A model generated the notes under the pieces. That model had not been told where the DNA came from and did not search any database. It was given only the letters and a program-made list of their open reading frames with translations. Positions 1 to 62,161 of a stretch of DNA of 62,161 nucleotides are shown piece after piece. How positions within the stretch are numbered: the first letter of the stretch is position 1; the number at the start of each line of letters is the position of its first letter. The stretch comes from Anaerolineales bacterium. Lineage in GTDB: Bacteria > Chloroflexota > Anaerolineae > Anaerolineales > Villigracilaceae. The position numbers and the translations under genes are program-made. The stretch covers positions 1 through 62,161 of the forward strand of contig JAHDWC010000004.1 in the NCBI GenBank assembly GCA_023382575.1. Direction: 5' to 3'.

Positions 1-1
1 C

Positions 2-586
2 CGCAAGTTGATTACCATGCTCGGCTGGTTGGCGATCTTATTTGGAATCATCTTGATCTATTGCATGGCGCGCATTTACCTGATCCCAACTCAGGTAGCG
101 TGGAATTCCCCCACTGTCATCTTTTCGTTCTACATCACCACTCTTCTTCTTGGGATCATGGCTATCGCATGTTTGATGGTCCTGGATCTAAAATTTTCAG
201 AGATCAAACAGGCAAACGATGTGGCTCTAAGGGCGCAGGTCATATATTACTCGCTGGGTGGATTGACCATCCTTGGGGTTGCGCTTGTCACCTTAAATAT
301 AGCCATCGCGTTTTTTCAGATTCGCCTCCTGTCACAGGGAGACCTGATCGCCCAAACCAGTCTGCGCCTGCTCATGGAGCTTTATCTGCCACTGTTTGTG
401 ATGCGAATGATCTTCCTCGTGTACGCATCCATCTCGCTGACGTACACAGTGATCCGCATGTATAAGTTTATGTACGCGCCTCAGAGCCTGATGAGCCCAG
501 TATATCTATCCTGCCTGCTGATTATGGTTGGAGAAATCATTGGACGCTTCCTGTTTTACGCCACGCACGTCCGCGTGGGATTATGA
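2..586 (+). CDS. DmsC-like membrane anchor subunit, 5' truncated by window edge
   Basis: This is the C-terminal part of a polytopic anchor subunit of a DMSO-reductase-type complex, which passes quinol electrons to the FeS subunit. The reading frame is open to the first base, so the start lies upstream. The visible segment has about six hydrophobic spans. It aligns by eye along its whole length with the complete DmsC at 5389-6306: both share a PTQ/RTQPSWN-type stretch, an FYITTLLLG/FFVTTLLLG helix, and an end in GRFLFYATHVRVGL versus GRFIFYATHVRIGL. About 120 N-terminal residues are missing. It ends 14 bp before the response regulator. It shows that a second, paralogous reductase module lies just upstream. 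The in-frame TTG at position 8 is internal, not a credible start. Confidence 0.85.
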   Translation, partial: RKLITMLGWLAILFGIILIYCMARIYLIPTQVAWNSPTVIFSFYITTLLLGIMAIACLMVLDLKFSEIKQANDVALRAQVIYYSLGGLTILGVALVTLNIAIAFFQIRLLSQGDLIAQTSLRLLMELYLPLFVMRMIFLVYASISLTYTVIRMYKFMYAPQSLMSPVYLSCLLIMVGEIIGRFLFYATHVRVGL

Positions 587-600
587 AATGGTGAAATAAA

Positions 601-1257
601 ATGACAATCAAAGTTTTAATAGCAGACGACCATAAATTGTTCCGTCAGGGGTTGATCGGCTTGATGAAAACCCGCGAGGATCTGGTCGAAGTCATCGGCG
701 AGGCGGAAACGGGAGAAGAAGCCATTCAAATGGCAGAGAAGTTGAATCCTGATGTGATCCTGATGGACATCTACATGCCCCAACTGGATGGGCTTCAAGC
801 TGCCAAGGAAATCCATCGCCGTTTTCCTCACATTGCTGTAGTAATGCTAACGTCTTCGGAGCGAGACGGGCATCTATACGAAGCGGCGCAAATTGGCGTG
901 GCAGGTTATTTATTGAAAAGCCTTGACGCAAACGAACTGTTCGATCTACTGCATGGCGTGACCAATGGCGAAACCGCCATGACGCGTGCCATGGCATCGA
1001 AACTGCTAAAGAGCGTTGCCAACCGAATGGCTGATGAAGACAAAGGCGAGCAATCGCTGACCGAACGCGAGCTCTTCGTGTTGCGACTGGTTGCCAGTGG
1101 CGCCAGCAATCAGGAGATCGCTGACAAGTTGACGATCTCTGTCAATACCGTCAAAAGCCACATCAAGAATATTCTGGACAAGTTGCAATTGGAAAACCGC
1201 ACGCAAGCTGCCACCTATGCCCTCAAGCACGGATTAGTCTCGCCGCGGGAGAACTAA
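601..1257 (+). CDS. NarL/FixJ-type response regulator
   Basis: Two-component transcriptional regulator of 218 aa. The N-terminal receiver domain (residues 1-120) has the acidic pair D9/D10, the predicted phosphoacceptor D56 in VILMDIYMP, T84 in MLTSS and K106 in YLLK. The C-terminal LuxR-type helix-turn-helix (about residues 153-213) contains LTERELFVLRLVASG and NTVKSHIKNILDKL. No sensor kinase is in the window; the partner may lie upstream. Placed between two reductase modules, it probably controls one or both in response to an electron acceptor or redox signal, as NarL-type regulators do elsewhere. That role is inference from position. Confidence 0.93.
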   Translation: MTIKVLIADDHKLFRQGLIGLMKTREDLVEVIGEAETGEEAIQMAEKLNPDVILMDIYMPQLDGLQAAKEIHRRFPHIAVVMLTSSERDGHLYEAAQIGVAGYLLKSLDANELFDLLHGVTNGETAMTRAMASKLLKSVANRMADEDKGEQSLTERELFVLRLVASGASNQEIADKLTISVNTVKSHIKNILDKLQLENRTQAATYALKHGLVSPREN

Positions 1258-1294
1258 GGAAGAAAAAATTTATAAGAGGAACTACATATAAAAG

Positions 1295-2107
1295 ATGACA
1301 AATCAACCTATTAAGAGAATCTTCCTTTTGGGGTTTCTCATTCTTATTGTTTCTGGGTGTGGAAGCGATAATTCAAATATTCCCAGCCCAATTTCTCAAA
1401 GCCCTACCGTAACTTTGTCCCCCACAATACCATCTGCCACTCAAACCCCAAATGTACAGTTTCTAGATATCCAGAAAAAATGGGAAGAAGGTCCGCACGC
1501 TCAGGCTGAAGACGAAGTTTCCTGCGATGTCTGCCATCAGCTACAAAATGGGATGGTTACAGAGAAAGTTGCTCGATGGGATCGAAACAACGGGCGCTAT
1601 GAGCCTGTCAGTGACCATAATGACCTCTGTCTAAATTGTCATGAAGGATATGATCGTGCCGAGTCTGCCCATAAAGACTTCGTTTGTTTAGATTGTCATG
1701 ACCAGCATAGCGCTGGCGCTTCTTGTTTTGACTGTCACCAACAAATCACCGATCTATCAGGAAAAGTTCCTTCCACTCCCGTCGGGGGGCATGAAAACGG
1801 CACAGAGGATGCCTGTAGCGGCTCAGGCTGTCATTCTTCAGCGACGCAAGTTGCCAAGATGCCATTTTCGGTTCATGGCGTTCAACATGCGCGGGTGACA
1901 TGCGCTGCCTGTCACGATGCGGACGGATTGCAGGTGGGTCCGCTTTCAGATGGGAGTCGCTGGGTTTCCTGGAGTCCCTCTCCCGTCGATGGAAGCGATG
2001 CGCCTTTTTATTCCCATAACCTTCAGTATGCAGTGGACTGTCAGCGATGCCATTTTGAGGATAATCCTTGGGGGCTCATCCAAAATGGTACTCAAACTGG
2101 GGACTGA
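1295..2107 (+). CDS. Seven-heme lipoprotein cytochrome c
   Basis: Exported multiheme cytochrome, 270 aa. A lipoprotein signal peptide ends at VSGC (predicted lipidated C22), followed by a Ser/Thr/Pro-rich linker to about residue 60. Seven heme-binding motifs follow: CDVCH, CLNCH, CLDCH, CFDCH, CSGSGCH (a CX4CH variant), CAACH and CQRCH, with several extra His residues that could act as distal ligands. It fits an electron-carrier or redox-partner role on the outer face of the membrane for the reductase encoded next. The start is the ATG behind AAGAGGA. It is not a clear member of the NapC/NirT family because it lacks an N-terminal helix anchor followed by the usual four-heme block. Confidence 0.88.
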   Translation: MTNQPIKRIFLLGFLILIVSGCGSDNSNIPSPISQSPTVTLSPTIPSATQTPNVQFLDIQKKWEEGPHAQAEDEVSCDVCHQLQNGMVTEKVARWDRNNGRYEPVSDHNDLCLNCHEGYDRAESAHKDFVCLDCHDQHSAGASCFDCHQQITDLSGKVPSTPVGGHENGTEDACSGSGCHSSATQVAKMPFSVHGVQHARVTCAACHDADGLQVGPLSDGSRWVSWSPSPVDGSDAPFYSHNLQYAVDCQRCHFEDNPWGLIQNGTQTGD

Positions 2108-2176
2108 TTCTCTCATCCTTTCGGGTGATAGAAGAGTACTCCAACTGACGATGAAGTGCATTCGTGCCGGTGGTAT

Positions 2177-2234
2177 CCTAATCGTGACGTAAAGTACAAA
2201 TTCGGCTTATACGCCGCCTACATTCACGATTAGG
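2177..2234 (+). promoter_or_regulatory. 10-bp inverted repeat overlapping a ribosome binding site
   Basis: CCTAATCGTG (2177-2186) and CACGATTAGG (2225-2234) are perfect inverted complements with a 38-nt spacer. The 3' arm includes the first bases of the AGGAG Shine-Dalgarno sequence (2232-2236) of the small ORF that runs into dmsA. In RNA the pairing would hide that site; in DNA it could be an operator with widely spaced half-sites. Which applies is not decidable here. Confidence 0.4.
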
Positions 2235-2243
2235 AGAGTGTCA

Positions 2244-2336
2244 ATGCAAGATAAAAACAAACTGCCCAACCCCTCATTTACCACATGCTCTTTGGAGCGC
2301 ATCGCATCAACTAAACGTTTCCTAACGGAGGAATAA
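2244..2336 (+). CDS. Possible 30-aa leader peptide coupled to dmsA
   Basis: A short ORF (MQDKNKLPNPSFTT... ending TKRFLTEE) has a strong AGGAG site (2232-2236) seven bases before its ATG. Its stop codon TAA (2334-2336) shares its A with the ATG of dmsA (2336), a TAATG arrangement typical of translational coupling. No family is recognised and the peptide has no signal sequence or helix of note. It could be a real small protein, a regulatory leader peptide, or a chance ORF. Moderate support comes only from the ribosome binding site and the overlap. Confidence 0.4.
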   Translation: MQDKNKLPNPSFTTCSLERIASTKRFLTEE

Positions 2337-4747
2337 TGACTAAAAAAGATTTCCTCACCAAAACCCTGACCGATACCGTAATTTCGCGCCGCAGCTTCCT
2401 TAAGTGGAGCGCTGCTCTTGGCGGAACCGCGGCATTGGCTGGTGGTCTGGATTTCGGACTGAAGACAGTCGAAAAAGCCGCTGCTGCAAACGATAGTCAG
2501 ATTTTTACTACAAGCTGCTATCACAACTGCGGCAGCCGCTGTATTCTTTGGGCTGAGGTCAAGGACGGCACGGTGGTACGCATGTTGCCGGATCAAGACC
2601 CGGAAGATAGCTTTGGCCGCATGAAGGCGATCCCTTGTCTGCGCGGTCGTTCACAGAAGTGGCGCGTCTATTCGCCGGAACGCTTGAAATACCCCATGAA
2701 GCGGGTTGGCAAGCGCGGCGAAGGGAAATTTGAGCGCATCAGTTGGGAAGAAGCCCTCGACACCATTGCTAATAAATTGAAGGAAGTGAAAGAAAAGTAT
2801 GGCAATGAGGCGATTTACTACAATTACGCCACAGGACAAATCGCCGGCGGCATCGACAACACCTACAATGGCGTTGGTCCGATTGCGCGTTTGATGCATC
2901 TGTTCGGCGGCTATGTCAGCTTCTATGGAACTTATAGCACAGCTTGCTACTCCGCTGCTTTACCCTACATTACTGCAATGGGCAGCAACTCTTCAGATGA
3001 CCTCGTCAATTCCAAGCTGATCGTTCTCTGGTCTGACAACCCCGTCGTGACGAGAACTGGTGGAAAAGGCATTGGCTATCATTGTTTGAAGGCCAAAGAA
3101 GCAGGCGCAAAGTTTATCGTTGTTGACCCTGTCTACAACGACACCGCCATTGCCACTGAAGCGGAATGGGTTCCGATCTATCCCGGTACAGACTGCGCTT
3201 TGATTGCCGCGCTGGCATATGTCATGATTCAAGATGGAACGTACGACAAAGAATTCATGTCCAAGTATGCTGTCGGTTTCGATGAGGATACCCTGCCCGA
3301 AGGCGCTCCACGCAACACGTCTTATATGGCGTACGTTTTGGGACGCGGCTATGACAAAACCCCGAAGACCCCGGAATGGGCAGCCCCCATCACCGGTATT
3401 CCCGCAGACCGCATCGTCAAACTGGCTCGTGAAATCGCTGGAACCAAACCTTGTGCAATGATCCAGGGCTGGGGTATGCAGCGCCGCGCGTACGGCGAAC
3501 TCCCTGTCCGCGCACTGCCCATCCTCTCCGCCATGACCGGCAACTTCGGTGTCGCAGGTGGTGGTACAGGCACCCGCCCCACTGGTGGCACAAACATCAG
3601 CATCGGCAGCTTCCCGGCTGGCGAGAATCCCATCAAGACCAAGATTTCTGTGTATATGTGGCCGGATTACATTGAACGCGGTCACGAAATGACATCTGGT
3701 CCACGCGATCTTATCAAGGGTGCAGATAAACTCAGCGCTGACATGAAGTTCATGTGGAACTGGGCTGGTAACTGCATCACCAATCAGCACTCGGATGTCA
3801 ACGGCACAGTGAAAATGCTGCAGGACGACACCAAGCTTGAATTCATCGTCGTATCTGACGTGGTCATGACCCACAGCGCCAAGATGGCGGACATCCTTCT
3901 GCCCGACACCACGCACTTTGAAGCCGAAAACATCACCGGTGGAAATTCCGAAGGTCAGTCGAACTTTGTTCTGTTCAACCATCAGTTGATCGAGCCGATG
4001 TACGAAACCAAGGATGTGCTCTGGGTGGCCGAACAATTGGCAGATCGCCTCGGACTTGGCAATGAATTCCGTGAAGGTCATACGACCCGTGAAGAATGGC
4101 TCCGCGACATTGTAGCCGTTGCTCGTGAAAACAATGCCGACTTCCCGACCTATGAAGAATTCAAAGAGATCGGTTATTACAAGAAGACAGGCGGCGGTGG
4201 ATTCATCGCTGGCAAGTCGTTCGTGGAAGATCCAGAAGCCAACCCGCTTAAGACCCCGACTGGAAAAATCGAAGTGTACTCCCCCACCATGGCTGCCATG
4301 AACAACCCCGAAGAAATCCCAGCCATTCCGATCTATGTCCCAGAATGGGAAGGCGTCAGTGACCCGCTGCGCGAGAAATATCCGCTCTTGATGGGTGGAC
4401 ACCACTCCGTTCAACGCTCCCACTCCACCTTTGATAACGTTGCCGCCTTGCGTGAAGCGCATATTCAGTCCCTGTGGATGAACACACGGGATGCAGAAGC
4501 TCGCGGAATCCAAAACGGCGACATGGTCAGAGTGTACAACGACCGCGGCGAAGTCCGTGTCCCGGCGTATGTCACGAATCGTCTCCGCCCTGGCGTAACC
4601 AGCCTGCCGCAAGGTGCATGGTTCACCCCGGATGAGAATGGCGTCGATGTTCGTGGATGCGTCAATACCCTGACCAAGTACCATCCGACACCTTTTGCCA
4701 AGGGCAACCCGCAGCACACCAACCTGGTGCAGGTTGAGAAGGCCTAA
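2336..4747 (+). CDS. dmsA: DMSO-reductase-type molybdopterin oxidoreductase, catalytic subunit
   Basis: Catalytic subunit (803 aa) of a respiratory S-/N-oxide (or related) reductase, exported folded by Tat. The N-terminus carries the twin-arginine motif SRRSFLKW (R18, R19). Mature-chain cysteines C61, C65, C69 and C101 (CYHNCGSRC, then PCLRGRS) form the usual [4Fe-4S] site. S201 in YGTYSTACYSAA sits where DmsA-type enzymes place the serine ligand of molybdenum. The C-terminal molydopterin-dinucleotide-binding domain includes MGGHHSVQRSHS and ARGIQNGDMVRVYNDRGEV. DmsB and DmsC follow directly, and a TorD chaperone is further down. Substrate cannot be fixed from sequence: DMSO, TMAO or an oxyanion are possible within this family. 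Confidence 0.93.
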   Translation: MTKKDFLTKTLTDTVISRRSFLKWSAALGGTAALAGGLDFGLKTVEKAAAANDSQIFTTSCYHNCGSRCILWAEVKDGTVVRMLPDQDPEDSFGRMKAIPCLRGRSQKWRVYSPERLKYPMKRVGKRGEGKFERISWEEALDTIANKLKEVKEKYGNEAIYYNYATGQIAGGIDNTYNGVGPIARLMHLFGGYVSFYGTYSTACYSAALPYITAMGSNSSDDLVNSKLIVLWSDNPVVTRTGGKGIGYHCLKAKEAGAKFIVVDPVYNDTAIATEAEWVPIYPGTDCALIAALAYVMIQDGTYDKEFMSKYAVGFDEDTLPEGAPRNTSYMAYVLGRGYDKTPKTPEWAAPITGIPADRIVKLAREIAGTKPCAMIQGWGMQRRAYGELPVRALPILSAMTGNFGVAGGGTGTRPTGGTNISIGSFPAGENPIKTKISVYMWPDYIERGHEMTSGPRDLIKGADKLSADMKFMWNWAGNCITNQHSDVNGTVKMLQDDTKLEFIVVSDVVMTHSAKMADILLPDTTHFEAENITGGNSEGQSNFVLFNHQLIEPMYETKDVLWVAEQLADRLGLGNEFREGHTTREEWLRDIVAVARENNADFPTYEEFKEIGYYKKTGGGGFIAGKSFVEDPEANPLKTPTGKIEVYSPTMAAMNNPEEIPAIPIYVPEWEGVSDPLREKYPLLMGGHHSVQRSHSTFDNVAALREAHIQSLWMNTRDAEARGIQNGDMVRVYNDRGEVRVPAYVTNRLRPGVTSLPQGAWFTPDENGVDVRGCVNTLTKYHPTPFAKGNPQHTNLVQVEKA

Positions 4748-4760
4748 AAGGAGATACATC

Positions 4761-5375
4761 ATGGCTAAACAACTTGGTTTTTATGTAAATCTGGCGAATT
4801 GCACGGGCTGTAAAGCCTGCGAAATTGCCTGCAAAGATCGCAAGGAATTGCCCGTGGGCGTTCGCTGGCGCCGTGTTTACGAATACGGCGGCGGAGAATG
4901 GGTTGCCGATGGCGACCAGATGGTCCCGAGCGGTGTGTTCCACTACTTTGTCTCCACAGCTTGTATGCACTGTGAAAAGCCCATTTGTATGGAAGTCTGT
5001 CCGGCGTCTGCGATCAGCAAACGAGATGACGGGATCGTGGTCATCAACCCGGATCAATGCATTGGCTGTCGCTATTGCTCATGGGCTTGCCCTTACGGCG
5101 CGCCTCAATTCAACGAGGAAGCCAAAGTGATGACCAAGTGCGATTTCTGTGTTGAACTTCAGGCACAGGGACAGAAACCTGCTTGTGTGGATGCCTGTCC
5201 GTACCGCGCGCTGGAATTTGGCGAGATCGAAGAGCTGAAAGCCAAATATGGCACGCTCAATAACCCGGCGCCAATGCCCGACCCGGCGCTGACCGAACCG
5301 TCGATTGTTTACACCCCCCACAAAGATACCCGGACGTCGCAATCGGGCGGTGGGCAGGTTCTGAACATCGACTGA
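4761..5375 (+). CDS. dmsB: DmsB-like four-cluster iron-sulfur subunit
   Basis: Electron-transfer subunit (204 aa) with four ferredoxin-like cysteine blocks: CTGCKACEIAC, CMHCEKPICMEVCP, CIGCRYCSWACP and CDFC...CVDACP. This is the 16-Cys pattern of DmsB-family proteins that wire quinol oxidation in the membrane anchor to the Mo site. I chose the ATG at 4761, preceded by AAAGGAG (4747-4752); the frame extends further upstream but that part overlaps dmsA and is not conserved-looking. It has no signal peptide and is expected to be exported with DmsA. It lies 13 bp after dmsA and 13 bp before dmsC. Confidence 0.94.
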   Translation: MAKQLGFYVNLANCTGCKACEIACKDRKELPVGVRWRRVYEYGGGEWVADGDQMVPSGVFHYFVSTACMHCEKPICMEVCPASAISKRDDGIVVINPDQCIGCRYCSWACPYGAPQFNEEAKVMTKCDFCVELQAQGQKPACVDACPYRALEFGEIEELKAKYGTLNNPAPMPDPALTEPSIVYTPHKDTRTSQSGGGQVLNID

Positions 5376-5388
5376 CAGGAGAAACAAA

Positions 5389-6306
5389 ATGGATACTCGT
5401 GAATGGGCATTGCTCATCTTTACAATCCTCGGACAAGTCGCAGCTGGTTCCCTGTTCGTGCTGATGGTCGTCCGCGCCTATGCGGCCTCGAAAGTTGGCG
5501 TGGAACAGACGGATCGCCTCACCGATGGTCCGCTCTACATTGTTGTGCCGATCATGGGACTGGCGCTGCTCGCATCGCTGTTCCACTTGGGCAACCCGCT
5601 GAACATTGCGAAAGCCGTTCCCAACCTTGGCACATCCTGGCTCAGCCGTGAAGTTGTGCTGGCTGTGACCTTTGTCATCCTCGCTGGTGTGTACACCCTT
5701 TTGCAGTGGCGCAAGATCGGCAACAATACCCTGCGAACCGTCATCGGCTGGATTGCCGTCCTCGCTGGGTTGGCTCAGGTGTACGGTATGGGCATGGTTT
5801 ACATGATCCGCACCCAACCCTCATGGAACACCCTGGCAACCCCGGTCAGCTTCTTTGTGACCACCCTGCTTCTCGGTGTAGCGACCATTGCCGCAGCTCT
5901 AATCGTCAATCACTCCCGCATCAATAAAGGCGACCAGAAAAATGAACAGCAACAGGAGTTGTTGCGAAAATCCTTACAGGGACTCGCGATCTCTTCCATC
6001 GTTCTGCTGGGTATTGAGTTTTTGGTCACGCCGCTTTACATGGCGTACCTGTCTGCACAGGGAACCGAAGCGGTGCAAAGCCTCAACCTGATGGTTGGTG
6101 AATTTGGACTCACCTTTGCTCTGCGACTTATCTTCGTCTTCCTGGGCGCAGGTGTCCTGGCGGCTTACATCTACCGCAACGCCTCCATCCTCGGGAAGGA
6201 AGGCACGCTATCTGTCCTCGTTTACAGTGCCCTGGTCTTGATCCTGGCTGGCGAGGTGATGGGACGCTTCATCTTCTACGCAACCCACGTCCGCATTGGG
6301 TTGTAA
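5389..6306 (+). CDS. dmsC: DmsC-like quinol-oxidising membrane anchor
   Basis: Membrane subunit (305 aa) with eight predicted hydrophobic segments, matching the DmsC family in length and in the N-terminal EWALLIFTILGQVAAGSLF helix. It anchors DmsAB and takes electrons from menaquinol or ubiquinol. A hydrophilic linker near residue 185 (NKGDQKNEQQQ) separates the two halves. The ATG is preceded by CAGGAGA. Its paralogue at the window start has the same C-terminal GRF(L/I)FYATHVR(V/I)GL, indicating duplication of the reductase module. Confidence 0.92.
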   Translation: MDTREWALLIFTILGQVAAGSLFVLMVVRAYAASKVGVEQTDRLTDGPLYIVVPIMGLALLASLFHLGNPLNIAKAVPNLGTSWLSREVVLAVTFVILAGVYTLLQWRKIGNNTLRTVIGWIAVLAGLAQVYGMGMVYMIRTQPSWNTLATPVSFFVTTLLLGVATIAAALIVNHSRINKGDQKNEQQQELLRKSLQGLAISSIVLLGIEFLVTPLYMAYLSAQGTEAVQSLNLMVGEFGLTFALRLIFVFLGAGVLAAYIYRNASILGKEGTLSVLVYSALVLILAGEVMGRFIFYATHVRIGL

Positions 6307-6323
6307 TCTCTAGTAAACCAAAT

Positions 6324-6353
6324 CCATTGAGGGCGGGTATCCGCCCTCAATGG
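6324..6353 (+). promoter_or_regulatory. Perfect 13-bp stem hairpin after dmsC
   Basis: CCATTGAGGGCGG (6324-6336), loop GTAT (6337-6340), CCGCCCTCAATGG (6341-6353). The stem is perfect and GC-rich, but no T-tract follows on either side, so it is not a classical intrinsic terminator. It may stabilise the upstream dmsABC message or reduce read-through to the WD40 gene, which begins 15 bp later. Confidence 0.55.
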
Positions 6354-6368
6354 AACATAAGGTAAATC

Positions 6369-9332
6369 ATGCTCTTAAGAAATGCCAAGCAATTTCTAGT
6401 TCTGGGGGCATTTATTCTTTTTGGCTTGCCATTTACCAGCGTTCCTGCACAATCAAATTCAGACGATCAAGTTAAGGTCATCCAACTCTCACCAAGTGGA
6501 TATGAACAAGGGGTATCGATTGCTTTTTCTCCCGACGGCGGCCAGATTGCTGTCGGCGGGTCTTCGGGGGTGTATCTATTCAATTTCACTTCATTATCAA
6601 GAGAAAGTTTTATTGAAACTGAAAGCTGGGCACGCAGCATAGTCTACGCACCCGATGGACAGAGTCTCTTTGCAGGTCTATTCGATGGCTCTGTTCGACA
6701 GTGGCAATTGTCAAACAAGGAACAGCTTCAGGTTTTTGAAAACCATGTCGGGTGGGTGCGAAGCGTGGTTATCTCGAATTATGGGAATATCCTGGCCACG
6801 GTTGCGGATGATCAGTCCATCCACCTTTGGGATTTGCAAAAGGGCACGCTGAAGTTAACGATCAACGATCTCGCTGGACCTCGAGTCTTGGCGCTTTCAC
6901 CCGATGGAGAAATCCTGGCTGTAGGTTTACAGGATGCTCACATTCTATTGTTGCAAGTTTCAGATGGCAGCATCATCAAAGCATTGAGCGGACATACAGA
7001 CTGGGTACGCAGCCTGGCGTTTTCGCCCGATGGAAAAAAATTAGCATCGGGCGCGTTTGATGCTACGGCTCGCATCTGGGATGTTGAATCCGGGCAAACC
7101 GATTTTGTTCTTTCCGATCATCAATCCAGTGTATTGGGCTTGGATTTTTCGCCAGATGGGACGATGCTGGCTACAGGTTCGGTAGATACCACGGTTAAGC
7201 TTTGGAATGTGTATGATGGTAGTCTGCTGCGCACGTTGATCGGACATGCCGATTTTGTCTACGCTGTCGCTTTCTCGCCTGATGGGCGCAGTCTGGCTTC
7301 CACATCAAGTGACAACACCGCCAGAGTATGGGATTTGGATGCTCCACAACCGGAAAATCTTCATGAGCCCTCGACTCCAAGCGACTGCCGCCTCTGCCAC
7401 CATCCGCGTGGACTTAACGCACCACCGAGGGTGATTCAGATCAGTTGCGAAGCGTGTCATGCCAATGGCATCGGCATGAACTGGTGTCCCTTCTTCCCGC
7501 GTTCATCTCAAGCGGTCTCGCCGATAGCCTCTTCCCCACTACTCGGTCCGGTGGGTGTTCCGGTTGTCGCGGAAAATGTCGCGGTCTACATCAATTACCC
7601 AACCAATGGCGAGACGCTTTACGCCAATGGAAAAAACTTGTCGCCTGCCTTTGTCAAGGGACATGTTTTTTCAAACGGAGAAACAGAGATCGCAGTGCAA
7701 CTTGAGATCTGGTCTGATGAGACATTGGCTGGAACGTTACTCACAAAACCAGATCAAGACGGCAATTTCACATTCAAAATAGCCCTCAACCCAGACGGTT
7801 CATTAATCGTGGCAGGTGCCAAGGCAGCAGATCCCGATTGTTCGAGCTGCCATGAAGATTTTGAAAGTCAGGCTTTCTTCCCAGATGGACAAGTTCATTT
7901 CGTAGTTACAGCCATCACATCCAGCGGAGAAAAAGCTCAGGATGAACGCTGGATCACTGTCGATACAAGTGAAAGCGCTGAATTGGAAGTTTTGGTATTG
8001 GATGAAGAGACCGGCTCCCCCATTCCTCATCTACCAGTTCACGCCTCAACGATCCTGTACGAATGGCGTGACCGGTATTCAAATCAAGTCACTAACATGG
8101 AAGGCATTGCCCAACTTTCATTGGAGGCATTGTCTCAATCTGCAACACAATATGAGATTTCCATCCCACCATCAGCGCTGGGTGGATACTTGTATGAAAG
8201 CGTTGAGCCTGTCCAGTTGGAACTTGCCCCCGGCGTAACAAGCCATGCGCCGATCACGATCCATGTCCACAAAATGAGAGGACAGATCAGCGGCGAAATA
8301 AGCGGCGCGCAGCTTTCAGAACCGCTTGACGTTTGGGCTGTCCACTTGCCGGATGGAACTTTCCAAAAAACATCCATCGAAAATAATGCCTTTGCTTTTG
8401 ACGAATTGCCGAGTGGCAAATATCAGGTATTCATCGACCCGGCGATTGAGCAATTGGGGTATCAAGCCGAAGCGCTTCATATCGACCTGACAAAGAAAGC
8501 ACAAGCTTCGGTTAATCTTAATTTGGTTGAGACGGATCTATCCAGAGTCATTGGAAATGTCCGCGATGAAAATGGAAACTCTTTGCCCTTTGGATGGATC
8601 ACAACCGCTTCAGGTCAGACCGTGGTGCTGAATCCAACCAGTGGAATGTATACCCTCTCCAAACTGGACTCTGCCAAGACGACCTTGACCCTTGATGTTC
8701 CGGGGTACTACAGTCAGGCGCGAGTTGTAGAGAAATCTACTTCCACGCTTGACTTTGACTTGGTGATGCGCCCCGAAACACAGATTCAGGCTTGGGGAAA
8801 TGGCGAGATCATCCTCTCGCCTGAGACGGACTTTGAAGAAAATTCCGCTGGCATCACACTAAATAGCGGCTGGATTTGGGGACAAAACGAAACAGCAGAT
8901 GCCCTCCTCTTGCAGGTTGCGGACATCCAAATCAAGTTGATGCGTGGCACATTTGCAGTGGAATACTCTCCTTCGCAAGGCGGCTGGATCTACGTTTCCG
9001 ACGGCGAAGCGATCCTTCAAACCAATGATGGGCAGGAAGTTTCAGTCGCCAACGGACAGATGGCGGCTTTATCCGAACAGTTTGCTCCAATCGCAGTTCC
9101 ATTCGAAGAAGCGGTGTTTCTCAATTTGAATTCGCAAGTTGAGTCTGCGCTGCCCCACCAATGGGAACCGTCCCTTGAGGCGCAAATCCGCGACCGATTG
9201 GCGCGTATTGGCATCAATATTGCCCAATTTGTTACATTTGTTACCTATAGCTTGGTACTGATTGTTATTGCGACATTCTCGATCCGGGCAATATACTCAA
9301 CTTGGAAACGTGTAAAGACGACAAATCATTAA
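6369..9332 (+). CDS. Exported WD40 propeller / triheme / FecR-like fusion protein
   Basis: A 987-aa protein of unusual architecture. A signal peptide (about 1-28, ending near VPAQS) is followed by seven WD40 repeats (about residues 40-335) with recurrent AFSPDG and (R/K)(I/V)WD motifs, enough for a closed propeller. Three c-type heme motifs follow: CRLCH near 340, CEACH near 360 and CSSCH near 490. Next come beta-rich carboxypeptidase-regulatory-like repeats (about 500-810), a FecR-like segment (about 830-905) with GWIYVSDGEAILQTNDG, and one C-terminal membrane helix (about 953-975) with a short basic tail. It should sit outside the membrane, tethered at its C-terminus. Its place between dmsC and the chaperone suggests a redox or docking partner of the reductase. 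No named family covers the whole protein. Confidence 0.85.
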   Translation: MLLRNAKQFLVLGAFILFGLPFTSVPAQSNSDDQVKVIQLSPSGYEQGVSIAFSPDGGQIAVGGSSGVYLFNFTSLSRESFIETESWARSIVYAPDGQSLFAGLFDGSVRQWQLSNKEQLQVFENHVGWVRSVVISNYGNILATVADDQSIHLWDLQKGTLKLTINDLAGPRVLALSPDGEILAVGLQDAHILLLQVSDGSIIKALSGHTDWVRSLAFSPDGKKLASGAFDATARIWDVESGQTDFVLSDHQSSVLGLDFSPDGTMLATGSVDTTVKLWNVYDGSLLRTLIGHADFVYAVAFSPDGRSLASTSSDNTARVWDLDAPQPENLHEPSTPSDCRLCHHPRGLNAPPRVIQISCEACHANGIGMNWCPFFPRSSQAVSPIASSPLLGPVGVPVVAENVAVYINYPTNGETLYANGKNLSPAFVKGHVFSNGETEIAVQLEIWSDETLAGTLLTKPDQDGNFTFKIALNPDGSLIVAGAKAADPDCSSCHEDFESQAFFPDGQVHFVVTAITSSGEKAQDERWITVDTSESAELEVLVLDEETGSPIPHLPVHASTILYEWRDRYSNQVTNMEGIAQLSLEALSQSATQYEISIPPSALGGYLYESVEPVQLELAPGVTSHAPITIHVHKMRGQISGEISGAQLSEPLDVWAVHLPDGTFQKTSIENNAFAFDELPSGKYQVFIDPAIEQLGYQAEALHIDLTKKAQASVNLNLVETDLSRVIGNVRDENGNSLPFGWITTASGQTVVLNPTSGMYTLSKLDSAKTTLTLDVPGYYSQARVVEKSTSTLDFDLVMRPETQIQAWGNGEIILSPETDFEENSAGITLNSGWIWGQNETADALLLQVADIQIKLMRGTFAVEYSPSQGGWIYVSDGEAILQTNDGQEVSVANGQMAALSEQFAPIAVPFEEAVFLNLNSQVESALPHQWEPSLEAQIRDRLARIGINIAQFVTFVTYSLVLIVIATFSIRAIYSTWKRVKTTNH

Positions 9333-9347
9333 AATTTTGGAGATCAG

Positions 9348-10052
9348 ATGAAAAACGAAGCAATTCTCAATAATGACATGTCCCAAACATTGGTGGGTGA
9401 AATTTTATTACTGAGATTATTGGGCAAAGCACTTTACAACGAACCTGACCGCAAATGGCTTGAAGAACTCATTGCTCAACAGATCTTTTCCGAGATTCCA
9501 TTTGGCGACGAACAGCCTGAAATCATCCGCGGATTTGAACTTCTGCAAGGATGGAGTCAGGTAAACGCTAATGGATTATCCGAGGCAGATTTCGCCGAAC
9601 TAAAAATGGATTTCACCCGCCTCTTCATTGGATTGGATGTCCATCACACCGCACCCTGGGACTCGGTTTACTTCAACCGCGAACGCCTTGTGTTCCAAGA
9701 ACAAACCATCCAGGTCCGCGAATGGTATGCGCGTTTCGGTCTGCAATCGGAAAATTTTGGTAAAGAACCCGATGACCATATCGGGCTGGAAATGTTGTTC
9801 ATCGCACATCTGGCTTCGCTGGCACTGCAAGCCATCGAGCAAAATGACGAGACCAAACTGAACGAAATCCTGCAAGCTCAACAGGACTTTCTCTCAGAAC
9901 ATCTTTTGCGCTGGGGTCCCGTCTGGGCGAAACTCGTCAAGCAGCATGCCGCCACCGATTTTTATCGCGGCATCGCGCACCTGACACATGGCGCCTTGCT
10001 CGCCATTGCTGAATTGCTTGAGATCAAAATGCCGAAAGAGGTTACGCTGTGA
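9348..10052 (+). CDS. TorD/DmsD-type molybdoenzyme chaperone
   Basis: A 234-aa all-helical protein of the TorD family, which binds the twin-arginine signal of its partner and holds it until cofactor insertion is done. Family features include the PWDSVYFNRERLVFQ segment, the YARFG turn and the conserved EPDDHIGLEMLFIAHL motif. It is cytoplasmic, with no signal or helix anchor. The ATG follows GGAGATCAG. Its stop overlaps the GTG of the next gene by four bases, so it is translated with the polyferredoxin. The obvious client is the DmsA encoded in the same operon. Confidence 0.92.
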   Translation: MKNEAILNNDMSQTLVGEILLLRLLGKALYNEPDRKWLEELIAQQIFSEIPFGDEQPEIIRGFELLQGWSQVNANGLSEADFAELKMDFTRLFIGLDVHHTAPWDSVYFNRERLVFQEQTIQVREWYARFGLQSENFGKEPDDHIGLEMLFIAHLASLALQAIEQNDETKLNEILQAQQDFLSEHLLRWGPVWAKLVKQHAATDFYRGIAHLTHGALLAIAELLEIKMPKEVTL

Positions 10053-11224
10053 GTTTGCTGAACGCCGCCGAACGGTTCGCTTCCATTGACCGTTCGCAAA
10101 TCACTTTGGATCCGAAACGCTGCCTGCATGTGCAGGATCAGCATTCGGATTGTGCGGCGTGTTTCGAGATCTGCCCGGTTCAAGCCATCACAGTCAGCAA
10201 GCCGCCCATGCTCGATGCAGAAAAATGCGAGTCATGCCTTGCCTGCCTGCCCGTTTGTCCCGTTGGCGCTTTTCACGCAGACGACGATGTAGCGGACCTG
10301 CTCACCTGCGCCACGCACATCGAAGACCAGCCAGTTGAACTATTATGCGGCTTGCATCCTCATCCCGAGAACGGAATCAACGCTGAAGCGGTTGGGATTC
10401 AAATTCATGGATGTCTGGCAGGCTTGGGGACTGGCGCATTGCTGGCTCTCTCTGCATTGGGAGTCAAGCGCCTCATCCTCCGCGCTGACAGTTGCTCTGT
10501 CTGCAAGTGGCATTCGCTTCACTCGGAGATTCACCAGCAGGTTGAGCGAGCCGCGCGCTTTTTATCCGCATGGGACGACGACATCCTTATCACCTGTGTG
10601 GATGAAATCGAATCACCTGTAGAACGTCCGCTGTGGGGAGCGAAGAACCCGCCGCTCTCGCGTCGTGATCTGTTTCGCATGATGGCTAAGCAGGGACAAG
10701 TCGCCTTGGCGCGCGCGATGGAAAACGGCGTGTCTGCTTCCAAACGCCAGCCGGGGCGCGACCGCCTGCGATTGCTCTCCGCAGTTTCGCATTTATCGGA
10801 TGCATCTTCCACCACAGACCTGCATGAATTCGGTTTTGCCACGCTGACAATTTCAGAGTCTTGCACGGCTTGTAGCGCATGTGGACGAGCCTGTCCCACT
10901 GAGGCGCTGCGTTTCGAAAAGAACGATGAAGCCCTGACGTATACCCTCACCTTCTCGGCTCAGAACTGCATCGGCTGTGATGTGTGTGAGCATGTCTGCC
11001 TGCCAGATGCGATCACATTGAACCACGAACCGACTTTTGAAGAAGTGTTCGGCGTGAAAGAAGCGCAGGTTGTTGAATCAGGTTCATTAGTCCGGTGCGA
11101 GCGCTGTAAATCGTTAATGGCGGCGCGCGATGGCGTGAAGTTATGTCCGCTATGTGAGTATCGGCGCACACATCCGTTTGGTTCGATGCTGCCAAAGAAA
11201 ATCTTAAAGGAATCCCGCCCATGA
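10049..11224 (+). CDS. Polyferredoxin with C-terminal zinc-ribbon-like end
   Basis: A 391-aa cytoplasmic-looking iron-sulfur protein. Two ferredoxin blocks lie near the N-terminus (CAACFEICPVQAI, CESCLACLPVCPVGAF) and two more near residues 270-330 (CTACSACGRACPTEAL, CIGCDVCEHVCLPDAI). The middle contains an isolated CSVCKWH. The C-terminus has CERC...CPLC, which looks like a zinc or rubredoxin-type knuckle. The start is GTG at 10049 in a GTGA overlap with the chaperone. It overlaps the radical SAM gene by ATGA. No exact family name is recognised. It may feed electrons to the radical SAM enzyme or to reductase maturation; that is inferred from coupling only. Confidence 0.82.
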   Translation: MSLLNAAERFASIDRSQITLDPKRCLHVQDQHSDCAACFEICPVQAITVSKPPMLDAEKCESCLACLPVCPVGAFHADDDVADLLTCATHIEDQPVELLCGLHPHPENGINAEAVGIQIHGCLAGLGTGALLALSALGVKRLILRADSCSVCKWHSLHSEIHQQVERAARFLSAWDDDILITCVDEIESPVERPLWGAKNPPLSRRDLFRMMAKQGQVALARAMENGVSASKRQPGRDRLRLLSAVSHLSDASSTTDLHEFGFATLTISESCTACSACGRACPTEALRFEKNDEALTYTLTFSAQNCIGCDVCEHVCLPDAITLNHEPTFEEVFGVKEAQVVESGSLVRCERCKSLMAARDGVKLCPLCEYRRTHPFGSMLPKKILKESRP

Positions 11225-12546
11225 TCGCTGATGTGACCCAATCCACTTTACCCGAGATCAAAAACCATGCTCTGCGCGAGTATGCCAATATGTACGTGCG
11301 GATCTATCAAGATTTCATGGAGCAGGTGAAGCGGATGGGGCTTGAAGTGGAAAGTGAAGATACCACCGCGTTGGTTGTAGAGAAGGTCGAAGCCTTGCGA
11401 AAAAAAGGCGCAATCGTCCGCAACAGTGACAAGAGCATTTACACCAATTGCATCTCCCCATCGTGTGTTGCCTGTCAGACAGGCACGAATAGCACGACGT
11501 TTTTCATCTCATTGAAATGCCATCGCGATTGTTTTTACTGCTTCAATCCCAACCAGGAAAATTACGAATACTTCCGCGAGCATACCCGTGACGTGATACA
11601 GGAGTTGGATGAAGCCCGCGCGTCCAAAGCGGCACTGGGACATATTGCATTGACCGGTGGCGAGCCGCTCCTTCATAAAGAAGAAACCTATCGCTTCTTT
11701 GAACATGCGAATGAGATGTATCCCAATTCGCATACACGGCTTTATACCAGTGGCGATCACATTGACCGCGCCACATTGGAAGAATTGCAAAAGTCTGGCC
11801 TGAAGGAAATCCGCTTCAGCATTCGGATGCATGACCTGGCAAAAGGACAGATGCATACCTACGACCGCATCGCCCTCGCGCGGGAATACATTCCCAATGT
11901 GATGGTGGAGATGCCCGTCCTGCCGAACACGTTGGAAGAAATGAAAGATGTGTTGATGCGGCTTGAAGAACTCGGCATTTTTGGCATCAACCTGCTGGAA
12001 TTTTGCTTCCCGTTGAACAACGTCGAAGCCTATCGTGAGAAGGGCTACAAGGTTAAGGCGCGACCGTTCCGCGTGCTGTACGATTACTGGTACGCAGGCG
12101 GACTTCCCATTGCGGGCAGTGAGCTGGTGTGCCTGGACTTACTCGATTTTGCGCTCGAAAAAGGATTAAAACTCGGCGTGCATTATTGCTCTTTGGAAAA
12201 CAAGCACACGGGTCAGCTTTACAAACAAAATAGCGGACATCGCCTGCCAGCCCGCATCCATTTTTCGCAACGGGATTATTTCCTGAAAACCGCCAAGGTC
12301 TTCGGTGAGGATATCCCTGCTGTGAAGCAAACGTTCGACAAGGCTGGCTATCGCGAGTATGTCCTCAGTGAAGAACAAAACAGCCTGGAGTTCCACGTCA
12401 ACAAAATTAGCAGCTTAAAAAAGCTCAATGTGGATGTGGGAATTGCCAGTCATGTGATCGAGGCGCGCGGAAATGAGCAAGTTCTACGCGAACTCAAAGT
12501 GGATGTCACCACTCCACAGATATTCCGTCTATCAAAAGATATATAA
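11221..12546 (+). CDS. Radical SAM protein in the reductase operon
   Basis: A 441-aa radical SAM enzyme. The canonical CX3CX2C cluster motif is CHRDCFYC near residue 100, followed by FNPNQ. The glycine-rich SAM-binding strand is ALTGGEPLLHKEET. An extra cysteine group upstream (CISPSCVACQTG, near residue 80) could bind a further cluster or metal. It starts with ATG in an ATGA overlap with the polyferredoxin and is followed by tatA after 12 bp. It resembles the AdoMet core of MoaA/PqqE-like enzymes but has no C-terminal SPASM block that I can see. Its substrate is unknown; a maturation role for the Mo enzyme or a heme protein is plausible but unproven. Confidence 0.85.
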   Translation: MIADVTQSTLPEIKNHALREYANMYVRIYQDFMEQVKRMGLEVESEDTTALVVEKVEALRKKGAIVRNSDKSIYTNCISPSCVACQTGTNSTTFFISLKCHRDCFYCFNPNQENYEYFREHTRDVIQELDEARASKAALGHIALTGGEPLLHKEETYRFFEHANEMYPNSHTRLYTSGDHIDRATLEELQKSGLKEIRFSIRMHDLAKGQMHTYDRIALAREYIPNVMVEMPVLPNTLEEMKDVLMRLEELGIFGINLLEFCFPLNNVEAYREKGYKVKARPFRVLYDYWYAGGLPIAGSELVCLDLLDFALEKGLKLGVHYCSLENKHTGQLYKQNSGHRLPARIHFSQRDYFLKTAKVFGEDIPAVKQTFDKAGYREYVLSEEQNSLEFHVNKISSLKKLNVDVGIASHVIEARGNEQVLRELKVDVTTPQIFRLSKDI

Positions 12547-12558
12547 AGGAGAAATACC

Positions 12559-12732
12559 ATGTTTCATCTTGGAACCCCCGAATTGATCATCCTGCTCGTC
12601 ATCCTAGTGCTGTTGTTTGGTGTGGGACGCATCAGCAAGATCGCCGCCGAACTGGGCAAAGGCGTGAACAACTTCCGCAATGGGCTGAAGGGCGAAGACG
12701 AACCCGCCGAAGCCGGCGATAAAAAAGGATAG
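12559..12732 (+). CDS. tatA: TatA translocase subunit
   Basis: A 57-aa Tat pore-forming subunit. The N-terminal membrane helix (ELIILLVILVLLFGVGRI) is followed by the amphipathic helix ISKIAAELGKGVNNFRNGLK and a short acidic tail, exactly the TatA layout. The F-G pair at the helix junction (LFGVGR) is typical. The ATG has AAGGAGAAATACC upstream. It lies 12 bp after the radical SAM gene and eight bp before tatC, so Tat export appears to be co-expressed with its likely DmsA cargo. Confidence 0.93.
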   Translation: MFHLGTPELIILLVILVLLFGVGRISKIAAELGKGVNNFRNGLKGEDEPAEAGDKKG

Positions 12733-12740
12733 ACTTTCCC

Positions 12741-13535
12741 GTGACTGCAAATATGACCGCTGTGAAAAAGGACAAACGCAAATGGCGCGATGTATTTCGT
12801 GCATTTGGGCGCGCCCATAAAAAAGCCAGCGTTCAAATGGAAAGCTCCGCGCCGCTGCTTAGTCATCTCAACGAACTGCGGATGCGGGTCTTCAAAGCCT
12901 TCCTCGCGTTGATAATCGCCACGGGAATTAGCTTTGCATTTTCCGAGCAGGTTATTAACTATCTCGCCATGCCCATCGGCGGGACGTCCAATCTCGTCTC
13001 GATTGAATTGACCGAGAACATCGCCATCTTCATGAAGGTCTCTCTGCTGGGCGGCTTCGTGCTTGCCATGCCGGTCATCGTCTACCAGATCATGGCGTTC
13101 ATCCTGCCGGGTTTGAAGCGCAATGAACGCGGCTGGCTGCTTGTGATGGTTCCGTTCGCCACTCTGCTCTTTGCGGGCGGTGTCGCGTTCACCTGGTTTG
13201 TGATGTTGCCCACGGCCATCCCCTTCCTGACTGGCTTTATGGGCATCACCACGCAGGTACGCCCGGAAAATTATTTTGAATTCGTCACCCGCATCATGTT
13301 CTGGATCGGCGTGTGTTTCGAAATGCCGCTGGTCGTCATGTTTTTGGCGAAGTTGAAATTTGTCACAGCGAAACAACTCGCGAGCGGATGGCGCTACGCA
13401 ACCGTGCTCATGGCAGTCGTCGCCGCATCGGTCACCCCGACAGTGGACCCGGTCAACATGGGCTTGGTCATGGCGCCACTGATGGGACTCTATGTTGTCA
13501 GCATCATTTTAGCCGCCATCGTCGGCAGAGGTTGA
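12741..13535 (+). CDS. tatC: TatC translocase subunit
   Basis: A 264-aa receptor subunit of the Tat translocase, with six membrane helices. It contains the family hallmark LLSHLNELRMRVFKA just before the first helix and the EMPLVVMFL segment near residue 200. The first 30 residues are basic and extend beyond typical TatC. GTG at 12741 is chosen because AAAGG lies about 11 bases upstream; ATG at 12753 is the alternative. The stop codon is followed one base later by the ATG of tatB. Confidence 0.94.
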   Translation: MTANMTAVKKDKRKWRDVFRAFGRAHKKASVQMESSAPLLSHLNELRMRVFKAFLALIIATGISFAFSEQVINYLAMPIGGTSNLVSIELTENIAIFMKVSLLGGFVLAMPVIVYQIMAFILPGLKRNERGWLLVMVPFATLLFAGGVAFTWFVMLPTAIPFLTGFMGITTQVRPENYFEFVTRIMFWIGVCFEMPLVVMFLAKLKFVTAKQLASGWRYATVLMAVVAASVTPTVDPVNMGLVMAPLMGLYVVSIILAAIVGRG

Positions 13536-13536
13536 T

Positions 13537-13752
13537 ATGGATATTTTCGGAATCGGCGGCAACGAACTGATCGTCATCATCTTGCTGGCGGCCATCATCC
13601 TCGGACCCGAACGCCTGGCGCGTTCGGCGCGGGAGATCGGCAAGTTCGTCAAGAACGTGAAAGCCTATTTTTCGTCCCTTTCCACTGAATTACGCGCGGA
13701 ATTGGACGTACTCGACGAAATGGAAAAGGTCAAAAAGGACATTTTGAAATAA
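13537..13752 (+). CDS. tatB: TatB-like translocase subunit
   Basis: A 71-aa Tat protein. The N-terminus NELIVIILLAAIILGPERL has the G-P-E/R motif typical of TatB at the helix break, followed by an amphipathic helix (ARSAREIGKFVKNVKAYF) and a charged coil ending in EKVKKDILK. It is more TatB-like than the TatA at 12559, and together with TatC completes a three-component set. It is short for TatB, which often exceeds 100 residues. Confidence 0.87.
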   Translation: MDIFGIGGNELIVIILLAAIILGPERLARSAREIGKFVKNVKAYFSSLSTELRAELDVLDEMEKVKKDILK

Positions 13753-13757
13753 ATTCC

Positions 13758-13775
13758 CTCACCCAAGTGGGTGAG
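13758..13775 (+). terminator. Hairpin directly after tatB
   Basis: CTCACCC (13758-13764), loop AAGT, GGGTGAG (13769-13775) begins six bases after the tatB stop. There is no T-run downstream (ACGGAAAATG follows), so it may act as a weak or Rho-aided terminator, or as an mRNA 3' end, for the long reductase operon. Confidence 0.45.
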
Positions 13776-13870
13776 ACGGAAAATGCTCCGGAATGATGAT
13801 GTAAAAAATCGCTTCTGCCGTTATCATAAAAACAGACGAAATCTAGTCTTATAAAAAACCACTCCGATCC

Positions 13871-13977
13871 CTTTTGCCTAAAACGAATGTCACGGCAAAG
13901 TGGACGGTTCCCGCAAGGGGACAAGGGTCTTCCCGGAAACAGGCAGACCTCCCGAAATCCCAAACGCAAATGGGATT
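13871..13977 (+). promoter_or_regulatory. Structured leader RNA candidate before the ECF operon
   Basis: Four helices can be drawn between tatB and the NTPase gene. CTTTTGCC 13871-13878 pairs with GGCAAAG 13894-13900. GTTCCC 13907-13912 pairs with GGGGAC 13917-13922 around a GCAA (GNRA) tetraloop. GGGTCT 13925-13930 pairs with AGACCT 13945-13950. AATCCCA 13956-13962 pairs with TGGGATT 13971-13977. The last helix ends nine bases before the AAAAGGAG site and could serve as expression platform. The GNRA loop, the purine-rich internal bases (CCCGGAAACAGG) and the CCTCCCG segment, with a downstream FmdE gene and molybdopterin-like lipoprotein gene, make a Moco-type riboswitch a reasonable suspicion. 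I cannot match it to the family consensus with confidence. Confidence 0.45.
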
Positions 13978-14000
13978 GAATTGAAAAGGAGCCATAGGCT

Positions 14001-14555
14001 GTGCAACTTTCTAAAAACTCGCCTGGCGCTCTGCTGGCGAGTTTAATTTCCCCCAATCAGAATAAACCCAAACTGCTGTTGGTCACAGGTCCGCGCGGGT
14101 CTGGCAAGACTCTCTGGTGCATGGACCTGGTCGGTCGCGCTCACGCACGCGGACTTAATCTCGGCGGCTTGATCTCTCCCTCCATTTTTTTGAATGACAG
14201 GAAGATCGGCATCGGTCTCAAGGACCTACATAGCGGCGAACAACATCGCCTCGCCTATCGCAAAGGCGACGAAGACGGCGACATCCAAACCCAGGATTGG
14301 CAAATGGTGGCGGAAACGCTGGAATGGGGAAACTCCGTCCTTGAACAGGTCAAAACCTGCGATCTTTTTATCCTTGATGAAGTTGGACCCTTTGAACTCG
14401 AACATGGCATCGGTCTCGTAGCAGGGTTGGACATCATCGCTAATGCAAAAGATTTTCCCTGCGTAGTGGTGATCCGTCCATCGCTGATGGAGAAGGCACT
14501 CGCCCGCTGGCATTGGGCAGACATGCTCGATCTCGCCTCGGAGTCGAACCGATGA
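14001..14555 (+). CDS. THEP1-type nucleoside-triphosphatase
   Basis: A 184-aa P-loop NTPase of the NTPase_1/THEP1 family. Walker A is GPRGSGKT (about residues 30-37), Walker B is LFILDEVGPFEL (about 128-139), and the GGLISPS motif follows helix 1 as in the family. The GTG start at 14001 follows AAAAGGAG. Its stop overlaps the ATG of the ABC ATPase gene. Such NTPases are often found beside molybdenum, tungsten or ECF-type uptake genes; its exact role is unknown. It has no membrane segment and is cytoplasmic. Confidence 0.85.
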   Translation: MQLSKNSPGALLASLISPNQNKPKLLLVTGPRGSGKTLWCMDLVGRAHARGLNLGGLISPSIFLNDRKIGIGLKDLHSGEQHRLAYRKGDEDGDIQTQDWQMVAETLEWGNSVLEQVKTCDLFILDEVGPFELEHGIGLVAGLDIIANAKDFPCVVVIRPSLMEKALARWHWADMLDLASESNR

Positions 14556-16036
14556 TTCATGTCCGCGATTTGAGCGTCTCCTACGGGACAAATCCAGTTT
14601 TGCAAAACATCAATGTGCATGTAAATGCAGGCGAATGTCTCGTCGTCACAGGCAGTTCTGGCTGTGGAAAATCCACGCTGGCGCATGTGCTCACGGGACT
14701 CATCCCCCACTCGATCCCCGCTCACGTCACAGGATCCGCTCAAATTGCAGGGATGGATGCGCTTTGCTCCTCTGTGGATACACTCTCGCAAAAAGTTGGC
14801 ATCGTCTTTCAAAATCCGCGTACGCATCTTTTCCATTTACGAGTTGAAGATGAAGTTGCCTTCGGTCCGCGCAACCTTGGCATGGACGAAGCCGAAGCGA
14901 GCGCCCGCGTTGATTGGGCATTGAATGCTGTCGGGTTGACAGAGATGCGAGAGCAAAAGCCAGCCAACCTCTCCGGCGGACAAATTCAAAGGCTTGCCAT
15001 TGCCGCCGCGCTTGCGATGAATCCCAAAGTACTCGTGCTCGATGAACCCACTGCCTCGCTGGATGTGCCCGGCACACAAAATGTCATCGGCACATTGGAG
15101 ACGTTGAAAAAACAATATGGCTTGACCATCGTGCTGATCGAGCATCGTCTTGCCGAAGTGCGTCGACTGGCAGATCACGTCCTTGTGTTGGATGAAGGTC
15201 GCATCGCAGCGCAGGGACAATTTGACGAGGTACTGCGAGATCCTTCCACGCTGAAACGATATGGCTTGCGCCGCCCCACTGCCGAAACACTCACCGACTG
15301 GTCACGCCTGCTTGCGCCCAATGGGCATCATCCCGAAGATCAACAGCCTTTGCTTGATCTGCAAAATCTTACCGCAGGCTATGACGGTCATCCCATCATT
15401 CGAGACATCGACCTGAAAATTTATGCAGGCGAATTTGTCGCACTTGTCGGCGATAATGGCACGGGCAAATCCACGTTGGCGCTGGCGGCGGCTGGTTTGC
15501 TCAAACCCATCGCTGGCAGTGTCATCGTCAATGGCACCTCCCGTCCGCGCCCCGGCTTGGACATTGCCCTGCTCTTTCAAAACCCGGCTGACCAACTCTT
15601 CACTGACTCGGTGGATGAGGAAGTTGCCTTTGGTCCGCGCAACTATCGCAGTTTTGATTCCGAAATTCATGAGCACGCCCTCACCAGCGCCGACCTGCAT
15701 CATTTGCGCGCGCGCCGACCGTTCACGCTCTCCATCGGTCAGCAGCAGCGTACAGCGCTCGCCGCCTGCATTGCGCTTCGCCCTGCGCTCGTCATCCTCG
15801 ATGAACCCACGCTCGGACAGGATTGGCGCCACCTACAGCAGTTGATGGATTGCCTCGTGCGTTTGAACCAGCAAGGGACTGCCATCCTGCTCATCACGCA
15901 CGATTACAAACTCGTCCATCACTATGCCAAACGAGTGATCTTGATGGAAAAAGGCCGCCTCAGTCTTGACGGGAAGATTGCCCCCACTGCGGGAAGCAGA
16001 ATCCACACGGAAGGATTTGTCCATGCCGCATCCTGA
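14552..16036 (+). CDS. Fused double ATPase of an ECF transporter (EcfA-EcfA')
   Basis: A 494-aa protein with two ABC ATPase domains, equivalent to the EcfA1/EcfA2 pair of energy-coupling-factor transporters. Domain 1 (about 1-230) has Walker A GSSGCGKST, signature LSGGQIQR and Walker B VLVLDEPTA. Domain 2 (about 265-485) has GDNGTGKST, a degenerate signature LSIGQQQR and LVILDEPTLG. Both Q-loops sit in FQNPxxxLF, as is typical for Ecf/Cbi ATPases. The ATG at 14552 overlaps the NTPase stop by ATGA; an upstream TTG in frame is less likely. EcfT is encoded at 17694 and an S component at 16630. Confidence 0.92.
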   Translation: MIHVRDLSVSYGTNPVLQNINVHVNAGECLVVTGSSGCGKSTLAHVLTGLIPHSIPAHVTGSAQIAGMDALCSSVDTLSQKVGIVFQNPRTHLFHLRVEDEVAFGPRNLGMDEAEASARVDWALNAVGLTEMREQKPANLSGGQIQRLAIAAALAMNPKVLVLDEPTASLDVPGTQNVIGTLETLKKQYGLTIVLIEHRLAEVRRLADHVLVLDEGRIAAQGQFDEVLRDPSTLKRYGLRRPTAETLTDWSRLLAPNGHHPEDQQPLLDLQNLTAGYDGHPIIRDIDLKIYAGEFVALVGDNGTGKSTLALAAAGLLKPIAGSVIVNGTSRPRPGLDIALLFQNPADQLFTDSVDEEVAFGPRNYRSFDSEIHEHALTSADLHHLRARRPFTLSIGQQQRTALAACIALRPALVILDEPTLGQDWRHLQQLMDCLVRLNQQGTAILLITHDYKLVHHYAKRVILMEKGRLSLDGKIAPTAGSRIHTEGFVHAAS

Positions 16037-16622
16037 TGCCTTGGTCTGGGATGACCGCTATTCCAACGATCTTCGCTGGCGGGAAGTCCGTCCGCCGCGT
16101 AGTTTGTTGACCACGCATCAGAGTCTCCTTCCGCGCAATGGTTTGGCGCTCGATGCCGCCTGCGGAACCACTCCAACCGGCTTGCATCTCGCCCGTCAGG
16201 GATGGCAGGTCATCGCTTTGGATGTGTCCAACACTGCCTTGCGTCTGGCACAGTCTCAGGTCCAGAAAGAAGCGCTGACGGTTTCTTTTGCGCAAATGGA
16301 TCTGGCAAATCCGTGGCTGCCTACGAATCAATTCGATGTCATCCTCAATTTTTATTACTTGTCGCGCCCGCTTCTTTCCACGTATCGACAATCCATGAAA
16401 CGCGGCGGATTATTATTCTTTGAGACATTCGTGCGTGACGAATTCATTCAAAGCACAACAGACGGCAACCCGGAACATTATCTGGAGCCGCATGAATTGA
16501 AAAACGAATTTGAAGATTGGCACATCATTCATTACGAAGAAACGCAGCGGATCTCGCGTGCAACAGAACGCCGCAATAGATCACGGCGTATTGCGCGGCT
16601 GGTAGCTCGCAAACCGGAATAG
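16023..16622 (+). CDS. Class I SAM-dependent methyltransferase
   Basis: A 199-aa protein with a Rossmann-type methyltransferase core: ALDAACGTTPTGLHLA (motif I, SAM binding), VIALDVSNTAL (acidic residue for the ribose), and FDVILNFYYLSRPL (motif IV region). It looks like the TehB/UbiE-like group of small-molecule methyltransferases. The ATG at 16023 lies inside the 3' end of the ABC ATPase gene (14-bp overlap). Its place within an uptake operon suggests modification of the imported compound, but no substrate can be named. Confidence 0.85.
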   Translation: MPHPDALVWDDRYSNDLRWREVRPPRSLLTTHQSLLPRNGLALDAACGTTPTGLHLARQGWQVIALDVSNTALRLAQSQVQKEALTVSFAQMDLANPWLPTNQFDVILNFYYLSRPLLSTYRQSMKRGGLLFFETFVRDEFIQSTTDGNPEHYLEPHELKNEFEDWHIIHYEETQRISRATERRNRSRRIARLVARKPE

Positions 16623-16629
16623 AGGAAAC

Positions 16630-17235
16630 ATGAAATTTACAACCCGTGAACTTGTGACGATGGCGGTCTTTGGCGCGTTGTGGGGATTGGTGGAGATTTC
16701 ACTCGGCGCGGTCTTCCACGCCATCGACCTGCCCATGACCGGCATGACGCTGGCGATTATCGGCGTGATGGTGGCTTGCATCGGACGATTGTTCGTGTCC
16801 AAACGCGGCTCGACTATTTTCATCGGGATCATTGCGATGGTGTTGAAGTTATTCAGCATCGGCAGCGCGGTCATTGGACCAATGGTGGGCATCCTTGCCG
16901 AGGCATTGATTGCCGAGCTGGTCTTGAGCGCATTCATGAAACCGTCCCTGCTTGTGTTCATCGTCGCCAGCGCGGGCGCATCCCTGTGGACGTTGGTACA
17001 GCCATTCGTGACCGGCGTGTTGTTATTTGGACGCAACCTGTTGATGATCTGGCTCGACTTGCTCGATACTGGCACGCGCCTCTTTGGAATCCCCTATCAA
17101 GCCGCAGTGTGGATCGTCATTGTATTGGTCAGCGTACATATACTGGCAGGCGGGATTGGCGGTTGGCTGGCTTGGAAATTAGGTCAGGTTTTGAAAACTC
17201 GATTGGGCGGGGACGTCCCTCACCCAGTCAGATAA
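16630..17235 (+). CDS. ECF transporter S component (substrate unknown)
   Basis: A 201-aa membrane protein with about five to six hydrophobic segments. It begins FTTRELVTMAVFGALWGLVEI, the usual start of S components (basic residues, then the T-R-E-L-V helix with small-residue spacing for docking to EcfT). It carries no signal peptide. Genes for the ATPases and EcfT are in the same operon. It does not look like BioY, ThiT, RibU, CbiM or other S components I recognise by motif. The operon neighbours (molybdopterin-like lipoprotein, FmdE) point toward a molybdenum- or pterin-related substrate, as inference. Confidence 0.8.
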   Translation: MKFTTRELVTMAVFGALWGLVEISLGAVFHAIDLPMTGMTLAIIGVMVACIGRLFVSKRGSTIFIGIIAMVLKLFSIGSAVIGPMVGILAEALIAELVLSAFMKPSLLVFIVASAGASLWTLVQPFVTGVLLFGRNLLMIWLDLLDTGTRLFGIPYQAAVWIVIVLVSVHILAGGIGGWLAWKLGQVLKTRLGGDVPHPVR

Positions 17236-17253
17236 CTTTTAGGAGAACTACAA

Positions 17254-17694
17254 ATGAAACGTTTTTTGCTCGTTACCTTTATTTTGGCGCTGACTCTCAC
17301 AGCATGCGCTTCGCAGTCTCAGGAATCCGCTGGACCCGTCTTGAAAGTTTCAGATGGAAATGTCGAAAAGACTTACACCGTTGATGACCTTAAATCCCTC
17401 GGCGAATCGCAAGCCGACTTCAAAGGTGTGACCTATGTCGGCGTGTCGTTGACCGTTCTGCTCGCGGATGCTGGCATCGATGCGGCTGCGTTGACTGCTA
17501 TCAAGGCGGTTGCATCTGATGGTTTCACTGCCAACTATGAATCCACGCTGTATAGCCGAGAAGATACGCTGGTCGCCTATGCTACTGTGGATGGTCCACT
17601 CAGCGAAGAAGATGGCTTCTTCCGCATGGTGCTGCCAAACGAAGAAGGCAAATTGAATCCGCGTCAATTGGTCGAGATCATCGCGATCCCATAA
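17254..17694 (+). CDS. Lipoprotein with molybdopterin-oxidoreductase-like domain
   Basis: A 146-aa lipoprotein. The signal peptide ends in the lipobox LTAC (C19). The mature part resembles the C-terminal half of sulfite-oxidase-type molybdopterin-binding domains: FKGVTYVGVSLTVLLADAG, then AVASDGFTANY, then a conserved-looking VDGPLSEEDGFFRMVLPNE and a terminal beta strand. It is far shorter than the catalytic enzymes and lacks the Mo-ligating cysteine region. It may therefore be a binding protein rather than an enzyme. ATG follows TAGGAGAAC, and the stop shares its A with the ATG of ecfT (TAATG). A role presenting a ligand to the ECF transporter is inference. Confidence 0.72.
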   Translation: MKRFLLVTFILALTLTACASQSQESAGPVLKVSDGNVEKTYTVDDLKSLGESQADFKGVTYVGVSLTVLLADAGIDAAALTAIKAVASDGFTANYESTLYSREDTLVAYATVDGPLSEEDGFFRMVLPNEEGKLNPRQLVEIIAIP

Positions 17695-18431
17695 TGTTGA
17701 AACACGCCCAACCCATCACCATGTCAGTAAACTCGCCCAGACCGCTCGTAGGGAGTCTGGGACATTTCAGCATCTTTCTGTGGGCATTAGTGATGGTCTT
17801 GATCCCAACCTACACGAAGGGAATTATTCTGGCGCTCTTCACTCTGGGTGTGTTGATCCTGCTCTACCCCGCCGCAGTGAAGCGGCTGGCGCGTCCGCGT
17901 TGGCTGGTGATCTTCGGGGTCTTATTTCTCGTCAATCTTTTCTTCGGCGTTTCAGACCAAGCGCCTGATTTGACCATTCTGGGTTTGTCGTTTTCATCAC
18001 TGAACATTCTCAACAGCATTCAAATGACCCTGCGAGCCGCCGTCATTTTGCTTGCCGCCGATGGTCTCTCCAGTTCGGTCAACATCGTGGAAGTGGCAGG
18101 TCTGCTCGAACGCAGCGGTTTGCGCGGACTAGGTTTTTCCATCGGCGTAGCGACCAATCTATTGCCCGACCTGCGTCAATCTGGCATGAACGCCTGGCAT
18201 AGTCTACGCATGCGCGGCGGGTTTCGCGCTCAATGGTGGCGCGGACTGCAATTGCTGGTCGTCACTGTTTTTTCCAACGCGCTTCGTCATGCCGAACAAA
18301 TTGTCCTCGCCGCGGAAGTCCGCGCCTTTCGCCCCGAACTCAGCCGCAAATCTCCACTGCGCATCGGCACGCTGGATGGCTGGCTGGCGGCGGGATTGAC
18401 CATCCTTGCCGTTGTTTTGACTCTTGGATAG
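17694..18431 (+). CDS. ecfT: ECF transporter transmembrane subunit EcfT
   Basis: A 245-aa integral membrane scaffold of an ECF transporter (CbiQ/EcfT family), with about five membrane helices in the first half. The cytoplasmic coupling helices are visible in LRMRGGFRAQWWRGL and AAEVRAFRPELSR, which carry the family's short A-x-R-x-G/F signatures that dock on the ATPases. Translation is coupled to the preceding lipoprotein by a TAATG overlap. With the double ATPase and the S component it makes a complete transporter. Confidence 0.87.
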   Translation: MLKHAQPITMSVNSPRPLVGSLGHFSIFLWALVMVLIPTYTKGIILALFTLGVLILLYPAAVKRLARPRWLVIFGVLFLVNLFFGVSDQAPDLTILGLSFSSLNILNSIQMTLRAAVILLAADGLSSSVNIVEVAGLLERSGLRGLGFSIGVATNLLPDLRQSGMNAWHSLRMRGGFRAQWWRGLQLLVVTVFSNALRHAEQIVLAAEVRAFRPELSRKSPLRIGTLDGWLAAGLTILAVVLTLG

Positions 18432-18440
18432 GAGCACGAA

Positions 18441-19052
18441 ATGAAAGATATAACTGCCTTGCTGGAAAAATCCGCCCGTGACCATAGCCATTTATGTCCA
18501 CGCCAGATCTTGGGCGTGCGCATCGGACTCAAGGGAATGGAATCTCTGCAACTGGAAGCGAATCAAAACTCGAAGCGCCTGCTCGTCATCACCGAGACGG
18601 ATGGCTGTTTCGCCGATGGACTCTCCGCCGCAACGAACTGCACGGTTGGTCATCGTACGTTGCGCGTGGAAGATTACGGCAAAGCCGCCGCCACCTTTGT
18701 AGACACGCAAACCGGCAAAGCCGTCCGTGTGGCGCCCGCATTGGATATCCGCGAGCAAGCGTGTGCCTTCGTCCCAGATGAAGCGCGGCACTACTTCGCG
18801 CAGATGCAAGCCTATCAAACCATGCCCGATGAAACCATGCTGACCGTGCAGGAAGTCTTACTGAAAACCTCCATCCAACAGATTGTTTCTCGTCCCGGCG
18901 TGCGTGTCAACTGTGACGTGTGCGGCGAGGAGATCATGAATGAGCGCGAGATCCATCAACATGGATTAACGCTTTGTCGCTCTTGTGCCGGTGATGGTTA
19001 TTATCAGTCCTGCATTGAGATCCCCATTCAAACGCAAATCCTTGCTGAGTAA
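18441..19052 (+). CDS. FmdE-family protein with C-terminal zinc ribbon
   Basis: A 203-aa protein of the FmdE family, named from the formylmethanofuran dehydrogenase operon of methanogens and found with molybdenum genes in bacteria. The N-terminal metal-binding signature is DHSHLCPRQILGVRIGL; a second cysteine cluster is in TDGCFADGLSAATNCTVGHR. A C-terminal Cys-rich knuckle (CDVCGEEI...CRSCAGDGYYQSC) is a zinc-ribbon-like end seen in many members. The ATG follows TAGGAGCACGAA. It is the last gene of the operon and is followed by a strong terminator. Its biochemical function is not established in the family. Confidence 0.87.
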   Translation: MKDITALLEKSARDHSHLCPRQILGVRIGLKGMESLQLEANQNSKRLLVITETDGCFADGLSAATNCTVGHRTLRVEDYGKAAATFVDTQTGKAVRVAPALDIREQACAFVPDEARHYFAQMQAYQTMPDETMLTVQEVLLKTSIQQIVSRPGVRVNCDVCGEEIMNEREIHQHGLTLCRSCAGDGYYQSCIEIPIQTQILAE

Positions 19053-19055
19053 ACA

Positions 19056-19084
19056 AAAGGACAGGTCGTGAGACCTGTCCCTTT
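19056..19084. terminator. Bidirectional intrinsic terminator
   Basis: GGACAGGTC (19059-19067), loop GTGA, GACCTGTCC (19072-19080), flanked by AAAA on the left and CTTTCATTATTT on the right. It separates the converging fmdE-like gene (+) and ABC permease gene (-), and offers a T-rich tail in both directions. Confidence 0.85.
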
Positions 19085-19086
19085 CA

Positions 19087-21834
19087 TTATTTCTCCAACA
19101 AACGCGGGTTGAGAATCCGCTCGAGGGCAATGCCCAAGATCGAAAAGGCCAGTCCGGTCAACAACAGGAGGGCGATGGGTTCCAACACCCAAAAGCGTGA
19201 CCCATACAATGCACCATTCGAGAGACCTTGATAAATAATGCGTCCCCAGGTGGGATAGGTGGATTTGATGTTGAACAAACCCAGGGTGGCTTCAAGGAAG
19301 ACAAAGCTTGGAATCAGCGTGACCAATTGCGGAATCAATATCGGCATGATGCGTGGAATAAGATAGCGCATGATGATGCGGGAATTTCCAGCGCCATAGG
19401 CGCGCGCCGCTTCGATATAAGACGCCTCTTTAATCTGCAAGAAAGCGGAGCGGAAAGTCTTCGCGGGAGTGCCAAAGACGTTGAGCAGAATGATGATTCC
19501 AAGAATCACCCACAGATCCAGACCAAGAAGCGCATAAGCCAGCACACTGATGGCCAGAACAGGCAGGATCATATTCGCTTCCGTCAGGCGTTGGATCAAG
19601 CTATCCACCCACCCGCCAAACCAAACACCTGTGGCTGAAATCAACATCGCCAAAATGGTGGTGACGAACGCACCGGTCAACCCGAAGACGAGCGCGAAAG
19701 GCATGCCCCAAATCAGTGGGACGATCAGCTCGCGCCGCAAATAATCCGTCCCGGCGATGCCGTAGACCTGACCAAGCAACACCAATTCGGCGTTCAACTC
19801 GGAATCTGGTTCGAACAACAATCCGCTGAGCTTCAATTGATAAGTGCCTTTGACGACGCGCGGTGTGTCGGCGGCAGGGTCGGCAAAAAGGACGTAGAAC
19901 GACGGCGTCGTATCGATCTGCTCAAAGTTAAACCACTTCTGCCAGTTCGGATTTTTGAAGACAAACGTCTGTGCGTTGATGACATCCTTGAAAATATAGT
20001 TCAGGCTGGAATCCACTGAAGCACTTTTGAGTTCGATCTCGCGTCCATCCGGTGTGATCCAGGTCAGCGAGACAAAGGGACGTTTTTCAAGGAACTCAGA
20101 ATCGAAGTAAAGATACATCTCTTGCGGAAAACCATCGTATGGATAATCAATGAGATAGGTGATATCTGCCTGCGTCCAACCATTTGAGAGAGTCTCTTCA
20201 ACGCGAGTAACAGCCGGATGCGCTTCATCGAATACGGCGACAGAGAGCAACTTTTCCCGTCGGAACACATTAAACCATTCGGGTTGGGCGAGGCGTGGAA
20301 TCCGCGCCTGACCGGTCAAACGCTCGGTGTTCCACTGTGAGCCGATCTGTTGATAGGGATACACCGTCAACGCAACAATGGAGCCGACAACAAGCATAAG
20401 AATGACCGCCAAGCCAAAGATGGCGGAAGGATAACGGCGGACTTCCGTAAAGAAAAATTTCAACCACTTCCCGACCGTTGTAAAGCCCTGACGCACAGCT
20501 CGCATCATTCTGTGACGGATGGGTATTTTCGGGGCAATGATTCGTTCCTTATATTTGAGTCGCTCCGCGATCTGCCTGTTCTCCTTCCAGTGACGGAACG
20601 CCTCACGCCAGTCGGCGACGGAACGCTTCCAGCGTAGTTGAAGCGTATTCTCCGGGTTGAGAATGTGGACTCGCGGATCGATCATCACATAGATAATGTC
20701 AAGCAGGAAGACGACCATGCCCAGCAAATATGCAAAGATGACCACGATGCCGATGGCGATCAATAGCTCGCCCGGATACATCGATTCGCTCCAATAGTTG
20801 GGCAGTCCTTGTTTGATGTACAGCCAGCCAATGCCCGGCCATTGGAATACTACTTCCAAAGCCATGGTCATTTGCCAGAAGCCCACCAGCACCAAAGCAA
20901 AACTGGTGATGACGTATGGCAAGGTCGGACGCAGGATGTAGTTCTTCTGCAGAACGCGGACAGGTAATCCCTTGGCTTTTGCCAGGTCTACATAATCTTC
21001 TTCAGAATGGATGACAAAATAGGTTCGCCAGGTGTACACCAGTTGGAATAATAAACTGATCACAATCGCCAAGACCGGCAAAATCATGTGACGCAAAACA
21101 ACTTCCACATAACCTAGCGGCGTCTCCGGTGGGAGTGTATCAAACATACCGCCAACGGGAAGCCAGCGCAATTCCACAGCGAAGATCGAGATCAGCAAAA
21201 TACCCAGTACCCAACTCGGCACCGAGGAAAGCGGCGATACCAGCGATAGGAGGCGGTCAATGAAACTGCCATAATGTCTGGCAAGATATAACGAAAGCGG
21301 AATCCCGATCAAGAAGACGAGTAGATTTGCAGTCCCAACCAAAAGAAGCGTGTTGGGAAAATATTCCAGCACGATCCCGCGAATATCCATATCCCTTTGC
21401 TGTCCCCACAACGATTTGACAGTCGTCTGAGTGATGCGCCCCCAATCGAAACTAAGCGCCTTAAGCGTCCACAAAAAATGACGTGGCAGATAGGGCAGAT
21501 TCAAACCGGCTTCATCGCGCAATTCTTCGCGCAGGTCTTCGATATCCTCCCCAGAAAGACTCGAGGTAAATGCATTGGCCTCGGCGCGCAAATAACGGTC
21601 AATTTGCAATTCGATATTCGCCTCAACCTGCGGCTCGGCAACCCCAAATCCAAGAACAGCCGGGCGGTTAGCGATAATAACCGTTAGAAAAACGCCCAGG
21701 AAGATCGTTATACCGATCAGAATGGCCTTCGACGCAAGATAGCGAAACGCACTCCATATCACCCTAAGTCGTCCGTGGGCAGGGACAATTGGCTGGATTG
21801 TCTCCGAGTCGAGCGGATTGATGACATCAGTCAT
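19087..21834 (-). CDS. Fused oligopeptide-type ABC permease (DppB-DppC fusion)
   Basis: A 915-aa protein joining two permeases that are normally separate. The N-terminal half (about 35-400) is DppB-like, with an EAA-type loop VDLAKAKGLPVRVLQKN. The C-terminal half (about 470-910) is DppC-like, with EAARAYGAGNSRIIMRYLIPR. Each half has its own set of membrane helices. A roughly 190-residue hydrophilic insert (about 500-690), rich in aromatic and acidic residues, lies after the first helix of the second half and is probably extracytoplasmic. No substrate-binding protein or ATPase gene is adjacent. The ATG at 21834 is followed by a hydrophilic N-terminus. Substrate is unknown. Confidence 0.85.
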   Translation of the reverse strand: MTDVINPLDSETIQPIVPAHGRLRVIWSAFRYLASKAILIGITIFLGVFLTVIIANRPAVLGFGVAEPQVEANIELQIDRYLRAEANAFTSSLSGEDIEDLREELRDEAGLNLPYLPRHFLWTLKALSFDWGRITQTTVKSLWGQQRDMDIRGIVLEYFPNTLLLVGTANLLVFLIGIPLSLYLARHYGSFIDRLLSLVSPLSSVPSWVLGILLISIFAVELRWLPVGGMFDTLPPETPLGYVEVVLRHMILPVLAIVISLLFQLVYTWRTYFVIHSEEDYVDLAKAKGLPVRVLQKNYILRPTLPYVITSFALVLVGFWQMTMALEVVFQWPGIGWLYIKQGLPNYWSESMYPGELLIAIGIVVIFAYLLGMVVFLLDIIYVMIDPRVHILNPENTLQLRWKRSVADWREAFRHWKENRQIAERLKYKERIIAPKIPIRHRMMRAVRQGFTTVGKWLKFFFTEVRRYPSAIFGLAVILMLVVGSIVALTVYPYQQIGSQWNTERLTGQARIPRLAQPEWFNVFRREKLLSVAVFDEAHPAVTRVEETLSNGWTQADITYLIDYPYDGFPQEMYLYFDSEFLEKRPFVSLTWITPDGREIELKSASVDSSLNYIFKDVINAQTFVFKNPNWQKWFNFEQIDTTPSFYVLFADPAADTPRVVKGTYQLKLSGLLFEPDSELNAELVLLGQVYGIAGTDYLRRELIVPLIWGMPFALVFGLTGAFVTTILAMLISATGVWFGGWVDSLIQRLTEANMILPVLAISVLAYALLGLDLWVILGIIILLNVFGTPAKTFRSAFLQIKEASYIEAARAYGAGNSRIIMRYLIPRIMPILIPQLVTLIPSFVFLEATLGLFNIKSTYPTWGRIIYQGLSNGALYGSRFWVLEPIALLLLTGLAFSILGIALERILNPRLLEK

Positions 21835-21923
21835 GGCAGAATAGACTCTTTTTAAGATTATAGCACGCAGGCTTTGGGCGCTTCCGACGACGCCTGAGGT
21901 TTTAATTTTGACCTGAACCTTTT

Positions 21924-22991
21924 TTACGTCTGTTCAAGTGGAGCGAATCCCCCACCCAAGATCTCCTGTGCCGGCGAAACAATGACCACTGCCTTAGGGT
22001 CTTCCTTCGCCACAGCCGATTTTAGATTATGCGCTTCGGTCACGGTCAATGCGCACATCAGAATGGAATGTTCATTGCCTGTGTACATGCCCTTGCCTTG
22101 CATGGCGGTCACACCGCGTTTCAAATCTGTGAGAATACGCTTCGAGACAGCATCAGCTTTATCGGTGATGATGAGCGCCAACAACTGTCTACGACGGCGG
22201 CGCGGAACCAACAGCGCACGCAGACCTGTGTGCTTGCCCTGCTCCGATGGCGCGGCCGGCGCGGACTCATCCCCAAAGCGCGGCAGGATCTCGCCCGTGG
22301 CGCGCGTCATTGTGATGGTAGCGACAGCAACCAAAGCCAGCGCGGCGTAATATCCCACTCCCAAAAGGATCATCACCTCGCCGGGGATTGGTCCCACGAC
22401 GCTGCGGCTGACAAACTCCGTCAAACTCGTGGCAGGTTCAGGGAAGAGCCAAATCTTCGCCACCCACGAAGCGTATAAAATCAGAAAGATCCAAATATAA
22501 TTTCGACGTAGACGTCTGCCAAACGCCTCCCACATCGAGATCGGAAAGCTTGGCGTGAGCAGATTCTCAGCGAGATTCTCCGCCCATTCCGGTGAGGGAT
22601 GGAAAGGCGGCACCAGCATCGCCGCATAAAAATCCGTTTCCATCAAACGCACACGATAACTCCACAACTCATAATAACGATAACGCCGTGCTTCAATAAA
22701 AAGGAACCACATCACCAACAACGTATTCAAAATGATGATGCCATGATGAATTTCCGACTGGCTGAACGCAATCGAAAGCACAGCGCCCGTCGAAACCACC
22801 GCCCAATTCGTGGTCGTATCCAACCGTTGACGCCAGACATTCGCACGTTGGATCTCAGCGCGAAAAAAATGCACCATCGCTGTAACGAACTCGCCGCTCT
22901 TGAGTCTGTATCCGCGATACGTCCAGACCGGCTCTTCAACCGGCTCCTCCTGCTTGGGCTTTGATTTTGCTTTTGTGGATTTAACTGCCAT
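21924..22991 (-). CDS. DUF2270-like membrane protein with DUF2179-like C-terminus
   Basis: A 355-aa protein. After a Lys/Glu/Pro-rich start, residues about 25-190 resemble the DUF2270 family: FFRAEIQRANVWRQRLDTTTNWAV, paired membrane helices, and FIEARRYRYYELWSYRVRLME. Two more helices follow (about 165-230). The C-terminal 95 residues (RRQLLALIITDKADAVSKRIL onward to PAQEILGGGF) look like the DUF2179 / PII-like domain found at the end of YitT-type membrane proteins. No enzymatic residues are evident. A ligand-sensing membrane protein is a guess; function is unknown. Confidence 0.72.
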   Translation of the reverse strand: MAVKSTKAKSKPKQEEPVEEPVWTYRGYRLKSGEFVTAMVHFFRAEIQRANVWRQRLDTTTNWAVVSTGAVLSIAFSQSEIHHGIIILNTLLVMWFLFIEARRYRYYELWSYRVRLMETDFYAAMLVPPFHPSPEWAENLAENLLTPSFPISMWEAFGRRLRRNYIWIFLILYASWVAKIWLFPEPATSLTEFVSRSVVGPIPGEVMILLGVGYYAALALVAVATITMTRATGEILPRFGDESAPAAPSEQGKHTGLRALLVPRRRRRQLLALIITDKADAVSKRILTDLKRGVTAMQGKGMYTGNEHSILMCALTVTEAHNLKSAVAKEDPKAVVIVSPAQEILGGGFAPLEQT

Positions 22992-23172
22992 TTGAACTTT
23001 CTCTCTGAATGGGTTGGACTTGCATCGTTCAAGTTGATTGTATCCGCAAGACGCATCAACCCGGACGATTTACTTTATTTTGCCATGGATTTGACCATCT
23101 CTGACCCGGGCAAAAACTCCCCGTCGTGAATCCGCTCACGCAGCAAATCGATGCGCTGCCCTGAATCACAAA

Positions 23173-23202
23173 CTCACCCTCGAAGTCTGTTTCGAGGGTG
23201 AG
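23173..23202 (-). terminator. Terminator hairpin after the NCS2 permease gene
   Basis: CTCACCCTCGAA (23173-23184) and TTCGAGGGTGAG (23191-23202) form a perfect 12-bp stem with a six-base loop, 17 bp beyond the permease stop on the minus strand. A short T-run (TTTGTG on the minus strand) follows. It is likely the 3' end of the permease transcript. Confidence 0.7.
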
Positions 23203-23218
23203 TCTCTTTCATCTAAAG

Positions 23219-24625
23219 TTAGTCGTCTGCCGCGACACTGGCACTATCCAGGCGCGCAGATTCAATCACAGGTGGTTTAAAGATCAGGAAGATGGCGTTG
23301 ACCAGAATACCCAAGACCGCCGCCGTGGCAATTGCCGGCAAGCCGCTTGGGAAGAGTCCCTGCAAAAATGGGATGGGCAAAAAGCCGCCTTCGTACCCAA
23401 TGTTGCCGCCAATACCAACGACCATGATGGTGGCGCCAACTGCGAGATTACGCGGGTCGAACATGCTGACTTTATGTTCCTGCATAAGCGCAATGCCTTG
23501 CATGCCGATAGCGCCGAAGAGATAGATCGCCAACCCGCCACTGACAGCCAATGGGACGGTTTGCACCAAGCCAGCCAGCTTGCCGACAAAGCCAAGCAGA
23601 ATCGCGATCACACCAGCGCCGATCAACGCGGGACCGGAATAATTGCGTGAGATCGCCATGAGCGAATTGTTCTCACCGTAGTTTGTTCCAGCCGTCGCGC
23701 CGAGCAGGCCCTTCAATGTATCATCCACACCGTCGAGGACCAAATTGAAGCCGATATTTTTATCGAGTTCATATTTTTCCTTGCCCATGTCGGCGGCGAA
23801 GCGATCCACATAGAGGCTGATCTGATAAAGATGCGCGGTTGATTCAGGGATGGTGGCAATCGCCATGATCGAAACGCTGAAGATGGCTGTGCCCACCATC
23901 GCTCCGCTGAACGACGGGAAGGTAAAGGTTGGCACTGCAAACCAAGTTGCTGTAGCAACAGGCGTAAAGTCAACTGAACCCGGCGCAATGATGGCAGAAG
24001 CGATATAACCCACAATCGCGCCAAACAATACCGGGAGCATGCCGAGGAAACCACGTCCCTGCAAATAGACTGAGAAAAGGATGGTCACAACAAGGGTTAG
24101 GATCGCGACGCCCCAATTTGCCGCCGCCATTCCCAACGCCGCAGCAGCCAACCCGAAGCCGATGATCGCAGCGACGGAGCCGGTCACAATCGGAGGCAGG
24201 ATCATGTCAATGGTCTGTTTCCCCACCGCGCGGATGATAAGCCCGACCACGATATTCAATAGACCAGTCACCACGATGCCCGCCTGAATAGTGCTGATGA
24301 CTTCATTCGGCAGCGGCACACCAAACTGCGGCGTACTGCCCGTCATCTGCTGGGCAATGGCGAGATACGCGGCGATGTAACTAAAACTGGAGCCGTAAAA
24401 GAGCGGAATGAATTTTCCAATACGCCACTTGGCAAGCAGCAATGCGATAATAGTCCCCATACCGGAGACTGTCAGCACCGTCCCGATATGAAAACCGCAC
24501 AATGCCGCTACAAGCACTGTGGCAGGGAACATCGTCAGCACGTGCTGGAAACCCAATAAAATGATCTGACCGAGCGGCGGGCTTTCGTTGGGCAGATAAC
24601 CCATGACCTTACGAGTGGTTGCCAT
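23219..24625 (-). CDS. NCS2-family uracil/xanthine permease
   Basis: A 468-aa polytopic transporter of the nucleobase-cation symport 2 family, with about 12 to 14 hydrophobic segments. Family features include FQHVLTMFPATVLVAAL near the start, the IPESTAHLYQIS segment on the minus-strand product near residue 245, and the TNYGENNSLMAISRNYSGPALIGAG region that contains the conserved substrate-site motif. It imports uracil or xanthine (or both) with protons or sodium; the two cannot be told apart safely. Its gene is divergent from the Mo-hydroxylase operon at 25004, suggesting the imported base is that operon's substrate. A terminator-bearing leader and small ORF precede it. Confidence 0.88.
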   Translation of the reverse strand: MATTRKVMGYLPNESPPLGQIILLGFQHVLTMFPATVLVAALCGFHIGTVLTVSGMGTIIALLLAKWRIGKFIPLFYGSSFSYIAAYLAIAQQMTGSTPQFGVPLPNEVISTIQAGIVVTGLLNIVVGLIIRAVGKQTIDMILPPIVTGSVAAIIGFGLAAAALGMAAANWGVAILTLVVTILFSVYLQGRGFLGMLPVLFGAIVGYIASAIIAPGSVDFTPVATATWFAVPTFTFPSFSGAMVGTAIFSVSIMAIATIPESTAHLYQISLYVDRFAADMGKEKYELDKNIGFNLVLDGVDDTLKGLLGATAGTNYGENNSLMAISRNYSGPALIGAGVIAILLGFVGKLAGLVQTVPLAVSGGLAIYLFGAIGMQGIALMQEHKVSMFDPRNLAVGATIMVVGIGGNIGYEGGFLPIPFLQGLFPSGLPAIATAAVLGILVNAIFLIFKPPVIESARLDSASVAADD

Positions 24626-24698
24626 ATTGCATTCTCCTCTTAGATTGATCTATAAAATGGATGAAAGTGAATGGATCTTGATACGGCTCAAACTCCAT
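24609..24698 (-). CDS. Small upstream ORF overlapping the permease start
   Basis: A 29-aa ORF (begins MEFEPYQDPFTFIHF) with an almost ideal ribosome site, GGAGGTGACG directly before its ATG. It sits just after the leader terminator and overlaps the first 17 bases of the permease gene in another frame. It could couple or gate translation of the permease. The peptide itself matches nothing known to me; the strength of the ribosome site is the only support. Confidence 0.4.
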   Translation of the reverse strand: MEFEPYQDPFTFIHFIDQSKRRMQYGNHS

Positions 24699-24699
24699 C

Positions 24700-24845
24700 G
24701 TCACCTCCAGATAAAAAAATCGCCACGCGGATACCCGCATGACGAAACAGACGATGAATTACCCCGTTGACTGGCTCGCTCCCTGCCATGTCAGACGAAC
24801 AGACCCAAATCGGGGAAACCCATTTTGACGGCATGTCACCCATGA
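24700..24845 (-). promoter_or_regulatory. Attenuator-type leader RNA before the NCS2 permease
   Basis: The gene-free stretch 24699-25003 holds, on the minus strand, a foldable leader ending in an intrinsic terminator. One helix pairs 24784-24793 with 24826-24833 (TGCC/GGCA and GTCA/TGAC with a two-base bulge) and encloses a GGG/CCC hairpin. A guanine-rich segment then runs to the terminator at 24713-24744. The layout (aptamer-sized RNA, terminator, strong RBS) is that of a riboswitch or attenuator. It does not match the purine riboswitch core I know. On the plus strand the stretch holds the promoter and operator-like repeat of the CoxG operon. Confidence 0.5.
24713..24744 (-). terminator. Intrinsic terminator inside the permease leader
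   Basis: Read on the minus strand, CGTCATGCGG, loop GTAT, CCGCGTGGCG form a ten-pair stem with three G-U or wobble pairs, followed directly by A and seven T. It lies about 90 bp upstream of the permease ATG and 15 bp before the small ORF, so it must be bypassed for expression. Confidence 0.75.
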
Positions 24846-24911
24846 AAACACCATTATTTAGACAAAGTTGTGTAATTTTATCCAAAATACAACCTTTGCA
24901 ATGGACTGGGG

Positions 24912-24939
24912 TTAGTATCAAACACGCATGAGTTATAAT
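24912..24939 (+). promoter_or_regulatory. Putative promoter of the CoxG-XdhC operon
   Basis: TATAAT at 24934-24939 is a perfect -10 box. TTAGTA at 24912-24917 is a weak -35 at 16-bp spacing. The next gene (25004) begins about 58 bp past the expected start site, and the ribosome site AAGGAGAG precedes it. Confidence 0.5.
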
Positions 24940-24957
24940 CATCCATAATTAGACCGT

Positions 24958-24976
24958 ATTTGTCCGCTAGACAAAT
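24958..24976 (+). promoter_or_regulatory. Operator-like palindrome downstream of the promoter
   Basis: ATTTGTC (24958-24964), spacer CGCTA, GACAAAT (24970-24976) is a perfect 7-bp inverted repeat centred about 20 bp after the expected transcription start. A related half-site, TTTAGACAAA, occurs near 24857-24866 between the two divergent promoters. The form TTGTC-N5-GACAA is like sites of GntR/FadR-type repressors; no regulator gene is in the window. Confidence 0.45.
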
Positions 24977-25003
24977 TGCTTCCATCGTGAACAAGGAGAG
25001 CCG

Positions 25004-25462
25004 ATGTTACTCAAAGGTGACGTCATAATTCAGGCACCACGGAAGAAAGTCTGGGACTTCCTGACCGACCCCAACCAAATCGGTCAGTGCGTTCCCGGGG
25101 TCGAAAAAATCGAAACCATCGAAGAAATGAAGCGATATCACGGCGTGGTATCGGTTGGGCTTGGCTCGGTCAAAGCCCGTTTTAGCGGGGAAGTTGAAAT
25201 CCTGGAATTGGACGAACCCAATCGCGCAAAACTAAAAGCCCATGGCACCGCCACCGGCAGCGCCGCAGACGCTGTCAGCGAAATGCACCTGAGCGACGGA
25301 CCCGACGGCTCCACCCTCGTACATTGGACAGCAGATGTTAACGTCTCCGGGCAGCTCACCAGCCTTGTCTCCCGCCTCATGGTTCCGGTCTCGCAAAAAC
25401 TCGCCAGCGTATTCTACGACGAAGTACGAAAAAGGATCGAAACCGTCAGCGCGCAAGCCTGA
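25004..25462 (+). CDS. coxG: CoxG-like SRPBCC-fold accessory protein
   Basis: A 152-aa protein of the CoxG / carbon monoxide dehydrogenase subunit G family (START-like SRPBCC fold). It has the typical opening GDVIIQAPRKKVWDFLTDPNQIGQCVPGVE, and the AKLKAHGTATGSAADAV and WTADVNVSGQLTSLVSRLM strands. In Oligotropha CoxG helps recruit the Mo-hydroxylase to the membrane; here the C-terminal anchor extension is absent. It is the first gene of the Mo-hydroxylase operon, five bp before xdhC. Confidence in the family is high, its role here less so. Confidence 0.88.
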   Translation: MLLKGDVIIQAPRKKVWDFLTDPNQIGQCVPGVEKIETIEEMKRYHGVVSVGLGSVKARFSGEVEILELDEPNRAKLKAHGTATGSAADAVSEMHLSDGPDGSTLVHWTADVNVSGQLTSLVSRLMVPVSQKLASVFYDEVRKRIETVSAQA

Positions 25463-25467
25463 AAATC

Positions 25468-26532
25468 ATGCGCGAGTTATTGACCGATTTGGAGCGATGG
25501 AGAGAGACTGGGGTTCCTATTGCGCTGGGAACAGTCGTTCAAACTTGGGGATCATCGCCGCGTCGCCCCGGTGCGAAAATAATCCTTGCTTCGGACGGCA
25601 AAATCGCCGGGTCAGTGAGTGGCGGCTGTGTGGAGGCCGCAGTAGCAGAAGCCGGACTCGAATCGCTCAAAACGGGTCAACCTCAACTTTTACATTTCGC
25701 CGTGGCAGATGAAACCGCCTGGGACGTGGGACTGGCATGCGGGGGAAGTATCGATGTATTTGTAAAGCCATTGGATCTGAAATTTTTCAAGCTATTACGA
25801 ACCGCCTGGCTGGATGATTCTCCATCTGCCCATGCGACGATCATTCGCGGTCCTGCCGATATTTTAGGACGCGAGATGTTGGTCCGCGAACATGAAGTCA
25901 GCGCCGGGTATATCGGCGGCGGGTGGGATGAGAGGGTCTATCAACTCGCCAATGAAGCGCTTGTAACAGGAGTATCTTTCCGCAAAGAATTGAATGAAGA
26001 TATCGAAGTTTTTGTCGAAGCCATCACTCCCCCGCCGACGCTGATCATGGTGGGCGGAGTCCACATTGCGGTAGCGTTGGTTTCGCTGGCGAAGACATTG
26101 GGATACCGTACTATAGTCATCGATCCGCGTGGAGCCTGGGGAAATGAAGTCCGCTTTCCGCATGTGGATACGTTAATTCAGGCATGGATCGATGAAGCCT
26201 TTGGGCAAGTCAAGATCACGTCCTCCACGGCGATTGCCATGCTAACGCACGACCCCAAATTGGATGACCCCGCATTGAAGATCGCGCTAAACAGCCCCGC
26301 GTTTTATGTCGGCGCATTGGGAAGCAAAACCACAAATGAGAAACGACGTGAGAGATTGCTAAACGAAGGATTAAGTGAATTGCAGTTGGCACGTCTGCAT
26401 GTGCCCATTGGCTTGGAGATCGGCGCGCAAACACCGGAAGAGATCGCGCTGGCGGTCATGGCAGAAGTTGTATGTTCTCACAGGAAACAGAGTCAACTGT
26501 CGGCTGAGAATGAAGCGAAAGTTATTTCCTGA
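25468..26532 (+). CDS. xdhC: XdhC/CoxI-family Mo-cofactor sulfuration/insertion factor
   Basis: A 354-aa cytoplasmic protein. The N-terminal XdhC_CoxI domain contains GTVVQTWGSSPRRPGAKI and SVSGGCVEAAV (Cys implicated in cofactor binding in the family). The C-terminal Rossmann domain contains MVGGVHIAVALVSLAKTLGY and the FYVGALGSKTTNEKRRERL motif. XdhC proteins bind Mo-MPT, oversee its sulfuration and hand it to xanthine-dehydrogenase-type enzymes. The product lies in the same operon as the three enzyme subunits. ATG at 25468 is 5 bp from coxG's stop. Confidence 0.92.
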   Translation: MRELLTDLERWRETGVPIALGTVVQTWGSSPRRPGAKIILASDGKIAGSVSGGCVEAAVAEAGLESLKTGQPQLLHFAVADETAWDVGLACGGSIDVFVKPLDLKFFKLLRTAWLDDSPSAHATIIRGPADILGREMLVREHEVSAGYIGGGWDERVYQLANEALVTGVSFRKELNEDIEVFVEAITPPPTLIMVGGVHIAVALVSLAKTLGYRTIVIDPRGAWGNEVRFPHVDTLIQAWIDEAFGQVKITSSTAIAMLTHDPKLDDPALKIALNSPAFYVGALGSKTTNEKRRERLLNEGLSELQLARLHVPIGLEIGAQTPEEIALAVMAEVVCSHRKQSQLSAENEAKVIS

Positions 26533-26563
26533 CGTAGTCTTCACAATGTCATAAGGAAAATTC

Positions 26564-27442
26564 ATGAAACCTGCCCCTTTTAAATATCATGCCCCCCATT
26601 TGCTCGAAGAAGCCTTGAGTTTGATGAATCAACATGCGGATGAAGCCAAGCTGCTTGCGGGCGGACAAAGCCTTGTGCCTGCGATGAATTTCCGTGTGGT
26701 GCAGCCAAGCCTGTTGATCGACTTGAATCACGTGCAGGAAATGGCTTACATCAGTGAAGATAAAAATGCGCTTCATATTGGGGCGATGGCGCGCGAACGA
26801 CAGTTGGAATTTAATGCGTCCATCGAAACACGGACTCCACTTTTGCATGAAGCCGTGCCGTTCATCGCGCATCCGCAGATTCGCAATCGCGGCACGATTG
26901 GCGGGAGCATTGTCAACGCAGACCCGGCGGCGGAATTGCCAGTGTTGATGCTGGCATTGGATGCACGCTTGAAAGCGCAGAGCATTTCGGGGGAACGTTG
27001 GATCAACGCCAAGGATTTTTTCGCGGGCATGTTCACCACTGCGCTTGAGCCGAATGAAATTTTGGTGGAGATTGAATTGCCGTTTATGTCAGCACATACG
27101 GGTTGGTCGTTTATGGAAGTTGCGCCACGTGCAGGCGACTATGCCTTGATGGGCGTCGCTGCCTTGGTCACATTGGATGAAAACGGAAAATGCACACATG
27201 CAAAATTAGTGTATTTGAATGCGGGCGATGGTCCCGTGGATGCGAAGGATGCCGCGAAAAGTTTGGAAGGTGAAACCTTAAGTGACGCCTTGATGGAATC
27301 CGCGGCGGCGATGGCAAGCGAAAAAGAAATCAATCCTTTTGGCAATGTCCACACCTCGCCGGAGTTTCAACGTCACCTTGCAAAGGTATTGACGAAAAAA
27401 GCATTGAAGCAAGCCATCCAACGCGCGGGAGGAGCGCAATGA
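26564..27442 (+). CDS. coxM: Mo-hydroxylase FAD-binding subunit (CoxM-like)
   Basis: A 292-aa FAD subunit of a xanthine-dehydrogenase-family enzyme. It has the two FAD pyrophosphate-binding motifs LLAGGQSLVPAMNFR and NRGTIGGSIVNADPAAELP, and the C-terminal CO-dehydrogenase flavoprotein domain. It passes electrons from the FeS subunit to the acceptor. The gene overlaps the 2Fe-2S subunit gene by ATGA at 27439, in the order M-S, with the large subunit displaced to 34117. Confidence 0.93.
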   Translation: MKPAPFKYHAPHLLEEALSLMNQHADEAKLLAGGQSLVPAMNFRVVQPSLLIDLNHVQEMAYISEDKNALHIGAMARERQLEFNASIETRTPLLHEAVPFIAHPQIRNRGTIGGSIVNADPAAELPVLMLALDARLKAQSISGERWINAKDFFAGMFTTALEPNEILVEIELPFMSAHTGWSFMEVAPRAGDYALMGVAALVTLDENGKCTHAKLVYLNAGDGPVDAKDAAKSLEGETLSDALMESAAAMASEKEINPFGNVHTSPEFQRHLAKVLTKKALKQAIQRAGGAQ

Positions 27443-27909
27443 CACATTCCATCACAGTCACGGTCAATGAGAAAGAATACACGCGCGAAGTGGAACCGCG
27501 TTTGTTGCTGAGCGATTTCCTGCGCCACGAACTCGGACTAACCGGCACACACGTCGGCTGTGAGCATGGCGTCTGTGGAGCCTGCACGATTCTCTTCGAC
27601 GGCGAGTCGATACGTTCATGTTTGATCTTCGCCATTCAAGCGGATGGCCACAACATTACTACGGTCGAGGGATTGGCAACCGACAAAGACAACTTACACC
27701 CACTTCAACAATCCTTCTGGGAGGCGCATGGACTGCAATGCGGTTATTGCACACCCGGCGTTTTAATGACACTCATCCCCTTCCTGAAACAAAACCCCAA
27801 CCCAAGCGAAGATGAAATTCGTCATGCGCTTTCGGGCAACCTTTGTCGCTGCACGGGCTATCAACACATCGTCGATGCGGTCAAGCTGGCGGCGGAGAAA
27901 ATGAAATAA
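27439..27909 (+). CDS. coxS: Mo-hydroxylase [2Fe-2S] subunit (CoxS-like)
   Basis: A 156-aa iron-sulfur subunit with two [2Fe-2S] clusters. The plant-type cluster is in CEHGVCGACTILFDG plus a distal C near residue 58. The second cluster, in the four-helix domain, is in CGYCTPGVLM and CRCTGYQ. Length and order are standard for the family. It connects the molybdenum site to FAD. It is translationally coupled to the FAD subunit gene and lies six bp before the amidase. Confidence 0.94.
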   Translation: MTHSITVTVNEKEYTREVEPRLLLSDFLRHELGLTGTHVGCEHGVCGACTILFDGESIRSCLIFAIQADGHNITTVEGLATDKDNLHPLQQSFWEAHGLQCGYCTPGVLMTLIPFLKQNPNPSEDEIRHALSGNLCRCTGYQHIVDAVKLAAEKMK

Positions 27910-27914
27910 GACGT

Positions 27915-29198
27915 ATGAACCAAGTCGAATTGGCACGCGCATTCCGCAACGATGAAATATCGGTCAAGGATTATCTCACGCAGGTTGAGCGATATTTCTC
28001 AGCGCGGGAACGGTCAGTGTTGGCATTTCTCCCCGAAGCAGGTCGATTCCAACGTCTGGAAAAAGAGGCGGATGAATTGATCGCGCGCTTTCCCGACCCG
28101 GTCACGCGTCCGCCTCTCTTTGGAGTTTTGGTCGGTATCAAAGATATTTTTCACGCGGACGGTTTCACCACCAAAGCAGGTAGCCGCCTGCCTGTGGATG
28201 AACTTCAGGGCGTGCAAGCCGAAAGTGTGACGCGACTCAAAAAGGCGGGTGCACTCATCCTCGGCAAGACGGTCACGACCGAGTTTGCTTACTTCACTCC
28301 CGGGCCGACACGCAACCCACATAATGTGAGACACACTCCCGGCGGGTCGAGCAGCGGCTCGGCTGCAGCCGTTGGCGCGGAGTTGTGTCCGTTGACGCTC
28401 GGCACGCAAACCATCGGCTCGGTGATTCGTCCCGCGTCGTTTTGCGGCGTCATCGGCATGAAACCAACCTATGGTCGCATCCCGTGCGATGGTGTCATTC
28501 CGCTTTCCCCTTCGCTTGACCATGTCGGTTTCTTTGCATCAGATCTTGAGATCGCACTACACGCCGCACGCACGTTGTACAACGATTGGGACGAACCCAC
28601 CATCCCGGTGAAGAAGCCTGTGCTTGGCATTCCAGACAGCCCATATACGCGGCACATCTCCGATGAAGGCGGCGCGCACTTTGATCACATCTGCAAATTA
28701 TTGAGCACACAGTACAAGGTCACGCTCGTTCGCATCATGTCCGATTATCAAGCCATCCGCGATTGGCACGATGTCATCATGTCAGCTGAGGCGGCGCGTG
28801 TACATAAAACCTGGTTTGCAAAACACGAAGACCTTTATTCCCCTAAATTCGCAGACCTCGTCAGGCGAGGTCAACGCATTAATGATGACCAATTGAAAAA
28901 TGCGCTTTCGATCCGCGATGACTTCCGCTCCGAACTTTGGCGTGCAATGCTCGACCACAATATCGACGCGTGGATCTGTCCGTCTACAGTGGGTGCTGCG
29001 CCCAAAGGTCTCAATAGCACTGGTGATCCGGTCATGAACCTGCCATGGACTCAAGCAGGTCTGCCTGCCATCAATCTGCCTGCCGGGAAAAATCCGCAAG
29101 GCTTGCCTCTCGGCTTGCAAGTGGTCGGCAACTGGCACAAAGACGAATCGCTTTTATTTTGGGCACGAGATCTTGAAAAGGCATTGGGAAACGTATGA
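27915..29198 (+). CDS. Amidase-signature hydrolase
   Basis: A 427-aa amidase of the amidase-signature family. The Ser-cisSer-Lys triad is visible as K in GVLVGIKDIF, the cis-Ser in GGSSSGSAAAVG, and the nucleophile Ser in GTQTIGSVIRPASFCG (the usual arrangement is GSIRxPA; here a Val is inserted as GSVIRPA). It is cytoplasmic. ATG at 27915 is chosen; a longer frame would overlap coxS. It probably opens an amide or ureide in the pathway started by the Mo-hydroxylase; the exact substrate is unknown. The stop overlaps the fdrA start by ATGA. Confidence 0.87.
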   Translation: MNQVELARAFRNDEISVKDYLTQVERYFSARERSVLAFLPEAGRFQRLEKEADELIARFPDPVTRPPLFGVLVGIKDIFHADGFTTKAGSRLPVDELQGVQAESVTRLKKAGALILGKTVTTEFAYFTPGPTRNPHNVRHTPGGSSSGSAAAVGAELCPLTLGTQTIGSVIRPASFCGVIGMKPTYGRIPCDGVIPLSPSLDHVGFFASDLEIALHAARTLYNDWDEPTIPVKKPVLGIPDSPYTRHISDEGGAHFDHICKLLSTQYKVTLVRIMSDYQAIRDWHDVIMSAEAARVHKTWFAKHEDLYSPKFADLVRRGQRINDDQLKNALSIRDDFRSELWRAMLDHNIDAWICPSTVGAAPKGLNSTGDPVMNLPWTQAGLPAINLPAGKNPQGLPLGLQVVGNWHKDESLLFWARDLEKALGNV

Positions 29199-30868
29199 CT
29201 ACCATCAAACATGAAATTCGGCGCGGCGCATATTACGACTCGGTTGTGCTCATGCAATTACAGCGCGGTCTGCTGACTTTGCCAGATGTGTTGGACGCGG
29301 GCGTGGTAATGGCGACTCAAGCCAACTGTGACTTGCTCGCCGCAAATCAACTCCTGCCCGCCTCGGTCGCATCCAGCCCAGACGATTTACTGGTCGTCGT
29401 TAAGGCAGCGAGTGACTCCGCTGCGAGCGATGCGCTCCGCCAGGTCGATGCACTGCTGGCGAAGCGGCGCACATCTATGGCAGAGGATTTTCGTCCACGC
29501 AGTTTGAGCGCTGCAGCAAAGCAACTACCCGAAGCCAACTGGGTCTTGATCTCTGTGCCCGGTCGCTATGCGGCTGGGGTTGCGCGTGAAACGCTTGAAT
29601 TGGGCAAAAACGTCTTCCTCTACAGCGACAATGTCTCGCTCGAAGATGAAATCGCCTTGAAGAAGACTGCGCGTGAAAAAGGTCTACTCGTGATGGGACC
29701 CGATTGCGGCACCGCCATCATCAACGGCATCGGGCTGGGATTCGCCAACCGCGTCCGCCGTGGAGACATTGGAGTTATCGGTGCTTCAGGGACGGGAACG
29801 CAAGCTGTCACTGCGCAAATCCATAATCTGGGTGCAGGTATCTCTCACGCCATCGGCACGGGTGGACGCGATTTGAAATTGGATGTCGGTGCGATCACAG
29901 CACATCAAGCTCTTGATTTGCTTGCACGTGATGACGAAACGAAAGTCATTGTCTTGGTTTCCAAGCCACCATCACCTGAAGTTGCAACAAGTCTCATCTC
30001 CGCCGCGCAAAGGGCGGGAAAGCCCGTTGTTGTGTATTTCATCGGTTATCCACCTCCTGCACGGAAGATTGGCAATTTGCATTTTGCAATCAGTCTGAGT
30101 GAAGCGGCGGAACTTGCTGTAGAGATTAAAAATTGGAAACCAGAGACTAAGTCTCAAGTCTCCAGCCTCTATTTGCGGGGTTTGTTCTCTGGCGGAACGT
30201 TGGCTTATGAAACGCTGTTGGGCTTGCAGTCATTTCTTTCCCCGATCTACTCCAACGCCCCAATTACCAATTACCAATTACTCAAAGACCCGCTCAAAAG
30301 TGAAGCACATTCCATCATTGATTTAGGCGATGAGTTCTTCATGGTCGGTCGCCTCCATCCGATGATTGATAATGACCTCCGCATTCGGCGCATGAAACAG
30401 GAAGCGGATGATTCTGAAGTTGGGATGATTTTGTTTGATGTTGTTTTGGGCGAAGGCTCGCATCTTGATCCTGCGGGGGAGTTGGTACCTGTTATTAAAG
30501 AGATGAGAGAAAAGAGACTAGAGACTGGAGACTTGGAGTTTGTGGCAATGGTCATCGGCACGGACGACGACCCGCAAAATCTCGAGTCCCAAGTCTCGCA
30601 GTTACAGGATGCGGGTGTCACAGTTTTCAGAACTGCTGCCGAAGCTGTGGAATACATCAGCTTGAGATTTAGCGTGATTAAAAAGAACGATTTCACACCC
30701 GTAAATTTGGAACAACTCAAACAACCTCTCGCCGCTGTCAATGTTGGGTTGGAATCGTTTTACGATAGCCTCATCTCGCAAGGCGCACAAGCCGTCCACG
30801 TGGAATGGCGTCCGCCTGCGGGAGGAAATGAAAAATTAGCATCACTTTTAGCGAGGATGAAAAAATGA
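29195..30868 (+). CDS. fdrA: FdrA (AllF) homologue, oxamate carbamoyltransferase component
   Basis: A 557-aa FdrA-family protein related to succinyl-CoA synthetase. It has a CoA-binding-like Rossmann part (MGPDCGTAIINGIGLGF, GVIGASGTGTQAVTAQIHNLG, then the GTGGRDLKLDVG motif) and a ligase-like C-terminal part (GGTLAYETLL, VVLGEGSHLDPAGEL). In E. coli the FdrA, YlbE and YlbF proteins together form oxamate carbamoyltransferase of allantoin use (recalled as AllFGH). All three homologues occur in this operon. The coding sequence contains four runs of heptanucleotide repeats (near 30150, 30270, 30525 and 30590) in apparent loops. It is coupled at both ends by ATGA overlaps. Confidence 0.9.
   Translation: MTTIKHEIRRGAYYDSVVLMQLQRGLLTLPDVLDAGVVMATQANCDLLAANQLLPASVASSPDDLLVVVKAASDSAASDALRQVDALLAKRRTSMAEDFRPRSLSAAAKQLPEANWVLISVPGRYAAGVARETLELGKNVFLYSDNVSLEDEIALKKTAREKGLLVMGPDCGTAIINGIGLGFANRVRRGDIGVIGASGTGTQAVTAQIHNLGAGISHAIGTGGRDLKLDVGAITAHQALDLLARDDETKVIVLVSKPPSPEVATSLISAAQRAGKPVVVYFIGYPPPARKIGNLHFAISLSEAAELAVEIKNWKPETKSQVSSLYLRGLFSGGTLAYETLLGLQSFLSPIYSNAPITNYQLLKDPLKSEAHSIIDLGDEFFMVGRLHPMIDNDLRIRRMKQEADDSEVGMILFDVVLGEGSHLDPAGELVPVIKEMREKRLETGDLEFVAMVIGTDDDPQNLESQVSQLQDAGVTVFRTAAEAVEYISLRFSVIKKNDFTPVNLEQLKQPLAAVNVGLESFYDSLISQGAQAVHVEWRPPAGGNEKLASLLARMKK
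30141..30165 (+). repeat. In-frame heptamer repeat in fdrA (site 1)
   Basis: AGAGACT-A followed by AGTCTCA and AGTCTCC, a degenerate 7-bp tandem unit. It encodes PETKSQVSS in a stretch between two ligase-like subdomains. Confidence 0.55.
30261..30281 (+). repeat. In-frame heptamer repeat in fdrA (site 2)
   Basis: Three perfect copies of CAATTAC. The unit is not a multiple of three, so successive copies are read in different frames (encoding NYQL-type residues); the run and its flanks still keep the gene in frame. Confidence 0.7.
30513..30538 (+). repeat. In-frame heptamer repeat in fdrA (site 3)
   Basis: AGAGACT, AGAGACT, GGAGACT, then TGGAG: the same heptamer family as site 1 but in the opposite orientation. 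It encodes KRLETGDLE. Confidence 0.65.
30585..30598 (+). repeat. Short heptamer repeat in fdrA (site 4)
   Basis: AGTCCCA and AGTCTCG, two copies of the AGTCTCN heptamer seen at site 1. Short enough to be chance alone, but it shares the unit with sites 1 and 3. Confidence 0.4.
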
Positions 30869-32114
30869 CCGTTGAGATTGAACAAGCCAACACGATTGCC
30901 ATTGAACGATTGATGTCCGCTCGACCTATTTTGAAAGGCATCGCTACCGCCCGCGAGGTAATCCCCGGCATGAAGGATAATCTCTTCCTCCACGCAGGTC
31001 CGCCGATTGAGTGGGCGCGGATGTCGGGTCCGCTGCGGGGGGCGGTCATTGGGGCGATGTTGTTCGAGGGAATCGCCAAATCGGAAGCAGAAGCAACTTC
31101 AATGGTGGAAAGAGGCGAGGTCGAGTTTGATTCGTGTCATCATCATGGCGCAGTCGGTCCGATGGCGGGAGTTACATCCGCTTCGATGAAAGTTTATGTG
31201 GTGGAAATGCCGAGCATGGCAACAAGTCGTTTTCCAATCTCAATGAGGGTTATGGAAAAGTCTTGCGTTACGGTGCGTACAGCGAAGAAGTGTTGAAGAA
31301 ATTGCATTGGATGAACGATGTGCTTGGCACGTCGCTTGCGGATGCGCTCGCCGTGTCCAATGGGATCGATATGCGCGCGCTCATCGCCGAAGCGTTGCAC
31401 ATGGGCGACGAAGGACACAACCGCAACAAGGCAGGCTCGCTGATCTACTTGAAGTTGCTTGCGCCGTTGATCGCAAAAACGACAAAGGATAGCGCGGCGA
31501 TGGCAGAGGTTATGCAATTCATTGGCGACAACGCTTTGAGCGTGTTGAACCCTGTGATGGCGGCATGCAAAGCAATGACCGATGCCGCGCATGGTGTGGA
31601 AGGTTCGACAATTGTTACGACGATGGCACGCAACGGCACGGACTTTGGAATCCGAGTCAGTGGACTCGGTGAGAAGCAATGGTTCACGGCTCCTGCTGAA
31701 ATTCCAGTGGGTCTGTTCTTCTCGGGCTTTTCACAAGCGGACGCCAATCCCGACATCGGCGATAGCGCCATCACTGAGACGGCAGGCATTGGCGGCTTCG
31801 CGATGGCGACTGCACCCGCGATCGTCACATTTGTGGGAGGGACTCCCAAAGATGCGATGAACGCCACGCTTGAAATGTATGAAATAACATTTACTGAAAG
31901 TAAATTCTTCACCATGCCGTCACTTGATTTTCGCGGTACGCCAACGGGAATCGATCTTCGTAAAGTCGTCGAGTTGGGAATCACACCGCGCATCAATACA
32001 GGCATTGCACACAAGAATGCGGGCGTCGGTCAAGTCGGCGCGGGGTTGGTGAGGCCACCATTGAAGCTATTTGAAGATGCGCTGCTAGCTTTCGCAGAAA
32101 AATACAACATTTAG
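30865..32114 (+). pseudogene. DUF1116 (YlbE/AllG) homologue broken by a one-base frameshift
   Basis: The first 112 codons (from ATG 30865) read as the start of a DUF1116 protein up to ...SMKVYVVE. The rest of the family (NAEHGNKSFSNLNEGYGKVL onward to the stop at 32114) continues in another frame. The break sits at GTGGTGGAAATGCC: AAA at 31205-31207, where a fourth A would restore a continuous protein of about 416 aa, the family's usual length. The downstream part is well preserved (GSTIVTTMARNGTDFGIRVSG, GVGQVGAGLVRPP), so this is a fresh mutation, a sequencing or assembly error in a homopolymer, or less likely programmed frameshifting. In E. coli the homologue is a subunit of oxamate carbamoyltransferase. 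Confidence 0.88.
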
Positions 32115-32124
32115 AGGAGAAACC

Positions 32125-32907
32125 ATGACCAAGATTTACGATCTTTCTCAAGACCTGAATGCCGATTGTTCGTTCTGGCCCTTCTATCCGCCGTTTGAAG
32201 TCAAGTACATCAAGCGGAAGGCAGAACATGGAGTCAACGCGCAATACATTCAAACGTCAAATCACATGGGCACACATTTGGATGCGCCAAAGCATTTTGT
32301 CACTAATGGGAAGACGATTGATCAGATCCCCATCGAATGGTGTTATGGACCTGGTGTCATCGTTGACTTGAGCGACATGCTCGATGACGTGGGTCTGTTC
32401 ACACCTGAAGATATCGAAAAGCGTGCCGACGTGCAGGATGGCGACATTTTGTTCATTCATACAGGCTGGCATAAATATTCGTTCTTTGGCGAAGAAGCGG
32501 ACGAGGAGCGATATATCCAGCGTCACCCAGGTCCGCATTTCAGTATTTGTGATTGGCTCATCAAAAAGAAGATTCACATCTGGGGCGTGGACATGATCTC
32601 CACAGATCACCCGATGAACTTACCCATTGGTCGCTTCCTCGGTAAGGGCGGATTGGAACACTGGCAAAAGGTCCGCGCGAAGACGGTGGCAAAATTTGGG
32701 GAAGATCAAATGGATGTGTTGTTCCCAGACTCTGCCTACCAATTGACCCACAACGCCCTGTTCCCGCACGATTGCATTCACGTCGAAAATCTCGGTGGTG
32801 ACATCGGCTTGAAGGAACTACATAACAAACGCATCACGCTTGGTGTCTTCCCGTGGAAGTTCAAAGGCGGCGAAGCGGCGTTTTGTAGAGCGGTGGCTTG
32901 GGCATAA
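32125..32907 (+). CDS. Cyclase-family metal-dependent hydrolase
   Basis: A 260-aa protein of the cyclase / kynurenine-formamidase / isatin-hydrolase superfamily. The hallmark metal-binding motif HXGTHXDXPXH is present as HMGTHLDAPKH (about residues 49-59). A downstream H-x-G-W segment (FIHTGWHKYSF) and DMISTDHPM complete the fold. The family hydrolyses cyclic or open amides. With the Mo-hydroxylase and the amidase it fits ring opening of an oxidised N-heterocycle; the actual substrate is not fixed. ATG follows AGAGGAGAAACC. It lies 10 bp after the broken DUF1116 gene. Confidence 0.87.
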   Translation: MTKIYDLSQDLNADCSFWPFYPPFEVKYIKRKAEHGVNAQYIQTSNHMGTHLDAPKHFVTNGKTIDQIPIEWCYGPGVIVDLSDMLDDVGLFTPEDIEKRADVQDGDILFIHTGWHKYSFFGEEADEERYIQRHPGPHFSICDWLIKKKIHIWGVDMISTDHPMNLPIGRFLGKGGLEHWQKVRAKTVAKFGEDQMDVLFPDSAYQLTHNALFPHDCIHVENLGGDIGLKELHNKRITLGVFPWKFKGGEAAFCRAVAWA

Positions 32908-32915
32908 TTGCGATT

Positions 32916-32970
32916 CCGTCATTGCGAGGAGGAGCGAAGCGACGACGAAGCAATCTCCCCGCAATGACGG
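32916..32970. repeat. Palindromic intergenic repeat
   Basis: CCGTCATTGCG (32916-32926) and CGCAATGACGG (32960-32970) bracket an inner GGAGCGAAGCGACGACGAAG-type core. Elements reading TCATTGCGAGG...GAAGCGAAGCAATCTC are known to me as dispersed palindromes in many bacterial genomes. It sits exactly between the cyclase gene and the AT-richer membrane-protein gene. Confidence 0.8.
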
Positions 32971-32984
32971 AAATTGAGGTTTGA

Positions 32985-34103
32985 ATGATAAGAGATACCG
33001 CCCTGATCGAAAAACGAGAAGAACTCAAACGCCGATTGACAGCGGGCGAGTACAAAACGTTGGTGGACGTTTTTCTGGAATGGTTTGATAAGCTATTTCA
33101 AAAAATCACGCGTCAACCTAAACCACTTTCAATTTGGGCGATAACAATAATACTTACTGCCGCAATAAATTTGATTGGCTTCATTGCGGTTAATGTCATA
33201 GATGATACAGTTTTTGTTCTTGAATTCCTTAGGTCCAACGAAATTCTAGGGCTTCTTACAGTTATCCTGGCAAGTTTTCTTGCGATTGCAAGCGCAATTG
33301 TAATTAATCAGTATGTAAATCGAATCTTCACATTCTGGTCTGAAAATGTATTTGATCTGATTGAGTCAGTGGAAAGTTTGATGAGGTTTGAAGATTGGCT
33401 GCAAAGGGTCAGCAATCGAAAACTGCATTTATTTGTCACAATCGCAGGAGGCATAATTGCGGGGGTGGGGATGTCATTCTTGATAAGTGAACGTGTAGGG
33501 GTATTTATTGGATACGCGACCACATTCACAAACATAGCCGTAAGTATGTTCAGCGCTGCCTTTGTTCATCTGCTTTTTATGGTTGTATTTCTATCGGCCA
33601 GTCTCCAACATTACGATATAAAACTATTTGGAACAGATCCGAGTAGTTCTAAGATCGTATATCGCTTGTCGAATGAACTTAGTTTTGTTAGTTTTTTGGT
33701 CGCAATCTATGCGGCTGTTCTAACATTGATTGCCGCTTGGGGAGACTTTCTTCCGTCTTTTGGGGTCTTTGTTATTTTATTCTTATGGTTGCCCATTATC
33801 GCCTTGTTTACTTTAAATCAGACGAGCCTTTCCAGAATCATTCGTCGAGTCAAATGGAAGACACTTAACGAAGTTCAGGTCAAGGTCGAAAAGCTTCAAA
33901 CAGCGAAGAACTTTGGAAATCTGGAAACAATGGACGCTATCAGGCGTTTGATGGATTATCACGACAGAGTCAAGGCAACTCGTGATTCAGCCCTTGATTT
34001 TAGGACTTATCTTAGTTTTTTCAACTCATTGTTATTACCCTTGCTTGCCTTTATTCTTGGTAATCTTGATCTTGTATTGAAACTATTTGCGAGCACCCCA
34101 TAA
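32985..34103 (+). CDS. Uncharacterised membrane protein interrupting the Mo-hydroxylase operon
   Basis: A 372-aa protein without a recognised family. A basic, charged N-terminus (about 1-45) precedes about seven hydrophobic segments in two groups: roughly 47-115 and 145-270, then a last one at 345-365. Between them is a helical, charged stretch (RRVKWKTLNEVQVKVEKLQTAKN, about 285-335) that may be coiled-coil. The DNA is visibly richer in A and T and in rarer codons than its neighbours, and the gene has the palindromic repeat just upstream. Both suggest recent insertion between the cyclase gene and coxL. No function is proposed. Confidence 0.75.
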   Translation: MIRDTALIEKREELKRRLTAGEYKTLVDVFLEWFDKLFQKITRQPKPLSIWAITIILTAAINLIGFIAVNVIDDTVFVLEFLRSNEILGLLTVILASFLAIASAIVINQYVNRIFTFWSENVFDLIESVESLMRFEDWLQRVSNRKLHLFVTIAGGIIAGVGMSFLISERVGVFIGYATTFTNIAVSMFSAAFVHLLFMVVFLSASLQHYDIKLFGTDPSSSKIVYRLSNELSFVSFLVAIYAAVLTLIAAWGDFLPSFGVFVILFLWLPIIALFTLNQTSLSRIIRRVKWKTLNEVQVKVEKLQTAKNFGNLETMDAIRRLMDYHDRVKATRDSALDFRTYLSFFNSLLLPLLAFILGNLDLVLKLFASTP

Positions 34104-34116
34104 CGGAGATTAATTC

Positions 34117-36453
34117 ATGGCAACTCGATATTTTGGCGAAAGAATCAAACGTAACGAAGACCCGCGTCTGCTGACGGGACAGGGATTGTACGTAGACGAT
34201 GTGGATTTACCGAACATGCTCCACGTCGCTTTCGTGCGGAGTCCGTATGCACATGCACAGATAAATAATATTGACGTTTCGCAAGCCTTACAGCGCGAAG
34301 GTGTGGTTGCTGTTTACACCGCGAATGACTTGGGTGATTACTGGAAGCCGGGTCCGTTGTTGGTGTCGCCGCCGCCTGTGGATGACATTATCTTCAATGA
34401 AAAAACTCAGGTTCCACTTGCAAAGGATAAGGTCAAATTTGCGGGGGAGCCGATTGTGATGGTGCTGGCGGAGAGTCGCTACATTGCCGAAGATGCGCTG
34501 GCTGACGTTCAAATTGACTATGAACCGCTGGAAGCGTTTGTGGATATTGAAAAATTCTGGGACTCAGATATCAAGCCTGCTGTCCATGACGATATTCCCT
34601 CCAACATTGCCGCGCATGTCGTTCAAACCAAGGGTGATTACGAATCGGCGAAGAAGAACGCCGCATTGGTGATTAACCGTCGATTCAACTATGAGCATGG
34701 ATGTGCCGCCGCTATTGAGAATCGCGGCGTCGTCGCGGAGTGGGACAAGCGTGCGGGGCGTTTAACCGTCTGGGACACCACTCAGGCTCCGGTTGTGATT
34801 CGAAACGGGCTGGCGGGTATGCTCGGCTTGTCAGAGCGACAAGTCCGCGTCATCGCTCCGTTCATTGGTGGCGGATTCGGTCCCAAGATCATGATGTTCT
34901 ATCAAGAAGAAGTGCTTGTCCCGTGGGCGGCGATGAAGTTGAACCGCCCCGTCAAATGGATCGAAGACCGCGCCGAAAATTTTGTCGCCACCACCCACGA
35001 ACGCGGACAGATCCACGACGCCGAAATCGTGTTCGACAAGGACGGTCACATCCTCGGTGTGCAAGATGCTTTTCTGCATGACACTGGCGCGTATGCCCCG
35101 TATGGTCTCACTGTGCCTCTCAATTCACAATGCACGTTGCTGGGGCCGTATCACATCCCCAATTATCATTCGCAGTTCACGGCAGTCTTCACCAACAAGA
35201 CCATCGTCACACCGTATCGCGGCGCGGGCAGGCAACACGGAGTCTTCGTCATCGAACGTTTGCTTGATCTTGCAGCGAAAGAATTGAAGATCGACCACGC
35301 CGAGATCCGCCGACGAAACTTCATTCCGCCGGACAAATTCCCCTATGACAACGAGATCATCTATCAGGATTTCGCTCCGCTCGTGTACGACAGCGGAAAT
35401 TACGAACCGCTGCTGGATGACGCTTTGGAAAAAATCGGCTATCGCAAATTCATCAACGAGACTCAACCCAAACTTCGTGCTGAAGGAAAGTATGTTGGCA
35501 TTGGGCTGGTCGCCTATGTGGAAGGCACAGGCATCGGACCGTACGAAGGCGCGAAGGTGCAAGTGATGTCTAGCGGACGCGTTTCCGTCGTGACCGGAGT
35601 CGGCACGCAGGGGCAGGGTCACTTCACGAGTTTTGCACAGATCGTCGCCGAACAACTCGGCGTCAGTGTGGACAAGATCGATGTGGTCACAGGTGACACC
35701 GATCAATTTTATTGGGGCGCGGGCACGTTTGCGAGTCGCGGCGCGGTGGTGGCGGGCAATGCCATCAATGAAGCGGCGAAGGTCGTGCGCAAGAAAATTC
35801 TCAAACTTGCCGCCGAACATTTCAACGCGCCCGAAGAGGAACTCGAACTCGAAGATGGATTCGTGAAAGTGCAGGACATGCCGCGCTTGTCCATTTCACT
35901 GGGCGAGTTGGCGGGCATGGCGAACCCCATGCGCGGAGCGGTCAAGCCGGGGACAGAGCCCGGTCTCGAAGCAACCAACTATTTCGGTCCAGAACGAGGC
36001 GCAACCGCCAGCGGCATCCACGCCATGATCGTGGAGGTCGATCCCGACACCATGCAGATCCACATCCAAAAATATCTCGTCGTGCATGATTGCGGCAAGG
36101 TCATCAATCCACTCATCCTCGACGGGCAAATTCACGGCGGCGTGGCGCAGGGCATCGGCAACGCTTTTTACGAACGCCTCGCCTACGACGACAACGGGCA
36201 ACTGCTCACCGGCACGTTCATGGACTATCACCTCCCCACCAGTCTCGATGTGCCGCGCATTGAAACCGGACATGGCGTAACGCTTTCGCCGCTCAACCCA
36301 ATGGGCGTCAAAGGCGCGGGTGAAGCGGGCGCGATTCCCGTCGGTCCGCTGTTCGCGCAAGCGTTGGAAGACGCGCTTCATGATGTGGATTTTGAGATTC
36401 TTGAAATTCCGTTGAATTCGAATCGACTTTGGGAAATCGTGAATGCTAAGTAA
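34117..36453 (+). CDS. coxL: Mo-hydroxylase large subunit (form II CoxL / XdhB-like)
   Basis: A 778-aa molybdenum-binding subunit of the xanthine-oxidase family. It has the N-terminal Ald_Xan_dh hammerhead (about 20-135), then the Mo-cofactor domains. The active-site loop reads TPYRGAGRQHGVF, the form II signature (AYRGAGR), not the VAYRCSFR of true CO dehydrogenases, so CO oxidation is unlikely. The conserved catalytic Glu is in KGAGEAGAIPVGP near the C-terminus. Other family motifs are IGGGFGPKI and GTQGQGHFTSFAQI. Substrate is likely an N-heterocycle or aldehyde. It is followed by a strong terminator and is separated from the small and FAD subunit genes by about 6 kb. Confidence 0.93.
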   Translation: MATRYFGERIKRNEDPRLLTGQGLYVDDVDLPNMLHVAFVRSPYAHAQINNIDVSQALQREGVVAVYTANDLGDYWKPGPLLVSPPPVDDIIFNEKTQVPLAKDKVKFAGEPIVMVLAESRYIAEDALADVQIDYEPLEAFVDIEKFWDSDIKPAVHDDIPSNIAAHVVQTKGDYESAKKNAALVINRRFNYEHGCAAAIENRGVVAEWDKRAGRLTVWDTTQAPVVIRNGLAGMLGLSERQVRVIAPFIGGGFGPKIMMFYQEEVLVPWAAMKLNRPVKWIEDRAENFVATTHERGQIHDAEIVFDKDGHILGVQDAFLHDTGAYAPYGLTVPLNSQCTLLGPYHIPNYHSQFTAVFTNKTIVTPYRGAGRQHGVFVIERLLDLAAKELKIDHAEIRRRNFIPPDKFPYDNEIIYQDFAPLVYDSGNYEPLLDDALEKIGYRKFINETQPKLRAEGKYVGIGLVAYVEGTGIGPYEGAKVQVMSSGRVSVVTGVGTQGQGHFTSFAQIVAEQLGVSVDKIDVVTGDTDQFYWGAGTFASRGAVVAGNAINEAAKVVRKKILKLAAEHFNAPEEELELEDGFVKVQDMPRLSISLGELAGMANPMRGAVKPGTEPGLEATNYFGPERGATASGIHAMIVEVDPDTMQIHIQKYLVVHDCGKVINPLILDGQIHGGVAQGIGNAFYERLAYDDNGQLLTGTFMDYHLPTSLDVPRIETGHGVTLSPLNPMGVKGAGEAGAIPVGPLFAQALEDALHDVDFEILEIPLNSNRLWEIVNAK

Positions 36454-36476
36454 TAGTTGAACTCCCCCGCTTCATT

Positions 36477-36512
36477 AAAAGACGATGGTTGGATTCAAAC
36501 CATCGTCTTTTT
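36477..36512 (+). terminator. Intrinsic terminator after coxL
   Basis: AAAAGACGATGGTT (36477-36490), loop GGATTCA, AACCATCGTCTTTTT (36498-36512). The 10-bp core stem extends by A-T pairs, and the T-run makes it a textbook terminator, about 24 bp past the coxL stop. The A-run makes it potentially bidirectional for the convergent VOC gene. Confidence 0.88.
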
Positions 36513-36570
36513 CTTTCGCCCAATCGATATTGTGTATGAAGACGTCTCGAATTACGTATGAATGTAATTA

Positions 36571-36930
36571 CTATTCCATCGGATTCATCAATTGGAAATA
36601 ATTCCCATCCGGGTCTGCGAGCGTGGCGATCCAACCGCCGCCCATGTCATATGGCTCTTTGACAACCACACCACCAGTTGCCTTGATGCGTTCAAACTCC
36701 TCTTTGACCTGTGCAGTTTCAAAATTGAGGATGATGCGCCCCGGGTCCTTGGTCTTGCCACCCATTTCAGAATGGTCGAGGATGCTCAAGAAGGCACTTC
36801 CCACCTGCCAACCCCAAAAACCATTCTCCTCATCAACCGTATCGGCTGGCTTCCCTAAAACCTTTTCATAGAAAGCCGCCAAAACTCGCGGCTGCTTGGT
36901 ACCGATCATCACTGAATTTAGGTTCAACAT
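36571..36930 (-). CDS. VOC (glyoxalase/bleomycin-resistance) fold protein
   Basis: A 119-aa single-domain vicinal-oxygen-chelate protein. It opens LNSVMIGTKQPRVLAAFYEKVLGKPAD and ends GGGWIATLADPDGNYFQLMNPM, the typical repeat ends with the metal-ligand Glu/His positions partly replaced. It converges on coxL and shares the terminator region. ATG follows AAAAAGGAGATG. Function is not predictable from the fold. Confidence 0.85.
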   Translation of the reverse strand: MLNLNSVMIGTKQPRVLAAFYEKVLGKPADTVDEENGFWGWQVGSAFLSILDHSEMGGKTKDPGRIILNFETAQVKEEFERIKATGGVVVKEPYDMGGGWIATLADPDGNYFQLMNPME

Positions 36931-37090
36931 ATAAACATCTCCTTTTTAATAAATGGACTTACCTGATTTTAGAACATATATTCTATTTAAGCAAGTCTTT
37001 CTCGAACCATAAAATGGCAGGTCGAGTTTATGCGCTACCCATGAAAAACTCGCAATTGAATATGATAGACTATGTCTAAATCACACGCGA

Positions 37091-37939
37091 ATGAAAACGA
37101 TCCATGCTCGTTCCCTCGCGCACTCGGTCATTGACTGGCTGGCAACGGCTCGCCATCCGCGAGTCTTGCACGTCTTTGACGATGCCTGTAATCTGATCGA
37201 CGAAAATCGGGATGTGATCTCCATTGTCAACCCACGCATCGGCAATGGACCGTTTAGCTGTGTCATCGACCCTGAGCTTTTCTTCCCCGAATACATGGAC
37301 GCACAAACTCCGATCTCAGTCCAATCGAATCACATCCAGCTCGGAGATTTGCTCATCTCCACTGACCATGCAACCCGATGGAATCCCCGCCCCAACTGGG
37401 AAAGGCTCCATGCAAATAAAGAAAACATTTCCAACCTGTCCGTCCACTTTCCAGCGCGAAGCCTCCCTGTGGGACTTTCCATTCACCATTCCCTATTCCC
37501 TATTCACCTAATTCCCACTCTCTCCTCCTCCCTCACCCACGCAGACCTCCCTACCGCCAAACAGACCACCTCCAAACTCGCCGGTCTCGGTCCCGGGTTG
37601 ACTCCCTCCGGTGATGACATTCTCATGGGTGCGATGTATGCAGTATGGATCATTCATCCGCCAGAAGTTGCCAGCGTGCTTGGGAGCGAAGTGGCAGAAA
37701 CGGCGTCAGCGTTGACCACTTCCCTTTCGGCCGCATGGCTCAGGTCCGCGGGAAGAGGCGAGGCGGGTCATCTATGGCATCAGCTTTTTGATGCCATGCT
37801 CACGGGTGAGAACATCCAATCCAAAATAAATAATATACTCGCCGTCGGTCACACATCCGGCGCTGATGCGTTGACAGGCTTCATGGGTGTGTTGACCTGC
37901 TGGGTTGAATCTATGAACAAGGAGACAGCCGTTTTATGA
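37091..37939 (+). CDS. DUF2877 (YlbF/AllH) homologue
   Basis: A 282-aa DUF2877 protein with the family hallmark KLAGLGPGLTPSGDDILMGAMYAVW near residue 165, and a GRGEAGHLWHQLFDAM and SGADALTGF end. Its E. coli homologue YlbF is recalled as a subunit of oxamate carbamoyltransferase with FdrA and YlbE; both partners are encoded upstream in this window. A heptamer-repeat run lies just before the hallmark motif. ATG 37091 lacks an obvious strong ribosome site. The stop overlaps the next gene by ATGA. Confidence 0.88.
   Translation: MKTIHARSLAHSVIDWLATARHPRVLHVFDDACNLIDENRDVISIVNPRIGNGPFSCVIDPELFFPEYMDAQTPISVQSNHIQLGDLLISTDHATRWNPRPNWERLHANKENISNLSVHFPARSLPVGLSIHHSLFPIHLIPTLSSSLTHADLPTAKQTTSKLAGLGPGLTPSGDDILMGAMYAVWIIHPPEVASVLGSEVAETASALTTSLSAAWLRSAGRGEAGHLWHQLFDAMLTGENIQSKINNILAVGHTSGADALTGFMGVLTCWVESMNKETAVL
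37479..37506 (+). repeat. In-frame heptamer repeat in the DUF2877 gene
   Basis: Four heptamers in a row: CCATTCA, CCATTCC, CTATTCC, CTATTCA. They encode the low-complexity stretch IHHSLFPIH, between the N-terminal domain and the GLGPGLTPSGDD core. Confidence 0.7.
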
Positions 37940-38805
37940 AAGTTCATCTGATTGATGGGACGTATGAATTGTTTCGTAATCATTTTGGCGCGCCGCCGAA
38001 GAAAGCCCCGGATGGACAGGAAGTGGGCGCGACACTTGGATTACTGCGAAGTTTATTGATGCTGCTCGCCAGCCCGGATGTGACGCATGTGGGCGTGGCG
38101 TTCGACCATGTGATCGAGTCGTTTCGCAACAAGATGTATGCGGGCTACAAAACCGGCGAAGGCGTAGACCCGCTTCTGATGGCACAATTCCCGCTGGCAG
38201 AGAAAGTTGTGTCTGCGCTGGGAGTGGTGGTGTGGTCTATGGTCAAATTCGAAGCGGATGACGCGCTGGCAACCGCCGCGACCCGTTTTGCAAAACTCAA
38301 ATCGGTGGAGCAGGTTTTGGTCTGCTCACCGGATAAGGATCTGGCACAATTGGTGGATGGGACGCATGTCGTCTGTTGGGATCGGCGTCGCGAGATCATC
38401 ATCGATGAAAAAGGTGTCGTCGAAAAATTCGGCGTGGAACCAAAATCGATTCCCGATTATTTGGCGCTCGTGGGTGACTCGGCGGATGGCTACCCGGGCA
38501 TTCAAGGCTGGGGCGCAAAATCTACGGCGACGGTGTTGGCGAAGTTCAAGCATATTGAGGCGATCCCCAAAGACCCGTCAAAGTTAGGCTTGGGACTGGG
38601 ACGCGCCACAACGCTTACAGAAAACCTTCAGCAAAATTACAAAGACGCGCTGTTGTTCCGCGAACTCTCCACCCTGCGGACAGATGTTCCACTCAAAGAA
38701 AAACTCGATGACCTGAAATGGCGCGGAGCGTATCCGCGATTGAAGAAGATCTGTCACGAGTTGGGCGATGAGCGCATCCCTGAGCGTGTGCATTTGTGGC
38801 GATAA
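37936..38805 (+). CDS. 5'-3' exonuclease (PIN/FEN fold), Pol I N-domain-like
   Basis: A 289-aa stand-alone 5' nuclease. Acidic metal-binding residues lie in HLIDGTYELFR, VAFDH, KFEADDALATAA and VCSPDKDLAQLV; the helix-hairpin-helix part is LVGDSADGYPGIQGWGAKSTATVL. It resembles the N-terminal domain of DNA polymerase I and ExoIX-type proteins, acting in DNA flap removal. It is translationally coupled (ATGA) to the DUF2877 gene despite no evident functional link. Confidence 0.9.
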   Translation: MKVHLIDGTYELFRNHFGAPPKKAPDGQEVGATLGLLRSLLMLLASPDVTHVGVAFDHVIESFRNKMYAGYKTGEGVDPLLMAQFPLAEKVVSALGVVVWSMVKFEADDALATAATRFAKLKSVEQVLVCSPDKDLAQLVDGTHVVCWDRRREIIIDEKGVVEKFGVEPKSIPDYLALVGDSADGYPGIQGWGAKSTATVLAKFKHIEAIPKDPSKLGLGLGRATTLTENLQQNYKDALLFRELSTLRTDVPLKEKLDDLKWRGAYPRLKKICHELGDERIPERVHLWR

Positions 38806-38810
38806 TAATC

Positions 38811-38872
38811 GTAAGGGCGACCCGCCCGGTGAAAGCATGACACCTTGTTAATCATCGAAGGGTCGCCCCTAC
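38811..38872. repeat. Intergenic palindromic repeat (GGGCGACCC type)
   Basis: GTAAGGGCGACCC (38811-38823) and GGGTCGCCCCTAC (38860-38872) are inverted copies with one mismatch, 36 bp apart. It fills the gap before the acyl-CoA synthetase gene and is likely one member of a dispersed family. Confidence 0.75.
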
Positions 38873-38885
38873 TTATAAAAACACC

Positions 38886-40403
38886 ATGTCCTTTTTAGAT
38901 ACCTTCTCCGAAAACGTTCGCAAATATCCCAACAAGGTGGCGCTGGAATTTCTCGACCCGCCGCTGCAACGCCTGACCTACGCGGAATTGGACGAGCAGG
39001 TCAACCGCACCGCGGGATATTTGCAAAGCCTCGGTCTGCAAGCCGGTGACCGCGCCGCGTTGCAGCTTTCCAAATCCATTGAGTTCATCCTTTTGCATTT
39101 GGCAGCCATTCGGCTGGGAGCCATTGTCCTGCCGCTCAACCTCGCCTATCCGCCCGATGAACTGCAATACTTTCTCGAAGACTCCGGCGCAAAACTTTTC
39201 TTCGCGCTCGAAGCCAACAAAGAAAAGATCCAATCCATCCTTCCTTCTCTCCCTGAATTAAAAGAATGTATCTTTCTCGATCCAACGCAACCAAACCAAT
39301 TCCAAGACCTAATTACCAATCACCAATCCTCAATCTCTAATTCTCTAATCTCTCCATCTGACACCGCCGTCATCATCTACACCAGCGGCACGACTGGGCG
39401 GCCCAAAGGCGCGGAAATCGCGCATGGGAATTTGATCTCGAATCTCAATGCGCTTCACGAAGCTTGGGGCTGGGCCTCCAACGATGTCCTTCTTCACGTT
39501 CTGCCCATCTTCCATGTGCATGGATTGTTCGTCGCACTGCATGGAGCTTTGCATGCGGGCGCAACCACTTTGCTCATGCGCGAGTTCAACGCGCAGAAAA
39601 CGCTTGAGCTTCTTTCCAGCGGACAATGCACGGTCTTCATGGCAGTACCAACCATCCATCAACGCCTGTTGGATTTTCCGAATGCGAATCGATACAATTT
39701 CGCGCGCGTGCGGCTCATCACCTCCGGCTCAGACCGCCTGCCCGACGAAGCCTTCAGCGGTTATCAAACCACCTTCGGCTACACCCTGCTCGAACGCTAC
39801 GGCATGACCGAGACCGGCATGAACTGTTCCAATCCGCTAAATGGGGAGCGGCGTATTGGCTCGGTTGGAATGCCGCTGCCCGGCGTGGAAGTGAGGATCG
39901 TCAACGCAGAAACGCGGGCGGTGCTTGCAACAGGAGACATCGGGGAAGTGGAGATTCGCGGGGCGAACGTCTTCAAAGGCTATTGGCGACAGCCGGAAAA
40001 AACATCCGCCTCTTTCTCCGCCGACGGTTGGTTCAAGACCGGAGATTTAGGTTACCTCGAAGCGGACGGCTACCTGACGCTGTGCGGTCGCTCCAAAGAC
40101 CTCATCATCAGCGGCGGACTCAACATCTACCCGCCTGAAGTGGAGCGCGTGCTGGCAGAACATCCCGCAGTGAACGCCTGCGCGGTCATCGGCTGCCCCG
40201 ACCGGGAATGGGGAGAAAAGGTCACAGCGGTGGTGGTGTTGGAGAAAACCGAATCAGTTACCGGCGAGGAATTGATGCGGTTTTGTCGCGAACGACTCGC
40301 GCCTTACAAGTCTCCCAAAGCCATTGTCTTTAGAGACGATCTGCCGCGCAACGCAATGGGCAAAGTTCAAAAAGCTCAATTGCGAAAAGAACTCTGCGAA
40401 TAA
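38886..40403 (+). CDS. AMP-forming acyl-CoA synthetase, malonyl-CoA-synthetase-like
   Basis: A 505-aa adenylate-forming enzyme. The phosphate loop is IIYTSGTTGRPKGAEIAHG, the A5 motif ERYGMTETGMN, and A8 FKTGDLGYLEADGYLTLCGR. The catalytic lysine is in NAMGKVQKAQL. The RLITSGSDRLPDEAF and CSNPLNGERRIGSVGMPLPGV segments resemble MatB-type malonyl-CoA synthetases most, though other short acids are possible. A heptamer-repeat run just before the phosphate loop adds a Ser/Asn-rich loop. The gene is followed by a bidirectional terminator. Confidence 0.88.
   Translation: MSFLDTFSENVRKYPNKVALEFLDPPLQRLTYAELDEQVNRTAGYLQSLGLQAGDRAALQLSKSIEFILLHLAAIRLGAIVLPLNLAYPPDELQYFLEDSGAKLFFALEANKEKIQSILPSLPELKECIFLDPTQPNQFQDLITNHQSSISNSLISPSDTAVIIYTSGTTGRPKGAEIAHGNLISNLNALHEAWGWASNDVLLHVLPIFHVHGLFVALHGALHAGATTLLMREFNAQKTLELLSSGQCTVFMAVPTIHQRLLDFPNANRYNFARVRLITSGSDRLPDEAFSGYQTTFGYTLLERYGMTETGMNCSNPLNGERRIGSVGMPLPGVEVRIVNAETRAVLATGDIGEVEIRGANVFKGYWRQPEKTSASFSADGWFKTGDLGYLEADGYLTLCGRSKDLIISGGLNIYPPEVERVLAEHPAVNACAVIGCPDREWGEKVTAVVVLEKTESVTGEELMRFCRERLAPYKSPKAIVFRDDLPRNAMGKVQKAQLRKELCE
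39311..39352 (+). repeat. In-frame heptamer repeat in the acyl-CoA synthetase gene
   Basis: Six consecutive degenerate heptamers: AATTACC, AATCACC, AATCCTC, AATCTCT, AATTCTC, TAATCTC. Total 42 bp, a multiple of both 7 and 3, so the frame is kept. It encodes a Ser/Asn-rich loop (ITNHQSSISNSLIS) just ahead of the phosphate-binding loop. Confidence 0.78.
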
Positions 40404-40432
40404 AAAAATGCCGTCTTGAAGACGGCATTTTT
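40404..40432. terminator. Bidirectional terminator between convergent genes
   Basis: AAAATGCCGTCTTGAAGACGGCATTTTT: GCCGTCT / AGACGGC with a TGA loop, extended by A-T pairs on both sides. It serves the acyl-CoA synthetase (+), and overlaps the region just beyond the stop of the small minus-strand gene. Confidence 0.88.
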
Positions 40433-40619
40433 ATTCATTCTTCTTGATCTTCTTTTTGCGCTCCAACAGCGCAGACGTGGTCGATACGTCTGGCTTCGGG
40501 GTTGTTTCCTTCACAGAGGGTGTGACCGGTTCGACTGGCAAAGCGATGGGTTCGTCCGCCTGAGCAGGCGTTTGCAGATTTTCACGCACGCGGACTTTGG
40601 CTTGCCGCAACGCGTTCAT
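40431..40619 (-). CDS. Small protein coupled to the VWA gene
   Basis: A 62-aa protein, charged at both ends and rich in Pro, Thr and Val in the middle, ending in ERKKKIKKNE. Its ATG overlaps the stop of the large VWA gene (ATGA), and a terminator follows its stop, so it is probably the last gene of the nine-gene operon. No family is recognised. It has no signal or membrane segment. Confidence 0.55.
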   Translation of the reverse strand: MNALRQAKVRVRENLQTPAQADEPIALPVEPVTPSVKETTPKPDVSTTSALLERKKKIKKNE

Positions 40620-43279
40620 GCTGGCAGTTGATTCCTGTGGGACAGCTTCGCGCTTCGCAAATTAAACCTTGAAAAGATAAATTCACGTAGGCGAATAAAA
40701 TCTTGTTTGGTGAGGATCAACCTGCGGACTGCAATATCGAACGGTAAAAGCAAAATCGCTATGAGAAGAAGCCAGCCCCAAATGGGACGAGAGGCGCGTG
40801 ATCCGCTCAGGTTGTGGATAAAAATATCGGCGGGATCGGCGGAGGCAACTTCACCGCCAGTAAGAGCTGTCAGACGGACGAGCAGGTCCAGGTCCGATTC
40901 GAGGCGACGGTATTCGGGGGAATAGGTCATCGTCCAGCCGGTCGTTTCGGCCAGCGCAGCCCCATCTTCTGATTCTCCTGCAAAACGAATCAAATACACG
41001 CCCGGCTCGGTCGGGGTGAAGTTTGCTGTGTAACGCCCCGGCGCGACTTGCGTGAGCGTGACCCGTTGCGCTTCGCCATTTGGTGCGACGATGCTCGCTT
41101 CGATCTGATAGCTGTTGAGGAAATCGCCGCCCGCGCTGAAGGCATCGAGCACGATCTGCGCGGACTCGCCTTCGTGAATGACGTTCATTTCAAGCGAAAC
41201 ATTTTGCACGTCACCCAGCGAATAGCGGATGGCTTGCGCCCAAAACGTGGGGAAGTTTTCCCAGCGCACCCAATCGCGCGCCCAACGTCCGCTCGCATCC
41301 GACGTGAACGCGACAGCACGCCCCAACCCATATTGCCAGACTGCGAGGATGGGGTCTTCCTTCGGCGAAATGAGAATCACTTGTGCCAAATCTTTCGGGC
41401 TGGAGGCAACATATCCTTGCAGCGGCGGGACTTCATCGATGCCAGCAAGGATGGGTGATGAATTGTAGAGTTCCGGGAAAAATGATTCTTCCACGATGTA
41501 TGCCCGCGAAGCGAGACTCACTTCCTCGGTGAAGATGCTGGGAATACTCGACGCATCGGTCGTGAAGTGATAACGTCCACCGCCGAGTTGAGCAAGGTCA
41601 TCGAGGAATGGCGCGGCATCAGTGCCAATGCCAACCGTGGAAAAAGTGATGCCATTCTCCTCGTACAGTTTCTGCACGAGTTCAGGAATGCCCGTCGAGT
41701 CTGCGCCGCCGTCGGTGAGCAGGATCACATGCTTGACCGTAGCCGGGTCAGCAGGCAAGACGTCTGCCATGGCTCTTACACCCGCCATGATGTCTGTGCC
41801 GCCGTCGCTGCGGATCGAACCGATGGCATTGATGACCGCGCCGGGATCATCCAACTCCGTCATCGGCACCACCCAACTCGCTGTGTCGTCGAAAGCGATC
41901 ACACCGACGCGATCCGTGGGAAAGAGCAATTCAATCGAACGCGCCGCGGCTTCCTTTGCCAATTCCAATTTTTCCACACCGCCGCTTGTGTCCGCCATCG
42001 AGCCGGAATGATCGATGATAAAAACAATGCCAAGGGATGGGCGGCGCTTTTCATCCTTGATCTGCATATCCACCGGCAAGGTCTCTTCGAGCGGCGTGCC
42101 ATAGTATCCGCCCACGCCATAACTGGTCGTGCCACCAATTGCCACCAAACCGCCGCCCAAATCGCGGACATAGGTTTGCAAGGCCAGCATCTGATTCAAC
42201 CCCAACTCGCGCGCAGGGACGTTCACCAGCACCACGGAGTTGTATTGCGCGAGAGTCGGCAAATCCGCGGGAAGCGAAGCAGGCGTAACGACGTTGACGC
42301 TGTAGCCTGCAACATCTAAAACTTGCAAGATCGCCGCAGACTCATCCGGTCTTGCCTCTCCACCCGGAAGCGGCTCACCCGCTCGCGGCGCGACCACCAG
42401 GATCGCTGGCGCACCTTGCACCTGCGAAAACGCATCAAAGCGATTATTCTGAAAGAAGACATCCTGCTCCGGCGTGATCTGTACCTGATAACGAATGAAA
42501 CCCGTCGCATCCGCAGTGAGTGGCAGGCTAAGCGTCTGTGTCCCACGCCGCAACTCATGCGTACCCTGATACAACATCTCACTTCCAGCAAACACACGCA
42601 CCACCGCGCGCATAGCTTCATCCGACTCAATCGTGATGTTCAAATCAAACTGCTCCCCTACTCGCAAATCGGCGGGCGCATCCACCCCAGTGACCAATGC
42701 CTCGACGCCGCCCGTCATCACGAATGGCACGCTGACAATTTGTACGCCCGCTGCCGCCGCGAACTCTGCCGCTTTGAGCGCATCGCCCGTAGTTTGTGCG
42801 CCGTCCGAAAGGATCACCATCCGCTTGGCCGCACCCGACGGAAACAACGCCATCCCCAAACGGATCGCTTCGGCAAGGTCAGTCTGCGTCGTGACCGGCA
42901 CAGATGTAACTTGCCCCAACTCAGCGCCCGTCAGCATGGGTCGTTCCACCAACGCATCCGCGCCGAACAAAATCACCGCCGCCTGATCGTCCGCACCCAT
43001 CGCATCGAGCGACTCGCGCAGATAACTCATCTCCGACGACACCGCTTCTGGGGACATCGAATCCGATACATCCACGAGAAAGACCACTGCCAAATTGTCG
43101 CCCTTGCGGACGATCTCGATTCCCGCCAACGCAAGAATGATGGAAACGACGATGACCAGCCGCAGAATCAAGGATATAAATTCCCGCCTCCGCACCGACC
43201 CGGAACCTGTCCAGCCCATCCACAAGATGATCGGCGCGAGGAGCAACAACAGCAAAAAGAGCGGCGACGAAAAACTCAT
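40616..43279 (-). CDS. Membrane protein with two VWA domains and a GATase-like domain
   Basis: An 887-aa protein. Two N-terminal helices precede a first von Willebrand A domain (MIDAS DVSDSMS, near residue 65). Next is a beta-sandwich, then a glutamine-amidotransferase-like domain (about 290-390), then a second VWA (FIIDHSGSM, about residue 415), and a C-terminal helix with a basic tail. The ATG at 43279 overlaps the stop of the preceding gene (ATGA). Similar proteins sit with MoxR and DUF58 in cell-envelope or maturation systems; function is not known here. Confidence 0.82.
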   Translation of the reverse strand: MSFSSPLFLLLLLLAPIILWMGWTGSGSVRRREFISLILRLVIVVSIILALAGIEIVRKGDNLAVVFLVDVSDSMSPEAVSSEMSYLRESLDAMGADDQAAVILFGADALVERPMLTGAELGQVTSVPVTTQTDLAEAIRLGMALFPSGAAKRMVILSDGAQTTGDALKAAEFAAAAGVQIVSVPFVMTGGVEALVTGVDAPADLRVGEQFDLNITIESDEAMRAVVRVFAGSEMLYQGTHELRRGTQTLSLPLTADATGFIRYQVQITPEQDVFFQNNRFDAFSQVQGAPAILVVAPRAGEPLPGGEARPDESAAILQVLDVAGYSVNVVTPASLPADLPTLAQYNSVVLVNVPARELGLNQMLALQTYVRDLGGGLVAIGGTTSYGVGGYYGTPLEETLPVDMQIKDEKRRPSLGIVFIIDHSGSMADTSGGVEKLELAKEAAARSIELLFPTDRVGVIAFDDTASWVVPMTELDDPGAVINAIGSIRSDGGTDIMAGVRAMADVLPADPATVKHVILLTDGGADSTGIPELVQKLYEENGITFSTVGIGTDAAPFLDDLAQLGGGRYHFTTDASSIPSIFTEEVSLASRAYIVEESFFPELYNSSPILAGIDEVPPLQGYVASSPKDLAQVILISPKEDPILAVWQYGLGRAVAFTSDASGRWARDWVRWENFPTFWAQAIRYSLGDVQNVSLEMNVIHEGESAQIVLDAFSAGGDFLNSYQIEASIVAPNGEAQRVTLTQVAPGRYTANFTPTEPGVYLIRFAGESEDGAALAETTGWTMTYSPEYRRLESDLDLLVRLTALTGGEVASADPADIFIHNLSGSRASRPIWGWLLLIAILLLPFDIAVRRLILTKQDFIRLREFIFSRFNLRSAKLSHRNQLPA

Positions 43280-45171
43280 CGACTGCTCCCAACGATCCGA
43301 GTCAACGAAGCGGGCAGACGCTTGCGATGATAGACCTGCCACTCGATGACCAAAATTATCAGCGCAACCAATGCCAGCCAACGCCATAACTCACGCAGTC
43401 CGATCTGATCTGAGACGTTCGCTGTCACTGCCGATTGCCCTACTTGAACCGTCTCACGCGGACTCAAATTTGATTCTGTCGGGTCGAACAAATTGACGGC
43501 AAAATATTCCACCGTCGAAGAATCACCCGCCAGAAAATTGACGGCGTAATAGCCGAGTTCATTCGTATCCGTAAATGTCAGCGTGCTCCCACTCAATGGG
43601 ATGTTGTAGGCAAGGTTCGAGGGCGAAGCGACGATGATCTGCTCCGTACCGGGCGGCGGCGAGATGACAAGGCTTTGTCCCGGCTGTATCGATTGCGTCG
43701 CATCGAACGGGCTGGGCGGGAGCAGATAGTTGATGAGGTTGGAAAATAAAATCGGGTAAGTCACTTGCAATGGCAGGTCGCTCTCGCGCAAGTCAAAGGT
43801 GAGGGCGGCGATGCGGCGGCTATCCGTCTCGCCGGCAAATACCAATGGATTCCCATTGGCTTCAATAAGCGGCTCGGCCCAATCGGGGAGTGTCACCGTC
43901 CGCGCTTGCAACACATGGACGGTGCTCCAATCCACATAGCGCGTAAGCGGACTTTCATTTATCCGTATGGTGCTCATGTCGATGAAGGTTGGGCCGGTCT
44001 CGAACAACAGATTGCTTGGCGGATTGATAAAAAGCAAGTTACCTGCTGGCAATTCTGCCGGAGCCAAGCCATCGAAGATATACAAGCCAAATGGGTCATT
44101 GGGAATTTGCAGAGTCCCATCGTCCGCAGGCAGGGCGCGGAAGGGTTGAATGCCCGGCAAAGATGCCAAGGCTTGCTCGATGAAAAGATTTCCTTCAGAG
44201 ACGAGCAGCACCCGCCGTGCAGATGAGGCTTGATGAACGGCAAAAGCCGTGTCATCGAGCGTGAAGGCATCCAACGCCTCGCCTTCTTGCGGATTTGTGA
44301 TCCGCGCGCGATACACGCCGGGTGTAGCGGGCAGATCGGCGAGGGTCAGTGTTTCGCTGGAATTTGATTCGAGATCGAGTTGGCGCGCCAAAACGAGACT
44401 CTCGCCAAAATAGATCGAGAGCAAAACAGAACGCGCCTCGTCGCTGTAGTTTTGGATGTTGGCAAAAAGTTCGCTGGTCGTTCCTGTCGGACGAAGCGCC
44501 AAAGCCGTGATGGCAAGATTCGCGCCACTCTCCCCGATTGGCACATAGCGGACCTCGCCGGGCAGGGCGGGCAATCCGCTTTCAGGCAAGCCGCCATCCG
44601 AGACGATGACCGAGGTCACATCTGCGCTGCCGTACGAAGCACCCGCTGCCAACGCAAACGCGGATGCCCAATCCGCGCCGCCTTGAGTGACTTCCGCTTT
44701 CGCAAGCGCAGACTGCACGAGAGTCTTATCGCTTTCAGCTGCGATCAAAAGCTCTGGGGTCTCGCCGACCAGAATCAGGGTCAGGCGTGAGGCGGCAGTG
44801 GTTTCATTAATGAGTGCTGATACGATCCGTCGCGCCGTTTCGAAGCGCGAAGGTTCCACATCTGTCGCATTCATCGAAGCGGACGCATCGAGCAAAACAA
44901 TGACTGAACCCGAAGCGACCACAGGCGTTGGAATGGCAGGACGTGCAAAGGCCAGCACCAATGCGGCGAGGATGAGTAATTGTAAAAAAAGCAGAAGATT
45001 GCGTTTGAGTTTTTGCCACGGCGCATTGGCTTGTTTATCGCGCAGAAGTTGTTCCCACAGAAGCGTCGAAGAGACCTGCGCTTGTTTGCGGCGCAGTTTG
45101 AGCATGTACAACAGGAGGATCGGGATGGCGAGCGCGAGCAACGCAAACCCGGCAGGGAGAAGAAAATTCAT
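43276..45171 (-). CDS. BatA-type membrane protein with VWA domain
   Basis: A 631-aa protein. The N-terminus is BatA-like: first helix, then LYMLKLRRKQAQVSSTLLWEQ, a second helix, and a VWA domain whose metal site begins LLDASASM near residue 85. A long beta-rich extracytoplasmic part follows, and a helix near the C-terminus ends in IEWQVYHRKRL. ATG at 45171 overlaps the DUF58 gene stop by ATGA; a longer frame upstream is not credible. Part of the MoxR-associated operon. Confidence 0.84.
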   Translation of the reverse strand: MNFLLPAGFALLALAIPILLLYMLKLRRKQAQVSSTLLWEQLLRDKQANAPWQKLKRNLLLFLQLLILAALVLAFARPAIPTPVVASGSVIVLLDASASMNATDVEPSRFETARRIVSALINETTAASRLTLILVGETPELLIAAESDKTLVQSALAKAEVTQGGADWASAFALAAGASYGSADVTSVIVSDGGLPESGLPALPGEVRYVPIGESGANLAITALALRPTGTTSELFANIQNYSDEARSVLLSIYFGESLVLARQLDLESNSSETLTLADLPATPGVYRARITNPQEGEALDAFTLDDTAFAVHQASSARRVLLVSEGNLFIEQALASLPGIQPFRALPADDGTLQIPNDPFGLYIFDGLAPAELPAGNLLFINPPSNLLFETGPTFIDMSTIRINESPLTRYVDWSTVHVLQARTVTLPDWAEPLIEANGNPLVFAGETDSRRIAALTFDLRESDLPLQVTYPILFSNLINYLLPPSPFDATQSIQPGQSLVISPPPGTEQIIVASPSNLAYNIPLSGSTLTFTDTNELGYYAVNFLAGDSSTVEYFAVNLFDPTESNLSPRETVQVGQSAVTANVSDQIGLRELWRWLALVALIILVIEWQVYHRKRLPASLTRIVGSSR

Positions 45172-46049
45172 TTCACGATTCCGGCGCGGCGCATTTCGAG
45201 CAGCAGGGCTTGATCCCACGGCTCGCTCGTCGTCAAGCCGAGATAGCGCACAGACTGCTTGCGGCACTCTGCCTGGGTTTCATGCAGCCAGGCTTGCGCG
45301 CGTTCGCGGAAGAGAGTCAGCAAGCCGCCGTCGAGCGAGATGTCTTGCGTCTGCTCACTTTCGATGTCCACCAGTTGCAAGTCGCCAGAGAAGGGCGGAT
45401 CCAGTTCATCGGGCGAGAGGACATGGATCAAGGCCGCATCGTGACCGCGCCCTTGCATGGGACGCAAGCCAGATTGATAACCACCCGCATCGAGCAAATC
45501 GGAGATGAGAATCACCAAACCGGGTCGGCGCGGCTTGAGAGCATATTGTCGGAGCGAAGCATCAAGATCTGTGGCGCCGCCTGGTTGAAGTTGTTCAAGG
45601 AACGAAAACAAACGCGGCAAAGCGACCTGTCCGCGGGAGGGGCCGAACTCGGCAGAAACCCGTCCATTTTGGAGAAAGCCTACAGAGATGGAATCACCCG
45701 AAGCCAACGCAATCGCTCCCAGTCCCGCCGCGAGGCGCTGGGCATATTGGAACTTGTGCAAATCGCCGTCGCCCCAATCCATCGAGCGTGAACCGTCGAG
45801 CAGGATGTATACCGCGAGATCTTCCTCTTCTTCAAATAATTTGATGAAGGGACGTTCAAGCCGCGCATAGATGTTCCAATCGAGCCGCCTCAGATCGTCG
45901 CCGGGAGCGTAGTTTCGATAGTCAGCAAATTCCACGCTGGAGCCGCGCCGCGAAGAACGCCGCTCGCCTTTGACCGCACCCGCGCGCACACGCGACGCAA
46001 CCAGCGTCAATTGATTCAGTTTGCGCAGGGTGGATTCAGAAAAAAGCAT
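45168..46049 (-). CDS. DUF58 domain protein
   Basis: A 293-aa DUF58-family protein with the hallmark FADYRNYAPGDDLRRLDW and KLFEEEEDLAVYILLDGSRSM, which marks a degenerate VWA-like fold. DUF58 proteins almost always pair with MoxR ATPases, as here (21 bp after moxR). It lacks a membrane segment. Its role is likely as partner or adaptor of MoxR. Confidence 0.9.
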   Translation of the reverse strand: MLFSESTLRKLNQLTLVASRVRAGAVKGERRSSRRGSSVEFADYRNYAPGDDLRRLDWNIYARLERPFIKLFEEEEDLAVYILLDGSRSMDWGDGDLHKFQYAQRLAAGLGAIALASGDSISVGFLQNGRVSAEFGPSRGQVALPRLFSFLEQLQPGGATDLDASLRQYALKPRRPGLVILISDLLDAGGYQSGLRPMQGRGHDAALIHVLSPDELDPPFSGDLQLVDIESEQTQDISLDGGLLTLFRERAQAWLHETQAECRKQSVRYLGLTTSEPWDQALLLEMRRAGIVK

Positions 46050-46070
46050 GAGGGATGATACTGGGATGTG

Positions 46071-47048
46071 CTAACGAACTTCGACAGCTTTGACCAGCTC
46101 GGCAATCACATCATCCGTGCGAATGCCTTCAGCGAGGCCGTCGAAGTTGAGGATGAGGCGATGACGCAATGCCGCTGTCGCCACCGCATGGACATCTTCA
46201 AACGCGACGTTGTAACGTCCTGCCAACAAAGCTGTGACCTTCGCTCCGAGCACGAGGGCTTGTCCGCCGCGCGGTGAGGAACCATAACGCACATATTTTT
46301 TGACCAACGACGAAGCATTCGCACTTTCGGGATGCGTTGCGAGAATCAACGAAGCGATATATTCGCGCACATGCGAAGCGATGGGAACGGTACGAGCCAG
46401 CTCGCGCATTTGGACAATGTCCGCGCCAGTGGCGGCGGATGTGGCCGCAGGCGTCTCTTTGCCGGTGGTGCGCTCGAAGATTTCAACCAATTCGCTCACA
46501 TCTGGCAGCGGCACATTGACTTTGAAGAAGAAGCGGTCCAGTTGCGCTTCGGGCAGCGGATACGTGCCTTCCATTTCCAGCGGATTCTGAGTCGCCAGCA
46601 CGAAGAATGGCTGTTCAAGGGTATACGTCCGCTCGGCGACGGTGACGGAATGTTCCTGCATGGCTTCAAGCAACGCCGACTGTGTCTTTGGCGTGGCGCG
46701 GTTGATCTCATCTGCAAGGACGAGATTGGCAAATAATGGCCCGGGGCGGAAGCGAAACTCGCGGCGCCCATCTTGATCTGCGAGGATTTCCGTGCCCAAA
46801 ATATCGGCCGGCATCAGGTCTGGCGTAAATTGGATGCGTGAAAACTTCAAATCCAATGCCTGCGCCAATGTGCGGATGAGCATGGTCTTGCCCAATCCGG
46901 GCACACCTTCGAGCAGCACATGTCCACCCGCGAGGATGCTGGTCAGCACATGCCGCACCACATCCGCCTGTCCTACAATGACCTTGCCCACTTCGCTCTC
47001 GATCTGACTCGCCATGCGGCGAAATTGTTCAACGGGTAACTCTGTCAT
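46071..47048 (-). CDS. MoxR-family AAA+ ATPase
   Basis: A 325-aa AAA+ ATPase of the MoxR group. Walker A is LLEGVPGLGKTMLIR, Walker B LVLADEINRATPKTQSALLEAM, and sensor 1 lies in VLATQNPLEMEGTYPLPEAQLDRF. The C-terminal lid domain carries RYGSSPRGGQAL. MoxR proteins act as chaperone-like ATPases in assembly of metalloenzymes or envelope complexes; VWA partners are encoded downstream. Confidence 0.93.
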   Translation of the reverse strand: MTELPVEQFRRMASQIESEVGKVIVGQADVVRHVLTSILAGGHVLLEGVPGLGKTMLIRTLAQALDLKFSRIQFTPDLMPADILGTEILADQDGRREFRFRPGPLFANLVLADEINRATPKTQSALLEAMQEHSVTVAERTYTLEQPFFVLATQNPLEMEGTYPLPEAQLDRFFFKVNVPLPDVSELVEIFERTTGKETPAATSAATGADIVQMRELARTVPIASHVREYIASLILATHPESANASSLVKKYVRYGSSPRGGQALVLGAKVTALLAGRYNVAFEDVHAVATAALRHRLILNFDGLAEGIRTDDVIAELVKAVEVR

Positions 47049-47072
47049 GATGACCTCGCGATAAAACGGTAC

Positions 47073-48659
47073 TTATGGTTCCAATGAATCAAAATAATTG
47101 CGGATGATCTGTAAAAACTCGAACGGCACGTCGCCATTCTCAATGGCTTCCTGATTGACCGTCTCGTACTGCGAATACACTTCGGTATACGGAACCAAAC
47201 TCTCACCATCTTCCGAGGGCGTAGTCGGTCCCTGTCCAATAGTATCGCCTTCCTCACCAGAAGATGGAAGCCCCAGCGATTCGCCATTTTCTCCGCCGAC
47301 GAACTGCGGCGCATAAATCTGCTCGTATGTGGATTCACCGCCATCACTGACTGCACCCTGCTCAATGGGAGAACTACCCGCCTCATCCCCCGGAGATGAA
47401 GAATCATCCGCCTCACCCGACCCGCTGCCTGAACCAGCGTTCCCGGAGTTTTGGCCACTCTGACCGTTCTCTCCCTGCTGACCAGCTTGCGCCTGTCCTT
47501 GTTGACCTTGCTGACCACCACTCGCCGCCATGACTTGACCCGCTCCCTGCTGCATTTCTTGCGCGGCTTGGTCCGCTTGCTGCGAGAAAGCCACCTGCTG
47601 ACCGGTTTCCATCATTTCCTGAGCGGCTTCGTCCAAAGCACGTTGAGCGGCGTCATAATCGCCGCGTTGCAAAGCTTCGGCGGCTTCGTTTAACTTCTCT
47701 GCCAGTTCGGGATTCGTCGTTTCGAGCGCGTCTGCCATCTGTTCGAGTTGATCGCTCAACTGCTGAGCTTCGCCTGCATCCAATTGGCTGACGTCAATGT
47801 TGGCCATCTCAGCAGCAGCATTGACGAAATTTCCATCCGCCAATTCTTCGCCCACACCCTCCAGCGGACTGCCCTCCTGCGCAGCCAGTTCCTGCCCGGT
47901 CTGCTGTAAAGCTTGCGTCGTCTGTGCAGTTTGCGGGTCAGACATGGCTTGCAATTGTTCACCAGTGCTGGTCAATACGGAGACGGAGCTTTCCATGGAG
48001 GGGTTTTGCTCCAACTCATTCAAGGCTTGTTCGAGCGTCTCAGAGAGAGTTTCTTTCTGTTCTTCGGTTAATGCTTCATTACTATTGATCTCAGTCAGCA
48101 GTTCTTCGATTTGTTGCTGCTGTTCAGCGACGGCTTCTTCCACATTGCGCACGCGCTGTGCAGCTTGGAACCATTCCTCTCCGCGAAACCAGACTAAGGC
48201 AAGCAGACCAGCAAGGAGGAGTGCCAAAACAACTTCGCGCCAGTTGAACTTCAATGGCAAATCGCGGCTCGGATTCACATTCCGCGCTGAGCTGAGAGCA
48301 TCATCCAGTTGTTGCTGCAACATCGGGTGGAAGGGCTTTCCGTGCATTTCCAACGCAGTGCTGATGCGTTCGTTGAGATGAAAAACGCGGTCGAACGTGC
48401 GCGCGGCTTTGACCCGCTCGATGGGAAGCAGATAAGCAATCAGCCCCGCCAACAATGGCATGATCACGGTCAGCGCGGCGATGAGGGTGAGAAATTCAAT
48501 CCGTAAGAGACGAGCTTGCAGGATGCCGACCGTTCCCAGAATCAAACCAACAGCGAAGCCCAAAGCCAGACCACGCAGCGACCAACTCAAGGTTCGTTGG
48601 AGGCGCAGGCGTCTCTGCCAGTTGCTCAAGATATGGGCGAGTTCATCAAAGGTGGTCAT
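47073..48659 (-). CDS. Membrane-anchored coiled-coil / low-complexity protein
   Basis: A 528-aa protein. Two helices near the N-terminus (about 30-75) and a third (about 140-160) are followed by a long Glu/Gln/Ala-rich coiled-coil stretch (about 170-370) and a Gly/Ser/Gln low-complexity region (about 375-440). The C-terminus has an ordered-looking segment with PYTEVYSQYETVNQEAIENG, a motif I associate with the last part of DUF4175-like proteins. It sits upstream of moxR in the operon. Function unknown. Confidence 0.72.
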   Translation of the reverse strand: MTTFDELAHILSNWQRRLRLQRTLSWSLRGLALGFAVGLILGTVGILQARLLRIEFLTLIAALTVIMPLLAGLIAYLLPIERVKAARTFDRVFHLNERISTALEMHGKPFHPMLQQQLDDALSSARNVNPSRDLPLKFNWREVVLALLLAGLLALVWFRGEEWFQAAQRVRNVEEAVAEQQQQIEELLTEINSNEALTEEQKETLSETLEQALNELEQNPSMESSVSVLTSTGEQLQAMSDPQTAQTTQALQQTGQELAAQEGSPLEGVGEELADGNFVNAAAEMANIDVSQLDAGEAQQLSDQLEQMADALETTNPELAEKLNEAAEALQRGDYDAAQRALDEAAQEMMETGQQVAFSQQADQAAQEMQQGAGQVMAASGGQQGQQGQAQAGQQGENGQSGQNSGNAGSGSGSGEADDSSSPGDEAGSSPIEQGAVSDGGESTYEQIYAPQFVGGENGESLGLPSSGEEGDTIGQGPTTPSEDGESLVPYTEVYSQYETVNQEAIENGDVPFEFLQIIRNYFDSLEP

Positions 48660-48664
48660 CGCTG

Positions 48665-49624
48665 TTATTTATCCGGTCGCGCCACAAAGCGGATGCTGAG
48701 GCGGATCATCAAGAACGTCAGAATGATGTAGATCACGAGGAAGATGATCCACGGTGAAGGCAGGACAAGCCCCTGGCTGGATAACACGGAACTGGTGAAG
48801 AATAAACTTTGGTCTTCGACCAGAATCACTTCGCTGATGATGGCTGTCAAAAGCGGATTCGTGGAAACCAAAATCCACAACAGGATGGTCACCAATGCTT
48901 CTAAAAGTTCGCTGCCAGCAGATGAAGAATAATAGAAGGGCGCAACGCTGATGAAGGATAAAACGAAAAATCCGACGCCCAGCAAAATATAAGACAACAC
49001 AATCACAACATAAGCTGTCACTGTGGCGGCGGTGGTGCGCTTGATAAAACTGGAAAGGAAGATTCCAAGCGCACAATAAAAGAAGGCGGTCATTATCAAC
49101 AGCAGTGTGGAGATGATCATCTCCGCCAGGTCCACGCCGCCGAGCAGGAAGGCAATGCTTTGCATTGGCAAGGCTGTAAAAATGAGCAGCAACAGGTAGG
49201 CAAGCGAGGAACCAAGCTTCCCTAACACGAATGAACGTGCCGGAAGCGTGGTCGTGCGCAACAGATCGAGAGTCTGACGTTCACGCTCGGAGCTGATCGC
49301 GCCCGAAGTCAACGCGGGACCGATCAGGCTGACGAGAAATAATTCCATCAAGACCACTGTCCCGAAGATACCTTTGCCCAAGATCTGACGGGCTTGTGGG
49401 TCCCACGCGGTGTAATTCAACGTGGACGAAAACGAGGCGTAGATGACGCCCACCACCAAACCGATCAAGCCCAGATAACCGCTGATCAAAAAAGGAGCCG
49501 AGCGTCCGCGCATGCGCCCGCGTAGTTCCTTCATGATGACCGGGTTCTCCATCATCCGCGCGAAAATATTCCAGCGGCTGGTCGGTTTGGGAGTCAACAT
49601 TTCAGATGCAGATTCGTTTTGCAT
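48665..49624 (-). CDS. ABC-2-type permease
   Basis: A 319-aa ABC-2 permease. An amphipathic opening ends in NPVIMKELRGRMRGRSAPF, typical of these permeases, followed by six hydrophobic segments and the conserved-looking SSERERQTLDLLRTTTL loop. It pairs with the ATPase encoded 12 bp upstream. Direction (export) is inferred from the family; the substrate is unknown. Confidence 0.87.
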   Translation of the reverse strand: MQNESASEMLTPKPTSRWNIFARMMENPVIMKELRGRMRGRSAPFLISGYLGLIGLVVGVIYASFSSTLNYTAWDPQARQILGKGIFGTVVLMELFLVSLIGPALTSGAISSERERQTLDLLRTTTLPARSFVLGKLGSSLAYLLLLIFTALPMQSIAFLLGGVDLAEMIISTLLLIMTAFFYCALGIFLSSFIKRTTAATVTAYVVIVLSYILLGVGFFVLSFISVAPFYYSSSAGSELLEALVTILLWILVSTNPLLTAIISEVILVEDQSLFFTSSVLSSQGLVLPSPWIIFLVIYIILTFLMIRLSIRFVARPDK

Positions 49625-49636
49625 GATAAATTCTCT

Positions 49637-50599
49637 TTACGAAACAATTCCACGCGTGGCACGCATGAAAACTTCCTCGAGGTCTTGCCTCTCTTCGCTG
49701 AAGTGAACCACGGGCAGATTCTTCTCCAGCAGTTGAGCGAGCAGTCCGTGCAGCGCATCATCCTCGCCGATAAATTCAGCTTCGAAGACGGTTAAATCCG
49801 TGCGGATGAATCCCTCGCGCGGGCGGACGTTGTTCACGCCGGGCAAGTTTGCCAGCACGGCACGCGCATCATCCGCTGGGATGGAGTTGAGCAATCCCAC
49901 ATGGACGAGTCTGTGCGGCAAGAGGCGCTGATGGAGTTGATCCAGCGTGCCAAGCGCCACCAATTTGCCACTTTCCATGATGCCCACGCGCGAGCACAAT
50001 TCCGCCACATCGGCCAGGATGTGGCTGGAAAAGATGATCGTCTTTCCTAGACGTGCGATCTCGATCAAAAGTTCGCGGATTTCGATACGAGCTCGCGGGT
50101 CGAGTCCGGAGGCGGGTTCGTCGAGGATGAGCAGGCTCGGGTCGTGGATCAGCACTCGGGCGATGCCGAGGCGCTGTTTGAGTCCGCGTGAGAGGGTATC
50201 CACCAAGTCATCGCGGCGGTGAGTGATATCCACCAGTTCGAGCAGGTCATTGATGAGGCGGACGCGCTGCGGCGCGGGGATGTTGTAGCAGGCGCCAAAG
50301 AAATCGAGATATTCCTGCACGGTCATCTCGCCGTAGACGCCAAAATTATCGGGCATGAAGCCGATCAAATTACGGACTTCCCCCGGCGCATTCCTGATGG
50401 AATGTCCACCGACGAGAATTTCGCCCGCATCCGGCTGGAGCAGGGTGACAAGCATGCGCATGGTGGTGGTCTTGCCGGCACCGTTCGGGCCGACCAAGCC
50501 GAAGATCTCTCCTTCTTCGATGGTCAGGTTGAAGTTGTCCACGGCTTTGCGCCTGCCGAAGCTTTTGCTGAGTTCGCGAAATTCGACGATCGTGCTCAT
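49637..50599 (-). CDS. ABC-2-type transporter ATPase
   Basis: A 320-aa ATPase. Walker A is GPNGAGKTTT, signature LSRGLKQRL (a variant of LSGGQ), Walker B LLILDEPASGLD, and an H-loop in IFSSHIL. The C-terminal 100 residues are the extension typical of CcmA/gliding-type exporters (DUF4162-like). It is translationally coupled to the preceding 788-aa protein by ATGA, and pairs with the permease downstream. Confidence 0.92.
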   Translation of the reverse strand: MSTIVEFRELSKSFGRRKAVDNFNLTIEEGEIFGLVGPNGAGKTTTMRMLVTLLQPDAGEILVGGHSIRNAPGEVRNLIGFMPDNFGVYGEMTVQEYLDFFGACYNIPAPQRVRLINDLLELVDITHRRDDLVDTLSRGLKQRLGIARVLIHDPSLLILDEPASGLDPRARIEIRELLIEIARLGKTIIFSSHILADVAELCSRVGIMESGKLVALGTLDQLHQRLLPHRLVHVGLLNSIPADDARAVLANLPGVNNVRPREGFIRTDLTVFEAEFIGEDDALHGLLAQLLEKNLPVVHFSEERQDLEEVFMRATRGIVS

Positions 50600-52962
50600 G
50601 GCTTCACCACCAGGGTAATGTAGTCTGGAGAGATTTCCATATAGTTGTTCGGGTCACCTTGTACTTTGAGCCGCACCTCGTTGCCCGGTCCCAAATAACG
50701 TTCCGGGTCTGAGATGTGATTCGCGCCCCATTGCAAGTCTTCGATTTGCACCCATTGGTCGATCTCAAAATCCCAGAGCGAAACGGTCACATCTTGCGGA
50801 TTCGGGAATGTCGGCGAATTGATATCCAGAATCAATTGCTCAACCGAGATGAAATTATTTGGAACGACCGGGTGGAAGTGCAGTTCATATCCGCCAAGCG
50901 GAACCTCGATACTGCGATAGGGCGTCGCGCCGGGTAAAGAGGATTCCCAAGCCATCAGGCTGGGCGGTAAGCGCCAGGCATCGCCCCCAACATCGAACGA
51001 TGGGGTCAGCCTGACGACATACAAGGTTGTATCGTTCGCTTCAAAGGCTTGATCTTTCACGCCGACGGGCAGCATGGGTTCTTCCAACCAGCCCATTAGA
51101 TACACGCCCCAATTCCCTTCGTTCGAACTGTAATAATAATTCGTGCCGCTTAATAACATTTCCATCGTGTGGCGGCGACGACTCAATTCATCTTCCTCTG
51201 GCTCGACGTAATAATTCAGGTCGAGGACAGTCCACGAATCGAGGGTGTAGAAATCCGGCCCGCCTGAATCGGACTCGAGCGATAAACGGATATTTTTCGT
51301 GTCACCGGGTGAAAAATCACCCAGCCGTTGCATATCCCCAGATGTGAACAGGATCGCATCCCGCAAATTAAATTCGCTGGAGTTTGTGATCGTACCGTTC
51401 AAAGCGGGATCGCCCGCATTGACATGAACCGTCAGATCGTGCGTGATGGGTAAGGCTGGCAACGTCCCCTGTGCCTTCACCGACTGCAATCCGCCGATCT
51501 CCACGCGCACATCGGGAATGGTCGTGCCGGATTCATTCATCAACATCAACCAGTCATCGCCAGCCTGGAAGCCAGTATCTCTATCGAAAGGATAGAGCAT
51601 GAAATTATTGGTCGCTTCGAGATCGTACCGGGAACGGCTCGGCGAGTACACCCCCACCAATGCGCGGACATCCGCCTCAGTGGAAGTATCCCATGCCTGA
51701 ATCACAGTGATGCGATTCACAATGGGCTTTTGTCCGCGAAAGATAAAACCATAAAAATAAGCCAGTGCACTGAAGACCAGCACCACAGCAGGGATTGTCA
51801 ACCATGCCATCTCACGTCGTTTTCGCAGGAACAAAAAGTTGACCGGTCCAATTGCAACGACATACAAAATCAACCAGCCGCAAATATAAAAGGGAGAAGG
51901 GACGCCCGCATTACCAAAGGTGGATACTGCGCTGTTGGCAGCATAAGTATCCCAATTACCATCCACCCAATCAAGACGGCTTGGGTCACTACCCAACAGA
52001 TGGCTGTACACATCCACCATCGCATCCCAACTACTAAGCGGACGCAATGCCGGGTCTACAGATAGATAAAAGACTTTTCCAAACCCCATTTCTCTTTCGA
52101 CGATCAGTGGCAGACCATCCTGCTCAACGAGGACATGGGCATCCTCTCGCACGCGTCCCACCGCGGCGATGGCGGATTCTTCCTCCAGTAAAGAGGCGTC
52201 TTTCACGAAAGCTGGCAGCGCAGACAAGTCATCCATCGTCCGCGTGGAGGTGACATTTAAAGGCAGGAGGTCTTCGAGTCCAATCGCTGCGGCTTCCCAT
52301 TTGGGTCCGCCTACAGCCAGCAACCTGCCTCCTTTGGAGACCCACGCTGAGAGTGAGTCCCGCTGCGCTGCGGTCAATTGACTCGTATCCACGCCGGAGA
52401 TGATGATGGCATCCAACGCATCCCAGCCCTGCACACGATCAGGCAGATCTGCAATTTGAAGCGGGACAGCCCGCGTCAACCCACCCAGCGAGTGAACCTC
52501 GTTCAGTTGGTCATACTTGGATGGGTCGTCTGCCAGCATGCCAATCAGTGTGGCTTCGTCGCCCAGACAGGACAGGGTGAGATCGTCACTTGCTAGTGTC
52601 TTTCCATCTGCAATAAGGCTGACCTTGAGATTGCGAATGAATCCCTGCGAATAAAAATAGAGGAAAAATTCCTTGCGTGAGGTGGTGGCAAGAGTGATAT
52701 CCTGCCCATACACTGATTGCCCCGTGTTGTTGTTTTGAAAAGAGACTTGCACGCGTCCAGTTACATCCGCGCCGGTATTTTCCACAAGCACGCGGACGGG
52801 GATCCAGCTTTCTTCCTTGCAGTAGCCGCTCAATCCCACTCGCGCGTTCAGGTCGATGCCGGTTTCTGTCTGTGCGTGCGCCATCCCGCCGGGAGCCCCC
52901 AGCAGGACGGAAAGCAACACTGTCAGCCCGATCAGCGTTCTTGCATGTCGTTGAAGGATCAA
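50596..52962 (-). CDS. Exported membrane protein of the MoxR/ABC operon
   Basis: A 788-aa protein, first of the operon. A signal peptide (about 1-30, ending AHAQ) precedes beta-rich extracytoplasmic domains. These include a glutamine-amidotransferase-like part around residues 125-250, with VDTSQLTAAQRDSLSAWVS and GGRLLAVGGP. Two helices occur near residues 370-425 (with FLRKRREMAWLT between them). The C-terminal half is again beta-rich. I do not recognise a named family for the whole. Its position suggests a scaffold or cargo-related component for the ABC exporter. Confidence 0.72.
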   Translation of the reverse strand: MILQRHARTLIGLTVLLSVLLGAPGGMAHAQTETGIDLNARVGLSGYCKEESWIPVRVLVENTGADVTGRVQVSFQNNNTGQSVYGQDITLATTSRKEFFLYFYSQGFIRNLKVSLIADGKTLASDDLTLSCLGDEATLIGMLADDPSKYDQLNEVHSLGGLTRAVPLQIADLPDRVQGWDALDAIIISGVDTSQLTAAQRDSLSAWVSKGGRLLAVGGPKWEAAAIGLEDLLPLNVTSTRTMDDLSALPAFVKDASLLEEESAIAAVGRVREDAHVLVEQDGLPLIVEREMGFGKVFYLSVDPALRPLSSWDAMVDVYSHLLGSDPSRLDWVDGNWDTYAANSAVSTFGNAGVPSPFYICGWLILYVVAIGPVNFLFLRKRREMAWLTIPAVVLVFSALAYFYGFIFRGQKPIVNRITVIQAWDTSTEADVRALVGVYSPSRSRYDLEATNNFMLYPFDRDTGFQAGDDWLMLMNESGTTIPDVRVEIGGLQSVKAQGTLPALPITHDLTVHVNAGDPALNGTITNSSEFNLRDAILFTSGDMQRLGDFSPGDTKNIRLSLESDSGGPDFYTLDSWTVLDLNYYVEPEEDELSRRRHTMEMLLSGTNYYYSSNEGNWGVYLMGWLEEPMLPVGVKDQAFEANDTTLYVVRLTPSFDVGGDAWRLPPSLMAWESSLPGATPYRSIEVPLGGYELHFHPVVPNNFISVEQLILDINSPTFPNPQDVTVSLWDFEIDQWVQIEDLQWGANHISDPERYLGPGNEVRLKVQGDPNNYMEISPDYITLVVKP

Positions 52963-53125
52963 AGTTTGTCTCTCCTTACCTGCAAAAAATTTATTTATCT
53001 TATCATAAATAGGAAAGGGAGATTTTCGGCCGTTTCATCCCCCATTGGGAGGATGGTTGATCTTTATAACGCATCACCTCCCGATAAACCTACCCTCTTG
53101 TCGCTTTTCATCTCATATCCTTTGT

Positions 53126-53131
53126 TATAAT
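53126..53131 (+). promoter_or_regulatory. Putative -10 box before the E1 gene
   Basis: A perfect TATAAT lies 29 bp before the E1 ATG, in the 197-bp gap between two divergent operons. No good -35 hexamer lies at 16-18 bp, so a full promoter is not certain. Confidence 0.35.
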
Positions 53132-53159
53132 CTCTCCATCACAGCTCAGGAGAGAGTAG

Positions 53160-55577
53160 ATGCCCAACAAAAAGAAGGGTACGATTGCGCTTCCCCTCGA
53201 GAAAGAAGAGATCATCAAAGATTACCGCCTGGCTTATCAATCCCGCCAGGCTTCCCTCATAGGGCGGAGAGAAGTTCTAAGCGGCAAAGCTAAATTCGGA
53301 ATTTTCGGCGACGGCAAGGAGATCGCCCAACTCGCCATAGCCCGTGCCTTCCAAAAAGGGGACTGGCGCTCAGGATATTATCGTGACCAAACCTGGATGT
53401 TCATGCTAGGCGTGATGAGCATCCAGGAATTTTTTGCCCAGTTGTACGCCCACGGTGACGTCACATATGATCCTGCCAGCGCCGGGCGGCAAATGAACGC
53501 TCACTTCGCCACACGTGTTCTCTACCCTAACGGCTCGTGGCGTCCGCAAACCCAACTCTACAACACCGCCTCCGACATCTCCCCCACCGCCGCGCAAATG
53601 CCGCGTGCCGTCGGGCTTGCATATGCCTCCGTGTTATATCGCAGACTTAAAGAACTGCACGAGTTCAAAGACTTTTCCAACGACGGAAATGAAGTCGCAT
53701 TTGCCACCATCGGTAACGCCTCCACAGCCGAAGGTCTGTTCTGGGAATCGGTCAACGCTATCGGCGTGCTCAAAGCACCCGCCATCATCACGATCTATGA
53801 TGACGGCTACGGCATCTCCGTCCCCAATCAATTTCAGATGGTCAAAGAAAATATTGGCGCACTGCTCAAAGGTTTTGAGCGCAATCCCAATTTGCCGTTT
53901 GAAAAAGTCCAGAACGGTTACGACCATTACACCGTCCGCGCCTGGGATTATCCCGCCCTCTTCGAGACCTATCAAACCGCCGCCGAGATCGCGCGCGAAT
54001 ATCATATCCCCGCTCTCGTCCACGTCATCGACGTGACCCAACCGCAAGGTCATTCCACAAGCGGTTCTCACGAACGATATAAATCCCCGGAGCGCCTCAA
54101 ATGGGAAGAGGAATTTGACGGGCTCAAAAAGATGCGCAAGTGGATGACAGACAATCGCATCATCTCCACCGCTGAGCTGGATTCCCTTGAGAAAGCGGAT
54201 TACAACGCTGTGGAAGGATTCCGCAAAGCCGCATGGGACGCATATCTCTCTCCCATCACCGAAGAACGCAATCAAGTCTTGGACATGCTCGATGAGATCG
54301 CACCGACCTCGAACCACGTCTACGAGTTGAGAGTCATCCGCGACCGGCTGGCAACTCTCCCGTCATATTCGAGGCGCGACATTCATGCCATTGTCCATGA
54401 GGCATTGCGACTCCTGCGCGACGAGTCACATCCCAGCAAACAAATCCTCATTCAATGGAAGCACGAAAACGATAAAGTCAATATTGAACGGTATGGTTCG
54501 CATTTATATTCGGGTACGGCGCTGAAAGTGGACGAAGTACAGCCCGTCTACACCGACAAGTCGCCAACCATGTTCGGCTTCGAAGTGGTCAACGCCGCCT
54601 TCGATGCCGCGCTGGCGCGTGAACCGCGTCTGATTGCGTTTGGTGAAGATGTGGGCAAACTCGGCGATGTGAATCAGGGCTTCAAAGGCATGCAGGAAAA
54701 ATACGGCGAATACCGTGTGACCGATACGGGCATCCGCGAAGCGACGATCCTGGGTCAAGCCATCGGGTTAGCCATGCGCGGACTGCGCCCCATCGCTGAA
54801 ATTCAATATCTCGATTATGTCTTGTATGCTTTGCAGATCATGAGCGATGATCTGTCCACGCTGCATTGGCGCACCGCTGGTGGACAGAAAGCGCCTGTCA
54901 TTGTGCGCACACGTGGTCACAGGCTCGAAGGCGTCTGGCATGCGGGTTCGCCCATGGCGGGTATATTGAGCCTTACCCGCGGCATGTATGTTTTGGTCCC
55001 ACGCGATATGACCCGCGCCGCTGGCTTTTACAACACGCTCTTGAAAGCCGATGAACCTGCCATCGTGGTCGAAGTGCTGAATGGTTATCGCGTCAAAGAA
55101 AAATTACCAGACAACATCAGCGAAATCGCCTTGCCGTTAGGTGTGCCTGAAATCATCCGCGCAGGCAAGGATGTGACCATTGTCACCTATGGCGCCTGCT
55201 GTCGCATTGTGATGGATGCCGCCGACAAATTGAGCAAAGCAGGCATCGATGTGGAAGTCATCGACGTGCAATCGCTGATGCCGTTCGATATTGACGGAAG
55301 AATTGTCGAGTCGCTCAAGAAAACCAACCGCGTCATCTTTATTGATGAAGATGTCCCCGGCGGCACGACTGCCTACATGATGCAGGAAGTCATCGAAAAA
55401 CAAGGCGGCTATTTCCATTTAGATTCCCCCGCGCGAACGTTATCCGCAAAAGCACATCGTCCCGCCTATGGAAGCGACGGCGATTACTGGTCCAAACCAA
55501 ACCCGGAGACAGTGTTCGATGCTGTGTATGACATGATGCATGAAGTGGATCCGTCTCTATATCCAAAGTTCGATTAA
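53160..55577 (+). CDS. 2-oxoacid dehydrogenase E1, fused alpha and beta
   Basis: An 805-aa E1 with both subunits in one chain, as in some branched-chain keto-acid dehydrogenases. The alpha-like half (about 1-350) has the TPP-binding segment GNASTAEGLFWESVNAIG and YDDGYGISVPNQ. The beta-like half (about 465-800) has AFGEDVGKLGDVNQGFKGMQ, DTGIREATILGQAIGLAM, and VPGGTTAYMMQE. It decarboxylates a 2-oxoacid and acylates the lipoyl group of E2 (encoded next). The fold pattern favours branched-chain or 2-oxoisovalerate substrates over pyruvate, with moderate certainty. The alpha domain is atypical: it is longer at the N-terminus and has a GN in place of GDG at the TPP motif. Confidence 0.9.
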   Translation: MPNKKKGTIALPLEKEEIIKDYRLAYQSRQASLIGRREVLSGKAKFGIFGDGKEIAQLAIARAFQKGDWRSGYYRDQTWMFMLGVMSIQEFFAQLYAHGDVTYDPASAGRQMNAHFATRVLYPNGSWRPQTQLYNTASDISPTAAQMPRAVGLAYASVLYRRLKELHEFKDFSNDGNEVAFATIGNASTAEGLFWESVNAIGVLKAPAIITIYDDGYGISVPNQFQMVKENIGALLKGFERNPNLPFEKVQNGYDHYTVRAWDYPALFETYQTAAEIAREYHIPALVHVIDVTQPQGHSTSGSHERYKSPERLKWEEEFDGLKKMRKWMTDNRIISTAELDSLEKADYNAVEGFRKAAWDAYLSPITEERNQVLDMLDEIAPTSNHVYELRVIRDRLATLPSYSRRDIHAIVHEALRLLRDESHPSKQILIQWKHENDKVNIERYGSHLYSGTALKVDEVQPVYTDKSPTMFGFEVVNAAFDAALAREPRLIAFGEDVGKLGDVNQGFKGMQEKYGEYRVTDTGIREATILGQAIGLAMRGLRPIAEIQYLDYVLYALQIMSDDLSTLHWRTAGGQKAPVIVRTRGHRLEGVWHAGSPMAGILSLTRGMYVLVPRDMTRAAGFYNTLLKADEPAIVVEVLNGYRVKEKLPDNISEIALPLGVPEIIRAGKDVTIVTYGACCRIVMDAADKLSKAGIDVEVIDVQSLMPFDIDGRIVESLKKTNRVIFIDEDVPGGTTAYMMQEVIEKQGGYFHLDSPARTLSAKAHRPAYGSDGDYWSKPNPETVFDAVYDMMHEVDPSLYPKFD

Positions 55578-55650
55578 CCGCAAAGCTCGCTAAGGACGCC
55601 AAGGAACTCTTTTGGTTTTTCTTAGCGGACTTCGCGTTCTTAGCGGTTAA
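55574..55650. repeat. 77-bp inverted repeat (CGCNAAGGA-type) in the E1-E2 gap
   Basis: TTAACCGC (55574-55581) and GCGGTTAA (55643-55650) are the ends of an imperfect palindrome whose left arm repeats CGCAAAGCT, CGCTAAGGA, CGCCAAGGA. It begins on the E1 stop codon and ends ten bases before the E2 ATG. Elements of this look are dispersed in many bacterial genomes. Confidence 0.78.
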
Positions 55651-55662
55651 TAAGGAGAAATC

Positions 55663-56904
55663 ATGGCAACAAAAGTTTATGTACCCCGGCTCGGCGAAGG
55701 CGTGGATGAGGTCACTGTTACAAAATGGCTTAAGCAAGTCGGTGACTCGATCAATGAGTTGGAGCCTCTGCTTGAAGTCAATACAGATAAAGTAGATACC
55801 GAGATCCCCGCCCCGGCGACGGGAACGGTTCTGCAAATCATCGCCCAGGAAGGTGCGCCCGCAAAAGTGGGCGAACTGCTCGCGGTCATCGGCAAGCCTG
55901 GAGAAGCAGTTGATAGTGGGCAGTTGACAGTTGACAGCAATACTCCAGTCGCGGCTGAGTCAAAAGTCGAAAGCGATGCCCTGAGTTCATCGAAGGGTCA
56001 AAAGTCAGAACCGAAGCCTTCGACCGAATTAGGCTTCATCTCCCCCGTCGTTGCAAAGATCGCTGCCGAACATGGCGTGGACTTGTCCCAAGTCAACGGC
56101 ACAGGGTTGAATGGACGCATTACGAAGAATGATGTGTTGGCATTCGTTTCTTCAGGTCAAAAGTCACAGGTCAAAAGTCAGGCGATGGTTAATCGCCCGC
56201 AGGGGTCGTCTATCGTCGCTGGAGAAGGTGACCAACTCATCAAACATTCAACCATGCGCAAATCCATTGCGCAACACATGGTCGAGTCCAAACATACCTC
56301 GCCGCATGTGTTGACGGTGATGGAAGCGGACATGTCTCGTGTGGCAAAACATCGCGCCGCGAACAAAGCCGCATTTGAACGGGATGGAGTCAACCTGACC
56401 TTTACCGCCTATTTCATGATGTCCATCGTAGCAGGATTGAAAGCCTACCCACAAACCAACTCCTCATGGACAGATGAAGGTTTGCTGGTTCATAAGAATG
56501 TCAACATCGGTATGGCAGTTTCGCTCGGTGAGGATGGTTTGATCGTGCCAGTTATCAAGAAAGCAGAAGATTTGTCCCTGCTGGCGATGGCACGCGCGGT
56601 CAATGACCTTGCAAATCGTGCACGCACGAAAAAGTTACAGCCCGATGAAGTCAAGGGCGGCACATTCACACTCACCAACCATGGCGTCAGCGGCTCGCTG
56701 TTCGCCTTCCCGGTTATTAACCAGCCTCAGGCGGGCATTCTCGGCGTCGGCGCGATGCAGAAGCGTGTGGTCGTCATCGACGATGCGATTGCCATCCGCC
56801 CGATGGTGTACATGTCCTTCGTCTTTGATCATCGCATTCTTGACGGCGCATCTGCGGATTGGTTTTTGGCGAAGGTCAAAGATACGCTCGAAAATTGGAG
56901 TTAA
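55663..56904 (+). CDS. 2-oxoacid dehydrogenase E2 (dihydrolipoyl acyltransferase)
   Basis: A 413-aa E2. One N-terminal lipoyl domain (about 1-78; lipoylated Lys in EVNTDKVDTEI), an E3-binding domain (about 122-160: ISPVVAKIAAEHGVDLSQVNG) and a C-terminal catalytic domain ending with the active-site motif FDHRILDGASADWF. The two flexible linkers are built from heptamer-repeat DNA (55907-55937 and 56155-56182), giving SGQLTVDSN-like and SSGQKSQVKSQ-like sequences. It transfers the acyl group to CoA. Substrate follows that of E1. Confidence 0.93.
   Translation: MATKVYVPRLGEGVDEVTVTKWLKQVGDSINELEPLLEVNTDKVDTEIPAPATGTVLQIIAQEGAPAKVGELLAVIGKPGEAVDSGQLTVDSNTPVAAESKVESDALSSSKGQKSEPKPSTELGFISPVVAKIAAEHGVDLSQVNGTGLNGRITKNDVLAFVSSGQKSQVKSQAMVNRPQGSSIVAGEGDQLIKHSTMRKSIAQHMVESKHTSPHVLTVMEADMSRVAKHRAANKAAFERDGVNLTFTAYFMMSIVAGLKAYPQTNSSWTDEGLLVHKNVNIGMAVSLGEDGLIVPVIKKAEDLSLLAMARAVNDLANRARTKKLQPDEVKGGTFTLTNHGVSGSLFAFPVINQPQAGILGVGAMQKRVVVIDDAIAIRPMVYMSFVFDHRILDGASADWFLAKVKDTLENWS
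55907..55937 (+). repeat. Heptamer repeat forming the first E2 linker
   Basis: CAGTTGA, TAGTGGG, CAGTTGA, CAGTTGA, CAG: a 7-bp tandem unit. It encodes AVDSGQLTVDS, in the linker after the lipoyl domain. Further pairs of AGTCAAA-type heptamers occur at 55958-55971 and around 55996-56009. Confidence 0.7.
56155..56182 (+). repeat. Heptamer repeat forming the second E2 linker
   Basis: GGTCAAA, AGTCACA, GGTCAAA, AGTCAGG: four heptamers alternating in two variants. It encodes GQKSQVKSQ between the E3-binding domain and the catalytic domain. Confidence 0.72.
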
Positions 56905-56923
56905 GGTTTCGGTCTGGCAGGAG

Positions 56924-56953
56924 GCGGCTTTCTATCCCTGAAAGCCGCTTTTG
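56924..56953 (+). terminator. Intrinsic terminator after E2
   Basis: GCGGCTTTC (56924-56932), loop TATCCCT, GAAAGCCGC (56940-56948), then TTTTGTTTT. It lies 20 bp after the E2 stop. Confidence 0.87.
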
Positions 56954-56959
56954 TTTTGC

Positions 56960-56988
56960 TTGTATTTTAGAACAAATATTCGTATAAT
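56960..56988 (+). promoter_or_regulatory. Promoter of the dienelactone-hydrolase-like gene
   Basis: TTGTAT (56960-56965) and TATAAT (56983-56988) with exactly 17 bp between them. The next ATG (57008) is 20 bp past the -10 box and has a GAGGAGAG ribosome site. Confidence 0.68.
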
Positions 56989-57007
56989 AAATTCGAGGAG
57001 AGTTGCC

Positions 57008-57664
57008 ATGTCCATTCAAACATCTGAAATTCAATTGAACGTGAACGATAAAAAGATCAATGCTTATCTTGCAGACGGGCAGGGTCCCGGCATTTTGTTG
57101 CTGCACGCCTGGTGGGGACTGAAACCCTTCTTCAAGCAAACCTGTGACCGCATCGCCGCGCAGGGGTTTACCGTTCTCGCCCCCGACCTGCGGGATGGTC
57201 AGATCGCAACCACCATTGACGAAGCCAAAGCTCTGATGGAAAAAAGCGATGGCGATCTTGTGGGTGCGACGGTCTTCACAGCCAAAGATTATCTTCAAAC
57301 ACTCACAAAGGGTAAGCTCGGTCTGATCGGTTTTTCAATGGGCGCGGCTTGGGCGTTGATCGTCGCTTCTGCCGTTCCAGATCAGGTCGGGGCGCTGGTC
57401 ATGTTCTACGGCAACGAAGGCGTGGACTATGGCAAGATCACCGCCAAAGTGCTGGGGCATTATTGTGTAGAAGACGAATGGGAGCCCACCGAATTTGTGG
57501 ATAATACCTTTGCCGAGTTCGCCAAAGCGGGCGTGGATGCGACGCGTCACACCTACCCGGGAACTGCCCACTGGTTCGTGGAAGAGGATCGCCCCGAATA
57601 CGACTCCGCGGCCGCACAATTGGCATGGAGCCGGACATTTGAGTTTCTAAAAGCAAACCTGTAG
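57008..57664 (+). CDS. Dienelactone-hydrolase-family alpha/beta hydrolase
   Basis: A 218-aa alpha/beta hydrolase. It opens with SEIQLNVNDKKINAYLADG and GILLLHAWWGL (oxyanion region). The nucleophile elbow is GFSMGAAWAL, with Ser where true dienelactone hydrolases have Cys; the His is in PGTAHWF near the end. ATG 57008 is chosen for its ribosome site; the frame extends upstream into the promoter. It sits between E2 and E3 genes but has its own promoter and terminator. Substrate unknown. Confidence 0.85.
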   Translation: MSIQTSEIQLNVNDKKINAYLADGQGPGILLLHAWWGLKPFFKQTCDRIAAQGFTVLAPDLRDGQIATTIDEAKALMEKSDGDLVGATVFTAKDYLQTLTKGKLGLIGFSMGAAWALIVASAVPDQVGALVMFYGNEGVDYGKITAKVLGHYCVEDEWEPTEFVDNTFAEFAKAGVDATRHTYPGTAHWFVEEDRPEYDSAAAQLAWSRTFEFLKANL

Positions 57665-57727
57665 GTCACGCTTTTAGCGTGACAATCGCTCGATAATAAA
57701 GTTCATCACGTTATAAACGTGACCTAC
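57661..57727. repeat. Intergenic palindrome GTAGGTCACG / CGTGACCTAC
   Basis: The ends GTAGGTCACG (57661-57670) and CGTGACCTAC (57718-57727) are perfect inverted copies. Inside are two smaller hairpins: GTCACGCT/AGCGTGAC and TCACGTT/AACGTGA. It begins on the stop codon of the hydrolase gene. Confidence 0.8.
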
Positions 57728-57735
57728 GAAACATC

Positions 57736-57771
57736 AAAAAGGTTAAGGGTATAATCGCCCATAACCTTTTT
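57736..57771. terminator. Terminator-like hairpin containing a -10 box in its loop
   Basis: AAAAAGGTTA (57736-57745) pairs with TAACCTTTTT (57762-57771); inside, GGG pairs with CCC after one A-A mismatch. The loop TATAATCG (57750-57757) contains a perfect -10 hexamer. A T-run follows on both strands. It lies 23 bp before the E3 ATG and its loop hexamer could promote E3 transcription. Confidence 0.6.
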
Positions 57772-57793
57772 TACATTTAGGAGAGTATTTCTC

Positions 57794-59194
57794 ATGGCAG
57801 AAAATTTCGATGTCGTTGTCATCGGCGCTGGACCTGCCGGCTATGTTGCCGCGATCCGCGCCGCGCAGTTGAAACAGAAAGTTGCAATTGTGGACAAGCA
57901 ATGGATGGGCGGGGTTTGTTTGAATGTCGGTTGTATTCCTTCCAAATCGCTGCTCAAGAACGCGGAAGTGGCTCATACCCTGCGTGAACGCGGCAAGGAT
58001 TTTGGTTTCTCGTTCGAGAATCTGAAATTGGATTATGGCGTAGCCGTCAAACGCTCGCGCCAGAATTCCGACCGCCTTACCAAGGGCGTCGGCTTCTTGA
58101 TGAAGAAGAACAACATTGCCGTCTTCATGGGCGAAGGCAAGTTCAAATCGAAAGACACGCTCAACGTCACCGACAAAGACGGCAAGGTCACCGAACTCAA
58201 GGCGAAGAACTTCATCGTCGCCACCGGCGCGAGCGCCATGGTCCCGCCCGCCTGGAAAGTGGACGGCAAGAAAGTCGTCACCTACTGGGAAGCCATCCTG
58301 CAAGATTTCCTTCCCAAGTCAGTCGTCATTATCGGCTCCGGCGCCATCGGCGTGGAATTCTCCACCATTTGGAATGCCTATGGTGTGGATGTCACCATCG
58401 TCGAGATGCTGCCGCGCATCGTTCCGCTTGAAGATGAAGAAGTCTCAAAGGAACTCGAAAAGGAATACAAAAAGCGCAAGATCAATATCCTGACCGGTCA
58501 CAAGGTTGAGTCTGTCGAAGCGACCGACAAGGGCGTGAAGGTCAAGGTCTCTGCGGATGGAAAGGAAACCGTCCTCGAAGCCGACCAGGCTCTCGTTGCA
58601 ATTGGCTTCCGTCCCAATTCCAAAGGCTTGGGCTTGGAAGAAATCGGCGTCAAGATCAGCGAGCGCGGATTTGTCGAAGTCGATGAAAAGATGCAGACGA
58701 ACGTCCCCGGCATTTGGGCGGTTGGCGATGTGACTGGCAAACTGATGCTGGCGCACGTCGGCTCGGCCATGGGCATTGTCGCTGCCGAACACATTGCCGG
58801 ACATGAAACCGTCACCCTCGATTACGAGATGATGCCGCGCGCGACCTATTCCTATCCGCAGGTCGCCTCGTTCGGATTGACCGAAGCGCAGGCGAAAGAA
58901 CGCGGCTACGACATCAAGGTCGGGCGCTTCCCCTTCCAGCCGAATGGCAAGGCATTGGGCATGGGCGATTATATGGGCTTCGTCAAGATCGTCATGGATG
59001 CCAAGTATGGCGAGATCCTCGGCGCGCACATGATCGGTCCTGAAGTGACCGAACTCCTGCCCGAGCTGACCCTCGCGCGCATGATGGAACTGACGCCGCA
59101 CGAAATTGCCCGCAACGTTCACGCGCATCCGACGCTCTCCGAAGCGATCATGGAAGCGGCCCACGGCGCGGACGGAACACCTATTCATATCTAA
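57794..59194 (+). CDS. lpdA: Dihydrolipoyl dehydrogenase (E3)
   Basis: A 466-aa FAD/NAD disulfide oxidoreductase. FAD motif VVVIGAGPAGYVAAIRAAQ, redox disulfide CLNVGCIPSK, NAD motif IIGSGAIGVEF, second FAD motif IWAVGDVTGKLMLAH, and C-terminal catalytic His-Glu in HAHPTLSEAI. It reoxidises dihydrolipoamide of E2. ATG follows TTAGGAGAG. A strong terminator follows. Confidence 0.95.
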   Translation: MAENFDVVVIGAGPAGYVAAIRAAQLKQKVAIVDKQWMGGVCLNVGCIPSKSLLKNAEVAHTLRERGKDFGFSFENLKLDYGVAVKRSRQNSDRLTKGVGFLMKKNNIAVFMGEGKFKSKDTLNVTDKDGKVTELKAKNFIVATGASAMVPPAWKVDGKKVVTYWEAILQDFLPKSVVIIGSGAIGVEFSTIWNAYGVDVTIVEMLPRIVPLEDEEVSKELEKEYKKRKINILTGHKVESVEATDKGVKVKVSADGKETVLEADQALVAIGFRPNSKGLGLEEIGVKISERGFVEVDEKMQTNVPGIWAVGDVTGKLMLAHVGSAMGIVAAEHIAGHETVTLDYEMMPRATYSYPQVASFGLTEAQAKERGYDIKVGRFPFQPNGKALGMGDYMGFVKIVMDAKYGEILGAHMIGPEVTELLPELTLARMMELTPHEIARNVHAHPTLSEAIMEAAHGADGTPIHI

Positions 59195-59218
59195 TCTAAA
59201 GCAGACAGACTACCTTTC

Positions 59219-59252
59219 GACCTCCGAGGTTCTCAAACCTCGGAGGTCTTTG
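59219..59252 (+). terminator. Intrinsic terminator after E3
   Basis: GACCTCCGAGGTT (59219-59231), loop CTCA, AACCTCGGAGGTC (59236-59248), then TTTGTTTGT. A perfect 13-bp stem 25 bp after the E3 stop. Confidence 0.9.
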
Positions 59253-59380
59253 TTTGTCAATTTGTCTATACTACTTGAAATTTTAGCCAGAGTGTGCTAT
59301 TAACAATCGAAAATTATCAAAGACTTTCGCCGGGGACACCGCTGGGATCCAGATTGCGAAAGCAGAGTGAAGGTTAAGAC

Positions 59381-60211
59381 ATGCATCGCGAACGAGTTTC
59401 TGAAAATGTGTATTGGTTCCAAAGCGAGGTCTATGCGCAAGTAACGGCGGGAGTCATCGTCGGACCGCAATGGGCTGTCGTAATTGATACGCTGGCGCTC
59501 CCGGAAGAGGCGCTGACCATGCGTGAGTTTATCGAGCACGAGCTGGGTGTCCAGGTTCGATATGTCATCAACACCCACTACCACGCCGACCATGCCTGGG
59601 GCAACTGCTTCTTCCCCGGCGCAACCGTGATCGGTCATGCCAAATGCCGCGAATATCTGCTTGAATATGGCGTGTCTTCGCTGGAGACGTCGCAGAAGCA
59701 GAATCCGGCGCTGCGTCAGGTGAAGATTGTCCCGCCACATCTGACCTTCGACTCGGGAGAGATGACCCTGCGCGTGGGCAAGAAGAACCTCATCATCGTC
59801 ACCTCGCCCGGTCACAGCCCGGATGGCATCTCCATCCTCGTCGAAGAAGACCGTGTCCTCTTTGCGGGCGACGCGTTCATGCCCCTCCCCTACGTGGTGG
59901 ACGGTGACGTGGACGACATGCTCGCCTCGGTCAAGAAGATCGGGCGCATGGGGCTGGAGAATATCATCCAGGGTCATGGCGATATCATTCTGCGTGGCGA
60001 GATCGACGCCGCCGTGCGTGAAAACGTAAACTACCTCAATAACATCAAGAAAGCCGTCAAGGCGGGCGGCAAGCGTAAGAACATGGATGAGTATCTTGAA
60101 GAAATCACGATTGAAGACTGCGGAAAAAGCCGCGTGTACCTCGGTGGGTTGGCAGAAACCCTGCACCGGCGCAACTTGCGGGCGCTTCATCGGCAGATGC
60201 ACGAAGAGTAA
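59381..60211 (+). CDS. Metallo-beta-lactamase-fold hydrolase
   Basis: A 276-aa MBL-fold protein. The metal motif HXHXDH reads HYHADHAWGN (about residues 66-71), followed by further ligands in PGHSPDGISI, FAGDAFM and QGHGDII. It is a cytoplasmic-looking binuclear metalloenzyme, of the general SoxH/hydroxyacylglutathione-hydrolase-like group. Substrate is not predictable. It is alone, with a terminator on each side. Confidence 0.9.
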   Translation: MHRERVSENVYWFQSEVYAQVTAGVIVGPQWAVVIDTLALPEEALTMREFIEHELGVQVRYVINTHYHADHAWGNCFFPGATVIGHAKCREYLLEYGVSSLETSQKQNPALRQVKIVPPHLTFDSGEMTLRVGKKNLIIVTSPGHSPDGISILVEEDRVLFAGDAFMPLPYVVDGDVDDMLASVKKIGRMGLENIIQGHGDIILRGEIDAAVRENVNYLNNIKKAVKAGGKRKNMDEYLEEITIEDCGKSRVYLGGLAETLHRRNLRALHRQMHEE

Positions 60212-60227
60212 TATTCGCGCGAAAATA

Positions 60228-60262
60228 CAAAATGTTGCAGAATCCTGCAACATTTTGCTTTT
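60228..60262 (+). terminator. Intrinsic terminator after the MBL gene
   Basis: CAAAATGTTGCAG (60228-60240), loop AATC, CTGCAACATTTTG (60245-60257), then CTTTT. A perfect 13-bp stem 16 bp after the MBL stop, usable in both directions. Confidence 0.9.
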
Positions 60263-60293
60263 ATATGGAAAAGATTAAAGGAGATTGAGAAGT

Positions 60294-61388
60294 ATGACAA
60301 TTATGACGTGGGTTTTCTTTGTGGGCGGGTTGATCCTGCTCATTCTCGGGGCAGAATGGCTCGTACGCGGCGCTTCACGGCTTGCGGCGAAAGTTGGCAT
60401 ATCTCCATTGGTCATTGGTCTCACGGTGGTGGCATTCGGCACCAGTTCGCCTGAAATGGCAGTATCGGTACAATCCGCGCTTGCGGGACAATCGGATATT
60501 GCTGTGGGCAATGTGGTCGGTAGTAATATCTTCAACGTTCTATTTATTCTTGGGCTTTCGGCGATCATCGCTCCGCTCATCGTCCAACAGCAATTGATCC
60601 GTTTGGATGTGCCCATTATGATCGGGCTTTCGCTATTGATGTACCTCATGTCACTAGACGGAGTCATTGGACGACTTGAGGGCGTGATTCTCTTCGGCGG
60701 CATCATTGCCTATACGGTCTTTTTGATCAGGCAAAGCCGCAAAGAAAGCAAAGCCGTGGAAGATGAATACGCTCAGGAATATGCGGATAAAAAAGAAACC
60801 GGTTGGAAGCCCTGGGTCATCAACCTTGGGCTGGTGGTGGTGGGTCTGGTTTTGTTGGTGCAAGGCTCCAACTGGCTCGTGGATAGCGCCATCTCGATCG
60901 CTCGTGCTTTCGGCTTGAGCGAACTCATCATCGGTCTGACCATCGTTGCGGCGGGAACCTCCATGCCAGAAGTAGCCACCTCGGTCACGGCAGCCATCAA
61001 AGGTGAGCGTGACATTGCGGTGGGCAATGTGGTCGGCAGCAACATCTTCAACATTCTCGCTGTGCTTGGGTTAACGTCACTGGTCGCACCGGATGGTGTG
61101 CCTGTTTCCCAAGCGGCGGAGGCGTTCGACATCCCGGTCATGGTATCGGTCGCGGTCATGACCCTTCCGATCTTCTTCACCGGCAACCGCATTGACCGCT
61201 GGGAAGGCTGGCTTTTCCTCTTCTACTACGCCGCATACACCACCTATCTCATCCTCGACGCGGCGCAGCATGACGCCCTGCCGCTCTTCAACAATGTGCT
61301 GCTCTTCGCCATCATTCCCCTCACCGTGGTGACTCTGATCGTCCTATTCATCACCGAATATTCACGACGCAGGCGGATGGCTGCGTGA
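60294..61388 (+). CDS. CaCA-family sodium/calcium antiporter
   Basis: A 364-aa membrane antiporter with ten hydrophobic segments in two homologous halves. Each half has the family's alpha-repeat: AFGTSSPEMAVS...GNVVGSNIFNVL and AAGTSMPEVATS...GNVVGSNIFNIL. The polar loop (KESKAVEDEYAQEYADKKE, about residue 145-165) separates the halves. It exchanges Ca2+ for Na+ or H+. The ATG at 60294 has AAAGGAGA nine bases before; an upstream TTG in frame is unlikely. It precedes an Mrp-type antiporter gene. Confidence 0.93.
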   Translation: MTIMTWVFFVGGLILLILGAEWLVRGASRLAAKVGISPLVIGLTVVAFGTSSPEMAVSVQSALAGQSDIAVGNVVGSNIFNVLFILGLSAIIAPLIVQQQLIRLDVPIMIGLSLLMYLMSLDGVIGRLEGVILFGGIIAYTVFLIRQSRKESKAVEDEYAQEYADKKETGWKPWVINLGLVVVGLVLLVQGSNWLVDSAISIARAFGLSELIIGLTIVAAGTSMPEVATSVTAAIKGERDIAVGNVVGSNIFNILAVLGLTSLVAPDGVPVSQAAEAFDIPVMVSVAVMTLPIFFTGNRIDRWEGWLFLFYYAAYTTYLILDAAQHDALPLFNNVLLFAIIPLTVVTLIVLFITEYSRRRRMAA

Positions 61389-61486
61389 TCTCCTTTCATC
61401 TTATATTCATGGGTGCTTGCTACAATACGTCTCAGGCGGATAGGTTCGCACACATTGATACCGCCAACCCACAGTTAGGATAACTC

Positions 61487-62161
61487 ATGCAGGATTTCTG
61501 GCTCACAGTCCCCTTAATTCTTATTGGCATCGGCGCCTTGACCGCCCTTGCCTTCAGCCGCAGTGGATGGAGTGCCGTCCGCATGGGCGGGATTCTGCTC
61601 TTCTTCCCGCTTGCCGCGTTTGGTGTCACTTTGTACACCTTCAACCTCGTCCCGGAAGGCAAGACACTGACCTTCAGCTTGCCGTGGATTCCCGCACTTG
61701 GGCTGAACTTCTCGCTCTGCCTCGACGGTCTCTCCGCGCTCTTCGCTTTGCTCATCACTGGCATTGGCACGCTGATCGTGCTGTATGCCGGTCAATATTT
61801 TGGAGACGACTCATCCGCCTGGCGCTTCCATGCCTACACCCTGCTCTTCATGCTCGCCATGTTGGGAGTCGTCCTCGCTGGTGACTTGATCACCCTCTTC
61901 CTCTTCTGGGAAGCGACCAGCATCTCTTCCTTCCTGCTCATCGCCTACAAATACAAGGACGAAGTCGCGCGCAAAGGCGCCTTCAAATCCTTGTTCATCA
62001 CGGGCGGCGGCGGGATCGCCATGTTGGCGGGTTTCGTCTTCATGATCTCCATCAGCGGCGGCGCGGATTTTCAGACCATCCTCACCAGCGGCGATCTTCT
62101 TCGCAGCAGTCCCATCTACCCTGTTTTCTTCACACTGGTTGCCTTGGGCGCATTCACCAAG
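61487..62161 (+). CDS. MrpA/NuoL-like antiporter subunit, 3' truncated by window edge
   Basis: The first 225 codons of a proton-pumping antiporter-type subunit, with no stop before the window ends. It has at least six hydrophobic segments and the motif LALDGLSA-like LCLDGLSALFALLITGIG, then LFLFWEATSISSFLLI, typical of NuoL/MrpA proteins (Glu in the FWE motif is functionally important in the family). The length before the truncation and the MrpA-like YAGQYFGDDSSAWRFHAYTL favour an Mrp-type Na+/H+ antiporter A subunit. NuoL or a hydrogenase antiporter subunit is the alternative. ATG follows TTAGGATAACTC. Confidence 0.82.
   Translation, partial: MQDFWLTVPLILIGIGALTALAFSRSGWSAVRMGGILLFFPLAAFGVTLYTFNLVPEGKTLTFSLPWIPALGLNFSLCLDGLSALFALLITGIGTLIVLYAGQYFGDDSSAWRFHAYTLLFMLAMLGVVLAGDLITLFLFWEATSISSFLLIAYKYKDEVARKGAFKSLFITGGGGIAMLAGFVFMISISGGADFQTILTSGDLLRSSPIYPVFFTLVALGAFTK

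Follow-up and report, generated by a model that had tools for sequence, protein, structure and literature searches.

The substrates known for ECF transporters are vitamins, nickel and cobalt, mostly cofactors, and some of these systems carry extra extracytoplasmic subunits of the CbiN or NikN type. We know of no ECF transporter for an oxyanion and of none that imports molybdenum or a molybdopterin compound, and no accessory exported subunit of the SUOX-lipoprotein type is known to us in this class. The Moco and Tuco riboswitches were described as one family, in which the P3 stem tracks the use of Mo rather than W (PMC2408646). In the current study two kinds of ECF operon are distinguished, the window-type operon (System I) and a separate operon whose S component is fused to SUOX-like domains (System II). 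Neither was found described in the literature searched, and the same searches, with supplementary tables and most subscription journals lying outside them, yielded no ECF transporter under a Moco riboswitch and no Moco uptake system.

The ECF operon and its Moco riboswitch

The window (the whole stretch of DNA analysed, 62,161 nucleotides of an Anaerolineales genome, G000) carries seven genes on the forward strand that run in one direction (14001-19052), with overlaps or short gaps between them. The first encodes a THEP1-like P-loop NTPase (14001..14555, GTG start; PF03266, 6.2e-15), followed by a double ECF ATPase (EcfAA', YkoD-like; 14552..16036) with two ABC domains within a single chain, which matched TIGR04521 (387.8 bits) and TIGR04520 (384.7 bits), both above cut-off. 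The ATPase start can be placed at the ATG at 14552, which overlaps the stop of the NTPase gene, without resort to the listed TTG (14513). Next come a SAM-dependent methyltransferase (about 16023..16622; PF13649, 6e-13), whose gene is missing at several related loci, the S component (16630..17235), a lipoprotein (17254..17694), EcfT (CbiQ-like, 17694..18431; PF02361, 4.8e-10, above cut-off) and an FmdE-family protein with a C4 zinc finger/zinc ribbon (18441..19052; PF02663, 1.3e-29, 103.4 bits against a cut-off of 22.9; PF01258, 6.3e-6), the last being the sole FmdE gene detected in the genome. The gene content and order given in an earlier sequence-only note were borne out by Pfam and NCBIfam scans, which gave no ModA or ModB homologue for any gene of the operon and no CbiM/NikM match among the window genes. 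As 40-86% protein identity is kept in Anaerolineae, the block is no chance grouping.

Upstream on the same strand lie a Tat-exported DMSO-reductase-family operon (2336..12546; catalytic, FeS, DmsC anchor, WD40, NarJ/TorD chaperone, ferredoxin and radical SAM genes), TatC (12741..13535; PF00902, 9e-60) and a small ORF that appeared TatA-like by eye (13537..13752). The reductase genes are found in the same order in G025, a single-contig genome of the window's genus. Downstream, a single long ORF (19087-21834) matches PF00528 twice, as a fusion of two binding-protein-dependent permease domains, and a molybdenum-hydroxylase cluster (25004-36453; CoxG, XdhC, FAD, 2Fe-2S and MoCoBD subunits) is interspersed with amidase, AllG and cyclase genes, a mixture that points to breakdown of purines/allantoin or of oxamate.

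The mRNA of the ECF operon is headed by a Moco riboswitch aptamer (RF01055; 13850..14007, forward strand; 59.9 bits, gathering cut-off 36), which the earlier note had overlooked. The covariance-model alignment was full-length (model positions 1-135), and this was the sole Moco riboswitch detected in the genome. The P3 stem is present, its position holding GUUCCCGCAAGGGGAC. When the sequence was read against the Rfam structure line, the probable ribosome-binding site of the NTPase, AAGGAG (13986..13991, forward strand), was found to contribute its GGAG to the 3' strand of stem P1, with the partner CUCC at 13862-13865. Since this strand holds AAGGAG, ligand binding is expected to mask the ribosome-binding site, and control by Moco through the leader is predicted from these features. 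At low Moco the site would be free and the operon translated; at high Moco the aptamer, stabilised by its ligand, would lock the site in P1.

The S component matched no family above cut-off, its sole Pfam match being a weak one to PF09819/YkoE (E=0.011). A sequence search of the PDB gave nothing useful, and the informative matches came from the fold search alone. The best match of its AlphaFold model (pLDDT 89.6) was YkoE (5edl, Z 16.9), and the 13 best matches were all ECF S components or ECF complexes. The thiamine contacts of YkoE are Y46, W49, E77 and Q95 (PMC5037267). In 42 homologues of the S component these were substituted by A/S/T/G, G45, K73 and E91, respectively, according to a sequence alignment at low identity in which D131 was not reliably alignable. 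K73 and E91 form an invariant pocket pair, whose chemistry would suit an anion as well as the face of a pterin. With a YkoE thiamine fold and binding residues that are not kept, the S component lies outside any clear known family, as had been supposed by eye.

The lipoprotein had been said to resemble part of a molybdopterin-binding domain, and this was upheld: its PF00174 match (5e-7) begins at profile position 56 of this sulfite-oxidase-type domain, and its model (pLDDT 84.9) has the SUOX fold. Sulfite oxidase was matched at Z 16.6, and PruR proteins, which bind pterins, were the best small-protein matches (Z 15.6 at most), so that sulfite oxidase Moco domains and PruR proteins together spanned Z 14-16.6. 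No cysteine is conserved in the mature part of the alignment, i.e. the Mo-ligating cysteine is absent together with its segment. Given the fold resemblance to PruR, the lipoprotein may bind a pterin. The pairing of a lipoprotein with an ECF transporter had been called unusual; an accessory exported subunit as such has precedents in the CbiN/NikN type, and what stands is the singularity, to our knowledge, of its SUOX type.

Molybdenum-linked neighbours and a proposed molybdate supply

A scan of species genomes gave 17 relatives of the S component, nearly all from Anaerolineae (Chloroflexota), and within this class the S component was present in 29 of 238 genomes; two further matches (E 2e-4) were excluded and proved to be System II. 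The Moco riboswitch was found upstream in 13/13 related loci whose contigs extend far enough, as well as at the ECF loci of G025, G220, G059, G057, G115, G066, G015 and G191, and riboswitch-linked ECF copies occurred in several further families.

In G066 (L072) the riboswitch is followed by moeA-mobB-mobA-ATPase-S-lipoprotein-EcfT and in G220 by NTPase-ATPase-S-lipoprotein-EcfT-mobB-mobA, and at L063 mobB-mobA stand after the ECF genes; at L077 an xdhC gene is inserted among them. The DMSO-reductase-family operon is located upstream of the ECF genes in the window, G025, G220 and G115, and its chaperone and ferredoxin genes in G066. The equivalent slot is occupied by TorD-riboswitch-modA-modB-mobB in G127 and by reductase-riboswitch-fmdE-modA-modB in G045. 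Both states exist in a single genus, riboswitch-modAB without ECF genes in G127 and riboswitch-ECF without ModA in G191. The riboswitch and the gene neighbours strongly support a link to molybdenum/Moco, which the operon very probably serves in some form.

In several genomes, among them G055 (the window's genus) and G080 and G203 (the window's family), FmdE is the first gene after the riboswitch, mostly with moaA next; it looks like a general molybdenum/Moco accessory in the class. Loci with the riboswitch ahead of FmdE, mostly then MoaA, were L196, L202, L205, L193, L211, L173, L176 and L178; at L140 and L229 FmdE is followed by ModA-ModB. At L143 and L155 (G036, G123) the riboswitch precedes a THEP1-like NTPase, with a TupB-type permease about 3 kb further on, so tungstate transporters may be further partners of the NTPase.

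The preferred reading, to which we assign a probability of about 0.5, is that the ECF operon supplies molybdate for Moco assembly in place of ModABC. Three observations favour molybdate over molybdopterin/Moco uptake: these genomes retain pterin synthesis, most of them lack ModA, and the ECF genes occupy a genomic slot that is held by modAB in relatives. Of the 238 genomes, 3 of the 29 that hold the S component had a ModA match above cut-off, compared with 115/209 of the rest (Fisher p=4.6e-6). Because incomplete genomes and related species enter these counts, the comparison by family (5/17 versus 22/34 families, p=0.036) gives the fairer picture. The anticorrelation lies mostly between families, and families in which both states occur showed no signal, so it may partly reflect phylogeny.

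The riboswitch subtype is also shared, since P3 occurs at every modA site inspected and at almost every System I site; it was absent from most wtpA and System II sites, and present at some tupB-linked ones, so that the split is not clean for the tupB family. These calls were made from cmscan alignments and reading of the printed segments, a regular-expression classifier having been dropped because it mis-anchored some sites. Tandem Moco riboswitches were seen in L102, L105, L213 and L125; in L102, ahead of wtpA, one has P3 and one lacks it, possibly sensing both Mo and W cofactors.

Loss of moa genes, whose co-occurrence with the operon the earlier note had proposed as a check, was rejected as a driver of System I: MoaC was found in 26/29 genomes with the S component versus 177/209 without it (no association across the 238 genomes), and in 23/23 System I genomes without detected System II. 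The three MoaC-less System I genomes carry System II. Of the uptake proposed there, the molybdenum link held up and salvage did not.

Some features speak against molybdate. The K73/E91 pair is not an obvious oxyanion site, and the modelled fold of the lipoprotein is of the Moco/pterin-binding rather than the molybdate-binding-protein type. No Moco riboswitch was detected in a separate clade of 17 S homologues, in which three loci have an extra gene between ATPase and S component (with xdhC in L077) and three others a PadR-like regulator upstream (by eye). Moreover, the window's genome encodes ModA-ModB (L029 4114-5759, G000:C106; no modC beside them), a WtpA and a TupB-type permease, so molybdate uptake by the ECF operon would be redundant here and this genome is not the cleanest example of System I; in G025 no ModA or WtpA was detected. 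A separate molybdate/tungstate route, regarded in advance as damaging to the proposal, is present here, but class-wide the ECF operon and ModA are mostly exclusive.

The operon has the build of a group I ECF transporter like YkoEDC, with a double ATPase, EcfT and one dedicated S component. If molybdate is the substrate, the lipoprotein would capture it outside and the S component would move it across the membrane, presumably inwards; proteins of the MoeA/MobAB/FmdE type would then draw on it to equip bis-MGD enzymes, e.g. the adjacent Tat-exported reductase.

Possible molybdopterin uptake, System II and other candidate substrates

Instead of molybdate, a molybdopterin-type compound (Moco, molybdopterin or a breakdown product) may be captured by the lipoprotein and carried in by the S component, adding to what the cell makes itself. 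This is rather unlikely, and stays a live rival on account of the PruR-like lipoprotein and the relationship to System II. It is in line with the resemblance of the lipoprotein to sulfite oxidase Moco domains and PruR, with the prevalence of cofactors among ECF substrates, and with the presence of moeA, mobB and mobA, which are steps after molybdopterin. The gene that goes missing is, however, ModA and not Moa, as the 23 MoaC-bearing genomes illustrate, and the lipoprotein gene is missing from several System I loci. The site of PruR was also described as too small for Moco (PMC13259868).

System II, a second ECF operon under a Moco riboswitch, was reached via six moaC-less genomes. Its S component (PF09819, 7.6e-19) is itself fused to SUOX-like domains, and the other genes encode a double ATPase, EcfT, a CxxCH protein, SUOX-like lipoproteins and, in most operons, a phosphodiesterase/nucleotide-pyrophosphatase lipoprotein (PF01663). 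The loci include L129 3534-10191 (G212), L094, L093, L125, L126 and L128. Cobalamin riboswitches lie just past two of the operons (L094 13712-13849, L129 3314-3452).

In a census of the genes following each riboswitch, and hence of riboswitch-linked copies only, System II was found in 14 genomes. MoaC was absent in 10/14 of these versus 25/224 others (p=9e-7), a test that is not fully independent, as the hypothesis arose from six of the same genomes; the ten MoaC-less genomes are spread over six families. MoaA was also absent in the six genomes tested, 5/6 of which still encode molybdenum hydroxylases. System II, which unlike System I accompanies MoaC loss, fits cofactor salvage better and may be regarded as a candidate for it; its pyrophosphatase could trim a dinucleotide cofactor, which would suit salvage. 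No System II was detected in other moaC-less genomes with hydroxylases: G221, G144, G035, G038, G064 and others have molybdenum hydroxylases (PF02738), with no MoaA, MoaC, System I or System II detected, one of them being a single contig.

Import of tungstate instead of molybdate is improbable: the Moco and Tuco riboswitches are one family and tungstate and molybdate importers are close relatives, but the leader carries the P3 hairpin of the Mo-linked subtype (PMC2408646), and TupB- or WtpA-type transporters, common in genomes with and without the S component, are already held by most System I genomes. Despite its YkoE-like S fold and double-ATPase architecture, the operon is very unlikely to be a conventional vitamin transporter, for thiamine/HMP (YkoEDC) or otherwise, placed near Mo genes by chance; thiamine/HMP transport was rejected because of the replaced pocket residues and the occurrence of Moco riboswitches, and no TPP riboswitch, at the loci scanned (window and related ECF loci).

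Comparison with known systems

If true, an ECF transporter for molybdenum, as oxyanion or cofactor, would extend the substrates of these transporters to a new class; the presence of the riboswitch makes the molybdenum prediction easy to test. System II, found mostly in moaC-less genomes with hydroxylases in most of those tested, would make direct bacterial Moco uptake testable. Should the doubtful case hold that System I, as its relative System II may do, takes up intact molybdopterin or Moco, with the SUOX-fold lipoprotein as capture protein, there would be a dedicated entry path for a cofactor generally regarded as made solely within the cell.

The window operon is like YkoEDC (thiamine/HMP, group I) in its double ATPase, EcfT, single dedicated S component and S fold, and differs in the replaced thiamine contacts, the Moco instead of TPP riboswitch, and the added lipoprotein, NTPase and FmdE. 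With CbiMNQO/NikMNQO it would share the role of an ECF importer serving a metal need, some of which have small accessory subunits, although its substrate would be an anion or cofactor and not a divalent cation. Like PruR, the lipoprotein is small and exported and has a SUOX fold that lacks the Mo-ligating cysteine (PMC13259868), but it belongs to a transporter operon, whereas PruR adjoins DcpA, and the pterin-contact Trp of PruR is apparently not conserved in it (by eye). Unlike ModABC, the window system has an ECF architecture, with no sequence relation and no ModA-type binding protein; the modAB genes of relatives nevertheless share with it the riboswitch subtype and the neighbours (TorD/reductase, FmdE, MobB).
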